Shown: piece by piece, positions 1-64,000 of the stretch | Layout: every line of letters begins with the position of its first letter | Position numbering within the stretch: the stretch's first letter is position 1 | Origin: Clostridium thermobutyricum | Lineage (GTDB): Bacteria > Bacillota > Clostridia > Ch29 | Assembly: GCA_016842005.1 (NCBI GenBank) | Contig: JAENYD010000011.1 | Coordinates: forward strand, 1 to 64,000 | Direction: 5' to 3' | Length of the DNA stretch: 64,000 bases | Notes under the pieces: model-generated | The model's database searches: none | What the model saw: only the letters and a program-made list of their open reading frames with translations | Told to the model about the DNA's origin: nothing | Made by a program: the position numbers and the translations under genes

Positions 1-2
1 TG

Positions 3-116
3 TGCATTCTTACAGGCAATGGCCTGAAGGACCCGGATACGGCTGTGGGGCTGGGTGACCGTATGAAGGTATATCCACCCGATTTTGACGTATTGAAACA
101 GGAGGTGATGGCATGA
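3..116 (+). CDS. thrC: threonine synthase, C-terminal fragment (truncated by window edge)
   Basis: Frame 3 reads CILTGNGLKDPDTAVGLGDRMKVYPPDFDVLKQEVMA*, a typical ThrC C-terminus, with ATGA overlap to thrB. Confidence 0.8.
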   Translation, partial: CILTGNGLKDPDTAVGLGDRMKVYPPDFDVLKQEVMA

Positions 117-1012
117 TAAGGGTAAAAGTACCGGCGACGACTGCAAATCTGGGCCCCGGCTTTGACTGCATGGGCATGGCCCTGGGCATATTCAATACTG
201 TAGAGGCGGAAGAAAGGGAGCAGGACATCGAGGTGGGGGCTGTGGGCAGGGACCTGGAACTTATAGAATACGGCGGGAACAATCTGATTATCAGAGCCAT
301 AAGAAGGGTATGCTCTGAGGTTGGCTATCCGTTAAAGGGGCTTCGTCTGAACTGTATAAACAATATACCGGTAGCCAGGGGTCTGGGCAGTAGCGCAGCC
401 TGCACCGCCGCAGGGCTGGTAATAGGCAATGCCATATCGGGGGGTATGCTTGAAAGGGACCAGTTGCTTCAAATGGGTATTGATATGGAAGGACATCCTG
501 ATAACATAGTCCCTGCAGTACTGGGAGGTATGTGTGTGTCATGTGTTGACTCCGGGGAAAGGCCCAGATATGTTAAGGTAAAATTTCCTGATGACCTCAA
601 ATTTGCAGTCCTGATACCCGATTTTACCCTGAGTACTGACAGCGCCAGGAAATTATTGCCCCGGCAGGTGGACTACAGGGATGCAGTATTCAATATAAGT
701 CGTGCCGCAATGCTGATTGCTTCGCTTGTGTCCGGAGAGCTGCAGCATCTGAGGCTGTCAACCGAAGACAGGCTGCACCAGCCATATAGAAAGAAACTCA
801 TACCGGACATTGACAGGATTTTTGACTTCTGCTATGAGGAAGGGGCCAGGGCTTCTTTTATTAGCGGGTCCGGATCTTCTCTCATTGCCGTACTGGACAA
901 GAATGATTTTTCTTTTGAGGGAAGAATACGGGACAGACTGCGGGGCCTGAGCCACAAATGGGAGGTATGTTGTGTGAACCTGGCCGGCCAGGGGGCGGTA
1001 GTCATCGGATAA
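113..1012 (+). CDS. thrB: homoserine kinase
   Basis: GHMP kinase motifs (VPATTANLGPGFDCMGMAL, PVARGLGSSAAC); follows thrC. Confidence 0.95.
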   Translation: MIRVKVPATTANLGPGFDCMGMALGIFNTVEAEEREQDIEVGAVGRDLELIEYGGNNLIIRAIRRVCSEVGYPLKGLRLNCINNIPVARGLGSSAACTAAGLVIGNAISGGMLERDQLLQMGIDMEGHPDNIVPAVLGGMCVSCVDSGERPRYVKVKFPDDLKFAVLIPDFTLSTDSARKLLPRQVDYRDAVFNISRAAMLIASLVSGELQHLRLSTEDRLHQPYRKKLIPDIDRIFDFCYEEGARASFISGSGSSLIAVLDKNDFSFEGRIRDRLRGLSHKWEVCCVNLAGQGAVVIG

Positions 1013-1134
1013 ACAGGATTCTTGGCTTCAGGGAGGGGCTTTTGAAGGTTAAAAATCGTTATCCAGGGACGTAGCGCCGTTCAACTGCCGCCTGAAATGG
1101 CAGGAGTATTGGCGGCGATAGTTATCGGATAAAG
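1003..1134 (-). repeat. dispersed ~130-bp intergenic repeat, copy A
   Basis: Reverse complement shares tttatccgat..ctatcgccgc.aatactcc..ggcgctacg..ctggataacg..cctgaagccaagaatcctg with copy D. Confidence 0.85.
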
Positions 1135-1527
1135 TTAATAGACCTGTCAGGAGGGGATATTATACCGGTGCGGGAGTTAGGACCTTCGGATGCGCTTGAG
1201 AACGTATGCTGGCTTAATGAGGCAGGTTTGTGCTGTACATTGCTGGTGACGGCCGCCAAACCGTATATGTTTATGACAGGCATATAAAACTCATAGATGA
1301 GGCGATGCTTAATGAAGCATCTGAGACTGCTGAGCAGGCAGTCTTTTTTCATGGGCCTTTATCACCAAAAGGACAGGAAAACTCCTTTTGATGTCCCTTT
1401 TTTGAGAGCGGTCAGGGAGGTATTTGATATCATTTAAAGAATATATAAGTTATCACTCGGAGGAAAAAATCAATGCGGGAGGTTCTGGTCTTTTATAAAC
1501 ATGGTTTAATAATGCAATGGTGGGGGA

Positions 1528-2127
1528 ATGGTTGTGATTGTTTTAGCAGTAATCCTTACGGGGATTATAGTACCCCTGGTAATCCCGGTGAAATACCGTA
1601 TTAACGTCAGCGGCACCGGTGAAGGTTTTGTATTCCAGGTTGCGGTTAATTATGGCACAGGCATAGTATCATTCTTTTACGGGAGGGACCTGGAGGACCG
1701 GAAACAACAGTTGAAGATGCTGGGCATTGCCGTAAGAAGCACTGATAGGAAGCAGACCGGCGACAATTACGATAATACGGGACTGATAGAGAGGATAGCC
1801 CAGGTAAGGCACAGGAAAGGACTATACAGGCAGATGCTGAAGGCCCTCATGGAAATAACAGAGAGATGTCTGCTGAAGAGGACGGTTTTCAATCTGAAGC
1901 TGGGGACAGGAGACCCTGCCGGTACGGGTATGCTCACAGGGCTGGTGGCAGCTTTTTCAGGCTGTTTCCATATCCCGCATTTTTTTGAGCCGGTGTTCAC
2001 GGGAGACGCTCCTGAGGTAGATTTTTCTGCTGTTGGGGCAATACTACCAATAGCAGTAATTATGGTGTTATTAAAGCATATAAGCGTGTATTTATTAAAG
2101 ACTGCAGGAATTAATATTAATGCGTAA
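1528..2127 (+). CDS. DUF2953 domain membrane protein
   Basis: N-terminal TM, PVKYRINVSGTGE motif, next to ytfJ as in many spore-formers. Confidence 0.75.
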   Translation: MVVIVLAVILTGIIVPLVIPVKYRINVSGTGEGFVFQVAVNYGTGIVSFFYGRDLEDRKQQLKMLGIAVRSTDRKQTGDNYDNTGLIERIAQVRHRKGLYRQMLKALMEITERCLLKRTVFNLKLGTGDPAGTGMLTGLVAAFSGCFHIPHFFEPVFTGDAPEVDFSAVGAILPIAVIMVLLKHISVYLLKTAGININA

Positions 2128-2140
2128 GGAGGAAGATGGT

Positions 2141-2548
2141 ATGGATTTGAAAGATAATCTGAAGGCTATATTTGACGAACTGGAAAATTTCCTGACAACC
2201 AAAGCTGTGGTGGGCGAACCCATAGAGGTGGGAGACATTACACTGATACCCGTTATAAATGTGACCTTTGGTATGGGGACGGGAGGCGGAGAAGGGGGTA
2301 AATCCCATAGCAACAGCCAGGAAGGCGGAGCGGCCGGACTGGGAGCAAAGATATCCCCCACTGCAGTTATTGTAATCAAAGAAGGGGATATCTCGGTTAT
2401 TCCGCTGAACCGCGGCGGCGGGATGGACCAGCTGGTGGATATGGTTCCCGAACTGCTCAGGAAGTTCAAGACAAAAAGCAGACCGGGAGGCACTGCAGAA
2501 AAGGGAAGAGGTAAAAGTAAAGGGAAAGACAGTGTCAGGGAAAGATAA
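2141..2548 (+). CDS. ytfJ: GerW family sporulation protein (YtfJ)
   Basis: MDLKDNLKAIFDELENFLTTKAVVGEPIEVGDITLIPVINVTFGMGTGGGEG; RBS aaggagg before the ATG at 2141. Confidence 0.9.
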   Translation: MDLKDNLKAIFDELENFLTTKAVVGEPIEVGDITLIPVINVTFGMGTGGGEGGKSHSNSQEGGAAGLGAKISPTAVIVIKEGDISVIPLNRGGGMDQLVDMVPELLRKFKTKSRPGGTAEKGRGKSKGKDSVRER

Positions 2549-2651
2549 CCACATGTTTTATCCCGGTGGGTGGATGAATAAAACCTCCACCGGTAGAAGT
2601 TTTACTTTACAATCTACAGCGGTTGTTTTTCTGTTGAGGTGGTGTTATATA

Positions 2652-4121
2652 GTGGAGCGTAATTATAAATATATAAATGCTGTTGCTGCGGAAATGGTAA
2701 AGGATATGCACTGGTATCCTTTGCAGAATGACCGGGAGAAAAATTCAGTTGTACTGGGGAAGAAAGAAGGAGAGATGCTTAAGCTGGTCATCCTGGGAAC
2801 GGAGGGAGGAAGTTACGATTATGCGGGGCATTTATTCCGGTCTGTTGAGAGCTATATGGAAAAGGTGGGCTGTACTCATTCAAAGATTATAAACATAAAT
2901 ATTATTGAAGAAATTCCGGGTTACTGCCGTGTCTATCCCACTGATGGACCGATAGAGATTATGTATGTCGCAGTAAATCTTAATGAAGGCAGTGTACAGG
3001 GAGAGGTGCCGGAAGAGCATCTGCGGCATGTGCTTGAAAAATACCTTGACAGGGATAGACTGGAGAGGCACAGGCTGGTGGACATAACGGCTGCAGGGAG
3101 GGGGGAGACAAAGCCAGGGTGTCTGTTTACCAGGATAATACTGCTGGTCAACTTTGTCCTGTGGGGGCTGATGACCATGTCAGGAGGTTCAACAGATACC
3201 GAAGTGCTTATTAAATTTGGAGCAATGTACGGCCCTCTACTGGCCCAAGGGCAGTACTGGAGGCTTATAACCCCTATTTTTTTACATGTAGGGGTTATGC
3301 ACCTTGCCTTCAACTCATACGCCCTATATCAGTTAGGGTCTGTAGCCGAAACGGTATATGGGGGAAAAAGGTTCTTGATGGTATATTTTGTTGCAGGTGC
3401 TACGGGAAGTGTATTCAGTTTCCTCTTTACCCGGTCGGTGTCCGCAGGGGCCTCAGGGGCCATATTCGGATTGTTGGGGGCCCTTGTCTATTTTGGCCGT
3501 AAGGAACCCGGATTTTTTCGCAGAGGGTTTACCGGTAATTTGATTGCCATCATAATGATCAACCTGTTCATCGGGTTTACTTATCCGGGTATAGATAACT
3601 TCGCCCATATCGGGGGGCTTATCGGCGGGTATATATCCGCACATTTTGCAGGAACCGACAGGAAGGCCGGGTTTTCCGCCAGGCAGTATATATATATTGT
3701 GGTTCTGACGACGGTGATTGTTGCTGCTGTAGCTGCAGGAAAGTGGTTGTACAGGGGAGACGACCTGGCAATGTACTACAGGGCAAGGCAGTATGTGGAG
3801 AAAGAGAGGTTCAGTCAGGCTGACAGCCTGCTGGAAGGTATGATAGAAAGGCTGCCGGAAAAGGAAGAACTGGGAATTGAGGCCAGGTATCTGTACGCTT
3901 ACAGCAGGGCCAGACAGGGTGACCTGGAGACAGCCATTGAGTATGCAGGGATTGTGGTGGAAAACCATCCGGATTCCCATAATGCCCATCTGCTCCTGGG
4001 GGCACTCTACCTTAATAAAGGTGAAAGGGAGAAGGCCAGGACCCATCTGAATGAAGCCCTGCGCTTAAATCCCGGAAGTGAAGAAGCGAAACGTTTACTG
4101 AAGGATTTGTCCGATGACTAG
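2652..4121 (+). CDS. rhomboid family intramembrane serine protease with C-terminal TPR repeats
   Basis: GASGAIFGLLGAL catalytic Ser motif, HIGGLIGGY His motif, TPR tail; GTG start at 2652 more likely than 2532. Confidence 0.88.
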   Translation: MERNYKYINAVAAEMVKDMHWYPLQNDREKNSVVLGKKEGEMLKLVILGTEGGSYDYAGHLFRSVESYMEKVGCTHSKIININIIEEIPGYCRVYPTDGPIEIMYVAVNLNEGSVQGEVPEEHLRHVLEKYLDRDRLERHRLVDITAAGRGETKPGCLFTRIILLVNFVLWGLMTMSGGSTDTEVLIKFGAMYGPLLAQGQYWRLITPIFLHVGVMHLAFNSYALYQLGSVAETVYGGKRFLMVYFVAGATGSVFSFLFTRSVSAGASGAIFGLLGALVYFGRKEPGFFRRGFTGNLIAIIMINLFIGFTYPGIDNFAHIGGLIGGYISAHFAGTDRKAGFSARQYIYIVVLTTVIVAAVAAGKWLYRGDDLAMYYRARQYVEKERFSQADSLLEGMIERLPEKEELGIEARYLYAYSRARQGDLETAIEYAGIVVENHPDSHNAHLLLGALYLNKGEREKARTHLNEALRLNPGSEEAKRLLKDLSDD

Positions 4122-4199
4122 CGCAGCTAATACGGGGGGACATAATAGAGGGGTGGGTAAGGAACCCGGCATAATAGTATTTTCAGTTCATTTTTACAG

Positions 4200-6272
4200 G
4201 TGGTGGGAAAGGTGCAGATAAAGGAAGTCATGACCCATAATCCTATAGTCCTTATGGCAGATGATACCCTGCAGGATGCAGCAGCGATTTTAAGTGACAA
4301 TAACATAGACAGCGCTCCTGTCGTGGATGCAGATGGGTGCCTGCTAGGGATGTTTACAAAGTCTGATTTTTTCAAGGCTGTAAAAGACGGATATGTTCCT
4401 CTTTCCAGGGTCCGGGATGTCATGACTAAAGGTATGGCCTGGGTAAATGAGGAGGACCATGGAAATACCCTGTTTGACAGGCAGGAAGAAAAATTTCCGG
4501 TCATAGACAGTAATGGGAAACTCAAAGGCATTGTTACAAAAACAGACCTGCTTAAGGCATATTATGAAAGGCTGCAGTATGCTATCAACAGTCTTAATGC
4601 AGTGCTTGAATCGGCGAGCAATGCAATTATTGCCATTGACAGGCAGAAGAAGATTACCGTATTCAACAGAGCTGCGGAACAATTATTAAATATGAAGGCT
4701 TCAGAGGTTTTAGGCAAACAGATAACCGATATTCTGCCAAATTCCCATCTCCCCCATGTGCTTGAAACCGGTGAGAGAGAAATAAGTAAAGTTGTGGATA
4801 TTGGCGATAAGGTGATGGTAACCAACAGGACTCCAATAATGCAGTACGGGAGAATAACTGGCGCATTGGCAGTATTTCAGGATATAACCGATTATGAAGC
4901 TGTGCTGGAAGAGCTGGATAATGAAAGGAACACAACCAGAGTCCTTACTACCATACTTGATATTGCCTATGACGGAATAGTTGTGGTGGACAGGGAAGGC
5001 TATATTACAATGATGAGTGATGCCTATACCAAGTTTCTGGGGGTTAAAGCAGAAGAGGTCATAGGTAAGCATGTCACCGAAGTCATAGAGAATACGAGAA
5101 TGCACATCGTGGTGAAAACCGGTCGCCCTGAAATAGCAGACCTGCAAAAAATAAAAGGCAACTATATGATAGCTTCCCGGATTCCCATAATAAAAAACGG
5201 AGAGGTTACAGGAGCGGTGGGGAAGGTTTTATTCAGGGAAGTCAGCGACCTGAACGCCCTTTACCAGAAAATCAGCAATATGGAGAAAGAGCTGGAACAC
5301 TATAAAGATGAATTGAGAAGGGCAAATCAGGCCAAATATTCCTTTGAAAGTATAATAGGTGAAAGCCGTGCCATAAGTGAGGCAAAATCTTTTGCCCGTA
5401 AAGCTGCTAAAACGGATTCCAATGTGCTTTTAATGGGAGAAAGCGGTACGGGAAAAGAAATCTTTGCCCATGCCATACACAACGGAAGTCACCGCTCTTA
5501 CGCACCGTTTATTAAAATCAACTGTGCCGCTATTCCTGCCCAGTTACTGGAATCTGAATTGTTCGGATATGAAGAAGGGGCTTTCACGGGAGCCAAAAAA
5601 GGAGGAAAACCGGGTAAATTTGAACTGGCCAATGGTGGAACCCTGTTCCTGGATGAGATAGGGGATATGCCACTGCAAATGCAGGCCAAGCTGTTAAGGG
5701 TACTACAGGATAAAGAAATTGAGCGTATTGGGGCGACAAAACCGCAACAGGTGGATGTCAGAATAATAGCGGCCACAAATCACAATCTGGAAAAAATGGT
5801 CAAAGGCGGCAAGTTCAGGGCGGATTTGTTTTACCGTTTAAATGTACTGACCATAAATATCCCCCCTCTCCGGGAAAGGATAGGGGACATTGAACTTCTC
5901 ACCTATAATTTCATTGATAAGATAGCCAATAAAACCGGAAAACATATTGAACGGGTATCTGAAGAGGCTATGAAATACCTTAAAAACCATAGCTGGCACG
6001 GCAACGTGAGAGAACTGGAAAATGTGATAGAAAGGGCTATCGGCATTATTGAAAAAGATGTGGTAATACGACCTGAACACTTGCCCGCTGAGATTACAGG
6101 GGAAATACTGTATAAAGATATGAAATCATTAAAGGATATAGTTGACCAGGCTGAAAAGCAGGCAATAATAGATTGTCTTCGTGTCACAGAGGGTAACAGG
6201 AGTAGGGCTGCCAAGCTGCTGGATATAAGCAGGTCCAGCCTGTACGAAAAAATGGACAAATATGGCATATAA
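4200..6272 (+). CDS. sigma-54-dependent transcriptional activator with CBS pair, PAS domains, AAA+ and Fis-type HTH
   Basis: Walker A GESGTGKE, GAFTGA loop, C-terminal HTH; N-terminal CBS pair (IKEVMTHNPIVL, VRDVMTKGM). Confidence 0.93.
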   Translation: MVGKVQIKEVMTHNPIVLMADDTLQDAAAILSDNNIDSAPVVDADGCLLGMFTKSDFFKAVKDGYVPLSRVRDVMTKGMAWVNEEDHGNTLFDRQEEKFPVIDSNGKLKGIVTKTDLLKAYYERLQYAINSLNAVLESASNAIIAIDRQKKITVFNRAAEQLLNMKASEVLGKQITDILPNSHLPHVLETGEREISKVVDIGDKVMVTNRTPIMQYGRITGALAVFQDITDYEAVLEELDNERNTTRVLTTILDIAYDGIVVVDREGYITMMSDAYTKFLGVKAEEVIGKHVTEVIENTRMHIVVKTGRPEIADLQKIKGNYMIASRIPIIKNGEVTGAVGKVLFREVSDLNALYQKISNMEKELEHYKDELRRANQAKYSFESIIGESRAISEAKSFARKAAKTDSNVLLMGESGTGKEIFAHAIHNGSHRSYAPFIKINCAAIPAQLLESELFGYEEGAFTGAKKGGKPGKFELANGGTLFLDEIGDMPLQMQAKLLRVLQDKEIERIGATKPQQVDVRIIAATNHNLEKMVKGGKFRADLFYRLNVLTINIPPLRERIGDIELLTYNFIDKIANKTGKHIERVSEEAMKYLKNHSWHGNVRELENVIERAIGIIEKDVVIRPEHLPAEITGEILYKDMKSLKDIVDQAEKQAIIDCLRVTEGNRSRAAKLLDISRSSLYEKMDKYGI

Positions 6273-6366
6273 ACAGGTTCCCGGGCTTCAGGTGGAGTTT
6301 TAACGCAGGTGTGTCCTCTGGCTTCTGACAGGACGGGAGTATTAGCGGTGGCAACCATAGGATAAA
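6268..6366 (-). repeat. dispersed repeat, copy B (shorter)
   Basis: Reverse complement: atttatcctatggttgccaccgctaatactcccgtcctgtcag...cctgaagcccgggaacctgtttat. Confidence 0.8.
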
Positions 6367-6540
6367 TGTCCGAAAATTCTCACACCGATATTATAATCCG
6401 CATACTGTACGGAAAAAAATACAATATAAAAGGGGAAACAATCATGAAGTGTCTGCAAACCCGGACAGTTTAATTGTGCAAATGGTTCCTTTGTCAATAT
6501 TTGCGGACATATTTATTGTTATGGGGAGGTTTCTATTGAT

Positions 6541-6569
6541 AAAAAAAAGGGCTGTCAGCCTTTTTTTTA
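6541..6569 (+). terminator. intrinsic terminator after the sigma-54 activator gene
   Basis: aaaaaaaagggctgtcagccttttttttat: stem plus U-tract. Confidence 0.7.
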
Positions 6570-6650
6570 TTTGGCAGGTGCCGGCTGTAAAGGCTGTAAT
6601 ATGCCAAATACCTGTTAGAGGCATCCCTTCCATGGCAGCAAGGAATAGAT

Positions 6651-6666
6651 TGGCATGCTAATTGCT
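6651..6666 (+). promoter_or_regulatory. sigma-54 -24/-12 promoter for the CoA-transferase operon
   Basis: TGGCATGctaaTTGCT matches TGGCAYR-N4/5-TTGCW; 46 bp before the ATG at 6712. Confidence 0.85.
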
Positions 6667-6711
6667 TTGTGTATTTCAAATCAAATATAGCACTGAAAAG
6701 GGGGAATACGC

Positions 6712-8262
6712 ATGAGCACAAAAGTCATGTCAGCAGAACAGGCAATTGCAATGATCAAAGATAATGCCACCCTTGCCTGTTCAGGATTTGTCGGCAACTG
6801 TCATCCTGAAGAGCTGACAATAGCTCTGGAGAAAAGATTCCTTGAAGAAGGGAAACCTGAAAATCTGACCCTGGTATATGCCGCCGGTCAGGGAGACGGA
6901 AAGGAAAAAGGCATGAACCACCTGGCCCATGAAGGGCTTATCGGCAAAGTGGTGGGCGGACACTGGGGCCTGGCGCCGAAACTCCAAAAACTGGCTATTG
7001 AGAATAAGATTTGTGCCTATAACTTTCCCCAGGGGGTTATATCCCATCTCTTCAGGGATATAGCGGCAGGTAAAGTAGGCACAATTACCCATGTGGGACT
7101 TAAGACTTTTGCTGACCCGAGGGTTGAAGGCGGAAAACTTAACAGCAGGACCACCGAAGATTTGGTGGAGGTTGTTGAAATAGGAGGGCAGGAGCGTCTT
7201 CTGTATAAGGCTTTTCCCATTGATGTCGCATTTATCAGGGCTACCTATGCTGACCCTGACGGGAATGCAAGTATGGAGAAAGAGGCAGCCACCCTTGAAT
7301 CACTGTCTATCGCCCAGGCAGTCAGAAATTCGGGAGGTATAGTGATACTGCAGGTTGAAAGGGTTGTGGAGCGGGGCAGTATTAATCCGAGGCTGGTTAA
7401 GATCCCCGGAATTTATGTGGATGCCATAGTGGTTGCCAGACCGGAAAATCATATGCAGACCTTTGCAGAGCAGTACAATCCATCTTATTGTGGTGAGATA
7501 AAAGTACCTGCTGACAGTATAGAAGCAATGCCCCTTGACGAAAGAAAAGTAATAGCCAGGAGAGCGGCTATGGAGCTTGTACCGAATGCTGTAACCAATC
7601 TTGGCATAGGGGTACCGGAAGGGGTGGCGATGGTTGCAAATGAAGAAGGCATCGGCGACCAGATGACTCTTACCATCGAGGCAGGTCCTATTGGAGGGGT
7701 TCCTGCCGGAGGGCTTAGCTTCGGTGCGTCAATCAATCCACTGGCTATTATCGACCAGCCCTATCAGTTTGACTTTTATGACGGGGGCGGTCTTGACGTG
7801 GCATTTCTGGGACTGGCTCAATGCGATGAAGAGGGTAACATTAATGTAAGCAAGTTCGGGCCCAGGATTGCGGGATGCGGCGGGTTTGTGAATATTACTC
7901 AGAATGCCAAGAAAGTGGTATACTGCGGTACTTTTAAAGCCAGCGGTCTGAAGGTGAAAGCACGGGATGGCAGGCTTGAGATAGTCCAGGAAGGTAAACT
8001 GGCCAAGTTCCTTAAAAGAGTGGAGCAGATTACTTTCAGCGGCAGGTATGCAGTTGAAGTGGGGCAGGAGGTATTGTATGTAACAGAGAGAGCGGTATTT
8101 AAACTTGCGGATAAAGGAGTAGAGTTGATAGAAATTGCGCCGGGGGTTGACCTCGAAAAGGATGTGCTTGCTCATATGGAATTCAAGCCTGTAATTTCAG
8201 AAGACATTAAACTGATGGATGAAAGGATATTCAGGGACGAAGTTATGGGTTTGAAGATATAA
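6712..8262 (+). CDS. acyl-CoA:acetate/3-ketoacid CoA-transferase, fused alpha-beta (YdiF-like)
   Basis: Full-length 516 aa CoA-transferase family [41 protein letters not shown]. Confidence 0.9.
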
Positions 8263-8284
8263 AAAACTTAAAGGAGGCTTTTAA

Positions 8285-9562
8285 ATGGGTTACTTTGCAT
8301 TACTTGTATCGCTTGTTTTACTGGCATTACTGTCATACAAAAGGGTTTCCCCTCTGCTGGTAGGACCCTTCGTGGCAATAGTGCTGGCGGTCATGACAGG
8401 ACTGAATATTACGGAAATGATATTGGGACCCTACATGGAGGCTGCAGGAAGTTACTTCATAAGATTTTTTCTGATATTCCTCACCGGTTCTATTTACGGC
8501 ATATTGATGCACAGAACCGGCGCGGCAGCAGCTATAGCTGACAAAATAGTAAAATTCATAGGGATCAAATGGGTAATGGCAGGGGTTGTTATTGCAACAG
8601 CTGTCCTGACGTACGGAGGAATAAGCCTGTTCGTAATCATATTTGTCATGTATCCTCTGGCCCTGGCAATGTTCCAGCAGGCAAATCTCCCCAAACGTCT
8701 TATACCCGGCTGCGTGGCCCTGGGCGCATTCACATTTACAATGACCACCCCCGGTTCACCACAAATCCAGAACATAATACCTATAAGCTATCTGGGAACA
8801 GGTCCAACCGCTGCCCTTGTGCCGGGCTGGATAGCAGGCCTGTTTATGGCGGTGGCAGGTATTGGATACATGATGTGGAGGGCAAACTATTTCACTAAAA
8901 AGGGACTGGAATTTGATGCGCACGAAGAGGTTAAGGAACACACCGAGGAACTGCCGAATTTCTGGGTGTCCATAACCCCTTCGATTGTAATAATTTTATT
9001 ACTAAACGTAGTAAAAATCAATATCGTATGGGCAATGGTAGCGGGCATTTTGCTTACAATCGGGCTCATGTGGAAGAGACTGGAGGGACCTGGAAAATGG
9101 ATGGAAGCAGTGAATACAGGGGCTTCCAATTCTACTGTGGTGATGCTTAATACCGCTGCCATAGTAGGGTACGCAGGCGTGGTCAAGCTTATTCCCCAGT
9201 TCCCTGCAATAATTGAGTCAATCAAGAATATCGGTGCCAGTCCCTATTATTTGCCTGCCATCACCACTACAGCCCTTGCCGGGCTGGCCGGTTCAGCGTC
9301 GGGAGGCATGAGTGTGGCCTATGAAGCCCTCAGTGAGACTTTCATGAACCTGGGTATTCCCCTGGAGGCTGTGCACAGGATATCTGCAATGGCGGCAGGG
9401 GGTCTGGATTCACTGCCTCACTGCGGAGCTGTAATAACACTGCTTATGGTATGCAAGCTCACCCATGCTGATTCATATACCGACATATTTGTAACTACAG
9501 TGATTATTCCGTTGATTGCAGTGTTTGCTATTCTGGTTCCTTTGTGCATTGCAATGTTCTAA
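8285..9562 (+). CDS. GntP family permease, possibly for 3-hydroxybutyrate or another short organic acid
   Basis: Polytopic 425 aa protein of the gluconate/hydroxybutyrate permease type (TTPGSPQIQNIIP, DSLPHCGAVITLL). Confidence 0.8.
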   Translation: MGYFALLVSLVLLALLSYKRVSPLLVGPFVAIVLAVMTGLNITEMILGPYMEAAGSYFIRFFLIFLTGSIYGILMHRTGAAAAIADKIVKFIGIKWVMAGVVIATAVLTYGGISLFVIIFVMYPLALAMFQQANLPKRLIPGCVALGAFTFTMTTPGSPQIQNIIPISYLGTGPTAALVPGWIAGLFMAVAGIGYMMWRANYFTKKGLEFDAHEEVKEHTEELPNFWVSITPSIVIILLLNVVKINIVWAMVAGILLTIGLMWKRLEGPGKWMEAVNTGASNSTVVMLNTAAIVGYAGVVKLIPQFPAIIESIKNIGASPYYLPAITTTALAGLAGSASGGMSVAYEALSETFMNLGIPLEAVHRISAMAAGGLDSLPHCGAVITLLMVCKLTHADSYTDIFVTTVIIPLIAVFAILVPLCIAMF

Positions 9563-9766
9563 GATGACGCAATTCTGCTTTGCATAAATTTATGTTATCG
9601 GGAGTTTTGGACTGACAGTCCGGGGTTAGGAACAGGACTGGTATTGTGAGGGCCTATTCCCTGAACCGATTCTTACCGTATTTTTGCATAAGGAACGGAT
9701 ATGGAGGTCCGGCTCCCGGGTCTTTAAAATCAGGTTAATTTTAAAATGGTCTGAGGAGGGTGCAAT

Positions 9767-10507
9767 ATGAGGCTTAAAGGTAAGATCGCAATAATTACCG
9801 GTGCAGGCAGGGGTATAGGGAAAGCTACAGCGCTGAAATTTGCAAAAGAGGGAGCAAAACTGCTCATAGGCGATGTGAATGACTCTGACCTTGAAACTGT
9901 CGCAAAAGAAATAGCTGATGCCGGTGGCGAAGTAGTTACTATGAATGTTGATGTGACAAACAGGCAGCAGGTAAGAGAGATGGTAGAGAAAGCGGTGGAA
10001 GTATTCGGCAAACTGGATATACTGGTAAATAACGCGGGAATAACTGCGGACGGACAGCTTCACAAGCTGACAGAAGAACAGTGGGATAAGGTTATTGACG
10101 TCAATCTGAAGGGAGTATTCAACTGTTCACAGGCGGCGATAAATGTAATGAGGGAACAGGGCAACGGTGTGATATTGAATGCGTCATCGGTTGTCGGGAT
10201 TTACGGCAATTTCGGTCAGACCAACTATGCTGCTACCAAGTGGGGAGTTATAGGAATGACCAAAACCTGGGCGAAAGAACAGGGGAGAAAGGGTATAAGG
10301 GTGAATGCGGTTGCTCCGGGATTTATACTGACACCCATGACCAAAAAAATGCCCGAAAATGTGCTGGATATGATGAAGAATAAGGCGCCTCTTCAAAGGC
10401 TTGGTACTCCCGAGGACGTTGCCAATGCCTATGCATTCCTGGCGTCGGACGAAGCGAGCTTTATAACAGGTGCTGTGCTCAGCGTGGACGGAGGAATTGT
10501 TATGTAA
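9767..10507 (+). CDS. short-chain dehydrogenase/reductase, acetoacetyl-CoA/3-oxoacyl reductase type
   Basis: TGxxxGIG (TGAGRGIG), NNAG, YxxxK (YAATK), C-terminal VDGG. Confidence 0.9.
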   Translation: MRLKGKIAIITGAGRGIGKATALKFAKEGAKLLIGDVNDSDLETVAKEIADAGGEVVTMNVDVTNRQQVREMVEKAVEVFGKLDILVNNAGITADGQLHKLTEEQWDKVIDVNLKGVFNCSQAAINVMREQGNGVILNASSVVGIYGNFGQTNYAATKWGVIGMTKTWAKEQGRKGIRVNAVAPGFILTPMTKKMPENVLDMMKNKAPLQRLGTPEDVANAYAFLASDEASFITGAVLSVDGGIVM

Positions 10508-10567
10508 TACCTGAATAACAGAGAATTTTATAATAAAAAAGTATTATTAAAAAGGATGGGTATATTT

Positions 10568-11413
10568 ATGAACAAGATCGGTATTGTAGGTGCGGGCACA
10601 ATGGGAAGCGGGATTGCCCAGGTGGCTGCCGGGGCCGGTTATGAGGTGGTTTTAAGAGATATCGATATGAGTTATGTCGAGCGCAGTCTGGGCATAATCA
10701 ATAAAAATTTGACCAAAAGCGTTCAGAAAGGGCGGATCAGCGAGGAAGACAAAGAGAAGATAATGGGTTCCATTACAGGCACTACTGAACTGGAAAAGCT
10801 GGCTGATGCGGATCTGGTGATAGAAGCGGTCACCGAAACCATGCACCTGAAAAAAGAAATTCTCGAGGCCCTTGATGAGATTTGTTCCCCTGCTGCCATA
10901 CTGGCTTCAAACACTTCTGCACTGAGTATAACCGAAATGGCGATGGTTACAAAAAGACCGGAAAAAGTAATCGGGATGCATTTCTTCAATCCTGCGCCGG
11001 TCATGAGGCTGATAGAAGTAACAAAAGGGATGCTGACATCGCAGGAAACTTTTGAAGCCGTTAAAGAGGTCTCGATAAAATTAGGGAAAACGCCGGTAAC
11101 GGTTAATGAAGCCCCCGGGTTTATTGTCAACCGTATTCTGGTACCAATGATAAACGAAGCGGCATATCTTTTGACGGAGGGCGTGGCTTCGGCACGGGAT
11201 ATAGATGAGGCCATGAAACTGGGGGCCAATCATCCCATAGGTCCCCTGGCCCTGGCTGACCTGATAGGGCTGGATGTCTGCCTGTTTATAATGGAAATAC
11301 TTTACAGTGAATTTGGTGACAGCAAATACAGACCATGTCCGCTGCTGCGGAAGAAAGTCCGGGCAGGTCAACTGGGAAGGAAAACAGGCGAAGGGTTCTT
11401 TAAATACAGTTAG
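10568..11413 (+). CDS. hbd: 3-hydroxybutyryl-CoA dehydrogenase
   Basis: [38 protein letters not shown]. Confidence 0.93.
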
Positions 11414-11429
11414 ACGGGAGGATTGAATT

Positions 11430-12614
11430 ATGGGTATAAGCGTAATAGGAACTTACCACACAAAGTTCGGGATACTGGAGCAAACCCTGTATGACCTTAT
11501 ACTTGAGGCGGGTAGAGGGGCTATTGAGGATGCAGGGATAGACCCCGCGGAAATAGACGGGATATGGGTTGGAAACCTGAGCGGCGGAGGATTTAACGAC
11601 CAGGACCATATTGCGCCGTTTACGGTCGATATACATCCCGACCTGCGTTTTGTCCCTGCAAACAGGGTGGAGAATGCGTGTGCATCTGGCTCAGCGGCAA
11701 TAGAATGTGCCAAATACGCCATTGAATCAGGAGAACAGAAATTCGCTCTGGTCATTGGGGTGGAAAAGATGACCCAGCGGGATACAAAAGATATTACCAA
11801 GCTGCTGGCCCAGAGTTCCTACTGGCCCGAAGAAGGCGGTAAAGGCATGACATTCCCCGGCCTGTTTGCGGAATATGCAAAGGGGTATATGGCACATTAC
11901 GGATACTCCCTTGAGGAACTGAGAAAGGACCTTGCCAGAATAGCTGCCAAGAACCATGTAAATGCACTGGAGAATCCCCTTGCTCAGATGCCCATGGATA
12001 TTACCGCCGAAAAAATATTGAATAAACCTGATAATAAAAATCCGGTGATCGCCGACCCCTTGAGACTGTTCGACTGCTCGCTGGTATCGGATGGTGCAGC
12101 GGCCCTTGTACTGGCTCCTACGGAAACAGCAAAGGCGTTGAAAGAAGAAGTTGTGGAAATCGCAGCAGTCGGCCATACTACCGATTATCTGAGTATATTC
12201 AAGAGGTCCAATTATGAACTTACAGCAGGAAAGCTGGCAGTACGGAAGGCTTTTGAAACAGCCGGCATTACTCTGGACGACGTGGATTTCGTCGAAGTGC
12301 ATGACTGTTTTACAATAAATGAGTTATTGAGCTATGAAGCACTGGGGATTGCACCTGACGGTCAGGGCAGAAGGGCATTGGATGAAGGTATCGTATATCC
12401 CGATGGCAAATTGCCCGTTAACCTGTCTGGCGGCTTAAAAGCCAAGGGGCATCCGGTAGGGGCAACAGGAGCGTCTATGGCCGTCCTTGCCGCCAGACAG
12501 TTACTGGGGAATGCAATAGGCATCCAGGCAAAAGACCCTGAAGTGGGCGTGACTTTTAACGTTGGCGGTAGTGCTGCAAGCAACTATGTACTGGTGTTAA
12601 GACGAATTGAATAG
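11430..12614 (+). CDS. thiolase-superfamily acetyl-CoA acyltransferase (SCP-x-like)
   Basis: VENACASGSAAIE catalytic Cys region, EVHDCFTINEL, GGLKAKGHPVGATG. Confidence 0.88.
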   Translation: MGISVIGTYHTKFGILEQTLYDLILEAGRGAIEDAGIDPAEIDGIWVGNLSGGGFNDQDHIAPFTVDIHPDLRFVPANRVENACASGSAAIECAKYAIESGEQKFALVIGVEKMTQRDTKDITKLLAQSSYWPEEGGKGMTFPGLFAEYAKGYMAHYGYSLEELRKDLARIAAKNHVNALENPLAQMPMDITAEKILNKPDNKNPVIADPLRLFDCSLVSDGAAALVLAPTETAKALKEEVVEIAAVGHTTDYLSIFKRSNYELTAGKLAVRKAFETAGITLDDVDFVEVHDCFTINELLSYEALGIAPDGQGRRALDEGIVYPDGKLPVNLSGGLKAKGHPVGATGASMAVLAARQLLGNAIGIQAKDPEVGVTFNVGGSAASNYVLVLRRIE

Positions 12615-12694
12615 GCCGGGTTCCGGCGGGGATGCCCGTCACTGCTGAAAAGGGAGACAGCGGAGGTAAGTTTTGCTTTATAAGTATGTATTTT

Positions 12695-12731
12695 AATTCC
12701 CTTGACATTTTGCTATAATGTCAAGGGAATT
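12695..12731. terminator. perfect 14-bp stem hairpin, likely terminator
   Basis: aattcccttgacat tttgctata atgtcaagggaatt, followed by an AT-rich tract. Confidence 0.5.
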
Positions 12732-12769
12732 ATTTATATCAGCTTTACATTTAAATAGGAGAATAAACC

Positions 12770-13471
12770 ATGGCCATTTATGCTATATCCGATCTTCATC
12801 TGTCCAGGGCGGTGGATAAGCCCATGGATATATTCGGAGGCGGATGGGAAAATTATATGAATAAGATAGCATCAAACTGGGTGCAGCTTGTTAAAGAAGA
12901 AGACTGGGTGCTGCTTCCCGGCGACCTGTCCTGGGCCACATATCTGCAGGAATCGGCGGAGGATTTCAGGTTTCTTGCGTCCCTCCCGGGGAGAAAGGTC
13001 CTGGTGAAAGGTAATCATGATTACTGGTGGACCACCATGAAAAAGCTTGACGTTTTCCTGGAGGAGCAGGATATCCATGATATACATTTTTTAAACAATA
13101 ACAGTTATGTCTGCCAGTCTGTCGGGGTGTGCGGTACCAGGGGGTGGCTCAGCCCTGAAAGCCCCGAATTCACAGAACACGATATGAAGATATACAGGAG
13201 GGAGCTCAACCGCCTGGAATTGTCGCTGAAGAGCCTGGAAGGCAAAGATTTCAGGGAGATTGTTGTTATGCTGCACTATCCTCCCTTATATCCCGGGGGG
13301 GAGGCCCGTGACTTTATCCAACTGATGAAGGCCTATGGGGTGAAAAAGTGCGTATACGGCCATTTGCACGGGCCTGCCTTCAAGGATGCGGTGGAAGGAC
13401 AGATAGAGGGTATTGAGATAATCCTCACTTCCTGTGATTACCTGGGGTTCACCCCCGTAAGACTTTACTGA
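12770..13471 (+). CDS. metallophosphoesterase
   Basis: AISDLHL, LLPGDLSWA, KGNHDYWW, YGHLHGP. Confidence 0.9.
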   Translation: MAIYAISDLHLSRAVDKPMDIFGGGWENYMNKIASNWVQLVKEEDWVLLPGDLSWATYLQESAEDFRFLASLPGRKVLVKGNHDYWWTTMKKLDVFLEEQDIHDIHFLNNNSYVCQSVGVCGTRGWLSPESPEFTEHDMKIYRRELNRLELSLKSLEGKDFREIVVMLHYPPLYPGGEARDFIQLMKAYGVKKCVYGHLHGPAFKDAVEGQIEGIEIILTSCDYLGFTPVRLY

Positions 13472-13538
13472 GGCTTCTTAACAAAGAAGCCTTCAAATAT
13501 ATGAGGTTATTTACAGAAAGAAAAAGAAGGTGATGTGA

Positions 13539-14507
13539 TTGTCCGGGGACAGATATAGAGTGTATTCCAAATACCTGAAGGATAAATACGGCTGTAAGGT
13601 CTACAAACTCCCGGTCAACCTGCCGGGCACATGTCCCAACAGGGACGGGGTGCTGGGGGCGGGGGGATGTATTTACTGCGGTGAAGAGGGAGCGGGGTTC
13701 GAAAGTCTGTCCGCTCTTGTGCCTGTAAGAGAGCAGGTTGAGAGGAATATGGAATACATAAGTAACAGGTACAATGCCCGGAAATTTATCGCCTATTTCC
13801 AGAACTTCTCCAATACCTACATGAGTCCCGGTAAATTGAAGAAATATATCAGAGAGGCATGTATCCCCGGTGTTGTGGGGATAAACATCTCCACCAGACC
13901 TGACTGTATCAGTAACAGACATCTGGAGGCGGTTAAGGAAGTGGAACTGGAAAAGGAGGTTGACATTGTATTTGAAATGGGCCTCCAGACGGTCAACTAC
14001 CACAGCCTGATAAAGGTTAACAGGGGGCATACCCTTGCAGAGTTTATTGATGGTGTGCTGCAGACCAGAGCAGCGGGATTTGAGGTATGCGCCCATCTGA
14101 TACCCGACCTTCCGTGGGATGACAGGCTGGATGTGGTTGAAAGCGCCAAAATATTATCCGCCCTGAAGGTTGAACAGGTAAAGCTTCATTCTCTTTATGT
14201 AGTCAGGGGGACGGTAATGGAGGACATGTACCTCAAAGGAAAACTGAAGCTCCTGACCATGGAGGAGTACGTGGAGAGGGTGATCCTGTTCCTGGAATAT
14301 CTTGACCCTTCAATAGTCCTGCAGAGACTGATCGGCAGGGCCCCGGAAGAGAATACCGTCACTGCCAACTGGGATACAAGCTGGTGGAAAATAAAGGAGA
14401 AAATTGAAGAAGAGATGGAAATAAGGGATACAAGACAGGGGAAAAAATTCGACTATCTCGGAGGAAAGGCTGTAAAAAATTTTTTATCCGATGGCTACCA
14501 CCGCTAA
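13539..14507 (+). CDS. TIGR01212 family radical SAM protein (YhcC-like)
   Basis: YKLPVNLPGTCPNRDGVLGAGGCIYCG; C-terminal SDGYHR* is encoded by a dispersed repeat. Confidence 0.88.
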   Translation: MSGDRYRVYSKYLKDKYGCKVYKLPVNLPGTCPNRDGVLGAGGCIYCGEEGAGFESLSALVPVREQVERNMEYISNRYNARKFIAYFQNFSNTYMSPGKLKKYIREACIPGVVGINISTRPDCISNRHLEAVKEVELEKEVDIVFEMGLQTVNYHSLIKVNRGHTLAEFIDGVLQTRAAGFEVCAHLIPDLPWDDRLDVVESAKILSALKVEQVKLHSLYVVRGTVMEDMYLKGKLKLLTMEEYVERVILFLEYLDPSIVLQRLIGRAPEENTVTANWDTSWWKIKEKIEEEMEIRDTRQGKKFDYLGGKAVKNFLSDGYHR

Positions 14508-14612
14508 TACTCCTGTTCTCTCAGGCGGCAGCCTACGAAGCACTGCGCCCTTGGATAACGGACTCTAAAGCTTCAGCCGGGCTTAACATCCCGCCTGAAG
14601 CCAAAAATAACC
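14484..14612 (+). repeat. dispersed repeat, copy C
   Basis: ttatccgatggctaccaccgctaatactcctgttctctcaggcgg...ttggataacgg...gcttcag...cctgaagcc. Confidence 0.85.
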
Positions 14613-14676
14613 GGCGGATTATGCTATAATAGGAATTGGTCAGAAGAAATTCAGGATATAGAAAGGAAGAAAGACC

Positions 14677-15765
14677 ATGAAAATAGGACTGATAGGGCTC
14701 CCTACCACAGGGAAGACCACCCTTTTCAACCTGCTTACCCATTCGGACAAGGAAATAAGCGCCTTTTCATCGGGAAAGACCGAGACCCATGTGGGGACAG
14801 CCAGGATACCGGACGACAGGGTGGATTTCCTGAGGGAGATGTATAATCCCAGGAAGACTACTTATGCTGCCATGGAGCTTACCGACCTGCCGGGCCTGGT
14901 GAAAGGGGCCAGCGCCGGTAAGGGAGCGGGAAACCAGTTTCTTGAGGCTGCACGAAAGGTTGATGCCATTGTACATATAGTAAGGGCTTTTGAAAACCCG
15001 GATGTGGCCCATGTGGAGGCAACCATAGACCCTTTGAGGGATATAGAGACCGTCAATCTTGAACTTTTGTTTGCGGACCTGGGAATAATAGAGACGAGAA
15101 TTGAGAGAATTGAAGATGCAAAGAAAATAAACAGCGAAATGAAAAAAGAACTGGAAGTCCTGCAAAAATGCCGGGAAGGGCTGGAGCAGGAGATACCCAT
15201 ATACAGTCTCGGGTTGACCGATGAGGAGAAGGAATACCTCAAGACCTTCAATTTCCTTTCTGTGAAACCCATGGTGCTGGTGGTGAATATTGATGAGGAC
15301 CAGATGGCTGAAGGGAATTACCCGCAGAAGGAACAGGTGTACAGTTATGCTGACGAGAGAGGTATCCCCTTCATGGAGATTTGTGCGAGGATAGAGATGG
15401 AAATAGACCGTCTTGAGCCGGAAGACAGGGAGGTTTTCATGGAGGAACTGGGGATAAAAGAGCCCGGCATTCACCGGCTGGCCAGGGTGTTGTATGATTA
15501 TTTCGGCCTGATTTCCTTTCTGACTGCCGGGGCGGACGAGGTCAAGGCCTGGACAATAAGGAAGGGTACCACTGCCCATAAGGCGGCGGGCAAAATCCAC
15601 TCGGACATAGAAAGAGGGTTCATCAGGGCGGAGGTGGTTAAGTACCAGGCCCTCAAAGAACTGGGTTCCATGGCAAAAGTCAAAGATAAAGGCCTTTACA
15701 GACTTGAAGGCAAGGATTATGTCGTACAGGACGGTGACATCATTAATTTCAGGTTTAATGTATAG
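14677..15765 (+). CDS. ychF: redox-regulated ATPase YchF (Obg family)
   Basis: GLIGLPTTGKTTLFNLLT P-loop, C-terminal TGS-like domain. Confidence 0.93.
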   Translation: MKIGLIGLPTTGKTTLFNLLTHSDKEISAFSSGKTETHVGTARIPDDRVDFLREMYNPRKTTYAAMELTDLPGLVKGASAGKGAGNQFLEAARKVDAIVHIVRAFENPDVAHVEATIDPLRDIETVNLELLFADLGIIETRIERIEDAKKINSEMKKELEVLQKCREGLEQEIPIYSLGLTDEEKEYLKTFNFLSVKPMVLVVNIDEDQMAEGNYPQKEQVYSYADERGIPFMEICARIEMEIDRLEPEDREVFMEELGIKEPGIHRLARVLYDYFGLISFLTAGADEVKAWTIRKGTTAHKAAGKIHSDIERGFIRAEVVKYQALKELGSMAKVKDKGLYRLEGKDYVVQDGDIINFRFNV

Positions 15766-15770
15766 AGAGG

Positions 15771-17003
15771 ATGGATGTAATGGGTGAGATATTAGCAGTG
15801 CCGTTGGGTTTTGCCCTTATAGTGCTGCTCCTTTTGAAAAAGGTCAGCATAGGTACTGCCATGTTTACAGCTTCGGTTGTAATGGGGTTCACGGCAGGAT
15901 TTGGGATTGAAGGGACCTCGGGTATTCTGATAAGGTCCCTTTTTAATACAACCACTGCTGAACTGCTGGCCATAACTGCTTTTGTATGTGTTCTGGGATA
16001 TTTATTATACTATTACAGAGTACTGGATAAGATTGTTGATGCACTGGAAGACCTGTTCAAAAGCGTGCCTGTCATCATTATGCTGATTCCCGCTTTGATG
16101 GGGGTGCTGTTTATCCCCGGCGGGGCTATCCTTTCGGCACCGGTGGTAGATAAACTGGGAGACAGGATGGAAATTGACAGGGTGAAGAAATCAGCCATAA
16201 ATATGGTGTTCCGCCATGTCGGTTTCTTTATTTTCCCGTTCTCCGCAGCAATGATTCTGGCTGCCCGATTGGGCAGGATAAATGTATATGACCTCATAAA
16301 AGTAAATATACCCATGGTTATAATTATGGCAGCAGCGGGATATCTGCTGTATGTCAGGAATTTTCCCGCAGAAAAGCCTGCGGACAGTAACGGGCAGGAA
16401 CAGGCGGGCTTTGCTGCCAAAACGGGAAGGGCTGTTCTTTATACTTCTCCCATATGGATAGGGATAGTCCTTAACGTGTTTCTGCATGTTCCTTTTTATG
16501 CTGCCCTGGTTGCAGGGATAATAACCACATATTTTCTGGCAGAGGGAGAGAAAAGAGATTTTTTGAAAAAATCATATGAAGGGATAAAATTTAATATGCT
16601 TTATGCAGTGGCAGGGATCATGGTATTGCAGGGATTTATCAGCAAAATGAGTGCTCTGAATGAGACAATAAATCTGATGACCGAATGGGGAATGGCTATT
16701 GAGATAATAATTACAGCAGCTTCGGTATTTGTGGGATTTGCCACTGCGTCAAATCCTGCGGTGGTGGGAATGCTCTTTCCTGTGTTTCTCCCCCTTGCCC
16801 CTGACTATCATACCGGCATTATGTATGCATTTTTGATATTTGTTTCCGGGTATCTGGGTTATTTTGTTTCCCCGTTGCATCTGTGCCAGGTGTTTACAGC
16901 GGAATATTTTGATATAGAGATAAAAGAGCTGTACAGGGAGTACCGTATGCTTATGCCTGTTCTTTTTGCAAGTATGATGGTTGTATATTTCATATTTAAG
17001 TAA
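15771..17003 (+). CDS. DUF401 family membrane protein
   Basis: Polytopic, ~410 aa, PGGAILSAPVVDKLGDR motif. Confidence 0.75.
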   Translation: MDVMGEILAVPLGFALIVLLLLKKVSIGTAMFTASVVMGFTAGFGIEGTSGILIRSLFNTTTAELLAITAFVCVLGYLLYYYRVLDKIVDALEDLFKSVPVIIMLIPALMGVLFIPGGAILSAPVVDKLGDRMEIDRVKKSAINMVFRHVGFFIFPFSAAMILAARLGRINVYDLIKVNIPMVIIMAAAGYLLYVRNFPAEKPADSNGQEQAGFAAKTGRAVLYTSPIWIGIVLNVFLHVPFYAALVAGIITTYFLAEGEKRDFLKKSYEGIKFNMLYAVAGIMVLQGFISKMSALNETINLMTEWGMAIEIIITAASVFVGFATASNPAVVGMLFPVFLPLAPDYHTGIMYAFLIFVSGYLGYFVSPLHLCQVFTAEYFDIEIKELYREYRMLMPVLFASMMVVYFIFK

Positions 17004-17173
17004 ACCAGTATTTATGCAAAAGAGACCGAAGAAGAGTGGTACCGGGAAGATACAAAATATTCACAATAATTAAAAAAAATTAATAACACAAATTTTTTTG
17101 ATTAACCTGCAGGAAATGATAAAATGGTAAAGAATAATAATACTTGGATATGAATAATAAGGGGTGATGATTT

Positions 17174-18067
17174 ATGATTAAAACCATGGAGCAGCTAATA
17201 GAAAAAGCCCGGCAGCAGAAGACCATGAAGCTGGCTGTTGCTGCGGCACAGGATGCCGAAGTGCTGAAGGCTGTTGATGAAGCTCTGGGCCTGGGGATTG
17301 CAGAGCCTGTGCTGGTAGGAGACGAAGAAAAAATCAATGAGATAGCCACCGGCCTGGGTATTGATGCGGGCAAATTCCGGATAATCGACAAGCCGGATTT
17401 CGAGGAGGCTGCAAGAGAGGCGGTGTCCCTGGTCAGCAGCGGCAAGGCGGATTTTGTAATGAAGGGCATACTGGGTACAGCGGACCTGTTAAAGGCTGTA
17501 CTGGACAAAGAAATCGGGTTAAGGGGCAAAAACCTTCTCAGCCATGTCATGGTTTACCAGGTGCCCGCATATCACAAGATGCTGATTTTAACCGACGGTG
17601 GCATGAACATTGCTCCTGATGTGGAACAGAAAAAGCAGATAATTGAAAATGCCCTGGAGGTTTCCAGGTCTCTGGGATGTGAGGATGCAAAGGTGGCTGT
17701 GCTTACTGCCGTAGAAAAAGTCAATCCCAAGATGCAGGCGACCATGGATGCCCAGGCGTTGAAAGAAATGCACTTTGACGGGGCAATAGTTGACGGTCCC
17801 CTGTCCTTTGACCTCGCCATCAGCCGTGAAGCGGCGGAGCACAAGGGTATAAATAGCCCGGTAGCCGGGGAAGCGGATATTTTACTGGTACCTGTTATTG
17901 AGGTTGGCAACGGCATAGGCAAGTGCATGACCTACTTTGGGAATGCCCGGTCAGCGGGGATAGTGATGGGAGCAACAGCGCCCATAGTCCTGGTGTCAAG
18001 GGCGGATACCCATGAGGCAAAACTCAACTCCATTGCCCTTGGAAGCGTAATAGCAGGCAGCAGGTAA
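17174..18067 (+). CDS. ptb: phosphate butyryltransferase, copy 1
   Basis: Phosphate acyltransferase family (VSSGKADFVMKGILGTADLLKAVLD, VDGPLSFDLAIS). Confidence 0.93.
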   Translation: MIKTMEQLIEKARQQKTMKLAVAAAQDAEVLKAVDEALGLGIAEPVLVGDEEKINEIATGLGIDAGKFRIIDKPDFEEAAREAVSLVSSGKADFVMKGILGTADLLKAVLDKEIGLRGKNLLSHVMVYQVPAYHKMLILTDGGMNIAPDVEQKKQIIENALEVSRSLGCEDAKVAVLTAVEKVNPKMQATMDAQALKEMHFDGAIVDGPLSFDLAISREAAEHKGINSPVAGEADILLVPVIEVGNGIGKCMTYFGNARSAGIVMGATAPIVLVSRADTHEAKLNSIALGSVIAGSR

Positions 18068-18168
18068 TAATCAGAATACTCTGTTATATGATTTCTATTG
18101 TCGGATAGTGTATAATTTTGACGAGGGGAAGCATTTCTGAAACCATATTTTGTGAGGGAGTGAGAGAA

Positions 18169-19911
18169 TTGAAGAAACTTTTGACAGGCAACGAAGCTAT
18201 TGCCCGGGGAGCGTATGAAGCGGGCGTAACAGTAGCGGCTGCCTATCCGGGTACCCCCAGTACCGAGATACTTGAAAATATCGCGCCATACGAAGAAATC
18301 TATGCAGAATGGTCACCAAATGAAAAGGTAGCCCTGGAAGTAGCGATAGGGGCTTCCATATCCGGAGCCAGGTCTCTGGCAGCCATGAAGCACGTAGGGG
18401 TTAATGTTGCGGCAGACCCCCTGTTCACGGCAGCATATACCGGAGTAAACGGCGGCCTGGTACTGGTAACTGCCGACGACCCCGGCATGCACAGTTCACA
18501 GAATGAGCAGGACAACAGGTACTATGCAAAATCAGCGAAACTTGCGATGCTCGAACCCAGTGACAGCCAGGAAGCAAAGGACTTTGTAGCTGAAGCTGTG
18601 AAAATAAGCGAAGAGTATGACATTCCGGTACTTTTAAGGGTAACAACCAGGATATGCCACAGTAAAGGTCTGGTAGAATTCAAAGAAAGACAGGAAGCAG
18701 GCATAAAGCCGTATGAGAGGAACATGGGCAAATATATAGCCACTCCCGGCAACGCAAGAAAACTTCATGTAACCCTGGAAGACAGGCTGGCAAGACTGGA
18801 AGAATACAGCAACAGTACACCGCTCAACTCCATAGAGTGGAACGACAAGAAAACAGGTATAGTTACAAGCGGTATAAGCTACCAGTATGCAAAAGAAGTA
18901 TTCGGCGACAGCGCATCATACTTAAAGCTTGGTATGACCTTCCCGCTGCCCAGGAAAAAGATGAAAGAATTTGCCGATCAGGTGGATACCCTTTATGTAA
19001 TAGAAGAGAACGAGCCATTTATAGAAGAAGCGCTGAAGGTAATGGGTATAGACTGTACAGGTAAAGACAAAATACCGGGCATATTGGAACTCAACCCTGA
19101 CATAGTAGCAAAAAGCCTTCTTAACAAAGAAAACCAAATAATAAAGGCAGACCGAGACATGCCTGCCCGTCCTCCTGTACTTTGCCCGGGATGTCCGCAC
19201 AGAGGCCTGTTCTATGCACTGAGCAAGAAAGACGCAGTAGTAACCAGCGACATAGGGTGCTATACACTGGGAGCCATGCCGCCTTTAAACGCTGCCGATA
19301 CATGCATCTGCATGGGTGCAAGCATCAGTGCAGGCCATGGTTTCGCAAAGGCCCATGAGAAAAACGGCAGAGACAAAAAAGTATTTGCAGTAATAGGAGA
19401 CTCCACCTTCTTCCATTCAGGCGTAACCGGTCTTATGGACATGGCATACAACAAGAGCAACCTCACAGTAATAATAGCCGACAACAGGATAACCGGCATG
19501 ACAGGTCACCAGGAAAACCCCGGAACCGGAAAAACACTAAAAGGTGAAGACACCGTAATGGTAGATATACCAAAGCTGTGTGAAGCCCTGGGTGTCAGGA
19601 ACGTAGTAGAGGTCAATCCTTTAAATCTCAAAGACATGCAAGCCGCAGTAGACGAGGCCATGACATCCACAGAGCCCATGGTAATAATAACCAAATGGCC
19701 GTGTGCATTATTAAAAGAGCAGCCGAAACCGGCGGGGTACTGCAGGGTAGACCAGGATAAATGCAGGCAGTGCGGAGCATGTATGAAGATAGGGTGCCCT
19801 GCCATACAGAAACTGGACGGCAAAATAGTAATTGATGATACAATGTGTAACGGCTGCGAACTGTGTACACAGATGTGTGCATTCAATGCTATCGAGAGGG
19901 TAGGTGAATAA
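18169..19911 (+). CDS. iorA: indolepyruvate ferredoxin oxidoreductase alpha subunit, copy 1
   Basis: YPGTPSTEIL, GDSTFFHSG TPP region, C-terminal 2x[4Fe-4S]; TTG start at 18169 after gggagtgag. Confidence 0.93.
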   Translation: MKKLLTGNEAIARGAYEAGVTVAAAYPGTPSTEILENIAPYEEIYAEWSPNEKVALEVAIGASISGARSLAAMKHVGVNVAADPLFTAAYTGVNGGLVLVTADDPGMHSSQNEQDNRYYAKSAKLAMLEPSDSQEAKDFVAEAVKISEEYDIPVLLRVTTRICHSKGLVEFKERQEAGIKPYERNMGKYIATPGNARKLHVTLEDRLARLEEYSNSTPLNSIEWNDKKTGIVTSGISYQYAKEVFGDSASYLKLGMTFPLPRKKMKEFADQVDTLYVIEENEPFIEEALKVMGIDCTGKDKIPGILELNPDIVAKSLLNKENQIIKADRDMPARPPVLCPGCPHRGLFYALSKKDAVVTSDIGCYTLGAMPPLNAADTCICMGASISAGHGFAKAHEKNGRDKKVFAVIGDSTFFHSGVTGLMDMAYNKSNLTVIIADNRITGMTGHQENPGTGKTLKGEDTVMVDIPKLCEALGVRNVVEVNPLNLKDMQAAVDEAMTSTEPMVIITKWPCALLKEQPKPAGYCRVDQDKCRQCGACMKIGCPAIQKLDGKIVIDDTMCNGCELCTQMCAFNAIERVGE

Positions 19912-19913
19912 AG

Positions 19914-20495
19914 ATGGCTAACCAGGTGAAGAATATACTGTTTGTAGGTGTAGGAGGACAGGGTATAATCCTCACAAGCAAAGTACTGTCCACAGCCCTT
20001 GTAAACGCAGGGTACGATGTAAAGATGTCCGAGGTGCACGGCATGGCTCAGAGGGGCGGAAGCGTTACTACCCAGGTAAGGTACGGTGACAAAGTATACT
20101 CTCCGATTATAGGCAAGGGTCAGGCGGATATAATAGTATCCTTTGAGAAAATGGAAGCCTTGAGGATGATAGAATATCTAAAAAAAGACGGTGTAATGGT
20201 AGTAAATGACCATGCCATACCGTCCATGCCGATCCTGACAGGACAGGCAGAATACCCCGAAGGTATAATAGAAGAACTCCAGAGCAAGGCAAAGACAATA
20301 GTATTCAAGGCGGCAGAAGTAGCACGGGAGATAGGAAACCCCAGAACCCAGAACATAGTCCTTCTGGGTGCCCTTGTTAAGGCTTTCGGCCTTGAAGACC
20401 TTGACTGGGATAAGGCCATTGAAGAAGAAGTTAAGCCCAGGTTTGTTGAAATAAACAAAAAGGCCCTGGAAAAGGGCATGGAACTGGCAGGTTAA
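19914..20495 (+). CDS. iorB: indolepyruvate ferredoxin oxidoreductase beta subunit, copy 1
   Basis: GVGGQGIILTSKVL, EVHGMAQRGGSV. Confidence 0.93.
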   Translation: MANQVKNILFVGVGGQGIILTSKVLSTALVNAGYDVKMSEVHGMAQRGGSVTTQVRYGDKVYSPIIGKGQADIIVSFEKMEALRMIEYLKKDGVMVVNDHAIPSMPILTGQAEYPEGIIEELQSKAKTIVFKAAEVAREIGNPRTQNIVLLGALVKAFGLEDLDWDKAIEEEVKPRFVEINKKALEKGMELAG

Positions 20496-20518
20496 AGTAT
20501 TCATTTGAGATTGCAGGT

Positions 20519-20562
20519 ATAAAAGCGAGAACCCTTTCATATAAAGGAGTTCTCGCTTTTAT
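20519..20562 (+). terminator. intrinsic terminator after iorB copy 1
   Basis: ataaaagcgagaaccctttcatataaaggagttctcgcttttat: long stem ending in TTTT. Confidence 0.8.
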
Positions 20563-20758
20563 GTTAATACCAAAATAAAGTTCAATTTTTGTTCTGAACG
20601 GTACACACTGAAAAAGGATTGTTGTTGTGTTATAATAATATTTAAAATCACAGAACGCCCCAAAACAAATCAATTAAGTGGATTAATCGGGTTGAGGTTT
20701 ATATTCTGATTAAATAATGAAATTTTGAGGTCAATAAAATATAGCAGGAGGAGATTGA

Positions 20759-22633
20759 ATGAATAATTCTTTAGTTTTGGAACACTTAAAATCTTTAGTT
20801 GACCAGAGTATCGGCGAAAACAATCAGAATATAGACATCAGGATATTAAAAGACAATTTTGATTTAATAGTATCAATGATGATTGACAGGGACAGTTGCT
20901 TATTATTAATGGATAACGATAAAAATGTAATCAGTGTATATAGTTATGATAGATTTTCACATTTAGACAGTCTGGTGGGGAGTTCTATAAATTTACCCTT
21001 TATAGACAAGATCGAGCTGGACCAATTAACAGATATAATGGAGGGGACACGCGAAAAGAGTAATATCAGATTGGATGCAGTGACAACCCGGGTGAGAAGA
21101 AAGAACATTATTTCGGCAAACAGATTGGATAACAATACGAAAATGGAAAGCAGAAAAACAGATGAGAAATTGTTTATGTATCAGTGCTATTCTAAGATGC
21201 AATGTATAGAAAACTATTATCTGTGCATGATAACGCCCGATGAAAATGATATATTCTATAGCACACTATTGAAGAAAATAAGTGATAACATTAATAAGTC
21301 CATGAAATTGACAATGAAATATTATAATTACAATAAGTTTTTAATGAAATGCCTTGACGCAGTCGAGGATGGAATTTCGGTATGCGACAAAGACGGTTAT
21401 CTTATATATGTGAATAATGCGTGCTGCAGTTTAATAGGTGAAAGCAAGGAAGAATTATTATTCAAGAAAGCTCAAGAAGTTACAAAGAATAAGCCTGCCC
21501 TGCTTAAGATAATCGAAGAGCGGAAGAAGTTGGTGGATTTTGAATATTTTCTTAATCTCCGGGCGAAGAATAAAACAATTCATCTTATAAATTCTGGTTA
21601 TCCTGTTTTTGCTGATGATGGAGAAGAGGTAATAGGTGCGATAAATATTTTTAGAGGGATTAAGCGGTCAAGAAAACTGGCAAATACTATTGCAGGATAT
21701 CAAGGTACATTTGAATTTAAAGATATTATTGGACAGAGCAGTATTATAAAGGACAGAATCAATCTGGCCAAAGTCTATTCACGCAGTGGGGCTAACATAC
21801 TGATACAGGGGGAGAGCGGAACCGGGAAAGAATTATTTGCTCAATCAATTCACAATTACAGTGACAGAAAATCAGAACCGTTTATTCCGATAAACTGCGC
21901 AAATTTCCCCAATGAGCTGATTGATAGTGAATTATTCGGATACGAGGAAGGGGCTTTCACCGGCGCCCAGAAAGGGGGGAAACCAGGGAAGTTTGAGCTG
22001 GCAAATGGCGGTACGCTGTTCCTGGATGAAATGGGAGAAATGCCATTGCATTTACAAGCCAAGCTTTTAAGGGTGGTTGAAACCAAAACTATACAGAGAA
22101 TTGGCGGAAGCAGGCCTATTAAAGTTGATGTGAGGATAATAGCAGCTACGAACAGGCAACTAGAGAAAAGTGTAAAAGAAGGGAAATTCAGAAAAGATTT
22201 GTATTACAGGCTGAAAGTGTTATTTCTTGAGATACCACCCTTAAGAGAAAGAAAAGAAGATATTCTGATACTTGCACAATATTTCATTGATAAATTCGAT
22301 GAGAAAATGCAAAAGAGTGTAAAAGGTATTGACAGCGATGGTCAGAAAATTATGCTCTCGTATAACTGGCCGGGGAATGTAAGAGAACTTGAAAATATTA
22401 TTTCCAGAGCACTATATATCAGTGATGGTGAATATATTACAAGAGAACATTTGATTAGAGCGGGACTTGATGAGATAAATTACCAGGTCAATACTAATAG
22501 CAAATTGAGTGACATAAACAGAGAAATACTCCTTGAAACCCTTAAACAAACGGGAGGCAACAAGAAAAAAGCTGCAGAAATTTTGGGGATTTCGAGGCCT
22601 ACGGTTTACAGGATGTTAGAAAAAAATAAATAG
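20759..22633 (+). CDS. sigma-54-dependent transcriptional activator (PAS, AAA+, Fis HTH)
   Basis: GESGTGKELFAQSIH, GAFTGA, C-terminal KKAAEILGISRPTVYRML. Confidence 0.93.
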   Translation: MNNSLVLEHLKSLVDQSIGENNQNIDIRILKDNFDLIVSMMIDRDSCLLLMDNDKNVISVYSYDRFSHLDSLVGSSINLPFIDKIELDQLTDIMEGTREKSNIRLDAVTTRVRRKNIISANRLDNNTKMESRKTDEKLFMYQCYSKMQCIENYYLCMITPDENDIFYSTLLKKISDNINKSMKLTMKYYNYNKFLMKCLDAVEDGISVCDKDGYLIYVNNACCSLIGESKEELLFKKAQEVTKNKPALLKIIEERKKLVDFEYFLNLRAKNKTIHLINSGYPVFADDGEEVIGAINIFRGIKRSRKLANTIAGYQGTFEFKDIIGQSSIIKDRINLAKVYSRSGANILIQGESGTGKELFAQSIHNYSDRKSEPFIPINCANFPNELIDSELFGYEEGAFTGAQKGGKPGKFELANGGTLFLDEMGEMPLHLQAKLLRVVETKTIQRIGGSRPIKVDVRIIAATNRQLEKSVKEGKFRKDLYYRLKVLFLEIPPLRERKEDILILAQYFIDKFDEKMQKSVKGIDSDGQKIMLSYNWPGNVRELENIISRALYISDGEYITREHLIRAGLDEINYQVNTNSKLSDINREILLETLKQTGGNKKKAAEILGISRPTVYRMLEKNK

Positions 22634-22670
22634 AAATTTCATTACTGTCAAGGGGCAGTATAAAACTAGA

Positions 22671-22702
22671 GAAGGATGCGATAATTATTGCATCCTTCTC
22701 TA
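22671..22702 (+). terminator. hairpin after the sigma-54 activator gene
   Basis: gagaaggatgc gataattatt gcatccttctc: perfect 11-bp stem. Confidence 0.55.
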
Positions 22703-22762
22703 TCTGCTTGTAGATATTTTTCTGGTGTAATAATTGATTTAATTTTATGACATGCAAATCAG

Positions 22763-22778
22763 TGGCACGGTTTTTGCA
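22763..22778 (+). promoter_or_regulatory. sigma-54 promoter for butyrate kinase
   Basis: TGGCACGgtttTTGCA, full consensus match. Confidence 0.9.
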
Positions 22779-22869
22779 AGTTATATTATAAATTATGGGC
22801 ATAGCATGACAGTGGCGTGTTGCCCGAATACCAGTGGCTAATATCAATATCAGAATCAGGAGGGATAAA

Positions 22870-23949
22870 GTGACTAAATCAAATTATATGATACTGGCTG
22901 TGAACCCCGGTTCAACCTCAACAAAAATTGCAGTATATAAAAATGAGACGGAACAGTTCAGAGAGACCGTTGAACATTCCAATCAGGAACTATCCAGATA
23001 CAAGTCTGTAACCGATCAGTATGAAATGAGAAAAGAAGCCGTGTTGTCCTATCTGAAAAAAATGGGATTTGATGTAAAGCGATTGTCCGCCGTAGTAGGT
23101 AGAGGAGGTCTGTTACCACCTGTTAAATCAGGAGCCTATCGGGTAAACAAAGCAATGCTGGACCGGCTGATTAACAGGCCTGTAGCAGAGCATGCTTCAA
23201 ACCTGGGTGCGGTAATTGCTTATCACATCGCCAGTCCTTTAGAAATACCGGCTTATATATATGATTCCGTTGCTGTGGATGAACTGGAAGATGTAGCGAG
23301 ATTATCAGGATTGCCTGAAATAGACAGGAAAAGTCTTTCACACGCTTTAAATATGAGGGCAGTAGCAATAAAGACAGCTGAAAAGCTAAATAAATCTTAT
23401 CATGATATGAATATCATTGTGGCTCATCTAGGCGGGGGTATTTCCATAAGCGTGCACAAGGGAGGTCAGATGATAGACATAGTATCTGACGATGAAGGAC
23501 CTTTTTCACCGGAAAGAGCTGGAAGGGTACCCTGCATGCTATTGGCCAAACTCTGTTATTCAGGCAAATATGACCACAGGACTATGATGAAGAGATTGAG
23601 GGGAAACGGAGGTCTGGTAGCCTATCTGGGTACAAACAAAGCCGTAGAAGTTGAGGATAGAATCAAAAACGGTGATAAGGAAGCGGAACTGGTTTATTAT
23701 GCTATGGCATACCAGGTAGCTAAAGGCATAGGCGAACTGGCTACAGTAGTAATGGGTGATGTAGACCGTATAATAATTACCGGAGGCATTGCTTATTCCA
23801 GAATAATGACTGAATGGATTAAAGAAAGGGTGAAATTTATTGCCCCTGTTGAGATAATGCCAGGTGAAAATGAACTGGAGGCCCTGGCTTTAGGTGCATT
23901 AAGGGTATTAAGAGGTGAAGAACAGTATCATGAGTATGATATGGAATAA
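22870..23949 (+). CDS. buk: butyrate kinase
   Basis: ILAVNPGSTSTKIAVY, VAHLGGGISISVHKGGQMID; GTG start at 22870 after aggaggg. Confidence 0.93.
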   Translation: MTKSNYMILAVNPGSTSTKIAVYKNETEQFRETVEHSNQELSRYKSVTDQYEMRKEAVLSYLKKMGFDVKRLSAVVGRGGLLPPVKSGAYRVNKAMLDRLINRPVAEHASNLGAVIAYHIASPLEIPAYIYDSVAVDELEDVARLSGLPEIDRKSLSHALNMRAVAIKTAEKLNKSYHDMNIIVAHLGGGISISVHKGGQMIDIVSDDEGPFSPERAGRVPCMLLAKLCYSGKYDHRTMMKRLRGNGGLVAYLGTNKAVEVEDRIKNGDKEAELVYYAMAYQVAKGIGELATVVMGDVDRIIITGGIAYSRIMTEWIKERVKFIAPVEIMPGENELEALALGALRVLRGEEQYHEYDME

Positions 23950-24038
23950 TTCAGGAAGCTGGATTGTTGTCATTCCGGCAAACTGCTGGTAAGTCCTTCT
24001 TTTGATTGTATTGCCGGGGGTCATAGAAATCAAGTCTG

Positions 24039-24055
24039 TGTAAAATATTATTACA
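24039..24055. promoter_or_regulatory. dyad TGTAA-N7-TTACA, putative upstream activator site
   Basis: tgtaaaatattattaca. Confidence 0.55.
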
Positions 24056-24128
24056 TGACAAGTGTTGTTACATGGGTTTGGAAAACGCTGAATATTCTGA
24101 TGTTTCTGAACCCGGTCGGGTGCAAAAG

Positions 24129-24145
24129 TGTAAAAAACAGTTACA
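24129..24145. promoter_or_regulatory. dyad TGTAA-N7-TTACA, putative upstream activator site
   Basis: tgtaaaaaacagttaca, 90 bp from the preceding copy. Confidence 0.55.
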
Positions 24146-24268
24146 GTTTTTGGCGTTCTTAATTCCAAAGCATTTTATTTTATGATGTTGACCTTTGTAT
24201 TTTGGTTGTCGCCTTTGTTGGGGATGGTTTCCCGGATAAACAGAACAACAGGCGTATCAAATGATAAT

Positions 24269-24284
24269 TGGCAGGAATCTTGCG
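24269..24284 (+). promoter_or_regulatory. sigma-54 promoter for the YkvI-like transporter
   Basis: TGGCAGGaatcTTGCG. Confidence 0.8.
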
Positions 24285-24402
24285 AATAGAAAAATTGATT
24301 AACTGTGAAGACTGAATTATATCAACACAAGAACAGGGGAGGTGTAGAGGAGGTACCTGACAGTCTTTTGGACCACCAATAATCTTATAAGGAGGTAAAC
24401 AA

Positions 24403-25524
24403 ATGAGTAAAAAATTTGCAGTCCCTGCTGCTTTTGGGGTAGCGGCAGTATGGTTTGGCGGTCATGCCGGGGGAGGTTTTGCAACAGGCAGACAGGAAGC
24501 CAGTTTCTTTGTTCAGTATGGCTGGACTGCGGCATGGGTTCCTTTGCTCTCAATGGTTCTATTGGGAATTGCATTTTATTTTGGTATTGAATTCGCTAGG
24601 ATTAACAAAACATTTGACTACAAAAACTTTGTGAACAAACTATATGCACCTTATGAAAAAATATTTGCAAACTTGTTCGACCTCTTATATCTATATGTAA
24701 TTCTACTGGCCACCGGTGCCGCTATCGCCGGTGCGGCAAGCCTTATACAGCAAGCAATGAATCTTCCATATGGGTTAGCGGTTATAATTACGGGAGCGAT
24801 ATTGTTGATATTTACCGTTTTTGGCGCGGATTTAGTCAGAAATGCTTCTGCCGGTATGTCTGTTTTCCTTATAGCTTCATTGCTATTGGTGACTGTTCTT
24901 GGTATCAAGTCGGGTGCAGCCAACATCAGTGAAGTACTCGCTACAAAGCCAACAACTTCAGGATTTGGGAAAATATTACTGAATGGAGTGTTGTATGCTT
25001 CCTTCCAGTCTATGTTGATAGGGGCTATGGTATCAGTATCTGATGTTTTGAAAACCAGAAAAGATACCTTTAATGCTGCACTGGTTGGAATCGTTATTAA
25101 CGGTGCAATACTGTTACTGGTATGTTATATGATGCTGGGCTACTATCCTGCGATTGTGAAGGAAACTTTACCGGTATATTTTGTTACAGGTCAATTGGGG
25201 CAATCATGGTTATTTGTGCTTTATTCACTAATCCTTTTCTTTGCGCTTATTTCAACCGGGGTTTCATTTGTATTCGGAGGAGTAAAGAGATTTGAGAATG
25301 CCTGGTCTTCGGGAAACCTGCAAGGCAGAAGGATAATATTGTCAGTAGTATTTCTGACAGTAGCTGCAGGGGTATCATTGTTCGGGCTTACTGCGATTGT
25401 TGCAAAAGGATATAGTTCCCTTGGATATATCTGTATTTTCCTTAATCTGATTCCTCTATTGGTAGTTGCGCCATATAAAATCAGGAAGGCAAGACAAGCC
25501 GAAACCGTAAATCCTGACGCATAG
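24403..25524 (+). CDS. YkvI/COG3949-like membrane transporter
   Basis: Polytopic; AAVWFGGHAGGGFATGRQEASFF signature. Confidence 0.75.
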   Translation: MSKKFAVPAAFGVAAVWFGGHAGGGFATGRQEASFFVQYGWTAAWVPLLSMVLLGIAFYFGIEFARINKTFDYKNFVNKLYAPYEKIFANLFDLLYLYVILLATGAAIAGAASLIQQAMNLPYGLAVIITGAILLIFTVFGADLVRNASAGMSVFLIASLLLVTVLGIKSGAANISEVLATKPTTSGFGKILLNGVLYASFQSMLIGAMVSVSDVLKTRKDTFNAALVGIVINGAILLLVCYMMLGYYPAIVKETLPVYFVTGQLGQSWLFVLYSLILFFALISTGVSFVFGGVKRFENAWSSGNLQGRRIILSVVFLTVAAGVSLFGLTAIVAKGYSSLGYICIFLNLIPLLVVAPYKIRKARQAETVNPDA

Positions 25525-25560
25525 AAGAAAAACATGACGGGCGTGTAATAATGCATAACA

Positions 25561-25577
25561 TGTAAAAAAGCATTACA
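25561..25577. promoter_or_regulatory. dyad TGTAA-N7-TTACA, putative upstream activator site
   Basis: tgtaaaaaagcattaca. Confidence 0.55.
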
Positions 25578-25637
25578 CATCCGGAACGGGAGGGCGGAAA
25601 GGGCTAGAGCGTTTTTGGCGGTAATCGCCTATAGAAA

Positions 25638-25680
25638 TATAGAGAACAAGTGTAAAAATGTTTTACATTTGTTCTCTATA
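25638..25680. promoter_or_regulatory. 43-bp near-perfect palindrome centred on a fourth TGTAA-N7-TTACA site (25651-25667)
   Basis: tatagagaacaagtgtaaaaatgttttacatttgttctctata; one mismatched arm position; could also act as a terminator. Confidence 0.55.
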
Positions 25681-25765
25681 TATTTTGCCCGAATATCTGT
25701 TAAAGCTCCGTTCAAAATCTGGTAAATACGTGTATACCGGCGTTTCAGTAATAATTATCAATCAT

Positions 25766-25781
25766 TGGCAAGAGTTTTGCA
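25766..25781 (+). promoter_or_regulatory. sigma-54 promoter for the FAD oxidase/Hdr/hydrogenase operon
   Basis: TGGCAAGagttTTGCA. Confidence 0.85.
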
Positions 25782-25858
25782 TTAAAGCGGATATGGTTAG
25801 GAGAATTGAGAATGCTTAACTAATATCTTTTAAATATTCATAAGAAGGGGGTCTTAAA

Positions 25859-27259
25859 GTGGATGTTCAATATCTGGATAAGCTGAAGGAGATTGTGGGA
25901 GAAGACGGCTATTTTGAAGAGTATGAAGATTTACTATGTTACTCGTATGATGCAACATATTTGAAAGGTAAGGTACCATCTATTGCACTTTATCCTACCA
26001 GCACTGAACAGGTATCTGAAATCATGAAAATTGCTTACGAAGAAGCAATTCCTGTAATTGCCAGGGGAGCGGGAACCAATATCGCTGGAAGTTTCATCCC
26101 TTTGGATAGAAATGCAATTATTGTCGACTTAAAACGCATGAATAAGATAATTGAAATTGATGCTGAAAATTTAACCGCAACTGTTGAGGCAGGGGTTGTC
26201 ACTCTTGACCTGATGACAGCTGTCGAGAAAGTTGGTCTTTTCTATCCGCCCGATCCCTCAAGTCAGAAAGTATCTACCATAGGCGGCAATGTGGCCGTAA
26301 ATGCAGGAGGTCCTCGAGGAGCAAAGTATGGGAATACTTTGGCTTATGTATTAGGCCTGGAAGTGGTTTTGGCTGACGGTAGAATATTGAATACAGGAAG
26401 TAAGTGTATAAAACAATCTTCGGGATACAACCTTGCGAAGCTATTTGTCGGTACGGAAGGGACTTTGGGCATAATAACCAAAGCTATATTAAAGCTTATT
26501 CCCAAGCCCGAAAGTAAGAAAACAATGGTGGCAATATTCGATAAATTACTGGATGCATCCCAGGCGGTTTCAAATGTTATAGCAAAGGGGATAGTACCCA
26601 CAACGCTGGAACTGATGGACGATAAAATGATAGCCCTGGTTGATCAGTTCAAACCCACAGGTTTTCCCAAGGATGCTGAAGCAGTGCTTATTATTGAAGT
26701 TGACGGACCTGCATCAATACTTGACGGACAGTTAGAGGAAATAAAGCAAATATGTATGGAGACAGGGGCCAGGGCTACTAAAATAGCTAAAGATGCGGAA
26801 GAGGCGGAAAAAATATGGGAAGGACGACGTTCGTCATATGGAGTATTCACCAGGGCAAGTCAAAATGTCCTTACAGAAGATATTACAGTCCCAAGGACCA
26901 AGTTTCCGGTTCTGGTGAAAAAGATAAAAGAAATAGGGGAGAAGTATAATGTAAATCTGTGCGTGGTTGCCCATGCCGGGGACGGTAATACTCATCCGGC
27001 TATTTTAGCTGACCTCAGGGATGAAGGTGAGAAGGAAAGAGTGGAGAAAGCCCTGGAAGAAATGGCTCTGGAAGGCATCAGACTTGGCGGCACATTGTCC
27101 GGTGAGCATGGGATTGGTGTGGTGAAAAAAGATTTTATGCTGGCAGAGCATGGTGAAGTAAGTCTGGCTGTAATGGAAAGTATAAAGAATGTTTTAGATC
27201 CGAAAGGAATATTGAATCCAGGGAAAGTGTGGAATAAGTCGGATATCACAAACAGCTGA
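25859..27259 (+). CDS. FAD-linked 2-hydroxyacid oxidase/dehydrogenase (GlcD-like)
   Basis: FAD_binding_4 region (RGAGTNIAGS, STIGGNVAVNAGGPRGAKYG), C-terminal HAGDGNTHP and LSGEHGIG. Confidence 0.92.
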   Translation: MDVQYLDKLKEIVGEDGYFEEYEDLLCYSYDATYLKGKVPSIALYPTSTEQVSEIMKIAYEEAIPVIARGAGTNIAGSFIPLDRNAIIVDLKRMNKIIEIDAENLTATVEAGVVTLDLMTAVEKVGLFYPPDPSSQKVSTIGGNVAVNAGGPRGAKYGNTLAYVLGLEVVLADGRILNTGSKCIKQSSGYNLAKLFVGTEGTLGIITKAILKLIPKPESKKTMVAIFDKLLDASQAVSNVIAKGIVPTTLELMDDKMIALVDQFKPTGFPKDAEAVLIIEVDGPASILDGQLEEIKQICMETGARATKIAKDAEEAEKIWEGRRSSYGVFTRASQNVLTEDITVPRTKFPVLVKKIKEIGEKYNVNLCVVAHAGDGNTHPAILADLRDEGEKERVEKALEEMALEGIRLGGTLSGEHGIGVVKKDFMLAEHGEVSLAVMESIKNVLDPKGILNPGKVWNKSDITNS

Positions 27260-27286
27260 TGCAGAGCGGGAAAGGGGGAAGAAAAA

Positions 27287-28447
27287 ATGAAAGATATTAA
27301 TGCATATAAAGATATGGTTGCTAAATGTGTCAGATGTGGTTTTTGTCAGGCTCACTGCCCGACATATAAGGCTCTTGGGGCAGAACCCTTTGTAGCCAGG
27401 GGCCGTCTTGAAATGGTTAATGCTACTTTCGACGGGAGACTTGACGGATATGTGGATGGAGTCATGAAACGGATGAACCAGTGTCTTCTCTGCGGGAACT
27501 GTACCCAAAACTGTCCTCCGGGGATTGAAACCGAAAAAATTGTTGAGGCATATAGGACGGCTTATATAAAGGAAAAAGGCATACCTGATGTTCTTAGCAG
27601 TGTAAAGACATTTATTGCTGATGTAGGCAATATAACCGGAGATGCACCGGATAACAGAATGCTTTGGGTTAATAACATACAGGATAAACTTGGGGATGTG
27701 AAGATAAATGAGCCGGCTGAATATGCGTATTTTGTCGGTTGCGTACCATCTTTGTACCCATCTGCATACAGCATCCCGCAGAATTTTGCTGCCATATTAA
27801 AAGCCGCCAATGTGTCTTTCTCACTTTTGGGGAAAGAAGAAAAATGCTGTGGTTATCCTCTTGCTGTAGGCGGGCTTCCTGAAGAAGCAAAGAAGACAGC
27901 CGAGAGCAACATTCAAAAACTCAAGCAGCTGGGCATAAAGAAAGTTGTAACGGGATGTCCATCCTGCTATCACATGTGGAAGGATTATTATCCCGAGCTT
28001 TTAGGCTATGACCCTGGCGTAGAAGTGTTTCACAGCACACAGCTTATGGCACAGCTGATATCAGAAGGGGCGCTGAAATTCAGAGAAACACCTATGGAGG
28101 TTACTTACCATGACCCCTGTGACCTGGGTAGAAAGAGTGGTATTTTTGATCCGCCCAGAGAAATTCTTCAAAACATTCCCGGAGTTGTCTTAAAAGAGAT
28201 GGCGTATAACAGGCTTGACTCCAGGTGCTGTGGCGGCGGAGGAAATCTGGAAATGAATGATGCCGCGCTCAGCAGTAAGGTTGCACAGGACAGAATCAGT
28301 CAGGCCCAGAATACAGGTGCAAAAGTCATTGTTTCGGCCTGTCAGCAGTGCAAGAGAACACTTCAGGCCGGCGCCAGGGCTATGAAGGCAAGAATTAAAG
28401 TGAAAGATATTTGTGAAATTGTGTTTGATGCCTTAGCTCAGGATTAG
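27287..28447 (+). CDS. GlcF/HdrD-like (Fe-S)-binding protein with two CCG domains
   Basis: CVRCGFCQAHCPTY, CLLCGNCTQNCP, EKCCGYPLAVGG, CCGGGGNLEMND, CQQCKRTL. Confidence 0.9.
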   Translation: MKDINAYKDMVAKCVRCGFCQAHCPTYKALGAEPFVARGRLEMVNATFDGRLDGYVDGVMKRMNQCLLCGNCTQNCPPGIETEKIVEAYRTAYIKEKGIPDVLSSVKTFIADVGNITGDAPDNRMLWVNNIQDKLGDVKINEPAEYAYFVGCVPSLYPSAYSIPQNFAAILKAANVSFSLLGKEEKCCGYPLAVGGLPEEAKKTAESNIQKLKQLGIKKVVTGCPSCYHMWKDYYPELLGYDPGVEVFHSTQLMAQLISEGALKFRETPMEVTYHDPCDLGRKSGIFDPPREILQNIPGVVLKEMAYNRLDSRCCGGGGNLEMNDAALSSKVAQDRISQAQNTGAKVIVSACQQCKRTLQAGARAMKARIKVKDICEIVFDALAQD

Positions 28448-28546
28448 AGCATAAAGCGGGGCATTACCCGATTTTGGAGTATGGAACCAAATCTGCAGTA
28501 GAAATAGGAGCTGTGGTTACTGAATAATCTATTAAAGCACCTATTT

Positions 28547-28999
28547 ATGAAGGAGGTAAACCAGATGAATATTAATGATTACAACTTTGAAGAAGGGCTT
28601 TACTATGATGAAGATCATGGCTGGGTAAAGGACGAAGGAGATTTTGTTACTATTGGTGTAACAGATTTTTTTCAAAAAGTAGCCGGTGAGATAGTATTTG
28701 TTGAACTGCCTTTAGTGGGGCGCACTATTGAGAAAGGCCAGCCGTATTCATCCATTGAATCAGGCAAATGGGTAGGCAGGCTAAAGGCCCCTTTAAGTGG
28801 AGAGATATTAGAAGTAAATGAAGAGCTTCAAGATTTCCCGTATACAATAAACGATGACCCATACGGAGATGGCTGGGTAATAAAGGTAAAACCGGACAGC
28901 AAAGAGGAGGACCTAAAAAAACTGTTTACTCCAGGAGATAAATTTGAAGCGTTTATCCGGGATGAAGAAAAGAAAATCAAAGAAGGCAAAAGGGAGTAA
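28547..28999 (+). CDS. GcvH-like lipoyl carrier protein
   Basis: GWVKDEGDFVTIGVTDFFQKVAGEIVFVELP; candidate lipoyl Lys in SIESGKWVGRLKAPLSGEILEVN. Confidence 0.88.
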   Translation: MKEVNQMNINDYNFEEGLYYDEDHGWVKDEGDFVTIGVTDFFQKVAGEIVFVELPLVGRTIEKGQPYSSIESGKWVGRLKAPLSGEILEVNEELQDFPYTINDDPYGDGWVIKVKPDSKEEDLKKLFTPGDKFEAFIRDEEKKIKEGKRE

Positions 29000-29034
29000 C
29001 ACTTACAACGCTGAAGGGGGAAGGTGAAAGATTT

Positions 29035-30261
29035 ATGACATTGGATGTAAAACAGCTTAAAGACAATGCGTTTGATTTTGAGCTGCTGGAAGAATTTCTA
29101 GCAAGCGTTCCAGAAGGTTCAAAACTAAAGACCTGTATCCAGTGCGGCAGCTGCAGCAGCAGCTGTCCTGCAGCTGAGGATATCTCTTCAACCCGGCGTC
29201 AGCTGTGGCGGATGCTTCAGATGGGATTGATAGACGAGGCTTTATCTTCTGAACTGTTCTGGGATTGTACTACATGTTCCATGTGCGAAATCAGGTGCCC
29301 TAGAGGCATACCATTAAGCAAGCTGGTTACAAAACTTAGAGAAAGATACAATGCTCATGAGGGACCAAAGGATGCTATGGCGCAGGTAGCGTCTGTTCTT
29401 GGCAAATCAAAGAATATAACGGGAGATGAACCTGAAAACCGATTGCTTTGGACCGAGAACATTCAAGGGTTATCTGCAGAACTTCGTAAAAACCTTGTTA
29501 AGGATAAAGCTGATGTAGTGTATTTTACCGGCTGTGTAAGCTCGCTGTTTCCACAGTCATATAAAATACCTCAATCTTTGACACGTATCCTGCTGGAGAC
29601 AGGGGTGGATTTTTCACTGCTGGGTGAAGATGAGTGGTGTTGTGGCTATCCTCAGTTGGCCGGAGGTTTTGGGGAGGATGCAGTAAAAGAATATGCGCTT
29701 CATAACCTGGAATTAGTTAAGGGTAAGGGGGCCAATACAGTCCTTATCAGCTGTCCTACATGTTACCATGTATGGAAGTATGAATATCCGGAGCTTCTCG
29801 GTGACCAACCGGACATAGACATTAAACATTATGTAGAATTCCTTCCTGAAGTAATCAAGGCGGGCAGCCTGGAGTTTAAAACAGATGAAGTGGTAGTTAC
29901 CTATCATGACCCTTGTGACCTTGGCAGAAAATCGGGGATCATTGAGCCTCCCAGAGAACTCATTAAGAGTTTGCCAGGTGTAAAACTGGTGGAAATGCGG
30001 TTTAACAGCGAGGACAGCAAATGCTGTGGTGGCGGAGGAAACTTAGAGATGATCAATGCTGACCTTTCCCATGAAATCGCTCAGAAGAGGGTAGAGGAAG
30101 CACTGGAAACAGGGGCTAAATACATTATCACAACCTGTCAGCAGTGCAAACGTACATTACAGAATGCAGCAAGACGTATGAGAGCCCGCATTAAAGTAAA
30201 TGACCTGCTGGAGTTTATTGACGAAAGAATTAATACCGAAGCCGGAGGTGAGCCCGCATGA
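29035..30261 (+). CDS. heterodisulfide reductase-like protein, HdrC-HdrB/HdrD type fusion
   Basis: N-terminal CIQCGSCSSSCP and CTTCSMCEIRCP; two CCG motifs (WCCGYPQLAGG, CCGGGGNLEM). Confidence 0.88.
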   Translation: MTLDVKQLKDNAFDFELLEEFLASVPEGSKLKTCIQCGSCSSSCPAAEDISSTRRQLWRMLQMGLIDEALSSELFWDCTTCSMCEIRCPRGIPLSKLVTKLRERYNAHEGPKDAMAQVASVLGKSKNITGDEPENRLLWTENIQGLSAELRKNLVKDKADVVYFTGCVSSLFPQSYKIPQSLTRILLETGVDFSLLGEDEWCCGYPQLAGGFGEDAVKEYALHNLELVKGKGANTVLISCPTCYHVWKYEYPELLGDQPDIDIKHYVEFLPEVIKAGSLEFKTDEVVVTYHDPCDLGRKSGIIEPPRELIKSLPGVKLVEMRFNSEDSKCCGGGGNLEMINADLSHEIAQKRVEEALETGAKYIITTCQQCKRTLQNAARRMRARIKVNDLLEFIDERINTEAGGEPA

Positions 30262-32216
30262 ACGAAATACGAGTAGGGGTATATGTATGTCATTGTGGAA
30301 GCAATATAGGCGGAGTAGTAGACTGCAAGGCTGTAGCAGAATACGCTGCAAACTTACCCGGAGTTGTAGTTTCAAGGGACAATCTGTACATGTGCTCAGA
30401 TCCGGGCCAGGCACTGATAAAAAATGATATAAAAGGCTATAACCTTAATCGTATAGTTGTTGCATCCTGTTCCCCGAGAATGCATGAACCAACATTCAGG
30501 GTAGTGGTAGAAGAAAGCGGGCTTAATCCGTTTTATCTTCAAATGGCAAATATCAGGGAGCATGTATCATGGGTGACGTCAGACACTGAGCGAGGAACAG
30601 AAAAGGCAAAAGACCTTGTCCGTGCGGCAGTCAACCGTGTTTTCTATAATGAGGCTATAACAACCTCCCAAATAGACATAGAAAAGGCAGTATTAGTAAT
30701 CGGTGGTGGTGTTGCGGGCATACAGGCAGCACTGACAACCGCACGTGCGGGGTATAAAACATATCTTGTTGAAAAGAAGCCTACCATTGGTGGTGTAATG
30801 GCGCAGCTTGACAAAACATTTCCAACCCTTGACTGCTCAGCCTGTATACTTACACCCAAAATGGTGGATGTAGCCAGGGAAGAAAACATAGAGCTGATTA
30901 CCAATGCGGAGGTAATTGACCTCCATGGTGCTGTAGGCAATTATGAAGTGACAGTAAGAAAGCACCCCAGGTATGTGGAGGATAGCTGCAGCGGTTGCGG
31001 TGCCTGTACTGATGCATGTGTTCTGAAAGGCAGGATTACAAATGAATTTGATTACGGGCTATCCAAGAGAGGTGCGGTATATATTCCTTTCCCACAGGCA
31101 GTACCGTTAAAGGCAGTTATTGATGAAGAAAACTGTCTTATGCTTAAAAACGGTAAATGCAAGCAGTCCTGTGTAGATGCATGTGACCGCAAATGTATAA
31201 ACTTTGACCAAAAGGCTGTGGATGTACAAATCAAGGTTGGGGCTGTAATTGTTGCAACCGGTTTCAAATCCTTTGATGCCGGTAAAATAAGTAAATACGG
31301 TTATGGCATGTATCCCGATGTAATAGATGCACTGCAGTTTGAGCGCATGACAAATGCATCAGGACCTACCGGCGGTAAGATTTTAACATCAAAGGGTCAG
31401 AAACCCAAAAAAATAGCTATTATCCACTGTGTAGGCAGCAGGGATGAAAATACAAATGCATACTGTTCAAGGGTATGCTGTATGTATTCGCTGAAGCATG
31501 CGCATCTGGCAATGGAAAAGACTGGCGCAGAAGTATTCAATTTTTATATGGACATCAGGGCATTTGGAAAAGGATATGAAGAATTCTATAAGCGTGTCCA
31601 GGAGGAAGGCGCCCATTTTATCAGAGGAAAGGTAGCCGAAGTAATTCAGAAAGAAGACAAACTTCATGTCAAGGCAGAAGACACGCTTCTTGGTAAGACA
31701 ATTGACCTGGGTGTTGATATGGTAATACTGTCAACGGGTCTGGAACCGTGCGAAGATGCGGCAAAGCTTGCAGAAGTGCTGCGCATTAATCGCAGTCAGG
31801 ACGGGTTTTTCATGGAAGCGCATCCAAAGTTGAACCCGCTTGAAACTCCTACTGCAGGGATATATATAGCAGGGTGCAGCCAGGGACCAAAAGATATACC
31901 TGATACGGTTTGCCAGTCTATAGGTTGTGCAGGGGAGGTAATCCGATTCCTTAACACCGGAAAAGTTACACTGGAATCTACTATAGTGCAGATAGATGCT
32001 GATATTTGTGTGGGCTGCACTATTTGCGAAAAGCTGTGTCCATATGGTGCCCTGGTATACAGTAAGGAAGACAGGGTAATGACAGTAGAAGCTGCCAAGT
32101 GTAAAGGGTGCGGCACATGTGCTGCCGCCTGTCCTTCAAAAGCAATTAAACAGCAGCACTTCTCAGCAGAACAGGTTTGTGCCGAGATAGAAGCGTTATT
32201 GGAAGGGGGGCAGTAA
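30258..32216 (+). CDS. hdrA: HdrA-like FAD/Fe-S subunit
   Basis: VGVYVCHCGSNIGG, VLVIGGGVAGIQAAL, QLDKTFPTLDCSACILTPKMV, C-terminal ferredoxin domain; ATGA overlap with upstream gene. Confidence 0.92.
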   Translation: MNEIRVGVYVCHCGSNIGGVVDCKAVAEYAANLPGVVVSRDNLYMCSDPGQALIKNDIKGYNLNRIVVASCSPRMHEPTFRVVVEESGLNPFYLQMANIREHVSWVTSDTERGTEKAKDLVRAAVNRVFYNEAITTSQIDIEKAVLVIGGGVAGIQAALTTARAGYKTYLVEKKPTIGGVMAQLDKTFPTLDCSACILTPKMVDVAREENIELITNAEVIDLHGAVGNYEVTVRKHPRYVEDSCSGCGACTDACVLKGRITNEFDYGLSKRGAVYIPFPQAVPLKAVIDEENCLMLKNGKCKQSCVDACDRKCINFDQKAVDVQIKVGAVIVATGFKSFDAGKISKYGYGMYPDVIDALQFERMTNASGPTGGKILTSKGQKPKKIAIIHCVGSRDENTNAYCSRVCCMYSLKHAHLAMEKTGAEVFNFYMDIRAFGKGYEEFYKRVQEEGAHFIRGKVAEVIQKEDKLHVKAEDTLLGKTIDLGVDMVILSTGLEPCEDAAKLAEVLRINRSQDGFFMEAHPKLNPLETPTAGIYIAGCSQGPKDIPDTVCQSIGCAGEVIRFLNTGKVTLESTIVQIDADICVGCTICEKLCPYGALVYSKEDRVMTVEAAKCKGCGTCAAACPSKAIKQQHFSAEQVCAEIEALLEGGQ

Positions 32217-32219
32217 AGC

Positions 32220-32654
32220 ATGCAAGAAAAAAAGGACTGGAAACCCAACATTATTGGTTTTTTATGTAACTGGTGCTCGTATGCAGGTGCTGATCTGGCA
32301 GGCACATCACGTATTCAGTATGATACTGCTATACGGCCTATACGCGTGATGTGTTCCGGCAGGGTTGAGCCCGCATTTATACTGAAAGCCTTTAGCGAAG
32401 GGGCTGATGGTGTACTGGTAGCAGGGTGTCACATCCCGTCAGACTGCCATTATATAAGCGGTAACTTTAAGGCGCTTAAACGTTATGAAACCTTTTTGCC
32501 ATTATTAGAAGAACTGGGTATTGAAAAAAAGCGGCTTCGCCTTGAATGGATTTCCGCTTCAGAAGGTGAGAAATTTGGTAAGGTTGTTAACGAGTTCACT
32601 CAGACAATAAGGGAGTTAGGACCTCTTAATCTTGGTAAAAGGAAGAGCGATTGA
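32220..32654 (+). CDS. mvhD: MvhD-type hydrogenase iron-sulfur subunit
   Basis: FLCNWCSYAGADLAG, VMCSGRVEPAF, GCHIPSDCHY. Confidence 0.9.
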   Translation: MQEKKDWKPNIIGFLCNWCSYAGADLAGTSRIQYDTAIRPIRVMCSGRVEPAFILKAFSEGADGVLVAGCHIPSDCHYISGNFKALKRYETFLPLLEELGIEKKRLRLEWISASEGEKFGKVVNEFTQTIRELGPLNLGKRKSD

Positions 32655-32716
32655 ATATATACCTTCAGAAACTTTTGAAGAAAATACAGTAATGCCTATT
32701 AGATGGAGGTGTAAAA

Positions 32717-34519
32717 ATGAAAATATATCTGGATGGAGAAGAGAAGCAAACCGACCGGGTGACTGTTCTTGAACTGCTGCAGGAAGAAGGGAAAGATTTT
32801 TACAGAATAGACAATAATATAGAAGAACTGCGCTGGATCAATAATGCGGAATGCCCTTTAATAAACATTGTAGAGATTAACGGCAGTATATATCCTGTGA
32901 ACGTATTGAAGAACAAAGCGTTAAAAGAAGGTATGGATATAAAAACAGCTTCTCCGTTAGTCAAAGAGAAACTGCAGGAACGTTTAACCCTGCTTTCCAA
33001 TAACCATGAATGTCTGTTGATAAGGAAGGCCCAGGAATTTGTGGCGTGTGAGGCGGCATCTGCCCGGATTGTTGACCTGGAAGAGAGAAAAACCTGGAAC
33101 TTTGAACCGAGATATTCAGAGCCCTCCCTTATGCATGACCCCAATAAATGCATTAGATGCGGAAGCTGTGTTGAGGCATGCAAGGAACAATCCGTAGAAG
33201 CCTTGACAATGGATGAAAAAGAGGGCGTTATCCTTGATGAGAGCAAGTGCGTTAGATGCGGCCAATGCGTATTAAACTGTCCTTTTGGCTATGTGGAAAA
33301 ATATATGAACTTATTAACCGACTGGCTGGACTGCGGGTTATGCGCTTTTTCCAGACCTGTGGGTGCTTTCTCCGAAAAGGATGACGTAGTAAAGGTAATT
33401 AATGCACTCAATGACCCGGACAAGTATGTTGTCATAGAAATTGCGCCTTCCATAAGGTCTACCATCGGCGAGGAATTTGGCGCAGAACCAGGAACAGTTG
33501 TAACCAATAAAATATATGCAGCATTAAGAAAAATAGGGTTTGACAGGATATGGGATACAAACTTTACCGCTGATTTAACCATCATGGAAGAAGGTTATGA
33601 GTTAATCGGAAGGGTCAAGAACAGCGGTGTTTTACCCCAGTTTACCTCATGCTGCCCGGGATGGATAAAATTTTGTGAAACATTTTATCCGGAATTAATA
33701 CCGCATTTATCAAGTGCAAAATCACCACAGCAGATGTTTGGTGCAACGGCAAAAACATATGCGGCAGAAAAGTTAGGAGTAGACCCTGACAAAATGTTTG
33801 TGGTATCTGTTATGCCGTGTACGGCAAAGAAATATGAAAGAAGCAGGGAAGAACTTGTTGACGCGTATGAATATTGGGTTGAAAAGGGGAAAGCAAAAGA
33901 ACAGTTTCCAGACGTAGATGTTGTTTTGTCAACAAGGGAGTGTGCAAAACTTCTGAAAATCTATAAGATAAACCTTCTGGACATGCCCGAGGAAGATGCT
34001 GATGGACTGCTGGGAGAATACTCTGGAGCTGCTCCGATATTCGGCAGGACAGGTGGTGTCATGACAGCGGCACTAAGGACAGCTTATGAAGTAATTGAAG
34101 GTAAACCGCTGAAAGACATGGAACTTGAGGCGCTGGGCGAGTATGATGGCATAAAAACTGCTTCTGTTCCTACCGGTGCCGGTGAAATAAAGATTGCTGT
34201 TGCATCAGGTCTGAATAATGCAAGGATGATATGTGAGGATATCAGAAAAGGTGGCGAGTTTGCGAAATATCATTTTATAGAAATAATGGCATGTCCGGGA
34301 GGATGTGTTGGAGGGGGCGGGCAAATAGTTACGCCCATGCTTTCCAAAAAACTTGCCAGGGCAGAAGGGCTGAATGAAGATGATAGAAACAGGCCTCTCA
34401 GAAAATCTCACGAGAATCCGGAAATAAAAAAAATATACGAAGATTTCTTACACGAACCGTGTGGAGAACTTTCACATCATCTGCTGCATACCCACTATTT
34501 CGGACGTGACAGTGAATAA
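32717..34519 (+). CDS. [FeFe] hydrogenase catalytic subunit with degenerate N-terminal Fe-S domain
   Basis: H-cluster motifs TSCCPGW, MPCTAKKYE, EIMACPGGCVGGGGQ; two [4Fe-4S] motifs. Confidence 0.93.
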   Translation: MKIYLDGEEKQTDRVTVLELLQEEGKDFYRIDNNIEELRWINNAECPLINIVEINGSIYPVNVLKNKALKEGMDIKTASPLVKEKLQERLTLLSNNHECLLIRKAQEFVACEAASARIVDLEERKTWNFEPRYSEPSLMHDPNKCIRCGSCVEACKEQSVEALTMDEKEGVILDESKCVRCGQCVLNCPFGYVEKYMNLLTDWLDCGLCAFSRPVGAFSEKDDVVKVINALNDPDKYVVIEIAPSIRSTIGEEFGAEPGTVVTNKIYAALRKIGFDRIWDTNFTADLTIMEEGYELIGRVKNSGVLPQFTSCCPGWIKFCETFYPELIPHLSSAKSPQQMFGATAKTYAAEKLGVDPDKMFVVSVMPCTAKKYERSREELVDAYEYWVEKGKAKEQFPDVDVVLSTRECAKLLKIYKINLLDMPEEDADGLLGEYSGAAPIFGRTGGVMTAALRTAYEVIEGKPLKDMELEALGEYDGIKTASVPTGAGEIKIAVASGLNNARMICEDIRKGGEFAKYHFIEIMACPGGCVGGGGQIVTPMLSKKLARAEGLNEDDRNRPLRKSHENPEIKKIYEDFLHEPCGELSHHLLHTHYFGRDSE

Positions 34520-34631
34520 TAGACAAAACCCGGGGAAATGAAATATAAGCGTAACTACACAAAAATAAAATGCAGCTATAAATTTAATTCAAAAATTTTA
34601 GGGATGAATGTAAAGCAGTACAGATATGGCA

Positions 34632-34760
34632 TTTATCCGATGGCTATCGCCGCTAATACTCCCGTCCTCATAGGCGGGAGATAAGCGGCGCTACGCCTCT
34701 GGATAACGGGTTTCTAAGCTTCAGAGGGTCCTGCCTGAAACCAAGAATCCTGATTATCCG
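34632..34760 (+). repeat. dispersed repeat, copy D
   Basis: tttatccgatggctatcgccgctaatactcccgtcctcataggcgggag...ctggataacgg...cctgaaaccaagaatcctgattatccg. Confidence 0.85.
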
Positions 34761-34914
34761 TATCCTCATTGCGGAGATGCTCTTCCCGGTGAGGGAATAA
34801 TAAGTTATCCTTTTATACCCTATAAGGAGATATCAATAATATTATGATGAGCCAGATTAACTGTATAAAACAATAAAAATGTTCTCTGGAACAAATGTAA
34901 AAGGAGGCATACAA

Positions 34915-35955
34915 ATGAAACTGTACCGGTTAGGAGAACTGCCAAAATTTGATTCTATGCTGGTATTTCATGCTATGGCATATCTTGGGATGGAAGGGTT
35001 TATTGTTGTATCTCCTCAAGAACCTATAGCAACTATAGGATATTTCCAGGATTTGAATACAAGTATTAACTTGGAATATTGCAAAGATAACAATATTGGG
35101 ATCATGCGGAGAGAAGTTGGTGGAGGAACTACCCTGCTGGACAGAAACCAGATATTCTACCAGGTAATTCTGAATAAATCAAATCCTCTGATTCCGGGGG
35201 ATACTTTTACCCTGTACCGAAAGTTCTCTCAGCCGGCAATAGATACCTACAAAGACCTGGGCATACATGCAAAATTCAAGGAAGTAAATGACCTGATAAC
35301 CGAAGGAGGGAAAAAAATTACAGGAGAAGGAGGAGCGAATATAGGCGACATGCTGGTTTTTGTTGGGGGGCTTCTTCTGGACTTTGACCACGAGTTGATG
35401 AGCAGAATCTTTCCTGCAAAGAATGAGGAATATCGTGTTCAGCTACTGCAAACTCTAGAAAACAACGTCACCACTGTTAAAAGGGAATTGGGACACCTTC
35501 CCCCAAAAAAAGAGGTTGAAGATAAGCTGGTTACTAACTTTGAAAAGCTTTTTGGACCCTTCGAGGCAGCAGAACTTTCGGATGAGGTATGGATAAAAGC
35601 AAAAGAATTGGAAAGGCACTACACTTCCAAAGAGTTCTTGAGTAAAAAAAGCAGAGAACAGTCAGGAATAAAAATAGCAAGTGGCATTAATATGTTTGAA
35701 AAGAGGTATAAAGCAGTAGGCGGTACAATCCATGCTGTTTATGAGATGAAATCAGGGCTGATAGGCGATGTGAATCTGTACGGGGATTTCACCTTCTTAC
35801 CCAAGGAAAAACTTATTGATTTAGAACAGGTATTCAAAGGACTGCCTCTGGATAAACAGCAAATTCAAGGTAAGGTTGAAGAATTTTTTGTAACCAACAA
35901 TATCGACTGCCCGGGAGTGTCGCCACTAGATTTTGCCAGCATTTTTTTCAGTTGA
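34915..35955 (+). CDS. lipoate-protein ligase family protein
   Basis: MRREVGGGTTLLDRNQIFYQVIL, KITGEGGANIGDMLVFVGGLLLDFD; RBS aaaggagg before ATG 34915. Confidence 0.85.
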   Translation: MKLYRLGELPKFDSMLVFHAMAYLGMEGFIVVSPQEPIATIGYFQDLNTSINLEYCKDNNIGIMRREVGGGTTLLDRNQIFYQVILNKSNPLIPGDTFTLYRKFSQPAIDTYKDLGIHAKFKEVNDLITEGGKKITGEGGANIGDMLVFVGGLLLDFDHELMSRIFPAKNEEYRVQLLQTLENNVTTVKRELGHLPPKKEVEDKLVTNFEKLFGPFEAAELSDEVWIKAKELERHYTSKEFLSKKSREQSGIKIASGINMFEKRYKAVGGTIHAVYEMKSGLIGDVNLYGDFTFLPKEKLIDLEQVFKGLPLDKQQIQGKVEEFFVTNNIDCPGVSPLDFASIFFS

Positions 35956-36051
35956 GGTAGGTCTCCATTCCAATCTTCTTTAGGGAAAACTTTTTCTCCG
36001 GACAGATAATTTCCCGGTATTCATATTGCAGTCAAATTAGGAGAATACAAT

Positions 36052-37080
36052 ATGGGCATTAAGGAAGAAATAAGAGAATTTGGGAAGAGCATAGGGATAG
36101 ATTTAATAGGATTTACTACCGCACAACCTTTTGATATAACTCAAAAGGTTTTAGAAGATAGTATTAATAATGGGTTTGGACTTCCGCATTTAAACAGGAT
36201 TTTACTTCAACGATGTACTCCCCGGAAAAGAATGCCCCAGGCCCGTTCCATTATTTCTGTTGCAATGTCGTATAATATTTCTCCCGAACACTTTCCATCA
36301 AGACCTGATGCACCATTTTTAGGCTTTATATCCAAGCATGCAGTAGGGATGAACTATCAGCGCGTATTAAGAGAAAAGCTGTTTCAGGTAGCCAGGTTTA
36401 TTAATAAGTTTACGCCTGTGAAATATAGGATATTTGCTGGCGGGAGTTCAATGGTTGACAGAGCGATTGCTCAACGGGCAGGCATTGGCTGGTCTGGTGC
36501 TAATACCTGTTTATATACAATAGATTATGGTTCATGGGTATTTCTGGGGAACATGCTTATTGACCTTGAAATAGAACCTGACAGGCCTATAGAAAATCAA
36601 TGTAAAGAGTGTTATCGGTGTGTAACAGCCTGCCCGACAGGTGCACTGGTTAAACCCAATGTAATCGACCCATACAGATGTCTTTCATATATAACCCAGA
36701 TGGAGGGCTATATATCAGAAGAATTTCGCATCTCCATGGGCAAAAAAATTTTCGGGTGTGATACATGCCAGCAGGTATGTCCTCAAAACAGGCAGGCTAT
36801 ACCGTCAGATCATCCTGAGTTTATGCCGTTAATAGATCCGAGTGTAGATTTGATATCTCTTCTACGAATGGACAAGGAAGAATTTGGTGAAAGTTTCGAG
36901 AAAACCGTTATTGGCTTGGGCAATCGAGATATAATATTGAGAAATGCAGTTATTGCCCTGGGGAATTATCGTGATAACAGAGCGGCAAACGTTTTGAAAG
37001 AAGTTCTTCATCAGCATGTTTCACCTGTGGTTCGAGATCATGCAATATGGGCGTTATCCCAAATTAGTAGATTTGATTAG
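36052..37080 (+). CDS. QueG-like (epoxyqueuosine reductase family) iron-sulfur protein
   Basis: CKECYRCVTACPTGALVKPNVIDPYRCLSYITQMEG, FGCDTCQQVCPQN, C-terminal HEAT-like repeat. Confidence 0.82.
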   Translation: MGIKEEIREFGKSIGIDLIGFTTAQPFDITQKVLEDSINNGFGLPHLNRILLQRCTPRKRMPQARSIISVAMSYNISPEHFPSRPDAPFLGFISKHAVGMNYQRVLREKLFQVARFINKFTPVKYRIFAGGSSMVDRAIAQRAGIGWSGANTCLYTIDYGSWVFLGNMLIDLEIEPDRPIENQCKECYRCVTACPTGALVKPNVIDPYRCLSYITQMEGYISEEFRISMGKKIFGCDTCQQVCPQNRQAIPSDHPEFMPLIDPSVDLISLLRMDKEEFGESFEKTVIGLGNRDIILRNAVIALGNYRDNRAANVLKEVLHQHVSPVVRDHAIWALSQISRFD

Positions 37081-37220
37081 GATGATGCATTTAAAAAGGT
37101 ACTTAAAAGAGAAAGCAGCAAAGAAGTAAAAAAGTAACTGCTTTTGTTCTTAATCTGATGGTTACTGAAAAAAGCAATTGCTTTAAAGTTTTATATCAGA
37201 AAAAGAAAGGAGAGAGAAAG

Positions 37221-38114
37221 TTGATTAAAACCATGGAGCAGCTAATAGAAAAGGCCCGGCAGCAGAAGACCATGAAACTGGCTGTTGCTGCAGCACAGGA
37301 TGCCGAAGTGCTGAAGGCTGTTGATGAAGCTCTGGGCCTGGGGATTGCAGAGCCTGTGCTGGTAGGAGACGAAGAAAAAATCAATGAGATAGCCACCGGC
37401 CTGGGTATTGATGCGGGCAAATTCCGGATAATCGACAAGCCGGATTTCGAGGAGGCTGCAAGAGAGGCGGTGTCCCTGGTCAGCAGCGGCAAGGCGGATT
37501 TTGTAATGAAGGGCATACTGGGTACAGCGGACCTGTTAAAGGCTGTACTGGACAAAGAAATCGGGTTAAGGGGCAAAAACCTTCTCAGCCATGTCATGGT
37601 TTACCAGGTGCCCGCATATCACAAGATGCTGATTTTAACCGACGGTGGCATGAACATTGCTCCTGATGTGGAACAGAAAAAGCAGATAATTGAAAATGCC
37701 CTGGAGGTTTCCAGGTCTCTGGGATGTGAGGATGCAAAGGTGGCTGTGCTTACTGCCGTAGAAAAAGTCAATCCCAAGATGCAGGCGACCATGGATGCCC
37801 AGGCGTTGAAAGAAATGCACTTTGACGGGGCAATAGTTGACGGTCCCCTGTCCTTTGACCTCGCCATCAGCCGTGAAGCGGCGGAGCACAAGGGTATAAA
37901 TAGCCCGGTAGCCGGGGAAGCGGATATTTTACTGGTACCTGTTATTGAGGTTGGCAACGGCATAGGCAAGTGCATGACCTACTTTGGGAATGCCCGGTCA
38001 GCGGGGATAGTGATGGGAGCAACAGCGCCCATAGTCCTGGTGTCAAGGGCGGATACCCATGAGGCAAAACTCAACTCCATTGCCCTTGGAAGCGTAATAG
38101 CAGGCAGCAGGTAA
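37221..38114 (+). CDS. ptb: phosphate butyryltransferase, copy 2
   Basis: Same protein as 17174-18067; TTG start at 37221 after ggagaga. Confidence 0.92.
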   Translation: MIKTMEQLIEKARQQKTMKLAVAAAQDAEVLKAVDEALGLGIAEPVLVGDEEKINEIATGLGIDAGKFRIIDKPDFEEAAREAVSLVSSGKADFVMKGILGTADLLKAVLDKEIGLRGKNLLSHVMVYQVPAYHKMLILTDGGMNIAPDVEQKKQIIENALEVSRSLGCEDAKVAVLTAVEKVNPKMQATMDAQALKEMHFDGAIVDGPLSFDLAISREAAEHKGINSPVAGEADILLVPVIEVGNGIGKCMTYFGNARSAGIVMGATAPIVLVSRADTHEAKLNSIALGSVIAGSR

Positions 38115-38215
38115 TAATCAGAATACTCTGTTATATGATTTCTATTGTCGGATAGTGTATAATTTTGACGAGGGGAAGCATTTCTGAAACCATATTTTGT
38201 GAGGGAGTGAGAGAA

Positions 38216-39958
38216 TTGAAGAAACTTTTGACAGGCAACGAAGCTATTGCCCGGGGAGCGTATGAAGCGGGCGTAACAGTAGCGGCTGCCTATCCGGGTA
38301 CCCCCAGTACCGAGATACTTGAAAATATCGCGCCATACGAAGAAATCTATGCAGAATGGTCACCAAATGAAAAGGTAGCCCTGGAAGTAGCGATAGGGGC
38401 TTCCATATCCGGAGCCAGGTCTCTGGCAGCCATGAAGCACGTAGGGGTTAATGTTGCGGCAGACCCCCTGTTCACGGCAGCATATACCGGAGTAAACGGC
38501 GGCCTGGTACTGGTAACTGCCGACGACCCCGGCATGCACAGTTCACAGAATGAGCAGGACAACAGGTACTATGCAAAATCAGCGAAACTTGCGATGCTCG
38601 AACCCAGTGACAGCCAGGAAGCAAAGGACTTTGTAGCTGAAGCTGTGAAAATAAGCGAAGAGTATGACATTCCGGTACTTTTAAGGGTAACAACCAGGAT
38701 ATGCCACAGTAAAGGTCTGGTAGAATTCAAAGAAAGACAGGAAGCAGGCATAAAGCCGTATGAGAGGAACATGGGCAAATATATAGCCACTCCCGGCAAC
38801 GCAAGAAAACTTCATGTAACCCTGGAAGACAGGCTGGCAAGACTGGAAGAATACAGCAACAGTACACCGCTCAACTCCATAGAGTGGAACGACAAGAAAA
38901 CAGGTATAGTTACAAGCGGTATAAGCTACCAGTATGCAAAAGAAGTATTCGGCGACAGCGCATCATACTTAAAGCTTGGTATGACCTTCCCGCTGCCCAG
39001 GAAAAAGATGAAAGAATTTGCCGATCAGGTGGATACCCTTTATGTAATAGAAGAGAACGAGCCATTTATAGAAGAAGCGCTGAAGGTAATGGGTATAGAC
39101 TGTACAGGTAAAGACAAAATACCGGGCATATTGGAACTCAACCCTGACATAGTAGCAAAAAGCCTTCTTAACAAAGAAAACCAAATAATAAAGGCAGACC
39201 GAGACATGCCTGCCCGTCCTCCTGTACTTTGCCCGGGATGTCCGCACAGAGGCCTGTTCTATGCACTGAGCAAGAAAGACGCAGTAGTAACCAGCGACAT
39301 AGGGTGCTATACACTGGGAGCCATGCCGCCTTTAAACGCTGCCGATACATGCATCTGCATGGGTGCAAGCATCAGTGCAGGCCATGGTTTCGCAAAGGCC
39401 CATGAGAAAAACGGCAGAGACAAAAAAGTATTTGCAGTAATAGGAGACTCCACCTTCTTCCATTCAGGCGTAACCGGTCTTATGGACATGGCATACAACA
39501 AGAGCAACCTCACAGTAATAATAGCCGACAACAGGATAACCGGCATGACAGGTCACCAGGAAAACCCCGGAACCGGAAAAACACTAAAAGGTGAAGACAC
39601 CGTAATGGTAGATATACCAAAGCTGTGTGAAGCCCTGGGTGTCAGGAACGTAGTAGAGGTCAATCCTTTAAATCTCAAAGACATGCAAGCCGCAGTAGAC
39701 GAGGCCATGACATCCACAGAGCCCATGGTAATAATAACCAAATGGCCGTGTGCATTATTAAAAGAGCAGCCGAAACCGGCGGGGTACTGCAGGGTAGACC
39801 AGGATAAATGCAGGCAGTGCGGAGCATGTATGAAGATAGGGTGCCCTGCCATACAGAAACTGGACGGCAAAATAGTAATTGATGATACAATGTGTAACGG
39901 CTGCGAACTGTGTACACAGATGTGTGCATTCAATGCTATCGAGAGGGTAGGTGAATAA
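38216..39958 (+). CDS. iorA: indolepyruvate ferredoxin oxidoreductase alpha subunit, copy 2
   Basis: Identical translation to copy 1. Confidence 0.93.
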   Translation: MKKLLTGNEAIARGAYEAGVTVAAAYPGTPSTEILENIAPYEEIYAEWSPNEKVALEVAIGASISGARSLAAMKHVGVNVAADPLFTAAYTGVNGGLVLVTADDPGMHSSQNEQDNRYYAKSAKLAMLEPSDSQEAKDFVAEAVKISEEYDIPVLLRVTTRICHSKGLVEFKERQEAGIKPYERNMGKYIATPGNARKLHVTLEDRLARLEEYSNSTPLNSIEWNDKKTGIVTSGISYQYAKEVFGDSASYLKLGMTFPLPRKKMKEFADQVDTLYVIEENEPFIEEALKVMGIDCTGKDKIPGILELNPDIVAKSLLNKENQIIKADRDMPARPPVLCPGCPHRGLFYALSKKDAVVTSDIGCYTLGAMPPLNAADTCICMGASISAGHGFAKAHEKNGRDKKVFAVIGDSTFFHSGVTGLMDMAYNKSNLTVIIADNRITGMTGHQENPGTGKTLKGEDTVMVDIPKLCEALGVRNVVEVNPLNLKDMQAAVDEAMTSTEPMVIITKWPCALLKEQPKPAGYCRVDQDKCRQCGACMKIGCPAIQKLDGKIVIDDTMCNGCELCTQMCAFNAIERVGE

Positions 39959-39960
39959 AG

Positions 39961-40542
39961 ATGGCTAACCAGGTGAAGAATATACTGTTTGTAGGTGTAG
40001 GAGGACAGGGTATAATCCTCACAAGCAAAGTACTGTCCACAGCCCTTGTAAACGCAGGGTACGATGTAAAGATGTCCGAGGTGCACGGCATGGCTCAGAG
40101 GGGCGGAAGCGTTACTACCCAGGTAAGGTACGGTGACAAAGTATACTCTCCGATTATAGGCAAGGGTCAGGCGGATATAATAGTATCCTTTGAGAAAATG
40201 GAAGCCTTGAGGATGATAGAATATCTAAAAAAAGACGGTGTAATGGTAGTAAATGACCATGCCATACCGTCCATGCCGATCCTGACAGGACAGGCAGAAT
40301 ACCCCGAAGGTATAATAGAAGAACTCCAGAGCAAGGCAAAGACAATAGTATTCAAGGCGGCAGAAGTAGCACGGGAGATAGGAAACCCCAGAACCCAGAA
40401 CATAGTCCTTCTGGGTGCCCTTGTTAAGGCTTTCGGCCTTGAAGACCTTGACTGGGATAAGGCCATTGAAGAAGAAGTTAAGCCCAGGTTTGTTGAAATA
40501 AACAAAAAGGCCCTGGAAAAGGGCATGGAACTGGCAGGTTAA
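39961..40542 (+). CDS. iorB: indolepyruvate ferredoxin oxidoreductase beta subunit, copy 2
   Basis: Identical translation to copy 1. Confidence 0.93.
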   Translation: MANQVKNILFVGVGGQGIILTSKVLSTALVNAGYDVKMSEVHGMAQRGGSVTTQVRYGDKVYSPIIGKGQADIIVSFEKMEALRMIEYLKKDGVMVVNDHAIPSMPILTGQAEYPEGIIEELQSKAKTIVFKAAEVAREIGNPRTQNIVLLGALVKAFGLEDLDWDKAIEEEVKPRFVEINKKALEKGMELAG

Positions 40543-40576
40543 ATAAATCAGAGAATCTTACAGTTTTGATGCCGTA

Positions 40577-40620
40577 TAAAAAAACGGCCGGAAGAAGTAA
40601 AACTTCCGGTCGTTTTTTTT
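40577..40620 (+). terminator. intrinsic terminator after iorB copy 2
   Basis: aaaaaaacggccggaagaagtaaaacttccggtcgtttttttt. Confidence 0.88.
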
Positions 40621-40630
40621 ATGCAGCCCC

Positions 40631-40745
40631 ACCGCCGCTAATACTCCCATCCTATCAGGCGGGAGATAAGCGCACTATGTCTTCAGATAATGGATCCCAA
40701 ACTTCAGATGGGGTTAAAGCCCCGCCTGAAGTTTGGGATCCTGTA
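40631..40745 (+). repeat. dispersed repeat, copy E
   Basis: accgccgctaatactcccatcctatcaggcgggag...cttcag...cctgaag, with an extended terminal hairpin. Confidence 0.82.
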
Positions 40746-40973
40746 TAGGCGTCCGGAAAATCGCAACAGGGTACATAGACACAATGTGTAAATATTTAAA
40801 ATATTCATTCATTTGTAGTCTGGTTTACAGAAAAGTGTGTACGGGTATTGTTATAATTTTTAAAAAGCGGAGTCAAGGAGATCAAAGTCACTGGGTTTAT
40901 TCCGGTTCGGTTGATCTTCCTTTATATCGTATTATAGGTCTTCATCAAACATTAAAAAACGGAGGTTAACATC

Positions 40974-42005
40974 TTGAGAATAGTTGACTTTAGAAGCGAC
41001 ACCCTGACAGTGCCCACAGAAGAAATGAGGGAGGCGATGTACGAGGCGAGGGTGGGTGACGATGTCTACGGGGAAGACCCAACGGTGAAAGAACTTGAAG
41101 AAATGGCTGCAGCAAAAGCGGGAAAAGAATCAGCTCTTTTTGTTACATCCGGTACCATGGGAAATCAACTGGCACTTCTCAGCCATACCAAAAGGGGTGA
41201 GGAAGTAATCCTGGAGGAGAATTCACATATTTACAACGCTGAAGTTGGAGGGGCGGCTTTCTTGTCTGGACTGCAGCCGAGGCCTATAAAGGGAAACAGA
41301 GGGATTATGGACCTGGAAGATATAAAAAGGGCCATTAGACCGGAGGATATTCATTTCCCCCGAACAGGGCTTATATGTATTGAAAATACCCATAACATGG
41401 CCGGTGGAGTGGTCATTCCGGTATATCAGATGGAAAAGGTTTATAGTCTTGCGAGGGAACATAATATTCCTGTTCATCTTGACGGGGCCAGGATTTTCAA
41501 TGCAGCAATTCACATAGGGTGCGATGTGAAGGAACTAACCCAATACTGCGACAGTGTTATGTTCTGTCTCTCCAAAGGTCTGTGTGCTCCTGTGGGTTCA
41601 ATCCTGGCAGGAGATAAATCATTCGTAGACAAGGCGAAAAGGTACAGGAAGATGATCGGCGGGGGTATGAGGCAGGCAGGAGTGATTGCGGCTCCCGGCA
41701 TTATAGCTCTCGAGAAAATGGTTGACAGACTGGAAGAGGACCACAAGAAGGCATTCGGGCTTGCTGCGGGCTTGTCCGGTATCGGTGGCCTTACGCTGGA
41801 TAAAGAAAGGGTAGATACGAACATTGTAATGGTAGACGTCAGAAACACGGGCTGTAAGGCTCACGAACTGACTGACGTGTTCAGGGAGAAAGGCATACTG
41901 GCAGTTGCAATAAACGAAAGAATGATCAGGTTTGTGACACACAAGTATATTTCAGAAGAAGATGTCCAGTATGCGGTAGACACAATACGGGGTGTTCTGA
42001 GTTGA
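40974..42005 (+). CDS. ltaE: low-specificity threonine aldolase family
   Basis: VDFRSDTLTVPTEEMREAM, VGDDVYGEDPTV, CLSKGLCAPVGSIL. Confidence 0.9.
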   Translation: MRIVDFRSDTLTVPTEEMREAMYEARVGDDVYGEDPTVKELEEMAAAKAGKESALFVTSGTMGNQLALLSHTKRGEEVILEENSHIYNAEVGGAAFLSGLQPRPIKGNRGIMDLEDIKRAIRPEDIHFPRTGLICIENTHNMAGGVVIPVYQMEKVYSLAREHNIPVHLDGARIFNAAIHIGCDVKELTQYCDSVMFCLSKGLCAPVGSILAGDKSFVDKAKRYRKMIGGGMRQAGVIAAPGIIALEKMVDRLEEDHKKAFGLAAGLSGIGGLTLDKERVDTNIVMVDVRNTGCKAHELTDVFREKGILAVAINERMIRFVTHKYISEEDVQYAVDTIRGVLS

Positions 42006-42131
42006 AAAAAGGATACTCAGGCCTTATTGGAATGATGGGAGGTGAGGAGTTAATTGCAGGCTGTGAAATGCCTGCTGCTATCAGGCGGGTGATGCCCGCA
42101 ACGTTAGATATATTAAGGGGGAGGAGTATAT

Positions 42132-43565
42132 ATGGAAAATCAAGCAAGTGGGGATAAGTTAAGCTTTTATGGTGGAAAAGCCTTGGTATTTCTACCAATC
42201 ACACTGGCACTCATAGGTCTCATTTACATTGCGTCCAAGAATGCAAACATACCGGAATACTGGGTTGTATTCCTGTTACCTCTAATTGCAGGGATATTTT
42301 TTGCAAAGAATAAGAAACTGTATTCAGAAGTCATAATCAGGGGAATGACATCCGAACTGGCAGCTATTCTGATGATGGCCGTCATTCTTGCCGGTATATG
42401 TGGGGCAATAATAAACAATAGTAATGTGGTGTTAACTTTGGCCAATTATCTGGTAGCTGCCGATTTTGTGGGCGGTAAATTCGTTGCGGCAACTTTTCTG
42501 CTTACCTGTGTGATAGCTTTTTCAACAGGGACATCAACAGGTACCATTTTTGTGGTAGGCCCCATACTTTATCCTGTGGGGTACCTTGTGGGGGCATCTC
42601 CGGCAATGGTTATCGGTGCCATAGTGTCAGGCGGAGCGTTCGGGGACAACCTTTCTCCGGTTTCTGATACCACCATTGCTTCGGCAACCACCCAGGGAAT
42701 GGATTTAGGCGGAGTGGTTAAGAGCAGATTAAAGTATTCAATTCCAGCAGCAATGATTACTCTGATCATATATTTTTTCTTCAGTGGTAAGGCAGAAGTG
42801 ATGGAAGGGGTAGAACAGTACATGGGAGTGCCCGAGCCGAAAACTCTCTTGTTTCTGCTGATCCCGGCCGTAATTATATACTTTTGCTTAAGACAAAGAC
42901 ACTTGGTTGAAGCCTTGAGTTATGGAGTCATAACAGGGCTTGCCGTGGGCCTGGTGACAGGAGTGATAAAACCGGGAGATATTGTTTCGGTGCCAGAACA
43001 ATTTGGTGCCGGCGGCATTGTTTTGGAAGGAATACAGGGGGCTGTACCCACTGTGATAATAGTCATGCTGCTGTTTGTACAGGTAAACCTTCTTAAAGAA
43101 GGCGGCGGCATAGAGGTTATCATGTCCCTTATGAGTAAGTTTGTCAAAGGTGTGAGGAGTGCAGAGGCCACCATAGTAAGTATACTTGTTATACTGAATA
43201 TTGCAACGGGTCTCAATACCGCAGCCATACTGGGTACTGGCGAATTGGCCAACAGGCTGGGCAAGAAGTATGATATCGATGGCTATAGACGGGCCAATCT
43301 TCTGGATTGTGCAGGTACAACCTTCAATTATTTGCTCCCATATATGGTGCCGGTTGTGGTTGGATCCATGTTGAGTACTATGTACCCTCCGTTTGAAGGG
43401 GCCATGGTAGTTACGCCGGTTGATGTGGTTACACATCAGTTTTACCCGTGGGTCATGCTGGCAATCCTGATATTTGCCATAATAACCGGTTACGGTAGAA
43501 CTTTCATATCGGATGCCAGTGCCGGGCTGAAGAGAAAGACGACTTCCGTAGGTAAGGGAGTATAG
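42132..43565 (+). CDS. NhaC family antiporter/transporter, paralog 1
   Basis: Polytopic 477 aa, SGGAFGDNLSPVSDTTIASA. Confidence 0.85.
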   Translation: MENQASGDKLSFYGGKALVFLPITLALIGLIYIASKNANIPEYWVVFLLPLIAGIFFAKNKKLYSEVIIRGMTSELAAILMMAVILAGICGAIINNSNVVLTLANYLVAADFVGGKFVAATFLLTCVIAFSTGTSTGTIFVVGPILYPVGYLVGASPAMVIGAIVSGGAFGDNLSPVSDTTIASATTQGMDLGGVVKSRLKYSIPAAMITLIIYFFFSGKAEVMEGVEQYMGVPEPKTLLFLLIPAVIIYFCLRQRHLVEALSYGVITGLAVGLVTGVIKPGDIVSVPEQFGAGGIVLEGIQGAVPTVIIVMLLFVQVNLLKEGGGIEVIMSLMSKFVKGVRSAEATIVSILVILNIATGLNTAAILGTGELANRLGKKYDIDGYRRANLLDCAGTTFNYLLPYMVPVVVGSMLSTMYPPFEGAMVVTPVDVVTHQFYPWVMLAILIFAIITGYGRTFISDASAGLKRKTTSVGKGV

Positions 43566-43630
43566 AGACCATTTATAATCGGGCAGGCTTATGAATGTTA
43601 CCCAGAGGGGCTATTATCCTGGCATCTTAA

Positions 43631-44410
43631 TCAAAGTACCATATTTACTAATTCATTAAAATTTTTGATTACAACGTAATTGTCTATTTTGCCAATTATA
43701 TCCCTGTTAATAAGCTCGCTCATTATATTGGAGACTGTAACGCGGCAAAGACCTGTCAGGTTGGCCATTTCCTGGTGTGTAAACTTAATGCTGAGTTTGC
43801 ATCCATAGTGTGTGTCAACGCCAAAATCCTTTGAAAGCATCAGCAGGCATATTGCAATGCGGGAAGTGGCTCCCCTGAAAGAAAGGTTTTGAACCTGGGA
43901 ATAAAGCAGTCTGATTTTTTCAGCGAGGTTTTTCATGAAGGTGGTCTGCAGTTCAAGTGAGGAAGGCAGTTTTGTTTCAAGGTGTTCTTTAGGAATAATA
44001 TACAATTCTGCATCCGTAATGGCAATAGCGGAGCTCATATTGGGCTTACCGTCAATTACCGATAGTTCACCGATCATGCAGCCGGGACGTGCTATGGCAA
44101 TGGACTGCTCATCGCCTTCTTCGCTGAAAGTTGATATCCTTATGCGCCCTTTTTTAACTATATAGATATGGGTGTTAACTTCTTGTATGTAGAATATCGT
44201 ACTGTTGCGTTTGTATGATTTGGTAAGCTGCCCTTTGGTTAACTCCTTCCAGTCGTAAGCGTCAAGTTCCATCCAGGGAGAAAAATACAGCAGTTTTTGA
44301 GGCAAGTCGTTAAGGTCAGGGATTTTATCAACAACCATTTTTATCACCTCAATATAAGTGTAAAACTTGGCCAGGAGGATGTCAAGCTTGCTAATATACG
44401 GACATAACAA
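43631..44410 (-). CDS. Crp/Fnr family transcriptional regulator
   Basis: cNMP-binding fold (MIGELSVIDGKPNMSSAIAI) and HTH (THQEMANLTGLCRVTVSNIMSEL). Confidence 0.9.
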   Translation of the reverse strand: MLCPYISKLDILLAKFYTYIEVIKMVVDKIPDLNDLPQKLLYFSPWMELDAYDWKELTKGQLTKSYKRNSTIFYIQEVNTHIYIVKKGRIRISTFSEEGDEQSIAIARPGCMIGELSVIDGKPNMSSAIAITDAELYIIPKEHLETKLPSSLELQTTFMKNLAEKIRLLYSQVQNLSFRGATSRIAICLLMLSKDFGVDTHYGCKLSIKFTHQEMANLTGLCRVTVSNIMSELINRDIIGKIDNYVVIKNFNELVNMVL

Positions 44411-44555
44411 AAAAAGTACGGGTGCCGGTCAGTTATGGGATAAATTATCTAAAGATTTCCATAGTAATGGGTGAGACAAATTTCTGAATGTGTAGTTAAT
44501 TTTACAGATGAATTGTCAAATAATTGTTACGCTTTTGAATAAGGAGGTGATAATA

Positions 44556-44936
44556 TTGAAAAAATTTATCAAAACAAATAAGGCTCCTGAAGCCGTAGGC
44601 CCTTATTCACAAGCTATAGAAGCCGGAGATTTCATTTTTGTTGCAGGCCAGTTACCCATAGACCCTCAAACCGGGGAACTGAACACTGGTGATATTAAGT
44701 CCCAGACAAGGCAGGTAATAAAGAATTTGCAGGGTATCCTGGAAGAGGCGTCTCTGACCCTTGATGATGCAGTAAACGTACAGGTATTTATGACCGATTT
44801 ATCAAATTTTGGCGCAATGAATGAGGTATATAATGAATTTTTCGGTGAGTCGTTGCCTGCAAGAGCTGCAGTACAGGTAGCCGCACTGCCCAAGGGGGCA
44901 GACGTAGAAATGGCATTGATAGCATACAGGAAGTAA
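44556..44936 (+). CDS. RidA family enamine/imine deaminase
   Basis: KAPEAVGPYSQAIEAGDFIFVAGQLPIDP; TTG start at 44556 after aaggaggtg. Confidence 0.92.
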   Translation: MKKFIKTNKAPEAVGPYSQAIEAGDFIFVAGQLPIDPQTGELNTGDIKSQTRQVIKNLQGILEEASLTLDDAVNVQVFMTDLSNFGAMNEVYNEFFGESLPARAAVQVAALPKGADVEMALIAYRK

Positions 44937-44960
44937 TACAAAATACATTTCCGAACTATT

Positions 44961-46376
44961 ATGGTTCTAATCAGAGAGAAGGTGAGTTGGTTGAGGAGAT
45001 TTTTTACCGCTGAGGATGTTGAACTGGCTGTTTCGAGAAACGAAAAGGTAATAGAGGTCAGCGAGAATGATGTGATTACGTCTGCGGCCAGAGAGGAGGC
45101 CCAGAGAAAAGGTGTTGTTTTCAGAATAAAGGATGGAACAGCGGAAGTCAATGTTCCCGGCGCCGACAATTCGGGGAGCTATGAGCACGGGGCAGGCAGC
45201 AGGGAGATCGTCTCCGTATCATACAAGGGGCTCCTGAGTGATGCCGAAGTGGACAGGTGGAGAGAGGAATTCCCCATACTCAGGGACATCATACATGTGG
45301 CGAACTGCTCTCAAGCGCCTCAGTCCAAGAGGGTAAGAAGTGCAATAGACAAATACCTCGACAACTGGCTTACGGTCGGCATGGACTGGGATTACTGGGT
45401 ACAGGAAGTTATTAAAGCCAAAGAAGAATTTGCCAGACTTATCAATGCGGATATAAATGAGATAGCTGTATCCACTTCTGTTTCGGAAGCGGTGGCTTCT
45501 ATTGCCAGTGCGCTGGATTATACGGGCAAGAGGAATAAAATAGTCACATCCGAAGCGGAATTTCCAACAGTGGCCCATGTATGGATGGCACATCAGAAAT
45601 ACGGCTGCAAAGTGGATTTTGTTCCCGTGGAAAACTACCAGATCGACATTACCCAGTATAACAGGTATATAGACGACAAAACACTTCTGACATCTGTAAC
45701 CCACGTGTATTATCTCAACGGGTTCAAGCAGGATATTGAGACTATAATCGGGATTGCCCATGATAAAGGTTCGCTGGTGCTGGTCGATGCCTACCAATCA
45801 CTGGGTACCACTCCTATAGACGTAAAAGCAATGAAGATAGATATGCTTGTTTCCGGCAACCTGAAGTATCTGTTTGGTATACCCGGCATTGCATTCATTT
45901 ATGTGAACAGGGACCTGGTATCCAAGCTGAAACCTGCAGTTACAGGCTGGTTTGGACAGGAGAATCCGTTCCTGTTTCAGGTCAGGTACCTGGACTATGC
46001 CAGTGACGCCAGGAGATTGGATACAGGGACTCCACCGGTGTTGGCTTCATTTGCAGCAAGGGCAGGTATGTCGATTGTAAACGAGGTAGGGGTGGAAGCC
46101 ATTGCAGACAGGATAGACATGCTCAGTGAATATACAATCCGCAGGGGCCTTGATAAGGGTTTTGAAGTAGTGAGCCCTTTGGATATAAAAAGGAAGGGCG
46201 GCACGACCGCCATAAAGGTGCCCATGGATTCACACCATGTGGAAGAGGAGCTGAAGAAGAGGAATATAATCGCTTCCGCCCGGGGAGAAGTAATAAGGAT
46301 AGCTCCGCATTTCATTACGAGAAAACAGGATATAGACACAGTGCTGGAGCAGTTGCAGGATATTATAAGGAAATAG
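44961..46376 (+). CDS. class V aminotransferase/cysteine desulfurase-fold protein with N-terminal extension
   Basis: Candidate PLP Lys in VSGNLKYLFG; ~80 aa N-terminal extension. Confidence 0.85.
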   Translation: MVLIREKVSWLRRFFTAEDVELAVSRNEKVIEVSENDVITSAAREEAQRKGVVFRIKDGTAEVNVPGADNSGSYEHGAGSREIVSVSYKGLLSDAEVDRWREEFPILRDIIHVANCSQAPQSKRVRSAIDKYLDNWLTVGMDWDYWVQEVIKAKEEFARLINADINEIAVSTSVSEAVASIASALDYTGKRNKIVTSEAEFPTVAHVWMAHQKYGCKVDFVPVENYQIDITQYNRYIDDKTLLTSVTHVYYLNGFKQDIETIIGIAHDKGSLVLVDAYQSLGTTPIDVKAMKIDMLVSGNLKYLFGIPGIAFIYVNRDLVSKLKPAVTGWFGQENPFLFQVRYLDYASDARRLDTGTPPVLASFAARAGMSIVNEVGVEAIADRIDMLSEYTIRRGLDKGFEVVSPLDIKRKGGTTAIKVPMDSHHVEEELKKRNIIASARGEVIRIAPHFITRKQDIDTVLEQLQDIIRK

Positions 46377-46385
46377 GGTGATTGT

Positions 46386-46652
46386 ATGTTTATTTGTAAA
46401 GTTCAGGGTAGGCTGATAGCCACCATAAAGAACCGGGATCTTGAGGGCCTGAGCTTTGTCGTATTGCAGAAACTGGGCAAATCAAACAATAGTGTGGGTC
46501 ACCCGTTTGTAGCTGTTGACAATATCGGATGTGGTGAAGGGGATGTCGTGCTTGTTACGACGGGAGCTGGCGCACGGTTTGCCGTCGGCAAGCAGGGCAT
46601 GCCGATAGATACCGCTGTAATAGGTTTGGTAGATTCTTATAACATTAAATAA
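46386..46652 (+). CDS. BMC vertex protein (EutN/CcmL family, BMC-P)
   Basis: MFICKVQGRLIATIKNRDLEG, GCGEGDVVLVTTGAGAR, IDTAVIGLVD. Confidence 0.93.
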   Translation: MFICKVQGRLIATIKNRDLEGLSFVVLQKLGKSNNSVGHPFVAVDNIGCGEGDVVLVTTGAGARFAVGKQGMPIDTAVIGLVDSYNIK

Positions 46653-46683
46653 AAAACCGGTTATTATAAGGAGGTTATAAAAC

Positions 46684-46962
46684 ATGAAAGCTAAAGGATT
46701 TATTGAGACCAAAGGTCTGGTAGCAGCGATAGAAGCTGCCGATGCCATGGTCAAGGCTGCGAACGTGGAATTTGTGGCAAAAGAGACAATAGGTGGCGGA
46801 TATGTGACAGTTATCATTGAAGGTGACGTAGGGGCAGTGAAGGCGGCGGTGGATGTCGGTGCAACTGCAGCCAAAAAGGTGGGAGAACTTGTGTCGGTAC
46901 ATGTCATTGCAAGGCCCCAGCAGGAGATTGACAGCATCTTCATAAAGAAGCAGGAAAAATAG
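46684..46962 (+). CDS. BMC hexameric shell protein (BMC-H)
   Basis: [53 protein letters not shown]. Confidence 0.95.
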
Positions 46963-46977
46963 TACTGGAGTGAGATC

Positions 46978-47613
46978 ATGAGCGATAGAGTTCAATTGAG
47001 AACTTTTGCGTTGATTGATAACATGCAGCCCCAGTATGCAGCGCTGACTGGTACGGTTGTAAAAGGAGATGTCTGCCTGGCGGGAATGGCGCAGTTGTAT
47101 ATCGAAATGGAGCCGGGCAGCGAGATATATAGGCTATTGGATGCAGCTTTGAAAAACACCAATGCAAAACCCGGATTCCAGATTGTTGAAAGGGAATACG
47201 GGCAAATCGAGTTGCACTCCTTTTCCATAGACGATGTAAAGGAAGCAGGGGAAGCAATACTCAACGCCAGCGGACTGAATATCAATGACAGGATAAAACC
47301 TGAAGTGGTGTCCGAACAGATAATCAACAATGTGGATCCGTACCAGGCACAGCTTATCAACAAGTTCCGGCACGGTTCTTTGCTGGTACCCAATGAAAGT
47401 TTGCTGATAATGGAAGTGGAGCCGGCAGGGTATATATCCATTGCTGTAAATGAGACCGAAAAAAATGCAGATATCAGGATTATTGACTTTGACCCTGTGG
47501 GCAAATTTGGTCGGCTGTACGTATCTGGGGCTGAATCGGAAGTAAGGGCTGCTAGGGAAGCGGCGATAAATGCCATCAATGATATAGAAGGACTGGAAAA
47601 TGTCCGGACGTGA
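46978..47613 (+). CDS. BMC tandem-domain shell protein (BMC-T)
   Basis: 211 aa two-domain BMC; LLIMEVEPAGYISIAVNETEKNADIRIIDFDPVGKFGRLYVSGAESEVRAAREAA. Confidence 0.88.
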   Translation: MSDRVQLRTFALIDNMQPQYAALTGTVVKGDVCLAGMAQLYIEMEPGSEIYRLLDAALKNTNAKPGFQIVEREYGQIELHSFSIDDVKEAGEAILNASGLNINDRIKPEVVSEQIINNVDPYQAQLINKFRHGSLLVPNESLLIMEVEPAGYISIAVNETEKNADIRIIDFDPVGKFGRLYVSGAESEVRAAREAAINAINDIEGLENVRT

Positions 47614-49138
47614 TATTTATAGTGACTATATAAAAAAAGCACGGTACGTAAAGCCTGACAGCCCAAAAGAATGCAGTATTGCAGTTTCTGATACGGTCAG
47701 CGGCGGATACGGTCAGCAGATGGAACTGCTGCAGCAGATCAGCAAAAAACTGGATTCCTTCGGGTACCATGGTGATAAACCCCTTAAAACTGTAGACCTG
47801 GCAATACATGGAGGGGATGTAGTAATCCCCGGCCACGGTATACTGAAGACAAATGTCTATATCAGTAACGGAAAGGTTGTTGCATTATCCAGTGATGTAT
47901 TGGCGGAGGCAGGAGAGGTTATCGATGCAACAGGGAAATACGTATTGCCGGGTATCATAGACCCCCATGTGCATCTTGGACTGTTTGCGCCTTTGGAAAC
48001 AGAACTTGATACCGAGACCGGATCTGCCTTGATTGGAGGAGTCACTACAATAGGATGTTACTTTGGAGGAGATAAATCGCATTTTAAATCCTTCCCCGGC
48101 ATTGAAGAAAAGATCAACTTGCTGTCACATACAGATGTATTGCCCCACCTTGTAATAAGTACTGAGATGCAGGTGAAAGAAATCGCCGACTATATCAATT
48201 ATCTGGGTATTACCTCCTTCAAATTGTACATGAACGGTATTCCGGGCTTGATTCCCAGTGTTGGTGACGATTTTATACTGGATGTATTCAACCAGACCAA
48301 AAAGGTACCAAATGACTGTATGATATGCGTGCATGCTGAGAACAGTCTACTGGTGAGAAGAGCGGAAAGACTGGAAAAGGAGAGACTGGGTGAAGATGCG
48401 ACCATACGAGACTGGAGCAATACCCATCCTGCCATGGCTGAAGAAGAGGCAGTTATCAGGCTTTCATATCTGGCAGAGAAAACAAATACTCCGGTGTACT
48501 TTGTTCATCTGTCTACTGCTGGTGCCGTTGAAAGGCTTAGAAAACTGAAACCATTCAACAAATATATACATGTGGAGACTACATCGCCGTATCTCTCGCT
48601 GGCAAGGGATAATCTTACAGGTTTTCTGGGTAAGATGGAACCGCCTTTTAGGGACTTTACAGACATCGAAGAGTTGTGGAAAGGCCTGGAGGACGGCATA
48701 GTGGATACTATCGGTACCGATAATGTAACCATAACAGTTGAGGAAAAGAGTATTAACGATGGCATATGGAATGCAATGCCCGGATATCCCGCCATGGCCA
48801 CCCATCTGCCCGTACTGATGAGCGAAGGGGTGGTGAAACGGGGGATGGACATTGAAAAACTGGTAACAGCTATAACTAAAAACCCGGCTTCAATATTCGG
48901 GGTTTATCCCAGGAAAGGTACCATTCTGCCGGGAAGTGATGCGGATATTGTTATTATAGATCTTCAACTGTCCAAAGAGGTCAAGGCTGAAGATTTGCAG
49001 TCAAGGTCGGATTTTTCGTTGTATGACGGAAAACGGCTGCAAGGATGGCCGGTGCTCACCATCAAAGGCGGAAAAGTGGCCGCAAGGGATGGAAGGATTG
49101 TAGGGCACGGTGGCAAGGGAACATTGATCAAGCGTTAA
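47600..49138 (+). CDS. dihydropyrimidinase/hydantoinase-like amidohydrolase with N-terminal extension
   Basis: PGIIDPHVHLG, TSFKLYMNG (carboxylated-Lys position), CVHAEN, YFVHLST, TIGTDNV. Confidence 0.88.
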   Translation: MSGRDIYSDYIKKARYVKPDSPKECSIAVSDTVSGGYGQQMELLQQISKKLDSFGYHGDKPLKTVDLAIHGGDVVIPGHGILKTNVYISNGKVVALSSDVLAEAGEVIDATGKYVLPGIIDPHVHLGLFAPLETELDTETGSALIGGVTTIGCYFGGDKSHFKSFPGIEEKINLLSHTDVLPHLVISTEMQVKEIADYINYLGITSFKLYMNGIPGLIPSVGDDFILDVFNQTKKVPNDCMICVHAENSLLVRRAERLEKERLGEDATIRDWSNTHPAMAEEEAVIRLSYLAEKTNTPVYFVHLSTAGAVERLRKLKPFNKYIHVETTSPYLSLARDNLTGFLGKMEPPFRDFTDIEELWKGLEDGIVDTIGTDNVTITVEEKSINDGIWNAMPGYPAMATHLPVLMSEGVVKRGMDIEKLVTAITKNPASIFGVYPRKGTILPGSDADIVIIDLQLSKEVKAEDLQSRSDFSLYDGKRLQGWPVLTIKGGKVAARDGRIVGHGGKGTLIKR

Positions 49139-49171
49139 ATAAAACAACAACGAATAATAGGGGGTACACTC

Positions 49172-50404
49172 ATGGATTTCAAGAAAATAAGAGCAAAAGA
49201 GTTTCCAGAAGTGGAGAGAATTACATTTCTGGATGCAGCGTGCGTCAGTTTGGCACCGCAGAGGACGGTTAAAGCTCTCACCGATTTTGTTAACTACTGT
49301 GCGAGAAATGACGAGGAAAGCTCAAGTGCTCACCACGTGGGTATGGATGCGAAAAGACAGAAGGCTTACATCGAAGCCGCCAAGCTTTTAAATGCGGATA
49401 TTGAAGAGATTGCCCTTGTGGAAAGTACTACCCACGGTCTTAATATTGCCGCTACATCACTTCCTTTGGAAGCAGGGGATAAAGTAGTTACCACCAGTCT
49501 GGAATTCCTGCAGGTGGCAATGCCGTGGTGCATGATGAGGAAAAACAAAGATATAGAAGTAGAAGTAATCCCGGGGAGAGACGGGAGATTTGAGACCAGG
49601 GATTTTGAGGAAGCTATTGATGACCGGACAAAGCTGATTGTAATTTCATCTGTGGAATGGTGTAATGGCTGGAAGATAGACTTAAAAGAGCTGGGGGCCC
49701 TTTGCAAGGAAAAGGGAGTGTACCTGGTGGTGGATGCAGTACAGCATGTGGGAGTAAATAAATTGGATGTTAAGGAAATGCCCATGGACATTATGACAGC
49801 AGGTGGTCATAAGTGGCTGAATTCTCCCTTTGGCACCGGGATACTGTACGTGAACAAGGAATTGATACCTAAGATAGACCCGGCTTTCTGGGGGTATTTA
49901 AATCTTAAGGAACCTGAGGGCGGGTGGCCTGCGTATTTTGGGAACCCCGGCATTTCCCCGGTTAACGAGTGGGAATTCCCGGATACGGCCAGGAAATTTG
50001 AAATAGGGGGTACTTCAAATTATCCCGGTGCTATTGCCTTAGGAGAGAGCCTCGGACTTGTAAATGAAATTGGCATAGACAATATCGAAAAGCACGTATT
50101 TCAGTTAACCGAATACGCCATGGATAGGCTGAGGGAAGTAGGGGCTACGCTGGTGACGCATCCTGATGAGAAGCATAGGTCTGGTATAGTGATATTCCGT
50201 TTCTACCGTTCCATGGAGGAAGAAAGAAAACTGCTGGAGGAGTTCCACAAAAATGATGTGTATGTTGCTATGAGATTCACGTCGAATATCGGTGGTCTGA
50301 GGATTTCCTGCCAGTACTATAACCTTGAGGAAGATATCGATAGGCTGATCGATGTGCTTAGGAAAGCCGGGGCGAGGAAGAAACCGGATTATCGAAAAAA
50401 ATAA
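49172..50404 (+). CDS. class V aminotransferase-fold protein, paralog 2
   Basis: MTAGGHKWLNSPFGTGILYVNK PLP Lys motif. Confidence 0.88.
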   Translation: MDFKKIRAKEFPEVERITFLDAACVSLAPQRTVKALTDFVNYCARNDEESSSAHHVGMDAKRQKAYIEAAKLLNADIEEIALVESTTHGLNIAATSLPLEAGDKVVTTSLEFLQVAMPWCMMRKNKDIEVEVIPGRDGRFETRDFEEAIDDRTKLIVISSVEWCNGWKIDLKELGALCKEKGVYLVVDAVQHVGVNKLDVKEMPMDIMTAGGHKWLNSPFGTGILYVNKELIPKIDPAFWGYLNLKEPEGGWPAYFGNPGISPVNEWEFPDTARKFEIGGTSNYPGAIALGESLGLVNEIGIDNIEKHVFQLTEYAMDRLREVGATLVTHPDEKHRSGIVIFRFYRSMEEERKLLEEFHKNDVYVAMRFTSNIGGLRISCQYYNLEEDIDRLIDVLRKAGARKKPDYRKK

Positions 50405-50410
50405 AGCGGA

Positions 50411-51139
50411 GTGATGAAATTGGTAAAAGGGGGATATCCTTTTTACGGTCAAAAAGTCGGTATTCTGGTGTTTGATCAGCAGTCTCCGAGAGTGCCCGGA
50501 GATCCCGGGCACTCATCCACCTTTGATTTTCAGGTATGCTATGAAGTGGTTGATGGGAAATTCAGTGACCTGATATCCGGTTCAAAGGAAATAAGGGACA
50601 AACTGGTGGCTGCAGTGAGAAACCTGGAAAGCAAAGGGGTTAAAGCAGTCCTTGGGGATTGCGGGCTCATGACTCTGTACCAGCAGGAAATGAGTGCATG
50701 CAGTTCACTGCCGGTGATTTCGTCAGGCCTTATCTTGATACCCCTAATCTGGAATGTTATCGGCAGAACCGGTGCTATCGGGATAATCACAGGGCACTCG
50801 GCATTTCTGAGTAGAAAACACTTTGAAGGGGCAGGGGTTCCGGAAGATATACCCTGCCAAGTACAAGGCATGGAGGATGAAAGCCATTTTTCCGAAGTAG
50901 TGATTGACAGTGGTCCTGCCCTGGATGTCGATCTGATGCGCAGAGATATCCTGTCTGCGGTTGGCAAGTTATTGACCAGACAGGCAGATATTAGGGCTTT
51001 GCTGCTGGAATGCAGCAATCTGGCCACCTACAGTAAGGATGTGTACCATACGTTCAATATCCCGGTTTTTGATATTGTAGCCGGTGCAAAAATTCTTGAA
51101 TATTCTGTTAATCCGACGGATTTCCTGAAAAGGTTTTAA
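50411..51139 (+). CDS. Asp/Glu/hydantoin racemase superfamily protein
   Basis: Two candidate catalytic Cys: VLGDCGLM and LLLECSNLA. Confidence 0.75.
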   Translation: MMKLVKGGYPFYGQKVGILVFDQQSPRVPGDPGHSSTFDFQVCYEVVDGKFSDLISGSKEIRDKLVAAVRNLESKGVKAVLGDCGLMTLYQQEMSACSSLPVISSGLILIPLIWNVIGRTGAIGIITGHSAFLSRKHFEGAGVPEDIPCQVQGMEDESHFSEVVIDSGPALDVDLMRRDILSAVGKLLTRQADIRALLLECSNLATYSKDVYHTFNIPVFDIVAGAKILEYSVNPTDFLKRF

Positions 51140-51390
51140 GCATCTCCAAAATGACTTGAGGGTGGGACAGGCAGCACCGCTTATCTTCCGACTGTGAGGA
51201 CAGGCTGTCTGCTGATATCAGTGTAGTTGCACAGATGTGCTTTTGCACTGCTTTTAATGGATAGGGGATCTCTCCTTCAAGATACAGAAATACCAATATA
51301 TACAAGAAAGGAGGCCTATCAATAGCGAACACACAAGTTGTCAATTATGTCCTGTAAACCGCAGTAAAAAATATTAAGGAGGTTACCAAT

Positions 51391-52824
51391 TTGATTACAC
51401 AAAGTAAAGGCAGACTTGAATTCAGAGGCGGTATGCTCGGTTTGTTCTTACCCTTTCTGGTTTTATTCATAGGGATTATGTGGCTGGCTCTTACAGGAAG
51501 GGCGTTACCTATGGCGTTCTGGGCGCCCACTCTGGCTGCTCTCCTCCTGGCTATCATTTTGGCTAAGAACCCCAAGGAGTGTGCTGAAGCCATTATACAG
51601 GGTATGGCGTCCGAGATGGTAGCTATCATGCTTATGGCATGGTTTCTTGCCGGTATCATTGCACAGCTTTTAAAAATCACCGGACTGGTTCAGGGTCTTG
51701 TGTGGGCAGGTATTTCAGTAGGTTTTAAAGGTGCTCTATTTCCTCTTATTACTTTCATCATAGGTTGTCTGGTTTCTACAGCGACAGGTACTGCCATAGG
51801 CAGTATTATAGCCCTTGGTCCTATTCTTTTCCCTGTGGGGGTAGCGCTAGGAGCCAATCCTCCTGCTATGATAGGTGCAATTGTATGTGGAGCATATTTT
51901 GGAGACAATATAGCCCCCGTATCTGACACTACCATAGCATCTGCTTATACCCAGGGTACAGATGTGCCGGCAGTTGTAAGGACAAGGCTCAAGTACGCAC
52001 TGATTGCAGCTGCTATAGCAAGTGTACTCTTTGTCGTATTCGGAGGAGGAGGCACCGTATCTTCGGACAACATGGAATTGCTGGGTGACCTGACGCCCAA
52101 CGGATTACTAATGCTTATTGTACCTGCAGTACTCATATTCCTCATGTTCAAAGGTGTTCACCTGATTGTGGCATTGATGACTACCGGGGCATTCGGTATC
52201 CTGCTTGCAGTGGTATCGGGCCTGATGCCTGCCAGTGAAATACTGGTAATAAACATGGACGAGTTTTCGGTTAGCGGTCTGATTGTAAACGGAATAAACG
52301 GTCTTATAGACATAGCGGTATTTGCATTTTTGTTGATGGGTCTGGTGGGATTGCTTGAACGGGGCGGTTTCCTGGAGATGATAGTGGAAAAGTCCCGTAA
52401 ATTCACCAAGTCACCCAGGAGTGCTGAGATAACGGTAACGATAATAACTATACTAGTGAATATACTGACAGTAGCAAGTACTATAGTTATTATAATGGTA
52501 GGACCTCTGACCCGGAAAATACTGCACAACCAGAGAATCACTCCCGAACGGAGGGCAAATGTACTGGACGCAGTGTCGGCAGGAGTAATGTGCCTGGTAC
52601 CCTTTGCATTTGGTCCTCTGCTGGCGTACATGTTTGCAGGATTCAGCGGGGTGGAAATCAATTTTAGCCTTATTTCCACAATACCATACATGTTCCACGG
52701 TTGGGCATTGCTGGGGGTCATGATATTTGCCGTTATCACCGGCTGGGGCAGAGAATACATGGATGATGAGGCCTTTGAAGCCGAAAGCAAAGAGCTTAAC
52801 CTAATCAGCAAAGGCGGCAAGTAG
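51391..52824 (+). CDS. NhaC family antiporter/transporter, paralog 2
   Basis: 477 aa; CGAYFGDNIAPVSDTTIASAYTQGTD, similar to 42132-43565. Confidence 0.85.
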   Translation: MITQSKGRLEFRGGMLGLFLPFLVLFIGIMWLALTGRALPMAFWAPTLAALLLAIILAKNPKECAEAIIQGMASEMVAIMLMAWFLAGIIAQLLKITGLVQGLVWAGISVGFKGALFPLITFIIGCLVSTATGTAIGSIIALGPILFPVGVALGANPPAMIGAIVCGAYFGDNIAPVSDTTIASAYTQGTDVPAVVRTRLKYALIAAAIASVLFVVFGGGGTVSSDNMELLGDLTPNGLLMLIVPAVLIFLMFKGVHLIVALMTTGAFGILLAVVSGLMPASEILVINMDEFSVSGLIVNGINGLIDIAVFAFLLMGLVGLLERGGFLEMIVEKSRKFTKSPRSAEITVTIITILVNILTVASTIVIIMVGPLTRKILHNQRITPERRANVLDAVSAGVMCLVPFAFGPLLAYMFAGFSGVEINFSLISTIPYMFHGWALLGVMIFAVITGWGREYMDDEAFEAESKELNLISKGGK

Positions 52825-52833
52825 ACTGAAAAC

Positions 52834-52870
52834 ATCACCGCTGCTTTCAAAGCCTGGGAGCAGCGGTGAT
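52834..52870 (+). terminator. hairpin between NhaC and the third aminotransferase
   Basis: atcaccgctgct...agcagcggtgat, perfect 12-bp stem, no T-tract. Confidence 0.45.
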
Positions 52871-52895
52871 ATCCTTAAAAAAGGGGCGTAAAATT

Positions 52896-54077
52896 ATGAG
52901 GGGCAGCCAGAACGGAAAAATCAGCTATCTGGACAATGCATGCATGGGAAGGACTTGCCCGGAAGTATTAAACAAAATAAGGGATTTTTTACGACAGATT
53001 GAAAATATTTCAGTGCCTCCTACAGAGGTTACGGTGGAGATGTACGGATACATGGTTAAGGCCAGGGAAGCTGTAGCCAGACTGTTAAATGCCCATTCCG
53101 ATGAGATAGCAATAATTGAGAGCACCTCCCATGGTCTGGGGCTTATAGCTAACAGTATACCTATAGAAAGGAACAACAATGTTTTGGTGTGTGACCTGGA
53201 GTTCTTTGCATCAACACTATGCTGGAAGGCCCGTCAGGAGGAAATTGGATTTGAAATTCGGAAAGTGGCAACGCAGAATGGAGAAACCCGGATTTCTGAT
53301 TTTGCTTCGGTAATAGATAGGAATACAAGAGCCATAGTAATAAGTGCAGTTCAGGAAGTAAACGGCTATAGGGCCGATATAAGGGGTTTAAGCAAACTGG
53401 CCGGAGAATACGGTTGCTACCTGATTGTAGATGGTATTCAGGAGGCGGGTGCATTGAAGGTGGACCTGTCCGAATTGGATGTGGATGTTTACTGTTCGGG
53501 AGGACACAAGTGGCTCAGGAATCCTTTCGGCACAGGCTTTCTTTATGTAAACAAGAGAATCAAAGACCGGCTTAAGCCGCCTTTCTACGGCTATTTCAAT
53601 ACTCTAGAACCTGAGAAAGGGTGGCAGAATTATCTGGAGTCCCCCGACAGAACACCTTTCGATCCTTTTCTGGTTGTACAGTCCGCACAGAAGTTCGAAA
53701 CGGGTGGTACTGCAAACTATATGGGAGCTCTGGGATTGTACGAGAACATCAGCCGGATGCTGGAATACGGCATAGAGAATATTGAGAAGAAAATAATGGA
53801 ATTAAATAGTATGCTCATTAAAGGATTAAAGGACCTGAACCTGGAGATAACAAGCAGTGACAGTATTGAGAACAGGTCAGGCATAACTTCCTTTAAGCTC
53901 CCGGGAGGGCTGGAGCAGGAACGAAAACTTAATGTGCAGTTGGCGGCGAACAAAGTTTTTACTTCGCTGAGATATACCTCAGGTATAGGGGGCATCAGAG
54001 TTTCGCCTCACTATTATAATACTGCCGAGGATATAGAACGACTGCTGGATGTAACAGAAAAATTTATTAAGGGGTGA
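52896..54077 (+). CDS. class V aminotransferase-fold protein, paralog 3
   Basis: YCSGGHKWLRNPFGTGFLYVNK; ATG start at 52896. Confidence 0.88.
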   Translation: MRGSQNGKISYLDNACMGRTCPEVLNKIRDFLRQIENISVPPTEVTVEMYGYMVKAREAVARLLNAHSDEIAIIESTSHGLGLIANSIPIERNNNVLVCDLEFFASTLCWKARQEEIGFEIRKVATQNGETRISDFASVIDRNTRAIVISAVQEVNGYRADIRGLSKLAGEYGCYLIVDGIQEAGALKVDLSELDVDVYCSGGHKWLRNPFGTGFLYVNKRIKDRLKPPFYGYFNTLEPEKGWQNYLESPDRTPFDPFLVVQSAQKFETGGTANYMGALGLYENISRMLEYGIENIEKKIMELNSMLIKGLKDLNLEITSSDSIENRSGITSFKLPGGLEQERKLNVQLAANKVFTSLRYTSGIGGIRVSPHYYNTAEDIERLLDVTEKFIKG

Positions 54078-54168
54078 TATGCGGGCCACGCCGTTTGCAG
54101 TCTGAAACCGGCAATATCTGCAGCAGCCAGGGGTGCAGGGGAATCTTACAGAAGAAGAGAGTGATAAG

Positions 54169-55890
54169 ATGAAGAAAAAATTCATTTTACTGTGTACTGG
54201 CTTCAGTTTGGTGACCACGCTTATAATAAGTATTGTGCTTGTTGACTGTATGCAGAGTATAGTTCTGGACGCAATCAGCAGTCACGAAACCGGATGGTCA
54301 TCCGGGCAGGCAAACGAGGTAGTAGTTGCCGTTAAGATTTCAATAATCAGAATACTGCTCATTGCTGGGGCGGTTGTTGCCTTTGTATCATTTCTGCTCT
54401 CTGCATATGTTACCCGATGGCTATTTCTGCCTTTTCACGAAGTCAGGAAAATCCTTGAGCAAATAAATAAAGGAAGCCTCAATAAAAGTATTAGGAAATT
54501 GAAAGACAGTGATCTGAACGAAATCGGAGGGCTTATAAACAATATATTGTCAAATATAAAGAGGATGATGGGAGATATTATATTAATTGCTGAAAAAACG
54601 GATATTTATTCGGGGAAGGTAACCCGGAACGGGGAAATTGCCAACAGGACTTCGCAGGAAATAGCAACAGCGGTATCTGAGGTTTCACAGGGGATAGCAT
54701 ATCAATCGGAGCACATAGAGAAAACAAGCAATAACACTTTCTCTATGCTTCAGAATGCAGAAAAAATTTCAGAGCTGGCAAAGAACTCTATAGATATTTC
54801 TCAAGACATGCAGAGTGTTATTAATTCCAATAACGACATTTTGGGCGAAGTAATAAATAGAATGAAAGCCAATGCCGAGAAAGATATTCAACTATTCCAA
54901 AAGATTGAAAGATTAAAGAAAGAAGCCAGTGAAATAGATAATATCACCACTACTGTGACTTATATGAGCGAACAGACAAATCTGCTGGCATTAAATGCGG
55001 CTATAGAGGCGGCGAGAGCAGGTGAGGCTGGCAGGGGCTTTACGGTTGTTTCGGAGGAAGTCAGAAAACTGGCCCAACAATCTGCCCATTCCGCCGAAGA
55101 AATTAAATCGCTGGTGGAAAAGATTATCGCTGAGATACAGGTAATAGCCGGAGAAATTGGAAACAAGGCATCTGGCGCCAGTGAAAATATTGGATTTGCC
55201 AATGATGCAAAGGATTCTTTTGCAAAGACTATCTTATCTACCGAGAAAGTGGTGGAAGCAATCAAGGGGATAAACGACCTGGTTGATGAGGAAAAAGAAA
55301 TGGCGATGGAAATCAATACATCCATGAAAGAGATATCTGCAATTGTTCAGCAATCAGCGGCGAATTCTCAACAGACTGCAGCGTCCACTCAGGAGCAGTC
55401 CAGTTTTATTCACGAGGTAGTCAATGCCATGAAACAGCTTAATAAAATGACACAGGAAGTTTTTAACATTGCCAACAACTATGTTAAAAGTATTGTATTT
55501 GATGACCGTACAAAAGAGATAATCAATGAGAGCATGGCAGTATTAAGGGAGATTTCTAATGATGAAAGATTGTACTCAATGGACTGGGACAGGACTTCTC
55601 CGATTTTGCAGCAGTATGTGAACAAATACAAGCAGTTTAACATCCTTAGTATAATGGATGAAAAGGGAGTGTTTAGAGGATGTAACTTCATGGATTATAA
55701 TACTACAGTCGATAACTTGGATTTTTCCCATAGAGAGTATTATAAGGAAAGTATCCGGGGCAAAGAATATGTTTCTGACCCTCTTATATCCATACCTTCA
55801 TATAAATATGGTGTGCCCATATCATGCCCTATTAGAAATAAGGGGGAAATCATTGGGGTAATAATGGGAGAGATCAGTATAGAAATATAA
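54169..55890 (+). CDS. methyl-accepting chemotaxis protein with C-terminal Cache-like domain
   Basis: [36 protein letters not shown] signalling tip; C-terminal [24 protein letters not shown]. Confidence 0.9.
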
Positions 55891-55981
55891 TATGGAAAAG
55901 GGGTACACAAACCGGAAAGAAATATTGAAAGACTGTAGCTCTCACGTATCACTACACAAAATGCAAAGGGGGTACACAACA

Positions 55982-56521
55982 TTGAAAGAGATAAGGCTAC
56001 ATGGAAGAGGCGGTATGGGGACTGTAAAGGCAGCGGAGATACTGGTATATGCATCGGTAATGGAAGGAAACTATGGCAATTCCATACCTTTCTTCGGGTT
56101 TGAGCGGCAGGGGGCCCCTGTCACATCGTTTGTGCGGCTGGATGACAAACCCATCCGACCCAAAAATCAGGTATATAATCCTGATGCGGTAATAGTTCTT
56201 GACCCGACAATAATGAATGCTGTAGATGTTTTTGAAGGCATGACAGGTAGCGGGGTATTGGTGCTGAATACCGCTATACCTCCGGAAGACTTAGATATAC
56301 CCGATAATGTCAAAACAGTTGCAACGGTGGATGCAACAAAAATTTCCCTGGAACTGCTGGGCAGACCGATTACCAACACCATCATGCTCGGGGCTTTCGT
56401 AAAAGCCACTGACTGGGTCAGGCTGGAGGCAGTATCAGAGAGATCAGGAGACCTTTTCGGTGAAAAAAACATAGAAGCCGTAAGGGCAGGATATGAACAG
56501 ACAGCAGTCGTAAAAAGGTGA
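55982..56521 (+). CDS. 2-oxoacid:ferredoxin oxidoreductase gamma subunit
   Basis: KEIRLHGRGGMGTVKAAEILVYA, FFGFERQGAPVTSFVRL; TTG start. Confidence 0.92.
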   Translation: MKEIRLHGRGGMGTVKAAEILVYASVMEGNYGNSIPFFGFERQGAPVTSFVRLDDKPIRPKNQVYNPDAVIVLDPTIMNAVDVFEGMTGSGVLVLNTAIPPEDLDIPDNVKTVATVDATKISLELLGRPITNTIMLGAFVKATDWVRLEAVSERSGDLFGEKNIEAVRAGYEQTAVVKR

Positions 56522-56527
56522 GGAAGG

Positions 56528-56803
56528 GTGAGGCATATGAAATTCAAAAGCAAATATATTGTTCCCATTGGTTGTGAAGGAATATACCAATTAAACACCG
56601 GAGACTGGAGAACCCGCAGACCTGTCATGGATAAGGAGAAATGTAGCAGGTGCGGGATATGCTTTCTGTACTGTCCGGTGTTCTCAATAGAAAAAAAAGG
56701 CGGAGCATTTGAGATAAACTATGACTACTGCAAGGGGTGTGCAATATGTGCCTATGAATGCCCTGAAAAAGCAATAAACATGGTACCAGAGGAGGGGGAA
56801 TAA
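56528..56803 (+). CDS. 2-oxoacid:ferredoxin oxidoreductase delta subunit (2x[4Fe-4S])
   Basis: CSRCGICFLYCPVFSI, CKGCAICAYECPEKAI. Confidence 0.92.
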   Translation: MRHMKFKSKYIVPIGCEGIYQLNTGDWRTRRPVMDKEKCSRCGICFLYCPVFSIEKKGGAFEINYDYCKGCAICAYECPEKAINMVPEEGE

Positions 56804-56804
56804 T

Positions 56805-57989
56805 ATGCCTAGGATAGACGTAATGAACGGGAACAAAGCAGCGGCAGTCGGTGCGGCCCTTGCACGGCCCGGTGTAATAGCGGCTTACCCTATTACTCCC
56901 CAGACGCCCATAGTGGAATATCTTACTCAGTTTGCCGTCGATGGCATCCTGGACAGCACCATGAGTGAGGTGGAGTCCGAACTGTCTGCAATGAGTATAC
57001 TAACAGGTGCATCTTTAGCCGGTTCTAGGACATTTACCGCAACATCGTCCCAGGGATTGTCGCTGATGTATGAGCCATATTTCAGGGCATCTACGTTACG
57101 GCTTCCCATAGTAATGGGTATTGCCAACAGGGAGATGATTTCTCCCCAGACCGTCTGGGGCGGGCCCCAGGATTCCCTGTCCATCAGGGATGCTGGCTGG
57201 CTGCAGATTTACGTTGAAGATAACCAGGAAATCCTGGATATGATGATACAGGCATTCAAGATTGCAGAGGATAAAAGGGTATTATTACCTATAAATATAT
57301 GCTACGACGGTTTTTACCTGTCCCATATGACCGAAAAAGTGATAATCCCCGATCAGGAAGCGGTAGATAGATTCCTACCGGAGTACAAACCTGACCACAT
57401 AATCTTGGACCCTGAAAATCCCATGGCGGTTGACCCGCTGACAAACGGTGACCTGCTTATGGAATACAGATACAAGCATATGGAGGCCCAGCAGAATGCC
57501 CTGCAGGTAATCCAGGAAGTGGACAGAACCTTTGCCGGGGAGTTTGGCAGGGGATACGGCGGGTTGGTAGAGGAATACAGGTGCGAAGACGCGGATATAG
57601 TGCTTGTTACCATGGGCTCTATGACGGGAGCAGCCAGGGAAGCAGTGGACAGAAAAAGAAATCAGGACAAAAGGGTGGGACTTTTGAAAATAAGAGCAGT
57701 TAGACCTTTTCCGTGGGAACCGGTACTGGGCGCTTTAAAGAATAAAAAGGCCTATGGGGTAGTGGACCGTAATGTTTCCTTTGGCTGGAATACAGGGATT
57801 ATATACCAGGAAGTTCGCTCATCTCTTTATGAGCATGACGGCACCATTCCATCCGTTCCTTTCATTGGAGGACTCGGAGGAGAAGACCTGACTGTGGAAC
57901 ACTTCGAATATGCCATAGATAAAATAAATGAAACAGCGCAGACAGGCAAAACAGGGAAGAAAACTATCTGGTTAACAAGGGAAGGGTAG
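56805..57989 (+). CDS. 2-oxoacid:ferredoxin oxidoreductase alpha subunit
   Basis: GNKAAAVGAALARPGVIAAYPITPQTPIVEYL. Confidence 0.93.
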   Translation: MPRIDVMNGNKAAAVGAALARPGVIAAYPITPQTPIVEYLTQFAVDGILDSTMSEVESELSAMSILTGASLAGSRTFTATSSQGLSLMYEPYFRASTLRLPIVMGIANREMISPQTVWGGPQDSLSIRDAGWLQIYVEDNQEILDMMIQAFKIAEDKRVLLPINICYDGFYLSHMTEKVIIPDQEAVDRFLPEYKPDHIILDPENPMAVDPLTNGDLLMEYRYKHMEAQQNALQVIQEVDRTFAGEFGRGYGGLVEEYRCEDADIVLVTMGSMTGAAREAVDRKRNQDKRVGLLKIRAVRPFPWEPVLGALKNKKAYGVVDRNVSFGWNTGIIYQEVRSSLYEHDGTIPSVPFIGGLGGEDLTVEHFEYAIDKINETAQTGKTGKKTIWLTREG

Positions 57990-57990
57990 G

Positions 57991-58905
57991 GTGATATACA
58001 TGAATATAATTGATAAACTGGCAACCAGTGAAGAAATTATATCTCCGGGTATTTCCGCCTGTGTAGGTTGTAATGTAGAACTAACCCTGAGAACGGTAAT
58101 GAGGGTTCTGGGTCCGAATACCATTTTTGCCATACCACCGGGATGTATGGGAGGGGTAGGGGTTGTAGGCTGGGATAAGCAGTCAGGGGCTAAAGCTCCC
58201 GTGTTTTTCCCTCTGCTTGATAACACCGCTTCCATGCTGGCAGGAATTAAACTGCACTATGAAAGGATAGGCAGGGATGTGAATGTAGTGGCCTTTGCCG
58301 GTGACGGTGCAACGGTGGACGCAGGTTTTCAGTGCTTATCAGGGGCTGCGGAAAGAGGCGACAAAATAATATATATATGCTATGACAACGAAGGTTATAT
58401 GAATACGGGATATCAGAGAAGCGGATCCACTACCAAAGGGGCATGGACCAGTACCACTCCTGTAAGCAGTGAGGGAAGAGGAGGTAAAAAGCAGCATAAG
58501 AAGGACTTTCCCATGATAATGGCCATGCATGACCTGTCATACATGGCTACAGCAAACCCCGCATATATACCGGATATGGTTAAGAAAGTGGAGAAGGCGA
58601 TAGAAAAGTCTAGGGAGGGTCTGGTATATATACATGTATATAATCCATGCCTTACCGGATGGGGTATCAAATCTGAAGAGAGTATTGAAGTTGCAAGGCT
58701 GGCAGTACAAACCAACTTTGCACCGCTTTATGAAGTGGAGAACGGCAAATACAGGATTACTGTGAATATTAAGAAACCCAAACCCGTTAAGGAATACATT
58801 GGCAGGATTAAGAAATTCTCGCACTTAAACGAGCAAGAAATAAGTGAACTGCAGGAACTTACCGATGCTAAGTGGAACAGGCTTAAAAATCTGGCCGGCT
58901 TATAA
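57991..58905 (+). CDS. 2-oxoacid:ferredoxin oxidoreductase beta subunit
   Basis: CVGCNVELTLRTV, FAGDGATVDAGFQCLSGAAERGDKIIYICYDNEGYMNTG TPP motif. Confidence 0.93.
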   Translation: MIYMNIIDKLATSEEIISPGISACVGCNVELTLRTVMRVLGPNTIFAIPPGCMGGVGVVGWDKQSGAKAPVFFPLLDNTASMLAGIKLHYERIGRDVNVVAFAGDGATVDAGFQCLSGAAERGDKIIYICYDNEGYMNTGYQRSGSTTKGAWTSTTPVSSEGRGGKKQHKKDFPMIMAMHDLSYMATANPAYIPDMVKKVEKAIEKSREGLVYIHVYNPCLTGWGIKSEESIEVARLAVQTNFAPLYEVENGKYRITVNIKKPKPVKEYIGRIKKFSHLNEQEISELQELTDAKWNRLKNLAGL

Positions 58906-58979
58906 ACATCTGTAAATATAATGAGGGCTAGATTATGTTCGGCTGGCTGTCTGTGCACAAAAACATAGGGGGGGAGTTC

Positions 58980-60443
58980 GTGACACTGAAAAATCTTGAT
59001 GCTTTGTTCAATCCGGAGAATATTGCTGTAGTGGGTGCATCCAATAACCCGGGCAAGGCGGGCTATGTAATACTGCAGAACCTGATAAATATGGGATATC
59101 CGGGAAAAATTTTTCCTGTAAACAATAAAGATGAAAAGATTTTGGGGTTGACGACTTACAGAAAACTATCAGAGATACCCGAGAAGGTTGAGCTTGTTGT
59201 TTTGATAACCCCTTCTCAATTAATATTTGAAATCATGGATGATCTGGAAGTCAGGATGCAGGAGAGAAATGATGTGAGGGCTGTAGTATGCGCTGCTGCA
59301 AATTACGGAGAAACAAAAACAGAAGAAGGCATTAAAAGGCAGAATATCTTGATGGAGACAACTTCCAAATACGGTATAAGGGTAGTAGGGCCAAACTGTA
59401 TAGGTGTAATAGATAATATAAATAGAGTGGACACAACCTTTGTGGAAACTCTGCTGCCCAAAGAAAGCAGAGGACGGAAAGGTAGTATAAGTTTTATATC
59501 ACAGAGCGGGGCCGTAGCAGCTTCCATATTGATGTGGGGAGCTTCACAGCCTGTCCCCATATCCTTCAACAAATTTGTTTCAATAGGAAATATGGCAGAC
59601 GTGGATTTTATTGACTTGCTGGAATATTTGGAACAGGACCAGGATACCAGGGTAATAGGCATGTATCTGGAAGGGTATCCGGAAGGATACAGGTTAATGG
59701 AGGTATTGTCCAGGATTACAAAAAAGAAACCCGTTGTGGTCTTGAAGGTAGGACGCAGTGAGAAGGGGGCATCAGCTGCCAACTCTCATACCGGATCCCT
59801 TGCAGGGTCCGACAAGGTATATGACAGCGCCTTCAAGCAGTTCGGCATAATACGAGTAAACACCATGGAAGAGCTGATGGATACGTTGCAGGCATTCGAT
59901 AAACTACCTTTACCCGCTGATGAAGCTTTGTTTATACTTTCCCAGGCGGGAGGCCCGGGTATTTTCTGTACTGATGCGGTAAGCAGGCACAGTTTCGTGA
60001 AGATGCCGATAATATCAGACGGGACAAAAGAAGAACTAAAAAAAATGCTGCCGCCTATGGCAAATATTTGTAATCCGGAGGGATACGCAGATATTACTGC
60101 AGCGGCAAATCCATATCATCACAAGGAATCACTACGACTTCTCCTGGAAGATCCGACTGTATCGGGAGTAATCCTCATAACGGTTGTTCCTACATTTTTA
60201 TCGCAGGAAGAGCTGGCTCAGTCATTAATAAACCTGTATAAGGGAGAAGGATATATTCACAGGAAGCCGGTATTTATGGTTATCATGGCAGGAAGTTATG
60301 TTAGAGGCTGCAGGGAAAGGTTGGAAAAGGAAGGTATATACACCTTTGAAACACCTGACAGGGCTGCCAATGCTGCGGCAAATCTTATAAAATATACATT
60401 ATTTCTCAAGAAGATCCGTAGTAGGGGGGAGCTAAATGATTAA
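58980..60443 (+). CDS. ADP-forming acyl-CoA synthetase, alpha (CoA-binding/ligase) subunit
   Basis: IAVVGASNNPGKAGYVI, ISQSGAVAASIL, NSHTGSLAGSDKVYDSAFKQ; GTG start at 58980. Confidence 0.88.
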   Translation: MTLKNLDALFNPENIAVVGASNNPGKAGYVILQNLINMGYPGKIFPVNNKDEKILGLTTYRKLSEIPEKVELVVLITPSQLIFEIMDDLEVRMQERNDVRAVVCAAANYGETKTEEGIKRQNILMETTSKYGIRVVGPNCIGVIDNINRVDTTFVETLLPKESRGRKGSISFISQSGAVAASILMWGASQPVPISFNKFVSIGNMADVDFIDLLEYLEQDQDTRVIGMYLEGYPEGYRLMEVLSRITKKKPVVVLKVGRSEKGASAANSHTGSLAGSDKVYDSAFKQFGIIRVNTMEELMDTLQAFDKLPLPADEALFILSQAGGPGIFCTDAVSRHSFVKMPIISDGTKEELKKMLPPMANICNPEGYADITAAANPYHHKESLRLLLEDPTVSGVILITVVPTFLSQEELAQSLINLYKGEGYIHRKPVFMVIMAGSYVRGCRERLEKEGIYTFETPDRAANAAANLIKYTLFLKKIRSRGELND

Positions 60444-61131
60444 AAATATATTTAAAGAAGTAAAGAAGGCCGGGAGGGCAACTCTAAACGAGTTTCAGGC
60501 GAGTGAGGTAATGATGCATGCCGGTGTAAGTATGGTGGTAAATCGCGCCTGCAAGGATCTGGAAGAAGCTGAAGCTGCTGCGGAAGAGCTTGGTTATCCC
60601 GTGGTATTAAAGATTTTGTCTCCGGATATTTTACATAAAACTGATGCTGGGTGTGTCAGGGTTGGTATAAAAGATGTACAGCAACTGGGCCGGGCCTACA
60701 GGGAGATAATGAATAACGGGATACGATACAACCCTGGGGCCAGAGTCGAAGGTGTACTGATTCAGGAGATGGCCCCCCAGGGTCTGGAATTGATTATAGG
60801 GATGAAGAGGGACCCACAGTTTGGGCCAGTGATAATGTTTGGGCTGGGAGGCATATATGTTGAAGTGTTTGAAGATATTTCCCTCCGTCTTCTCCCTGTT
60901 GACACCAGGGAAATTATGGAAATGATACAAGAGACCAGGATATCCAGGATATTGGAGGGAGCCAGGGGGAAAGAATATGATATGGATGAGGTTGTGAATA
61001 CTTTGCTTAACATTTCCCGGCTTGTTGAGGAAAATGCCGACATTGAAGAAATAGATATAAACCCTTTCTTCCTTTACGGAAAAGGCAAAGGGGGAAAAGG
61101 TGTAGATGCTTTAATTACTTTGTCAAAGTAG
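60436..61131 (+). CDS. ADP-forming acyl-CoA synthetase, beta (ATP-grasp) subunit
   Basis: ELGYPVVLKILSPDILHKTDAGCVRVGI, QEMAPQGLELIIGMKRDPQFGPVIMFGLGGIYVE. Confidence 0.9.
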   Translation: MIKNIFKEVKKAGRATLNEFQASEVMMHAGVSMVVNRACKDLEEAEAAAEELGYPVVLKILSPDILHKTDAGCVRVGIKDVQQLGRAYREIMNNGIRYNPGARVEGVLIQEMAPQGLELIIGMKRDPQFGPVIMFGLGGIYVEVFEDISLRLLPVDTREIMEMIQETRISRILEGARGKEYDMDEVVNTLLNISRLVEENADIEEIDINPFFLYGKGKGGKGVDALITLSK

Positions 61132-61133
61132 GA

Positions 61134-61165
61134 AACGGCCATAACCGGCCGTCTTTTGTTTTTCT
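61134..61165 (+). terminator. intrinsic terminator
   Basis: acggccataaccggccgtcttttgtttttc. Confidence 0.75.
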
Positions 61166-61291
61166 GGCGTATTCCCCTTTGCCACAGGAACCGGGAATGA
61201 TGTTACGTATAGAGTGTTCTCGGTTCTTGAGAAATGCATTGTATAATTTATTTTTATTGCAAAAGCAAGTCATCTTTGATTGTTTATTATA

Positions 61292-61320
61292 TTGACAGAT
61301 AAAATTATTGGCACTATAAT
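61292..61320 (+). promoter_or_regulatory. sigma-A promoter for the TetR/ABC operon
   Basis: TTGACA-N17-TATAAT, full consensus match. Confidence 0.9.
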
Positions 61321-61352
61321 ATGACTATAAAGTCATATGACTTATAAGTCAT
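61321..61352. promoter_or_regulatory. tandem 16-bp palindromic operators for the TetR regulator
   Basis: ATGACTATAAAGTCAT followed directly by ATGACTTATAAGTCAT. Confidence 0.8.
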
Positions 61353-61415
61353 ATTTTTTTAGGTATGAAGTGACTGAAAGGTCATATAATAAGGATGTAC
61401 TGAGGAGGGGATGGG

Positions 61416-62048
61416 ATGCCCAAAAGTACTTTCTTCAATTTGCCTGAAGATAAAAAGGAAAAGATAATGGATGCGGCTATCAACGAGTTTGCAGGATACT
61501 CCTATCACAGGGCAAGTATAAACAGGATAGTTGAGAAGTCAGGTATTGCCAAGGGCAGTTTTTACCAGTATTTTGAGGATAAGAAGGATTTGTTCAAATA
61601 CATCCTGGAGGTCAGCGGACAAAAGAAACTGGAATACCTAAATGGAGTTTTAGCTGATATTGAAAATTTAAGTTTCTTTAATCTGTTAAGAGAATTATAT
61701 ACAGGAGGAGTGAAATTTACCAGGGAAAATCCCAGGCTTGCCGAGATAGGATACCGTTTTATCAAAGAAAAGGACAGAGACTTAAAGGAGCAATTAATGG
61801 AAGAATCAATGGCCAAGAGCAACCGATTTTTTGGAGAACTACTAATGAAAGGAATCAAACAGGGGGATATTGACCCGGATATAGATGTAGAGCTGGTAGC
61901 TCATATTCTCACCAATATGAGTATATGGGTAAGCGAGCTGTTTATCAAAGAGTTGAAAGTGGAAGATGACATGGAAATAATGGCCCTGATAGACAAGATG
62001 CTGTACGTTATTGAAAACGGTATTAAGAGCAAAAAGGAGGGGAAGTGA
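61416..62048 (+). CDS. TetR/AcrR family regulator
   Basis: N-terminal HTH FAGYSYHRASINRIVEKSGIAKGSFYQYFEDKKDLF. Confidence 0.92.
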   Translation: MPKSTFFNLPEDKKEKIMDAAINEFAGYSYHRASINRIVEKSGIAKGSFYQYFEDKKDLFKYILEVSGQKKLEYLNGVLADIENLSFFNLLRELYTGGVKFTRENPRLAEIGYRFIKEKDRDLKEQLMEESMAKSNRFFGELLMKGIKQGDIDPDIDVELVAHILTNMSIWVSELFIKELKVEDDMEIMALIDKMLYVIENGIKSKKEGK

Positions 62049-62049
62049 A

Positions 62050-62904
62050 TTGCTAAAAGTCAGCCAGCTTTATCATTCTTATACCAATGGACATAATTAT
62101 GCTGTAAACGGCATCAGCTTCCATATAGAGAAGGGAGAGATATTCGGTTTTTTGGGGCCCAGCGGGGCAGGCAAATCCACAACCCAGAATATTCTTACAG
62201 GGCTTCTTCCTCTTCAGAAAGGGGAGGCAGTCATTGCCGGAGTAGATGTCAGGAAGCCTACCGGAGAATTGTTCAATTCAATAGGTGTATCCTTTGAGCA
62301 TCCCAATGTATATAAAAAGCTGACGGGTCTTGAGAACCTGAATTTTTTCAGCAAGATGTTCGGTGTTCCCACTGAAGACCCCATGGCTCTGCTAAGAATG
62401 GTTGGATTGGAGAATGATGCAAACAAAAAGGCCGAGGGATATTCCAAAGGTATGCTGCAGAGGCTTGTGTTTGTAAGGTCCATGCTGAACAGGCCAAAAA
62501 TGTGGTTCCTGGATGAGCCTACGGCAGGCCTTGACCCTACAACTGTCAGCCGTATTAAAGAAATAATATGGAACAAGAGACGGGAAGGGGTCACAGTTTT
62601 TCTGACCACCCATAATATGTTCATTGCCGATGAGCTCTGCGACAGGGTAGCCTTTATCAACGAAGGGAAGATAGAACTCATAGATTCACCCAGAAATCTG
62701 AAACTGAGATTCGGGGAAAAGCTGGTGAAGGTGGAATACAGAAAAAATGGGGATCTGGAGACGGAAAATCTCTCCATGGTTGATGAGAGAGACAGGGAAA
62801 AACTAAAAATGCTGGTAAGCGGGGGTAATATCGAGACAATGCATTCTCAGGAGGCAACCCTTGAGGAGATATTTATAAAGGTCACAGGCAGGGGGTTGAA
62901 GTAG
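62050..62904 (+). CDS. ABC transporter ATP-binding protein
   Basis: FLGPSGAGKSTTQNIL, YSKGMLQRL, WFLDEPTAGLDP; TTG start at 62050. Confidence 0.93.
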   Translation: MLKVSQLYHSYTNGHNYAVNGISFHIEKGEIFGFLGPSGAGKSTTQNILTGLLPLQKGEAVIAGVDVRKPTGELFNSIGVSFEHPNVYKKLTGLENLNFFSKMFGVPTEDPMALLRMVGLENDANKKAEGYSKGMLQRLVFVRSMLNRPKMWFLDEPTAGLDPTTVSRIKEIIWNKRREGVTVFLTTHNMFIADELCDRVAFINEGKIELIDSPRNLKLRFGEKLVKVEYRKNGDLETENLSMVDERDREKLKMLVSGGNIETMHSQEATLEEIFIKVTGRGLK

Positions 62905-63960
62905 ATGCTCAGGAGATTTGCGGGACTTTTCCATAAAGATAGTATGACTGCTCTGAGAAACTATTATTTTCACATAGTAATGCTTGTAGCTCTGCTGTTT
63001 GTGATTGTTGTGCGTTTGGTGATACCGGCGGAAGCTACTGTCAAACCGGCCGTATATTATTATATGGGATACCGGGGGGATATGGAGGAATCATTCCGGG
63101 ATATTATAGGGGTTTCTGAAGATGAACACGCTAAGGTTTTCCAGGTAAGCTCGGAAAAAGAGATTGTGGAAAAGATGAAAAAGGATTTCAACAGTCTGGG
63201 CATGGTTATAAAGGAAAGGGAGGGCAGACCCCTGGTAAAGTTTATAGTCCAGGGTCATGAGAATGAAAGAGTAAGGAATATGCTGGTTCTGGCTGTTAAG
63301 GATGCCATCAACAAAGCTGTGTACAAGGATATGGATATAGACACCGTATATCTTAAAAAAGATATTCTGGTGAGGGAGATTCCAACAAATGAGAATGTTC
63401 TGCCCATGTTTATCCTCACCGAGCCTGTCCTGCTGGGGTTTATCCTTATCGCAGTGCTGGTATTCATGGAGAAGGAGGAAGGAACCATAAGGGCTTATAT
63501 GGTTTCTCCGGGCAGGATACCCGAATACCTGGCATCCAAAATTACGCTCATGCTGATACTGGGACTGCTGTCGGCAGGAATAGTCACCTCACTGGTAATG
63601 GGTTTGAAGGCGGATTATCTCAGCCTGTTCATCCTGGTTGCACTGGGCAGCATATTCGGTTCATCCCTTGGGTTAATACTTGCCAGCTTTTTTGACAATA
63701 TATCCCAGTCCATGATATGGATAATAGTTGTAAGTATTCCATTGACTCTGCCCTTTGTATCCTATTTTATTCCGAGTTTCGCACCCCTTTATATCAAGCT
63801 GCTGCCGACCTATTCACTGTTATTCGCAATCAGGGAAGCGGTATTCCCTTCAGGGAATACCGGAATAGTCTATTCCGCGGCTTTTACCACCGCAGTAGCT
63901 GGTTTAGTAAGTTATATACTTGCAGTACTGGCATATCGGCGGAATCTGGCCAGGTCTTGA
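62905..63960 (+). CDS. ABC-2 type transporter permease
   Basis: Polytopic, follows the ATPase; EKEEGTIRAYMVSPGRIPEYLASK. Confidence 0.85.
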   Translation: MLRRFAGLFHKDSMTALRNYYFHIVMLVALLFVIVVRLVIPAEATVKPAVYYYMGYRGDMEESFRDIIGVSEDEHAKVFQVSSEKEIVEKMKKDFNSLGMVIKEREGRPLVKFIVQGHENERVRNMLVLAVKDAINKAVYKDMDIDTVYLKKDILVREIPTNENVLPMFILTEPVLLGFILIAVLVFMEKEEGTIRAYMVSPGRIPEYLASKITLMLILGLLSAGIVTSLVMGLKADYLSLFILVALGSIFGSSLGLILASFFDNISQSMIWIIVVSIPLTLPFVSYFIPSFAPLYIKLLPTYSLLFAIREAVFPSGNTGIVYSAAFTTAVAGLVSYILAVLAYRRNLARS

Positions 63961-63973
63961 GGAGGTGGCAAGA

Positions 63974-64000
63974 ATGAGAAGGATATTATCTGTATTCAGC
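63974..64000 (+). CDS. start of next gene, probably a second ABC permease (truncated)
   Basis: atgagaaggatattatctgtattcagc after gaggaggtgg. Confidence 0.4.

Follow-up and report, generated by a model that had tools for sequence, protein, structure and literature searches.

The window, by which we mean the whole 64,000-nt stretch of DNA analysed, carries the gene of a sigma-54 activator lying between ptb-iorAB and buk, followed by two -24/-12 promoters, P1 and P2, which precede a membrane transporter gene and a long operon with Hdr-like and hydrogenase genes. The genes concerned are:

20759..22633, + strand, sigma-54 activator (enhancer-binding protein, EBP) with PAS, AAA+ and Fis-type HTH domains and the recognition helix SRPTVY (Pfam PF00158, PF02954, PF13426)
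22834..23949, + strand, butyrate kinase gene, buk (TIGR02707)
24403..25524, + strand, polytopic membrane transporter, probably of the APC/LeuT fold, target of P1 (26% identity to the L132 homologue)
25859..34519, + strand, target operon of P2: glcD-like, HdrD-like, GcvH-like, HdrD-like, HdrA-like, MvhD/FlpD and [FeFe] hydrogenase genes (ORFs with short gaps; Pfam and NCBIfam)

Upstream of the last two lie the following sites:

24039..24055, + strand, P1 distal site 1, exact dyad (pattern search)
24056..24072, + strand, P1 distal site 2, degenerate with 2 mismatches, abutting site 1
24129..24145, + strand, P1 proximal site, exact dyad (pattern search)
24269..24283, + strand, P1 -24/-12 element TGGCAGGAATCTTGC
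25544..25560, + strand, P2 distal site 1, degenerate with 1 mismatch
25561..25577, + strand, P2 distal site 2, exact dyad, abutting site 1 (pattern search)
25651..25667, + strand, P2 proximal site, exact dyad, nested in a hairpin
25766..25780, + strand, P2 -24/-12 element TGGCAAGAGTTTTGC

The four exact TGTAA-N7-TTACA dyads that the sequence-only reading had picked out, at 24039, 24129, 25561 and 25651, were recovered at the same positions and are the only exact copies in the window, where 0.07 would be expected and none of 100 shuffles contained four or more; exact TGTAA..TTACA with an N8 spacer does not occur in the window. All four fit TGT-N11-ACA and thus the TGT-N10-12-ACA class. A pattern search of the organism's own genome (2.62 Mb) returned eight exact dyads in total, and the remaining four all fall within open reading frames and have no -24/-12 match nearby; the dyads of the window are the sole noncoding exact copies in the 2.6-Mb genome. 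The genome-wide scan suggested earlier thus revealed a motif that is rare and linked to sigma-54 promoters, not one that is common and unlinked. Such promoters are themselves common in this genome, as TGGCAN6TTGCW gives 34 matches against 3 for the reversed control, and about 21 sigma-54 activators are encoded.

The arrangement of the sites differs from the paired, two-site layout initially proposed. Alignment with the orthologous promoters shows that each promoter has a 17-bp abutting pair, one copy exact and one degenerate, plus a single proximal site, making three sites at each. At P1 the first distal copy is the exact one, at P2 the second, and the equal 90-bp start-to-start distances, while correctly measured in both pairs, therefore join non-equivalent sites. 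Counted from distal site 2 to the proximal site, the distance is 73 bp at P1 and 90 bp at P2, and 61, 70, 71 and 70 bp in the orthologous promoters of genomes G002, G793, G815 and G808, respectively, a range of 61–90 bp over six promoters of five genomes; with such non-equivalence and 61–73 bp elsewhere, 90 bp is ruled out as a conserved spacing. The starts of the proximal copies, 140 bp upstream of the element at 24269 and 115 bp upstream of that at 25766, were correct as first given. Site centres lie 108–223 bp upstream of -24/-12 in the window (the abutting pair at about 200–220 bp and the proximal dyad at 108–133 bp from the -24) and 80–171 bp upstream in the orthologues, and no fixed helical phasing is evident among the three sites. 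Descent of P1 and P2 from a duplicated region was ruled out, the similarity being confined to the sites themselves.

Among the 85 activators placed in a tree, the EBP of the window groups as sister with that of G002, inside a nine-protein orthologue clade (support 1.0) to which neither its own genome nor any other genome surveyed contributes a further EBP. The N-terminal half of the window protein is rare, found in 3 of 391 class genomes (G000, the organism's own; G002; and G072) and in a few of G072's order. Orthologues with the helix SRPT[VI]Y occur in five genomes, its own and G002, G793, G815 and G808, and in each of them the motif precedes sigma-54 promoters: in the latter four, TGTAA-N7-TTACA sites begin at or just past the activator stop codon, and a -24/-12 element follows. 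G002 has the 17-bp tandem in exact form, G793 with one or two mismatches per copy and G808 with one degenerate copy, and in G815 only a half site abuts; with at most one mismatch, the tandem is found only in G000 and G002 among the 391 class genomes. The SRNT[IV]Y orthologues (G072, G871 and a second G815 copy) are accompanied by TGTTAC..GTAACA-like or TGTTRCAT..ATGYAACA-type sites, the G781 orthologue, whose C-terminal HTH was not read, has TGTTAC..GTAACA-like sites as well, and the G828 protein (SRPTLY) has sites of the TGTAAA-N3-TTTACA type. As SRPT and SRNT helices carry different dyads, the motif changes with the recognition helix.

Several minor observations came from the same survey. 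Tandem-like matches in G183 and G384 were a coding match or had no sigma-54 promoter and were treated as chance. G335 (L143 2693-2726) carries an abutting 17-bp TGTA..TACA tandem, which precedes a -24/-12-like site by about 100 bp and lies in front of a gene for an AtoE-like transporter; it is probably the site of a different TGT-class EBP group, which would then share the tandem layout. In G002 and G072, the activator orthologue has a gene for an XRE-cupin type regulator as its neighbour, and G781 has a similar gene a few kilobases off (L132, L142, L156), and the G781 orthologue (L156 5306-7060) is split over two frames by a frameshift or a sequencing error.

The occurrence of the same motif with the orthologues supports the proposal that the sites are enhancers of a sigma-54 activator and that the protein at 20759-22633 is the best candidate to bind them. 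They might instead be the UAS of a different activator, one of the roughly 21 that this genome encodes, that similarly prefers TGT-N11-ACA, given that TGT-N10-12-ACA is common to fifteen Clostridiales EBP groups (PMC6615313). Cross-binding is conceivable because of the number of activators and because one of them, L024 (helix SRATLY; position 2429 of G000 C36), carries TGTAATCAAATGATACA, a one-mismatch dyad, in the gap before its own promoter, where the activator gene ends and some 200 bp short of the -24/-12. We nevertheless find another owner unlikely, as the exact motif accompanies the 20759 orthologues in four other genomes, SRPTVY is unique among the organism's EBPs with a readable helix (five were not fully comparable), and further EBPs of the genome have different dyads in their gaps, for example TGTATAC..GTATACA and TGTCTA..TAGACA. 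Dyads of the TGT-N-ACA kind are also common to several other regulator families, and a repressor or a CRP/FNR-type factor unrelated to sigma-54 could act at P1 and P2; with the sites located 80–220 bp upstream of -24/-12 at six promoters from five genomes and the same EBP present in every case, this seems to us barely credible.

The P2 proximal site calls for an alternative of its own, as it is embedded in a hairpin:

25638..25680, + strand, perfect hairpin with a 20-bp stem behind the transporter gene; carries the P2 proximal site at the tip and resembles a terminator whose T tail is weak (terminator scan)

The dyad at 25651 could be no binding site at all but just a terminator tip, the terminator being of the intrinsic kind. 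The perfect stem, its folding energy of -25.3 kcal/mol (z -9) and its detection by the terminator scan speak for this, but the tail, TATTTTGCCC, is only weakly T-rich (tails are better at G815, L015 and L244 and moderate at L016), and the tip is an exact copy of a motif that also stands free at three other places here. Furthermore, the proximal site of G002 is a hairpin tip as well (z -4.7), its flanks unrelated to those of the window, and the same is true of the proximal sites of G815 and G808; nested in different stem flanks, the motif has been kept and the stem sequence has not. We therefore consider a terminator without a binding site very unlikely and take the 25651 dyad as a predicted activator site that doubles as a hairpin tip. 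A search of 16900-26000 against Rfam gave zero matches. A hairpin at the P1 proximal site, 24129, was unsupported (z -0.05, 6/10 flank pairs), as was one at the proximal site of G793. Overall, at least 8 of 10 flank positions are paired at four of the six proximal sites and at none of the 12 distal ones (background 1%, binomial p 1e-7).

Since the pairing at proximal sites was noticed after the fact, a wider test was run on 130 activator loci from this and other Clostridia genomes, in 51 of which a -24/-12 element follows the activator gene at 40–500 bp; 28 of these gaps contain a hairpin with a T-rich tail. Recurrence was counted when the gap held a free dyad that agreed with the tip at 11 or more of the 12 arm positions; by this measure, the tip motif recurs in 7 of the 28, against 0.8% in a control where tips were swapped against other gaps (p 2e-9). 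When the loci that had suggested the idea are left out, 3 of 23 remain (p 8e-4), one of them, L177, with no obvious palindromic UAS; at a laxer cut of 10, the count is 7 of 23 against 5.3% (p 1e-4). Two clear cases come from the genome under study: TGTATAC-N3-ATATACA at L016 (G000 C7) and TGTCTA-N6-TAGACA at L015 (G000 C3) are each nested in an intrinsic terminator, with two free copies and one, respectively. Like ordinary intrinsic terminators, these structures are perfect stem-loops behind an upstream gene, with a good T tail at G815 and at L015; unlike them, the tip here is a predicted activator site recurring free in the same gap, and the T tail at 25680 is weak. As a tentative generalisation, which we hold possible though doubtful, Clostridia terminators behind activator or target genes could often be built around the enhancer site of the same system, a single palindrome serving as DNA site and RNA terminator and coupling upstream termination to enhancer occupancy. 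The nesting may reflect economy of space or a functional coupling; if functional, enhancer sites recurring in terminator hairpins would provide a simple, testable link between termination and activation.

The genes under these promoters indicate what the regulon might do. The transporter is in the same family as the transporter of the orthologous regulons, and a fold search with a low-confidence model (pLDDT 61) matched AdiC, Nramp and CodB. The first gene behind the orthologous promoters encodes a tryptophanase-family enzyme in G793 and G808 (NCBIfam), with a near-identical start in G815; elsewhere, class I/II and class III aminotransferases come first, and a membrane protein that is a homologue of the window transporter comes next. 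Together with the neighbouring ptb-iorAB and buk, these targets point to amino-acid catabolism, and the regulon probably serves the breakdown of amino acids, most likely aromatic ones. The inclusion of both the transporter and the Hdr/hydrogenase operon, as the sequence-only reading had it, would follow from their sharing a cognate activator. For the operon, this link comes from one genome: a search of the family for the operon was negative, no relative carries it together with these sites, and the neighbourhoods of the named GlcD relatives examined differ from that of the window operon. Within 25859-35955, a lipoate-protein ligase gene lies downstream of the GlcD/HdrD/GcvH/HdrA/MvhD/[FeFe] hydrogenase genes; Hdr systems are not usually accompanied by a lipoyl protein.

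The promoter of buk, though nearest to the activator, has no strong sites, while the orthologues have strong sites exactly there. The following candidates were found:

22763..22777, + strand, -24/-12 element TGGCACGGTTTTTGC upstream of buk
22318..22334, + strand, weak dyad TGTAAAAGGTATTGACA, located within the coding sequence of the EBP; may be a remote site of the buk promoter (PWM score 10.8)
22390..22406, + strand, weak dyad TGAAAATATTATTTCCA, candidate (PWM cluster of three)
22726..22742, + strand, weak dyad TGTAATAATTGATTTAA, candidate (PWM cluster of three)

A cluster of three weak dyads upstream of the promoter arose in 1 of 5000 shuffles and in 0.06% of windows, which suggests that buk may belong to the regulon, although the dyad at 22318 lies in coding sequence for conserved protein residues.

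Three known systems invite comparison. The TyrR box, TGTAAA-N6-TTTACA, is 18 bp long and has nearly the same arms, and TyrR shares with our system the Fis-type HTH, the PAS-AAA+ core and the aromatic amino-acid theme; the sites of the window are, however, 17 bp with N7, and the EBP has no ACT domain match and scores 260 bits against the NCBIfam TyrR equivalog, below the cut-off of 576. GcsR of Pseudomonas aeruginosa, a TyrR-like sigma-54 activator, has three tandem sites by EMSA, and three dimer sites would fit the hexamer assembly described for it (PMC4894688). The number of sites per promoter, the similar TGTAA arms and the activation of an amino-acid catabolic operon are thus alike, but the GcsR site is an 18-bp TGTAACG-N4-CGTTCCG, its target is the glycine cleavage operon, and the part of that paper used here describes no nested site (PMC4894688). 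Among Clostridiales EBPs, TGT-N10-12-ACA UAS 100–250 bp upstream, often in multiple copies, are the norm (PMC6615313, Nie 2019), and the window shows several features of this class: the dyad type, the UAS distance and a nearby EBP with AAA+ and Fis HTH domains. ZypR, which controls tyrB-iorAB-butK, may be the nearest described group: these regulons share the dyad type, the promoter distance, several UAS per promoter and an EBP beside iorAB and buk, whereas the listed ZypR targets include neither an Hdr/hydrogenase-like operon nor this transporter (PMC6615313). This part of the window shows no tyrB. The kind of regulon is thus known, several copies of TGT-N10-12-ACA UAS being standard for Clostridiales. 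The nested-site architecture looks undescribed in the literature searched: the text of PMC6615313 mentions neither terminators nor hairpins, and we found no description of UAS inside terminators, although the search was partly by exact phrase and hence is weak evidence. A regulon including an Hdr/hydrogenase operon was likewise not described in the literature searched.

Taken together, the dyads are very probably the UAS of the 20759 activator, through which the transporter and the Hdr/hydrogenase operon would be co-activated from three dimer sites each as parts of an amino-acid fermentation regulon. In response to a presumed effector, activator dimers would occupy the three dyads of each promoter and seed a hexamer, which would loop to the sigma-54 RNA polymerase at 24269 and 25766 and, by hydrolysing ATP, open the promoter. 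Expression from P1 would then bring in amino acids through the transporter, their oxidation would proceed via Ior, Ptb and Buk, encoded on either side of the activator (buk with a sigma-54 promoter of its own), and the P2 operon might act as an electron sink, disposing of electrons as H2, with the P2 proximal site also forming the hairpin tip downstream of the transporter gene, where transcription may terminate. A clade of sigma-54 regulators that had not been characterised would thereby gain a binding motif, a three-site promoter layout and a cognate activator, and the Hdr/[FeFe]-hydrogenase operon is predicted to come on at the same time as amino-acid uptake.

Two further features of the window deserve mention. 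It contains two copies (17175-20496 and 37222-40543) of a 3322-bp segment carrying ptb, iorA and iorB, at 99.9% identity with 3 mismatches, reflecting a recent duplication or an assembly artefact. A second sigma-54 unit has its -24/-12 element, TGGCATGCTAATTGC, at 6651-6665, 379 bp past the stop codon of another activator (AAA+ 5352-5855).
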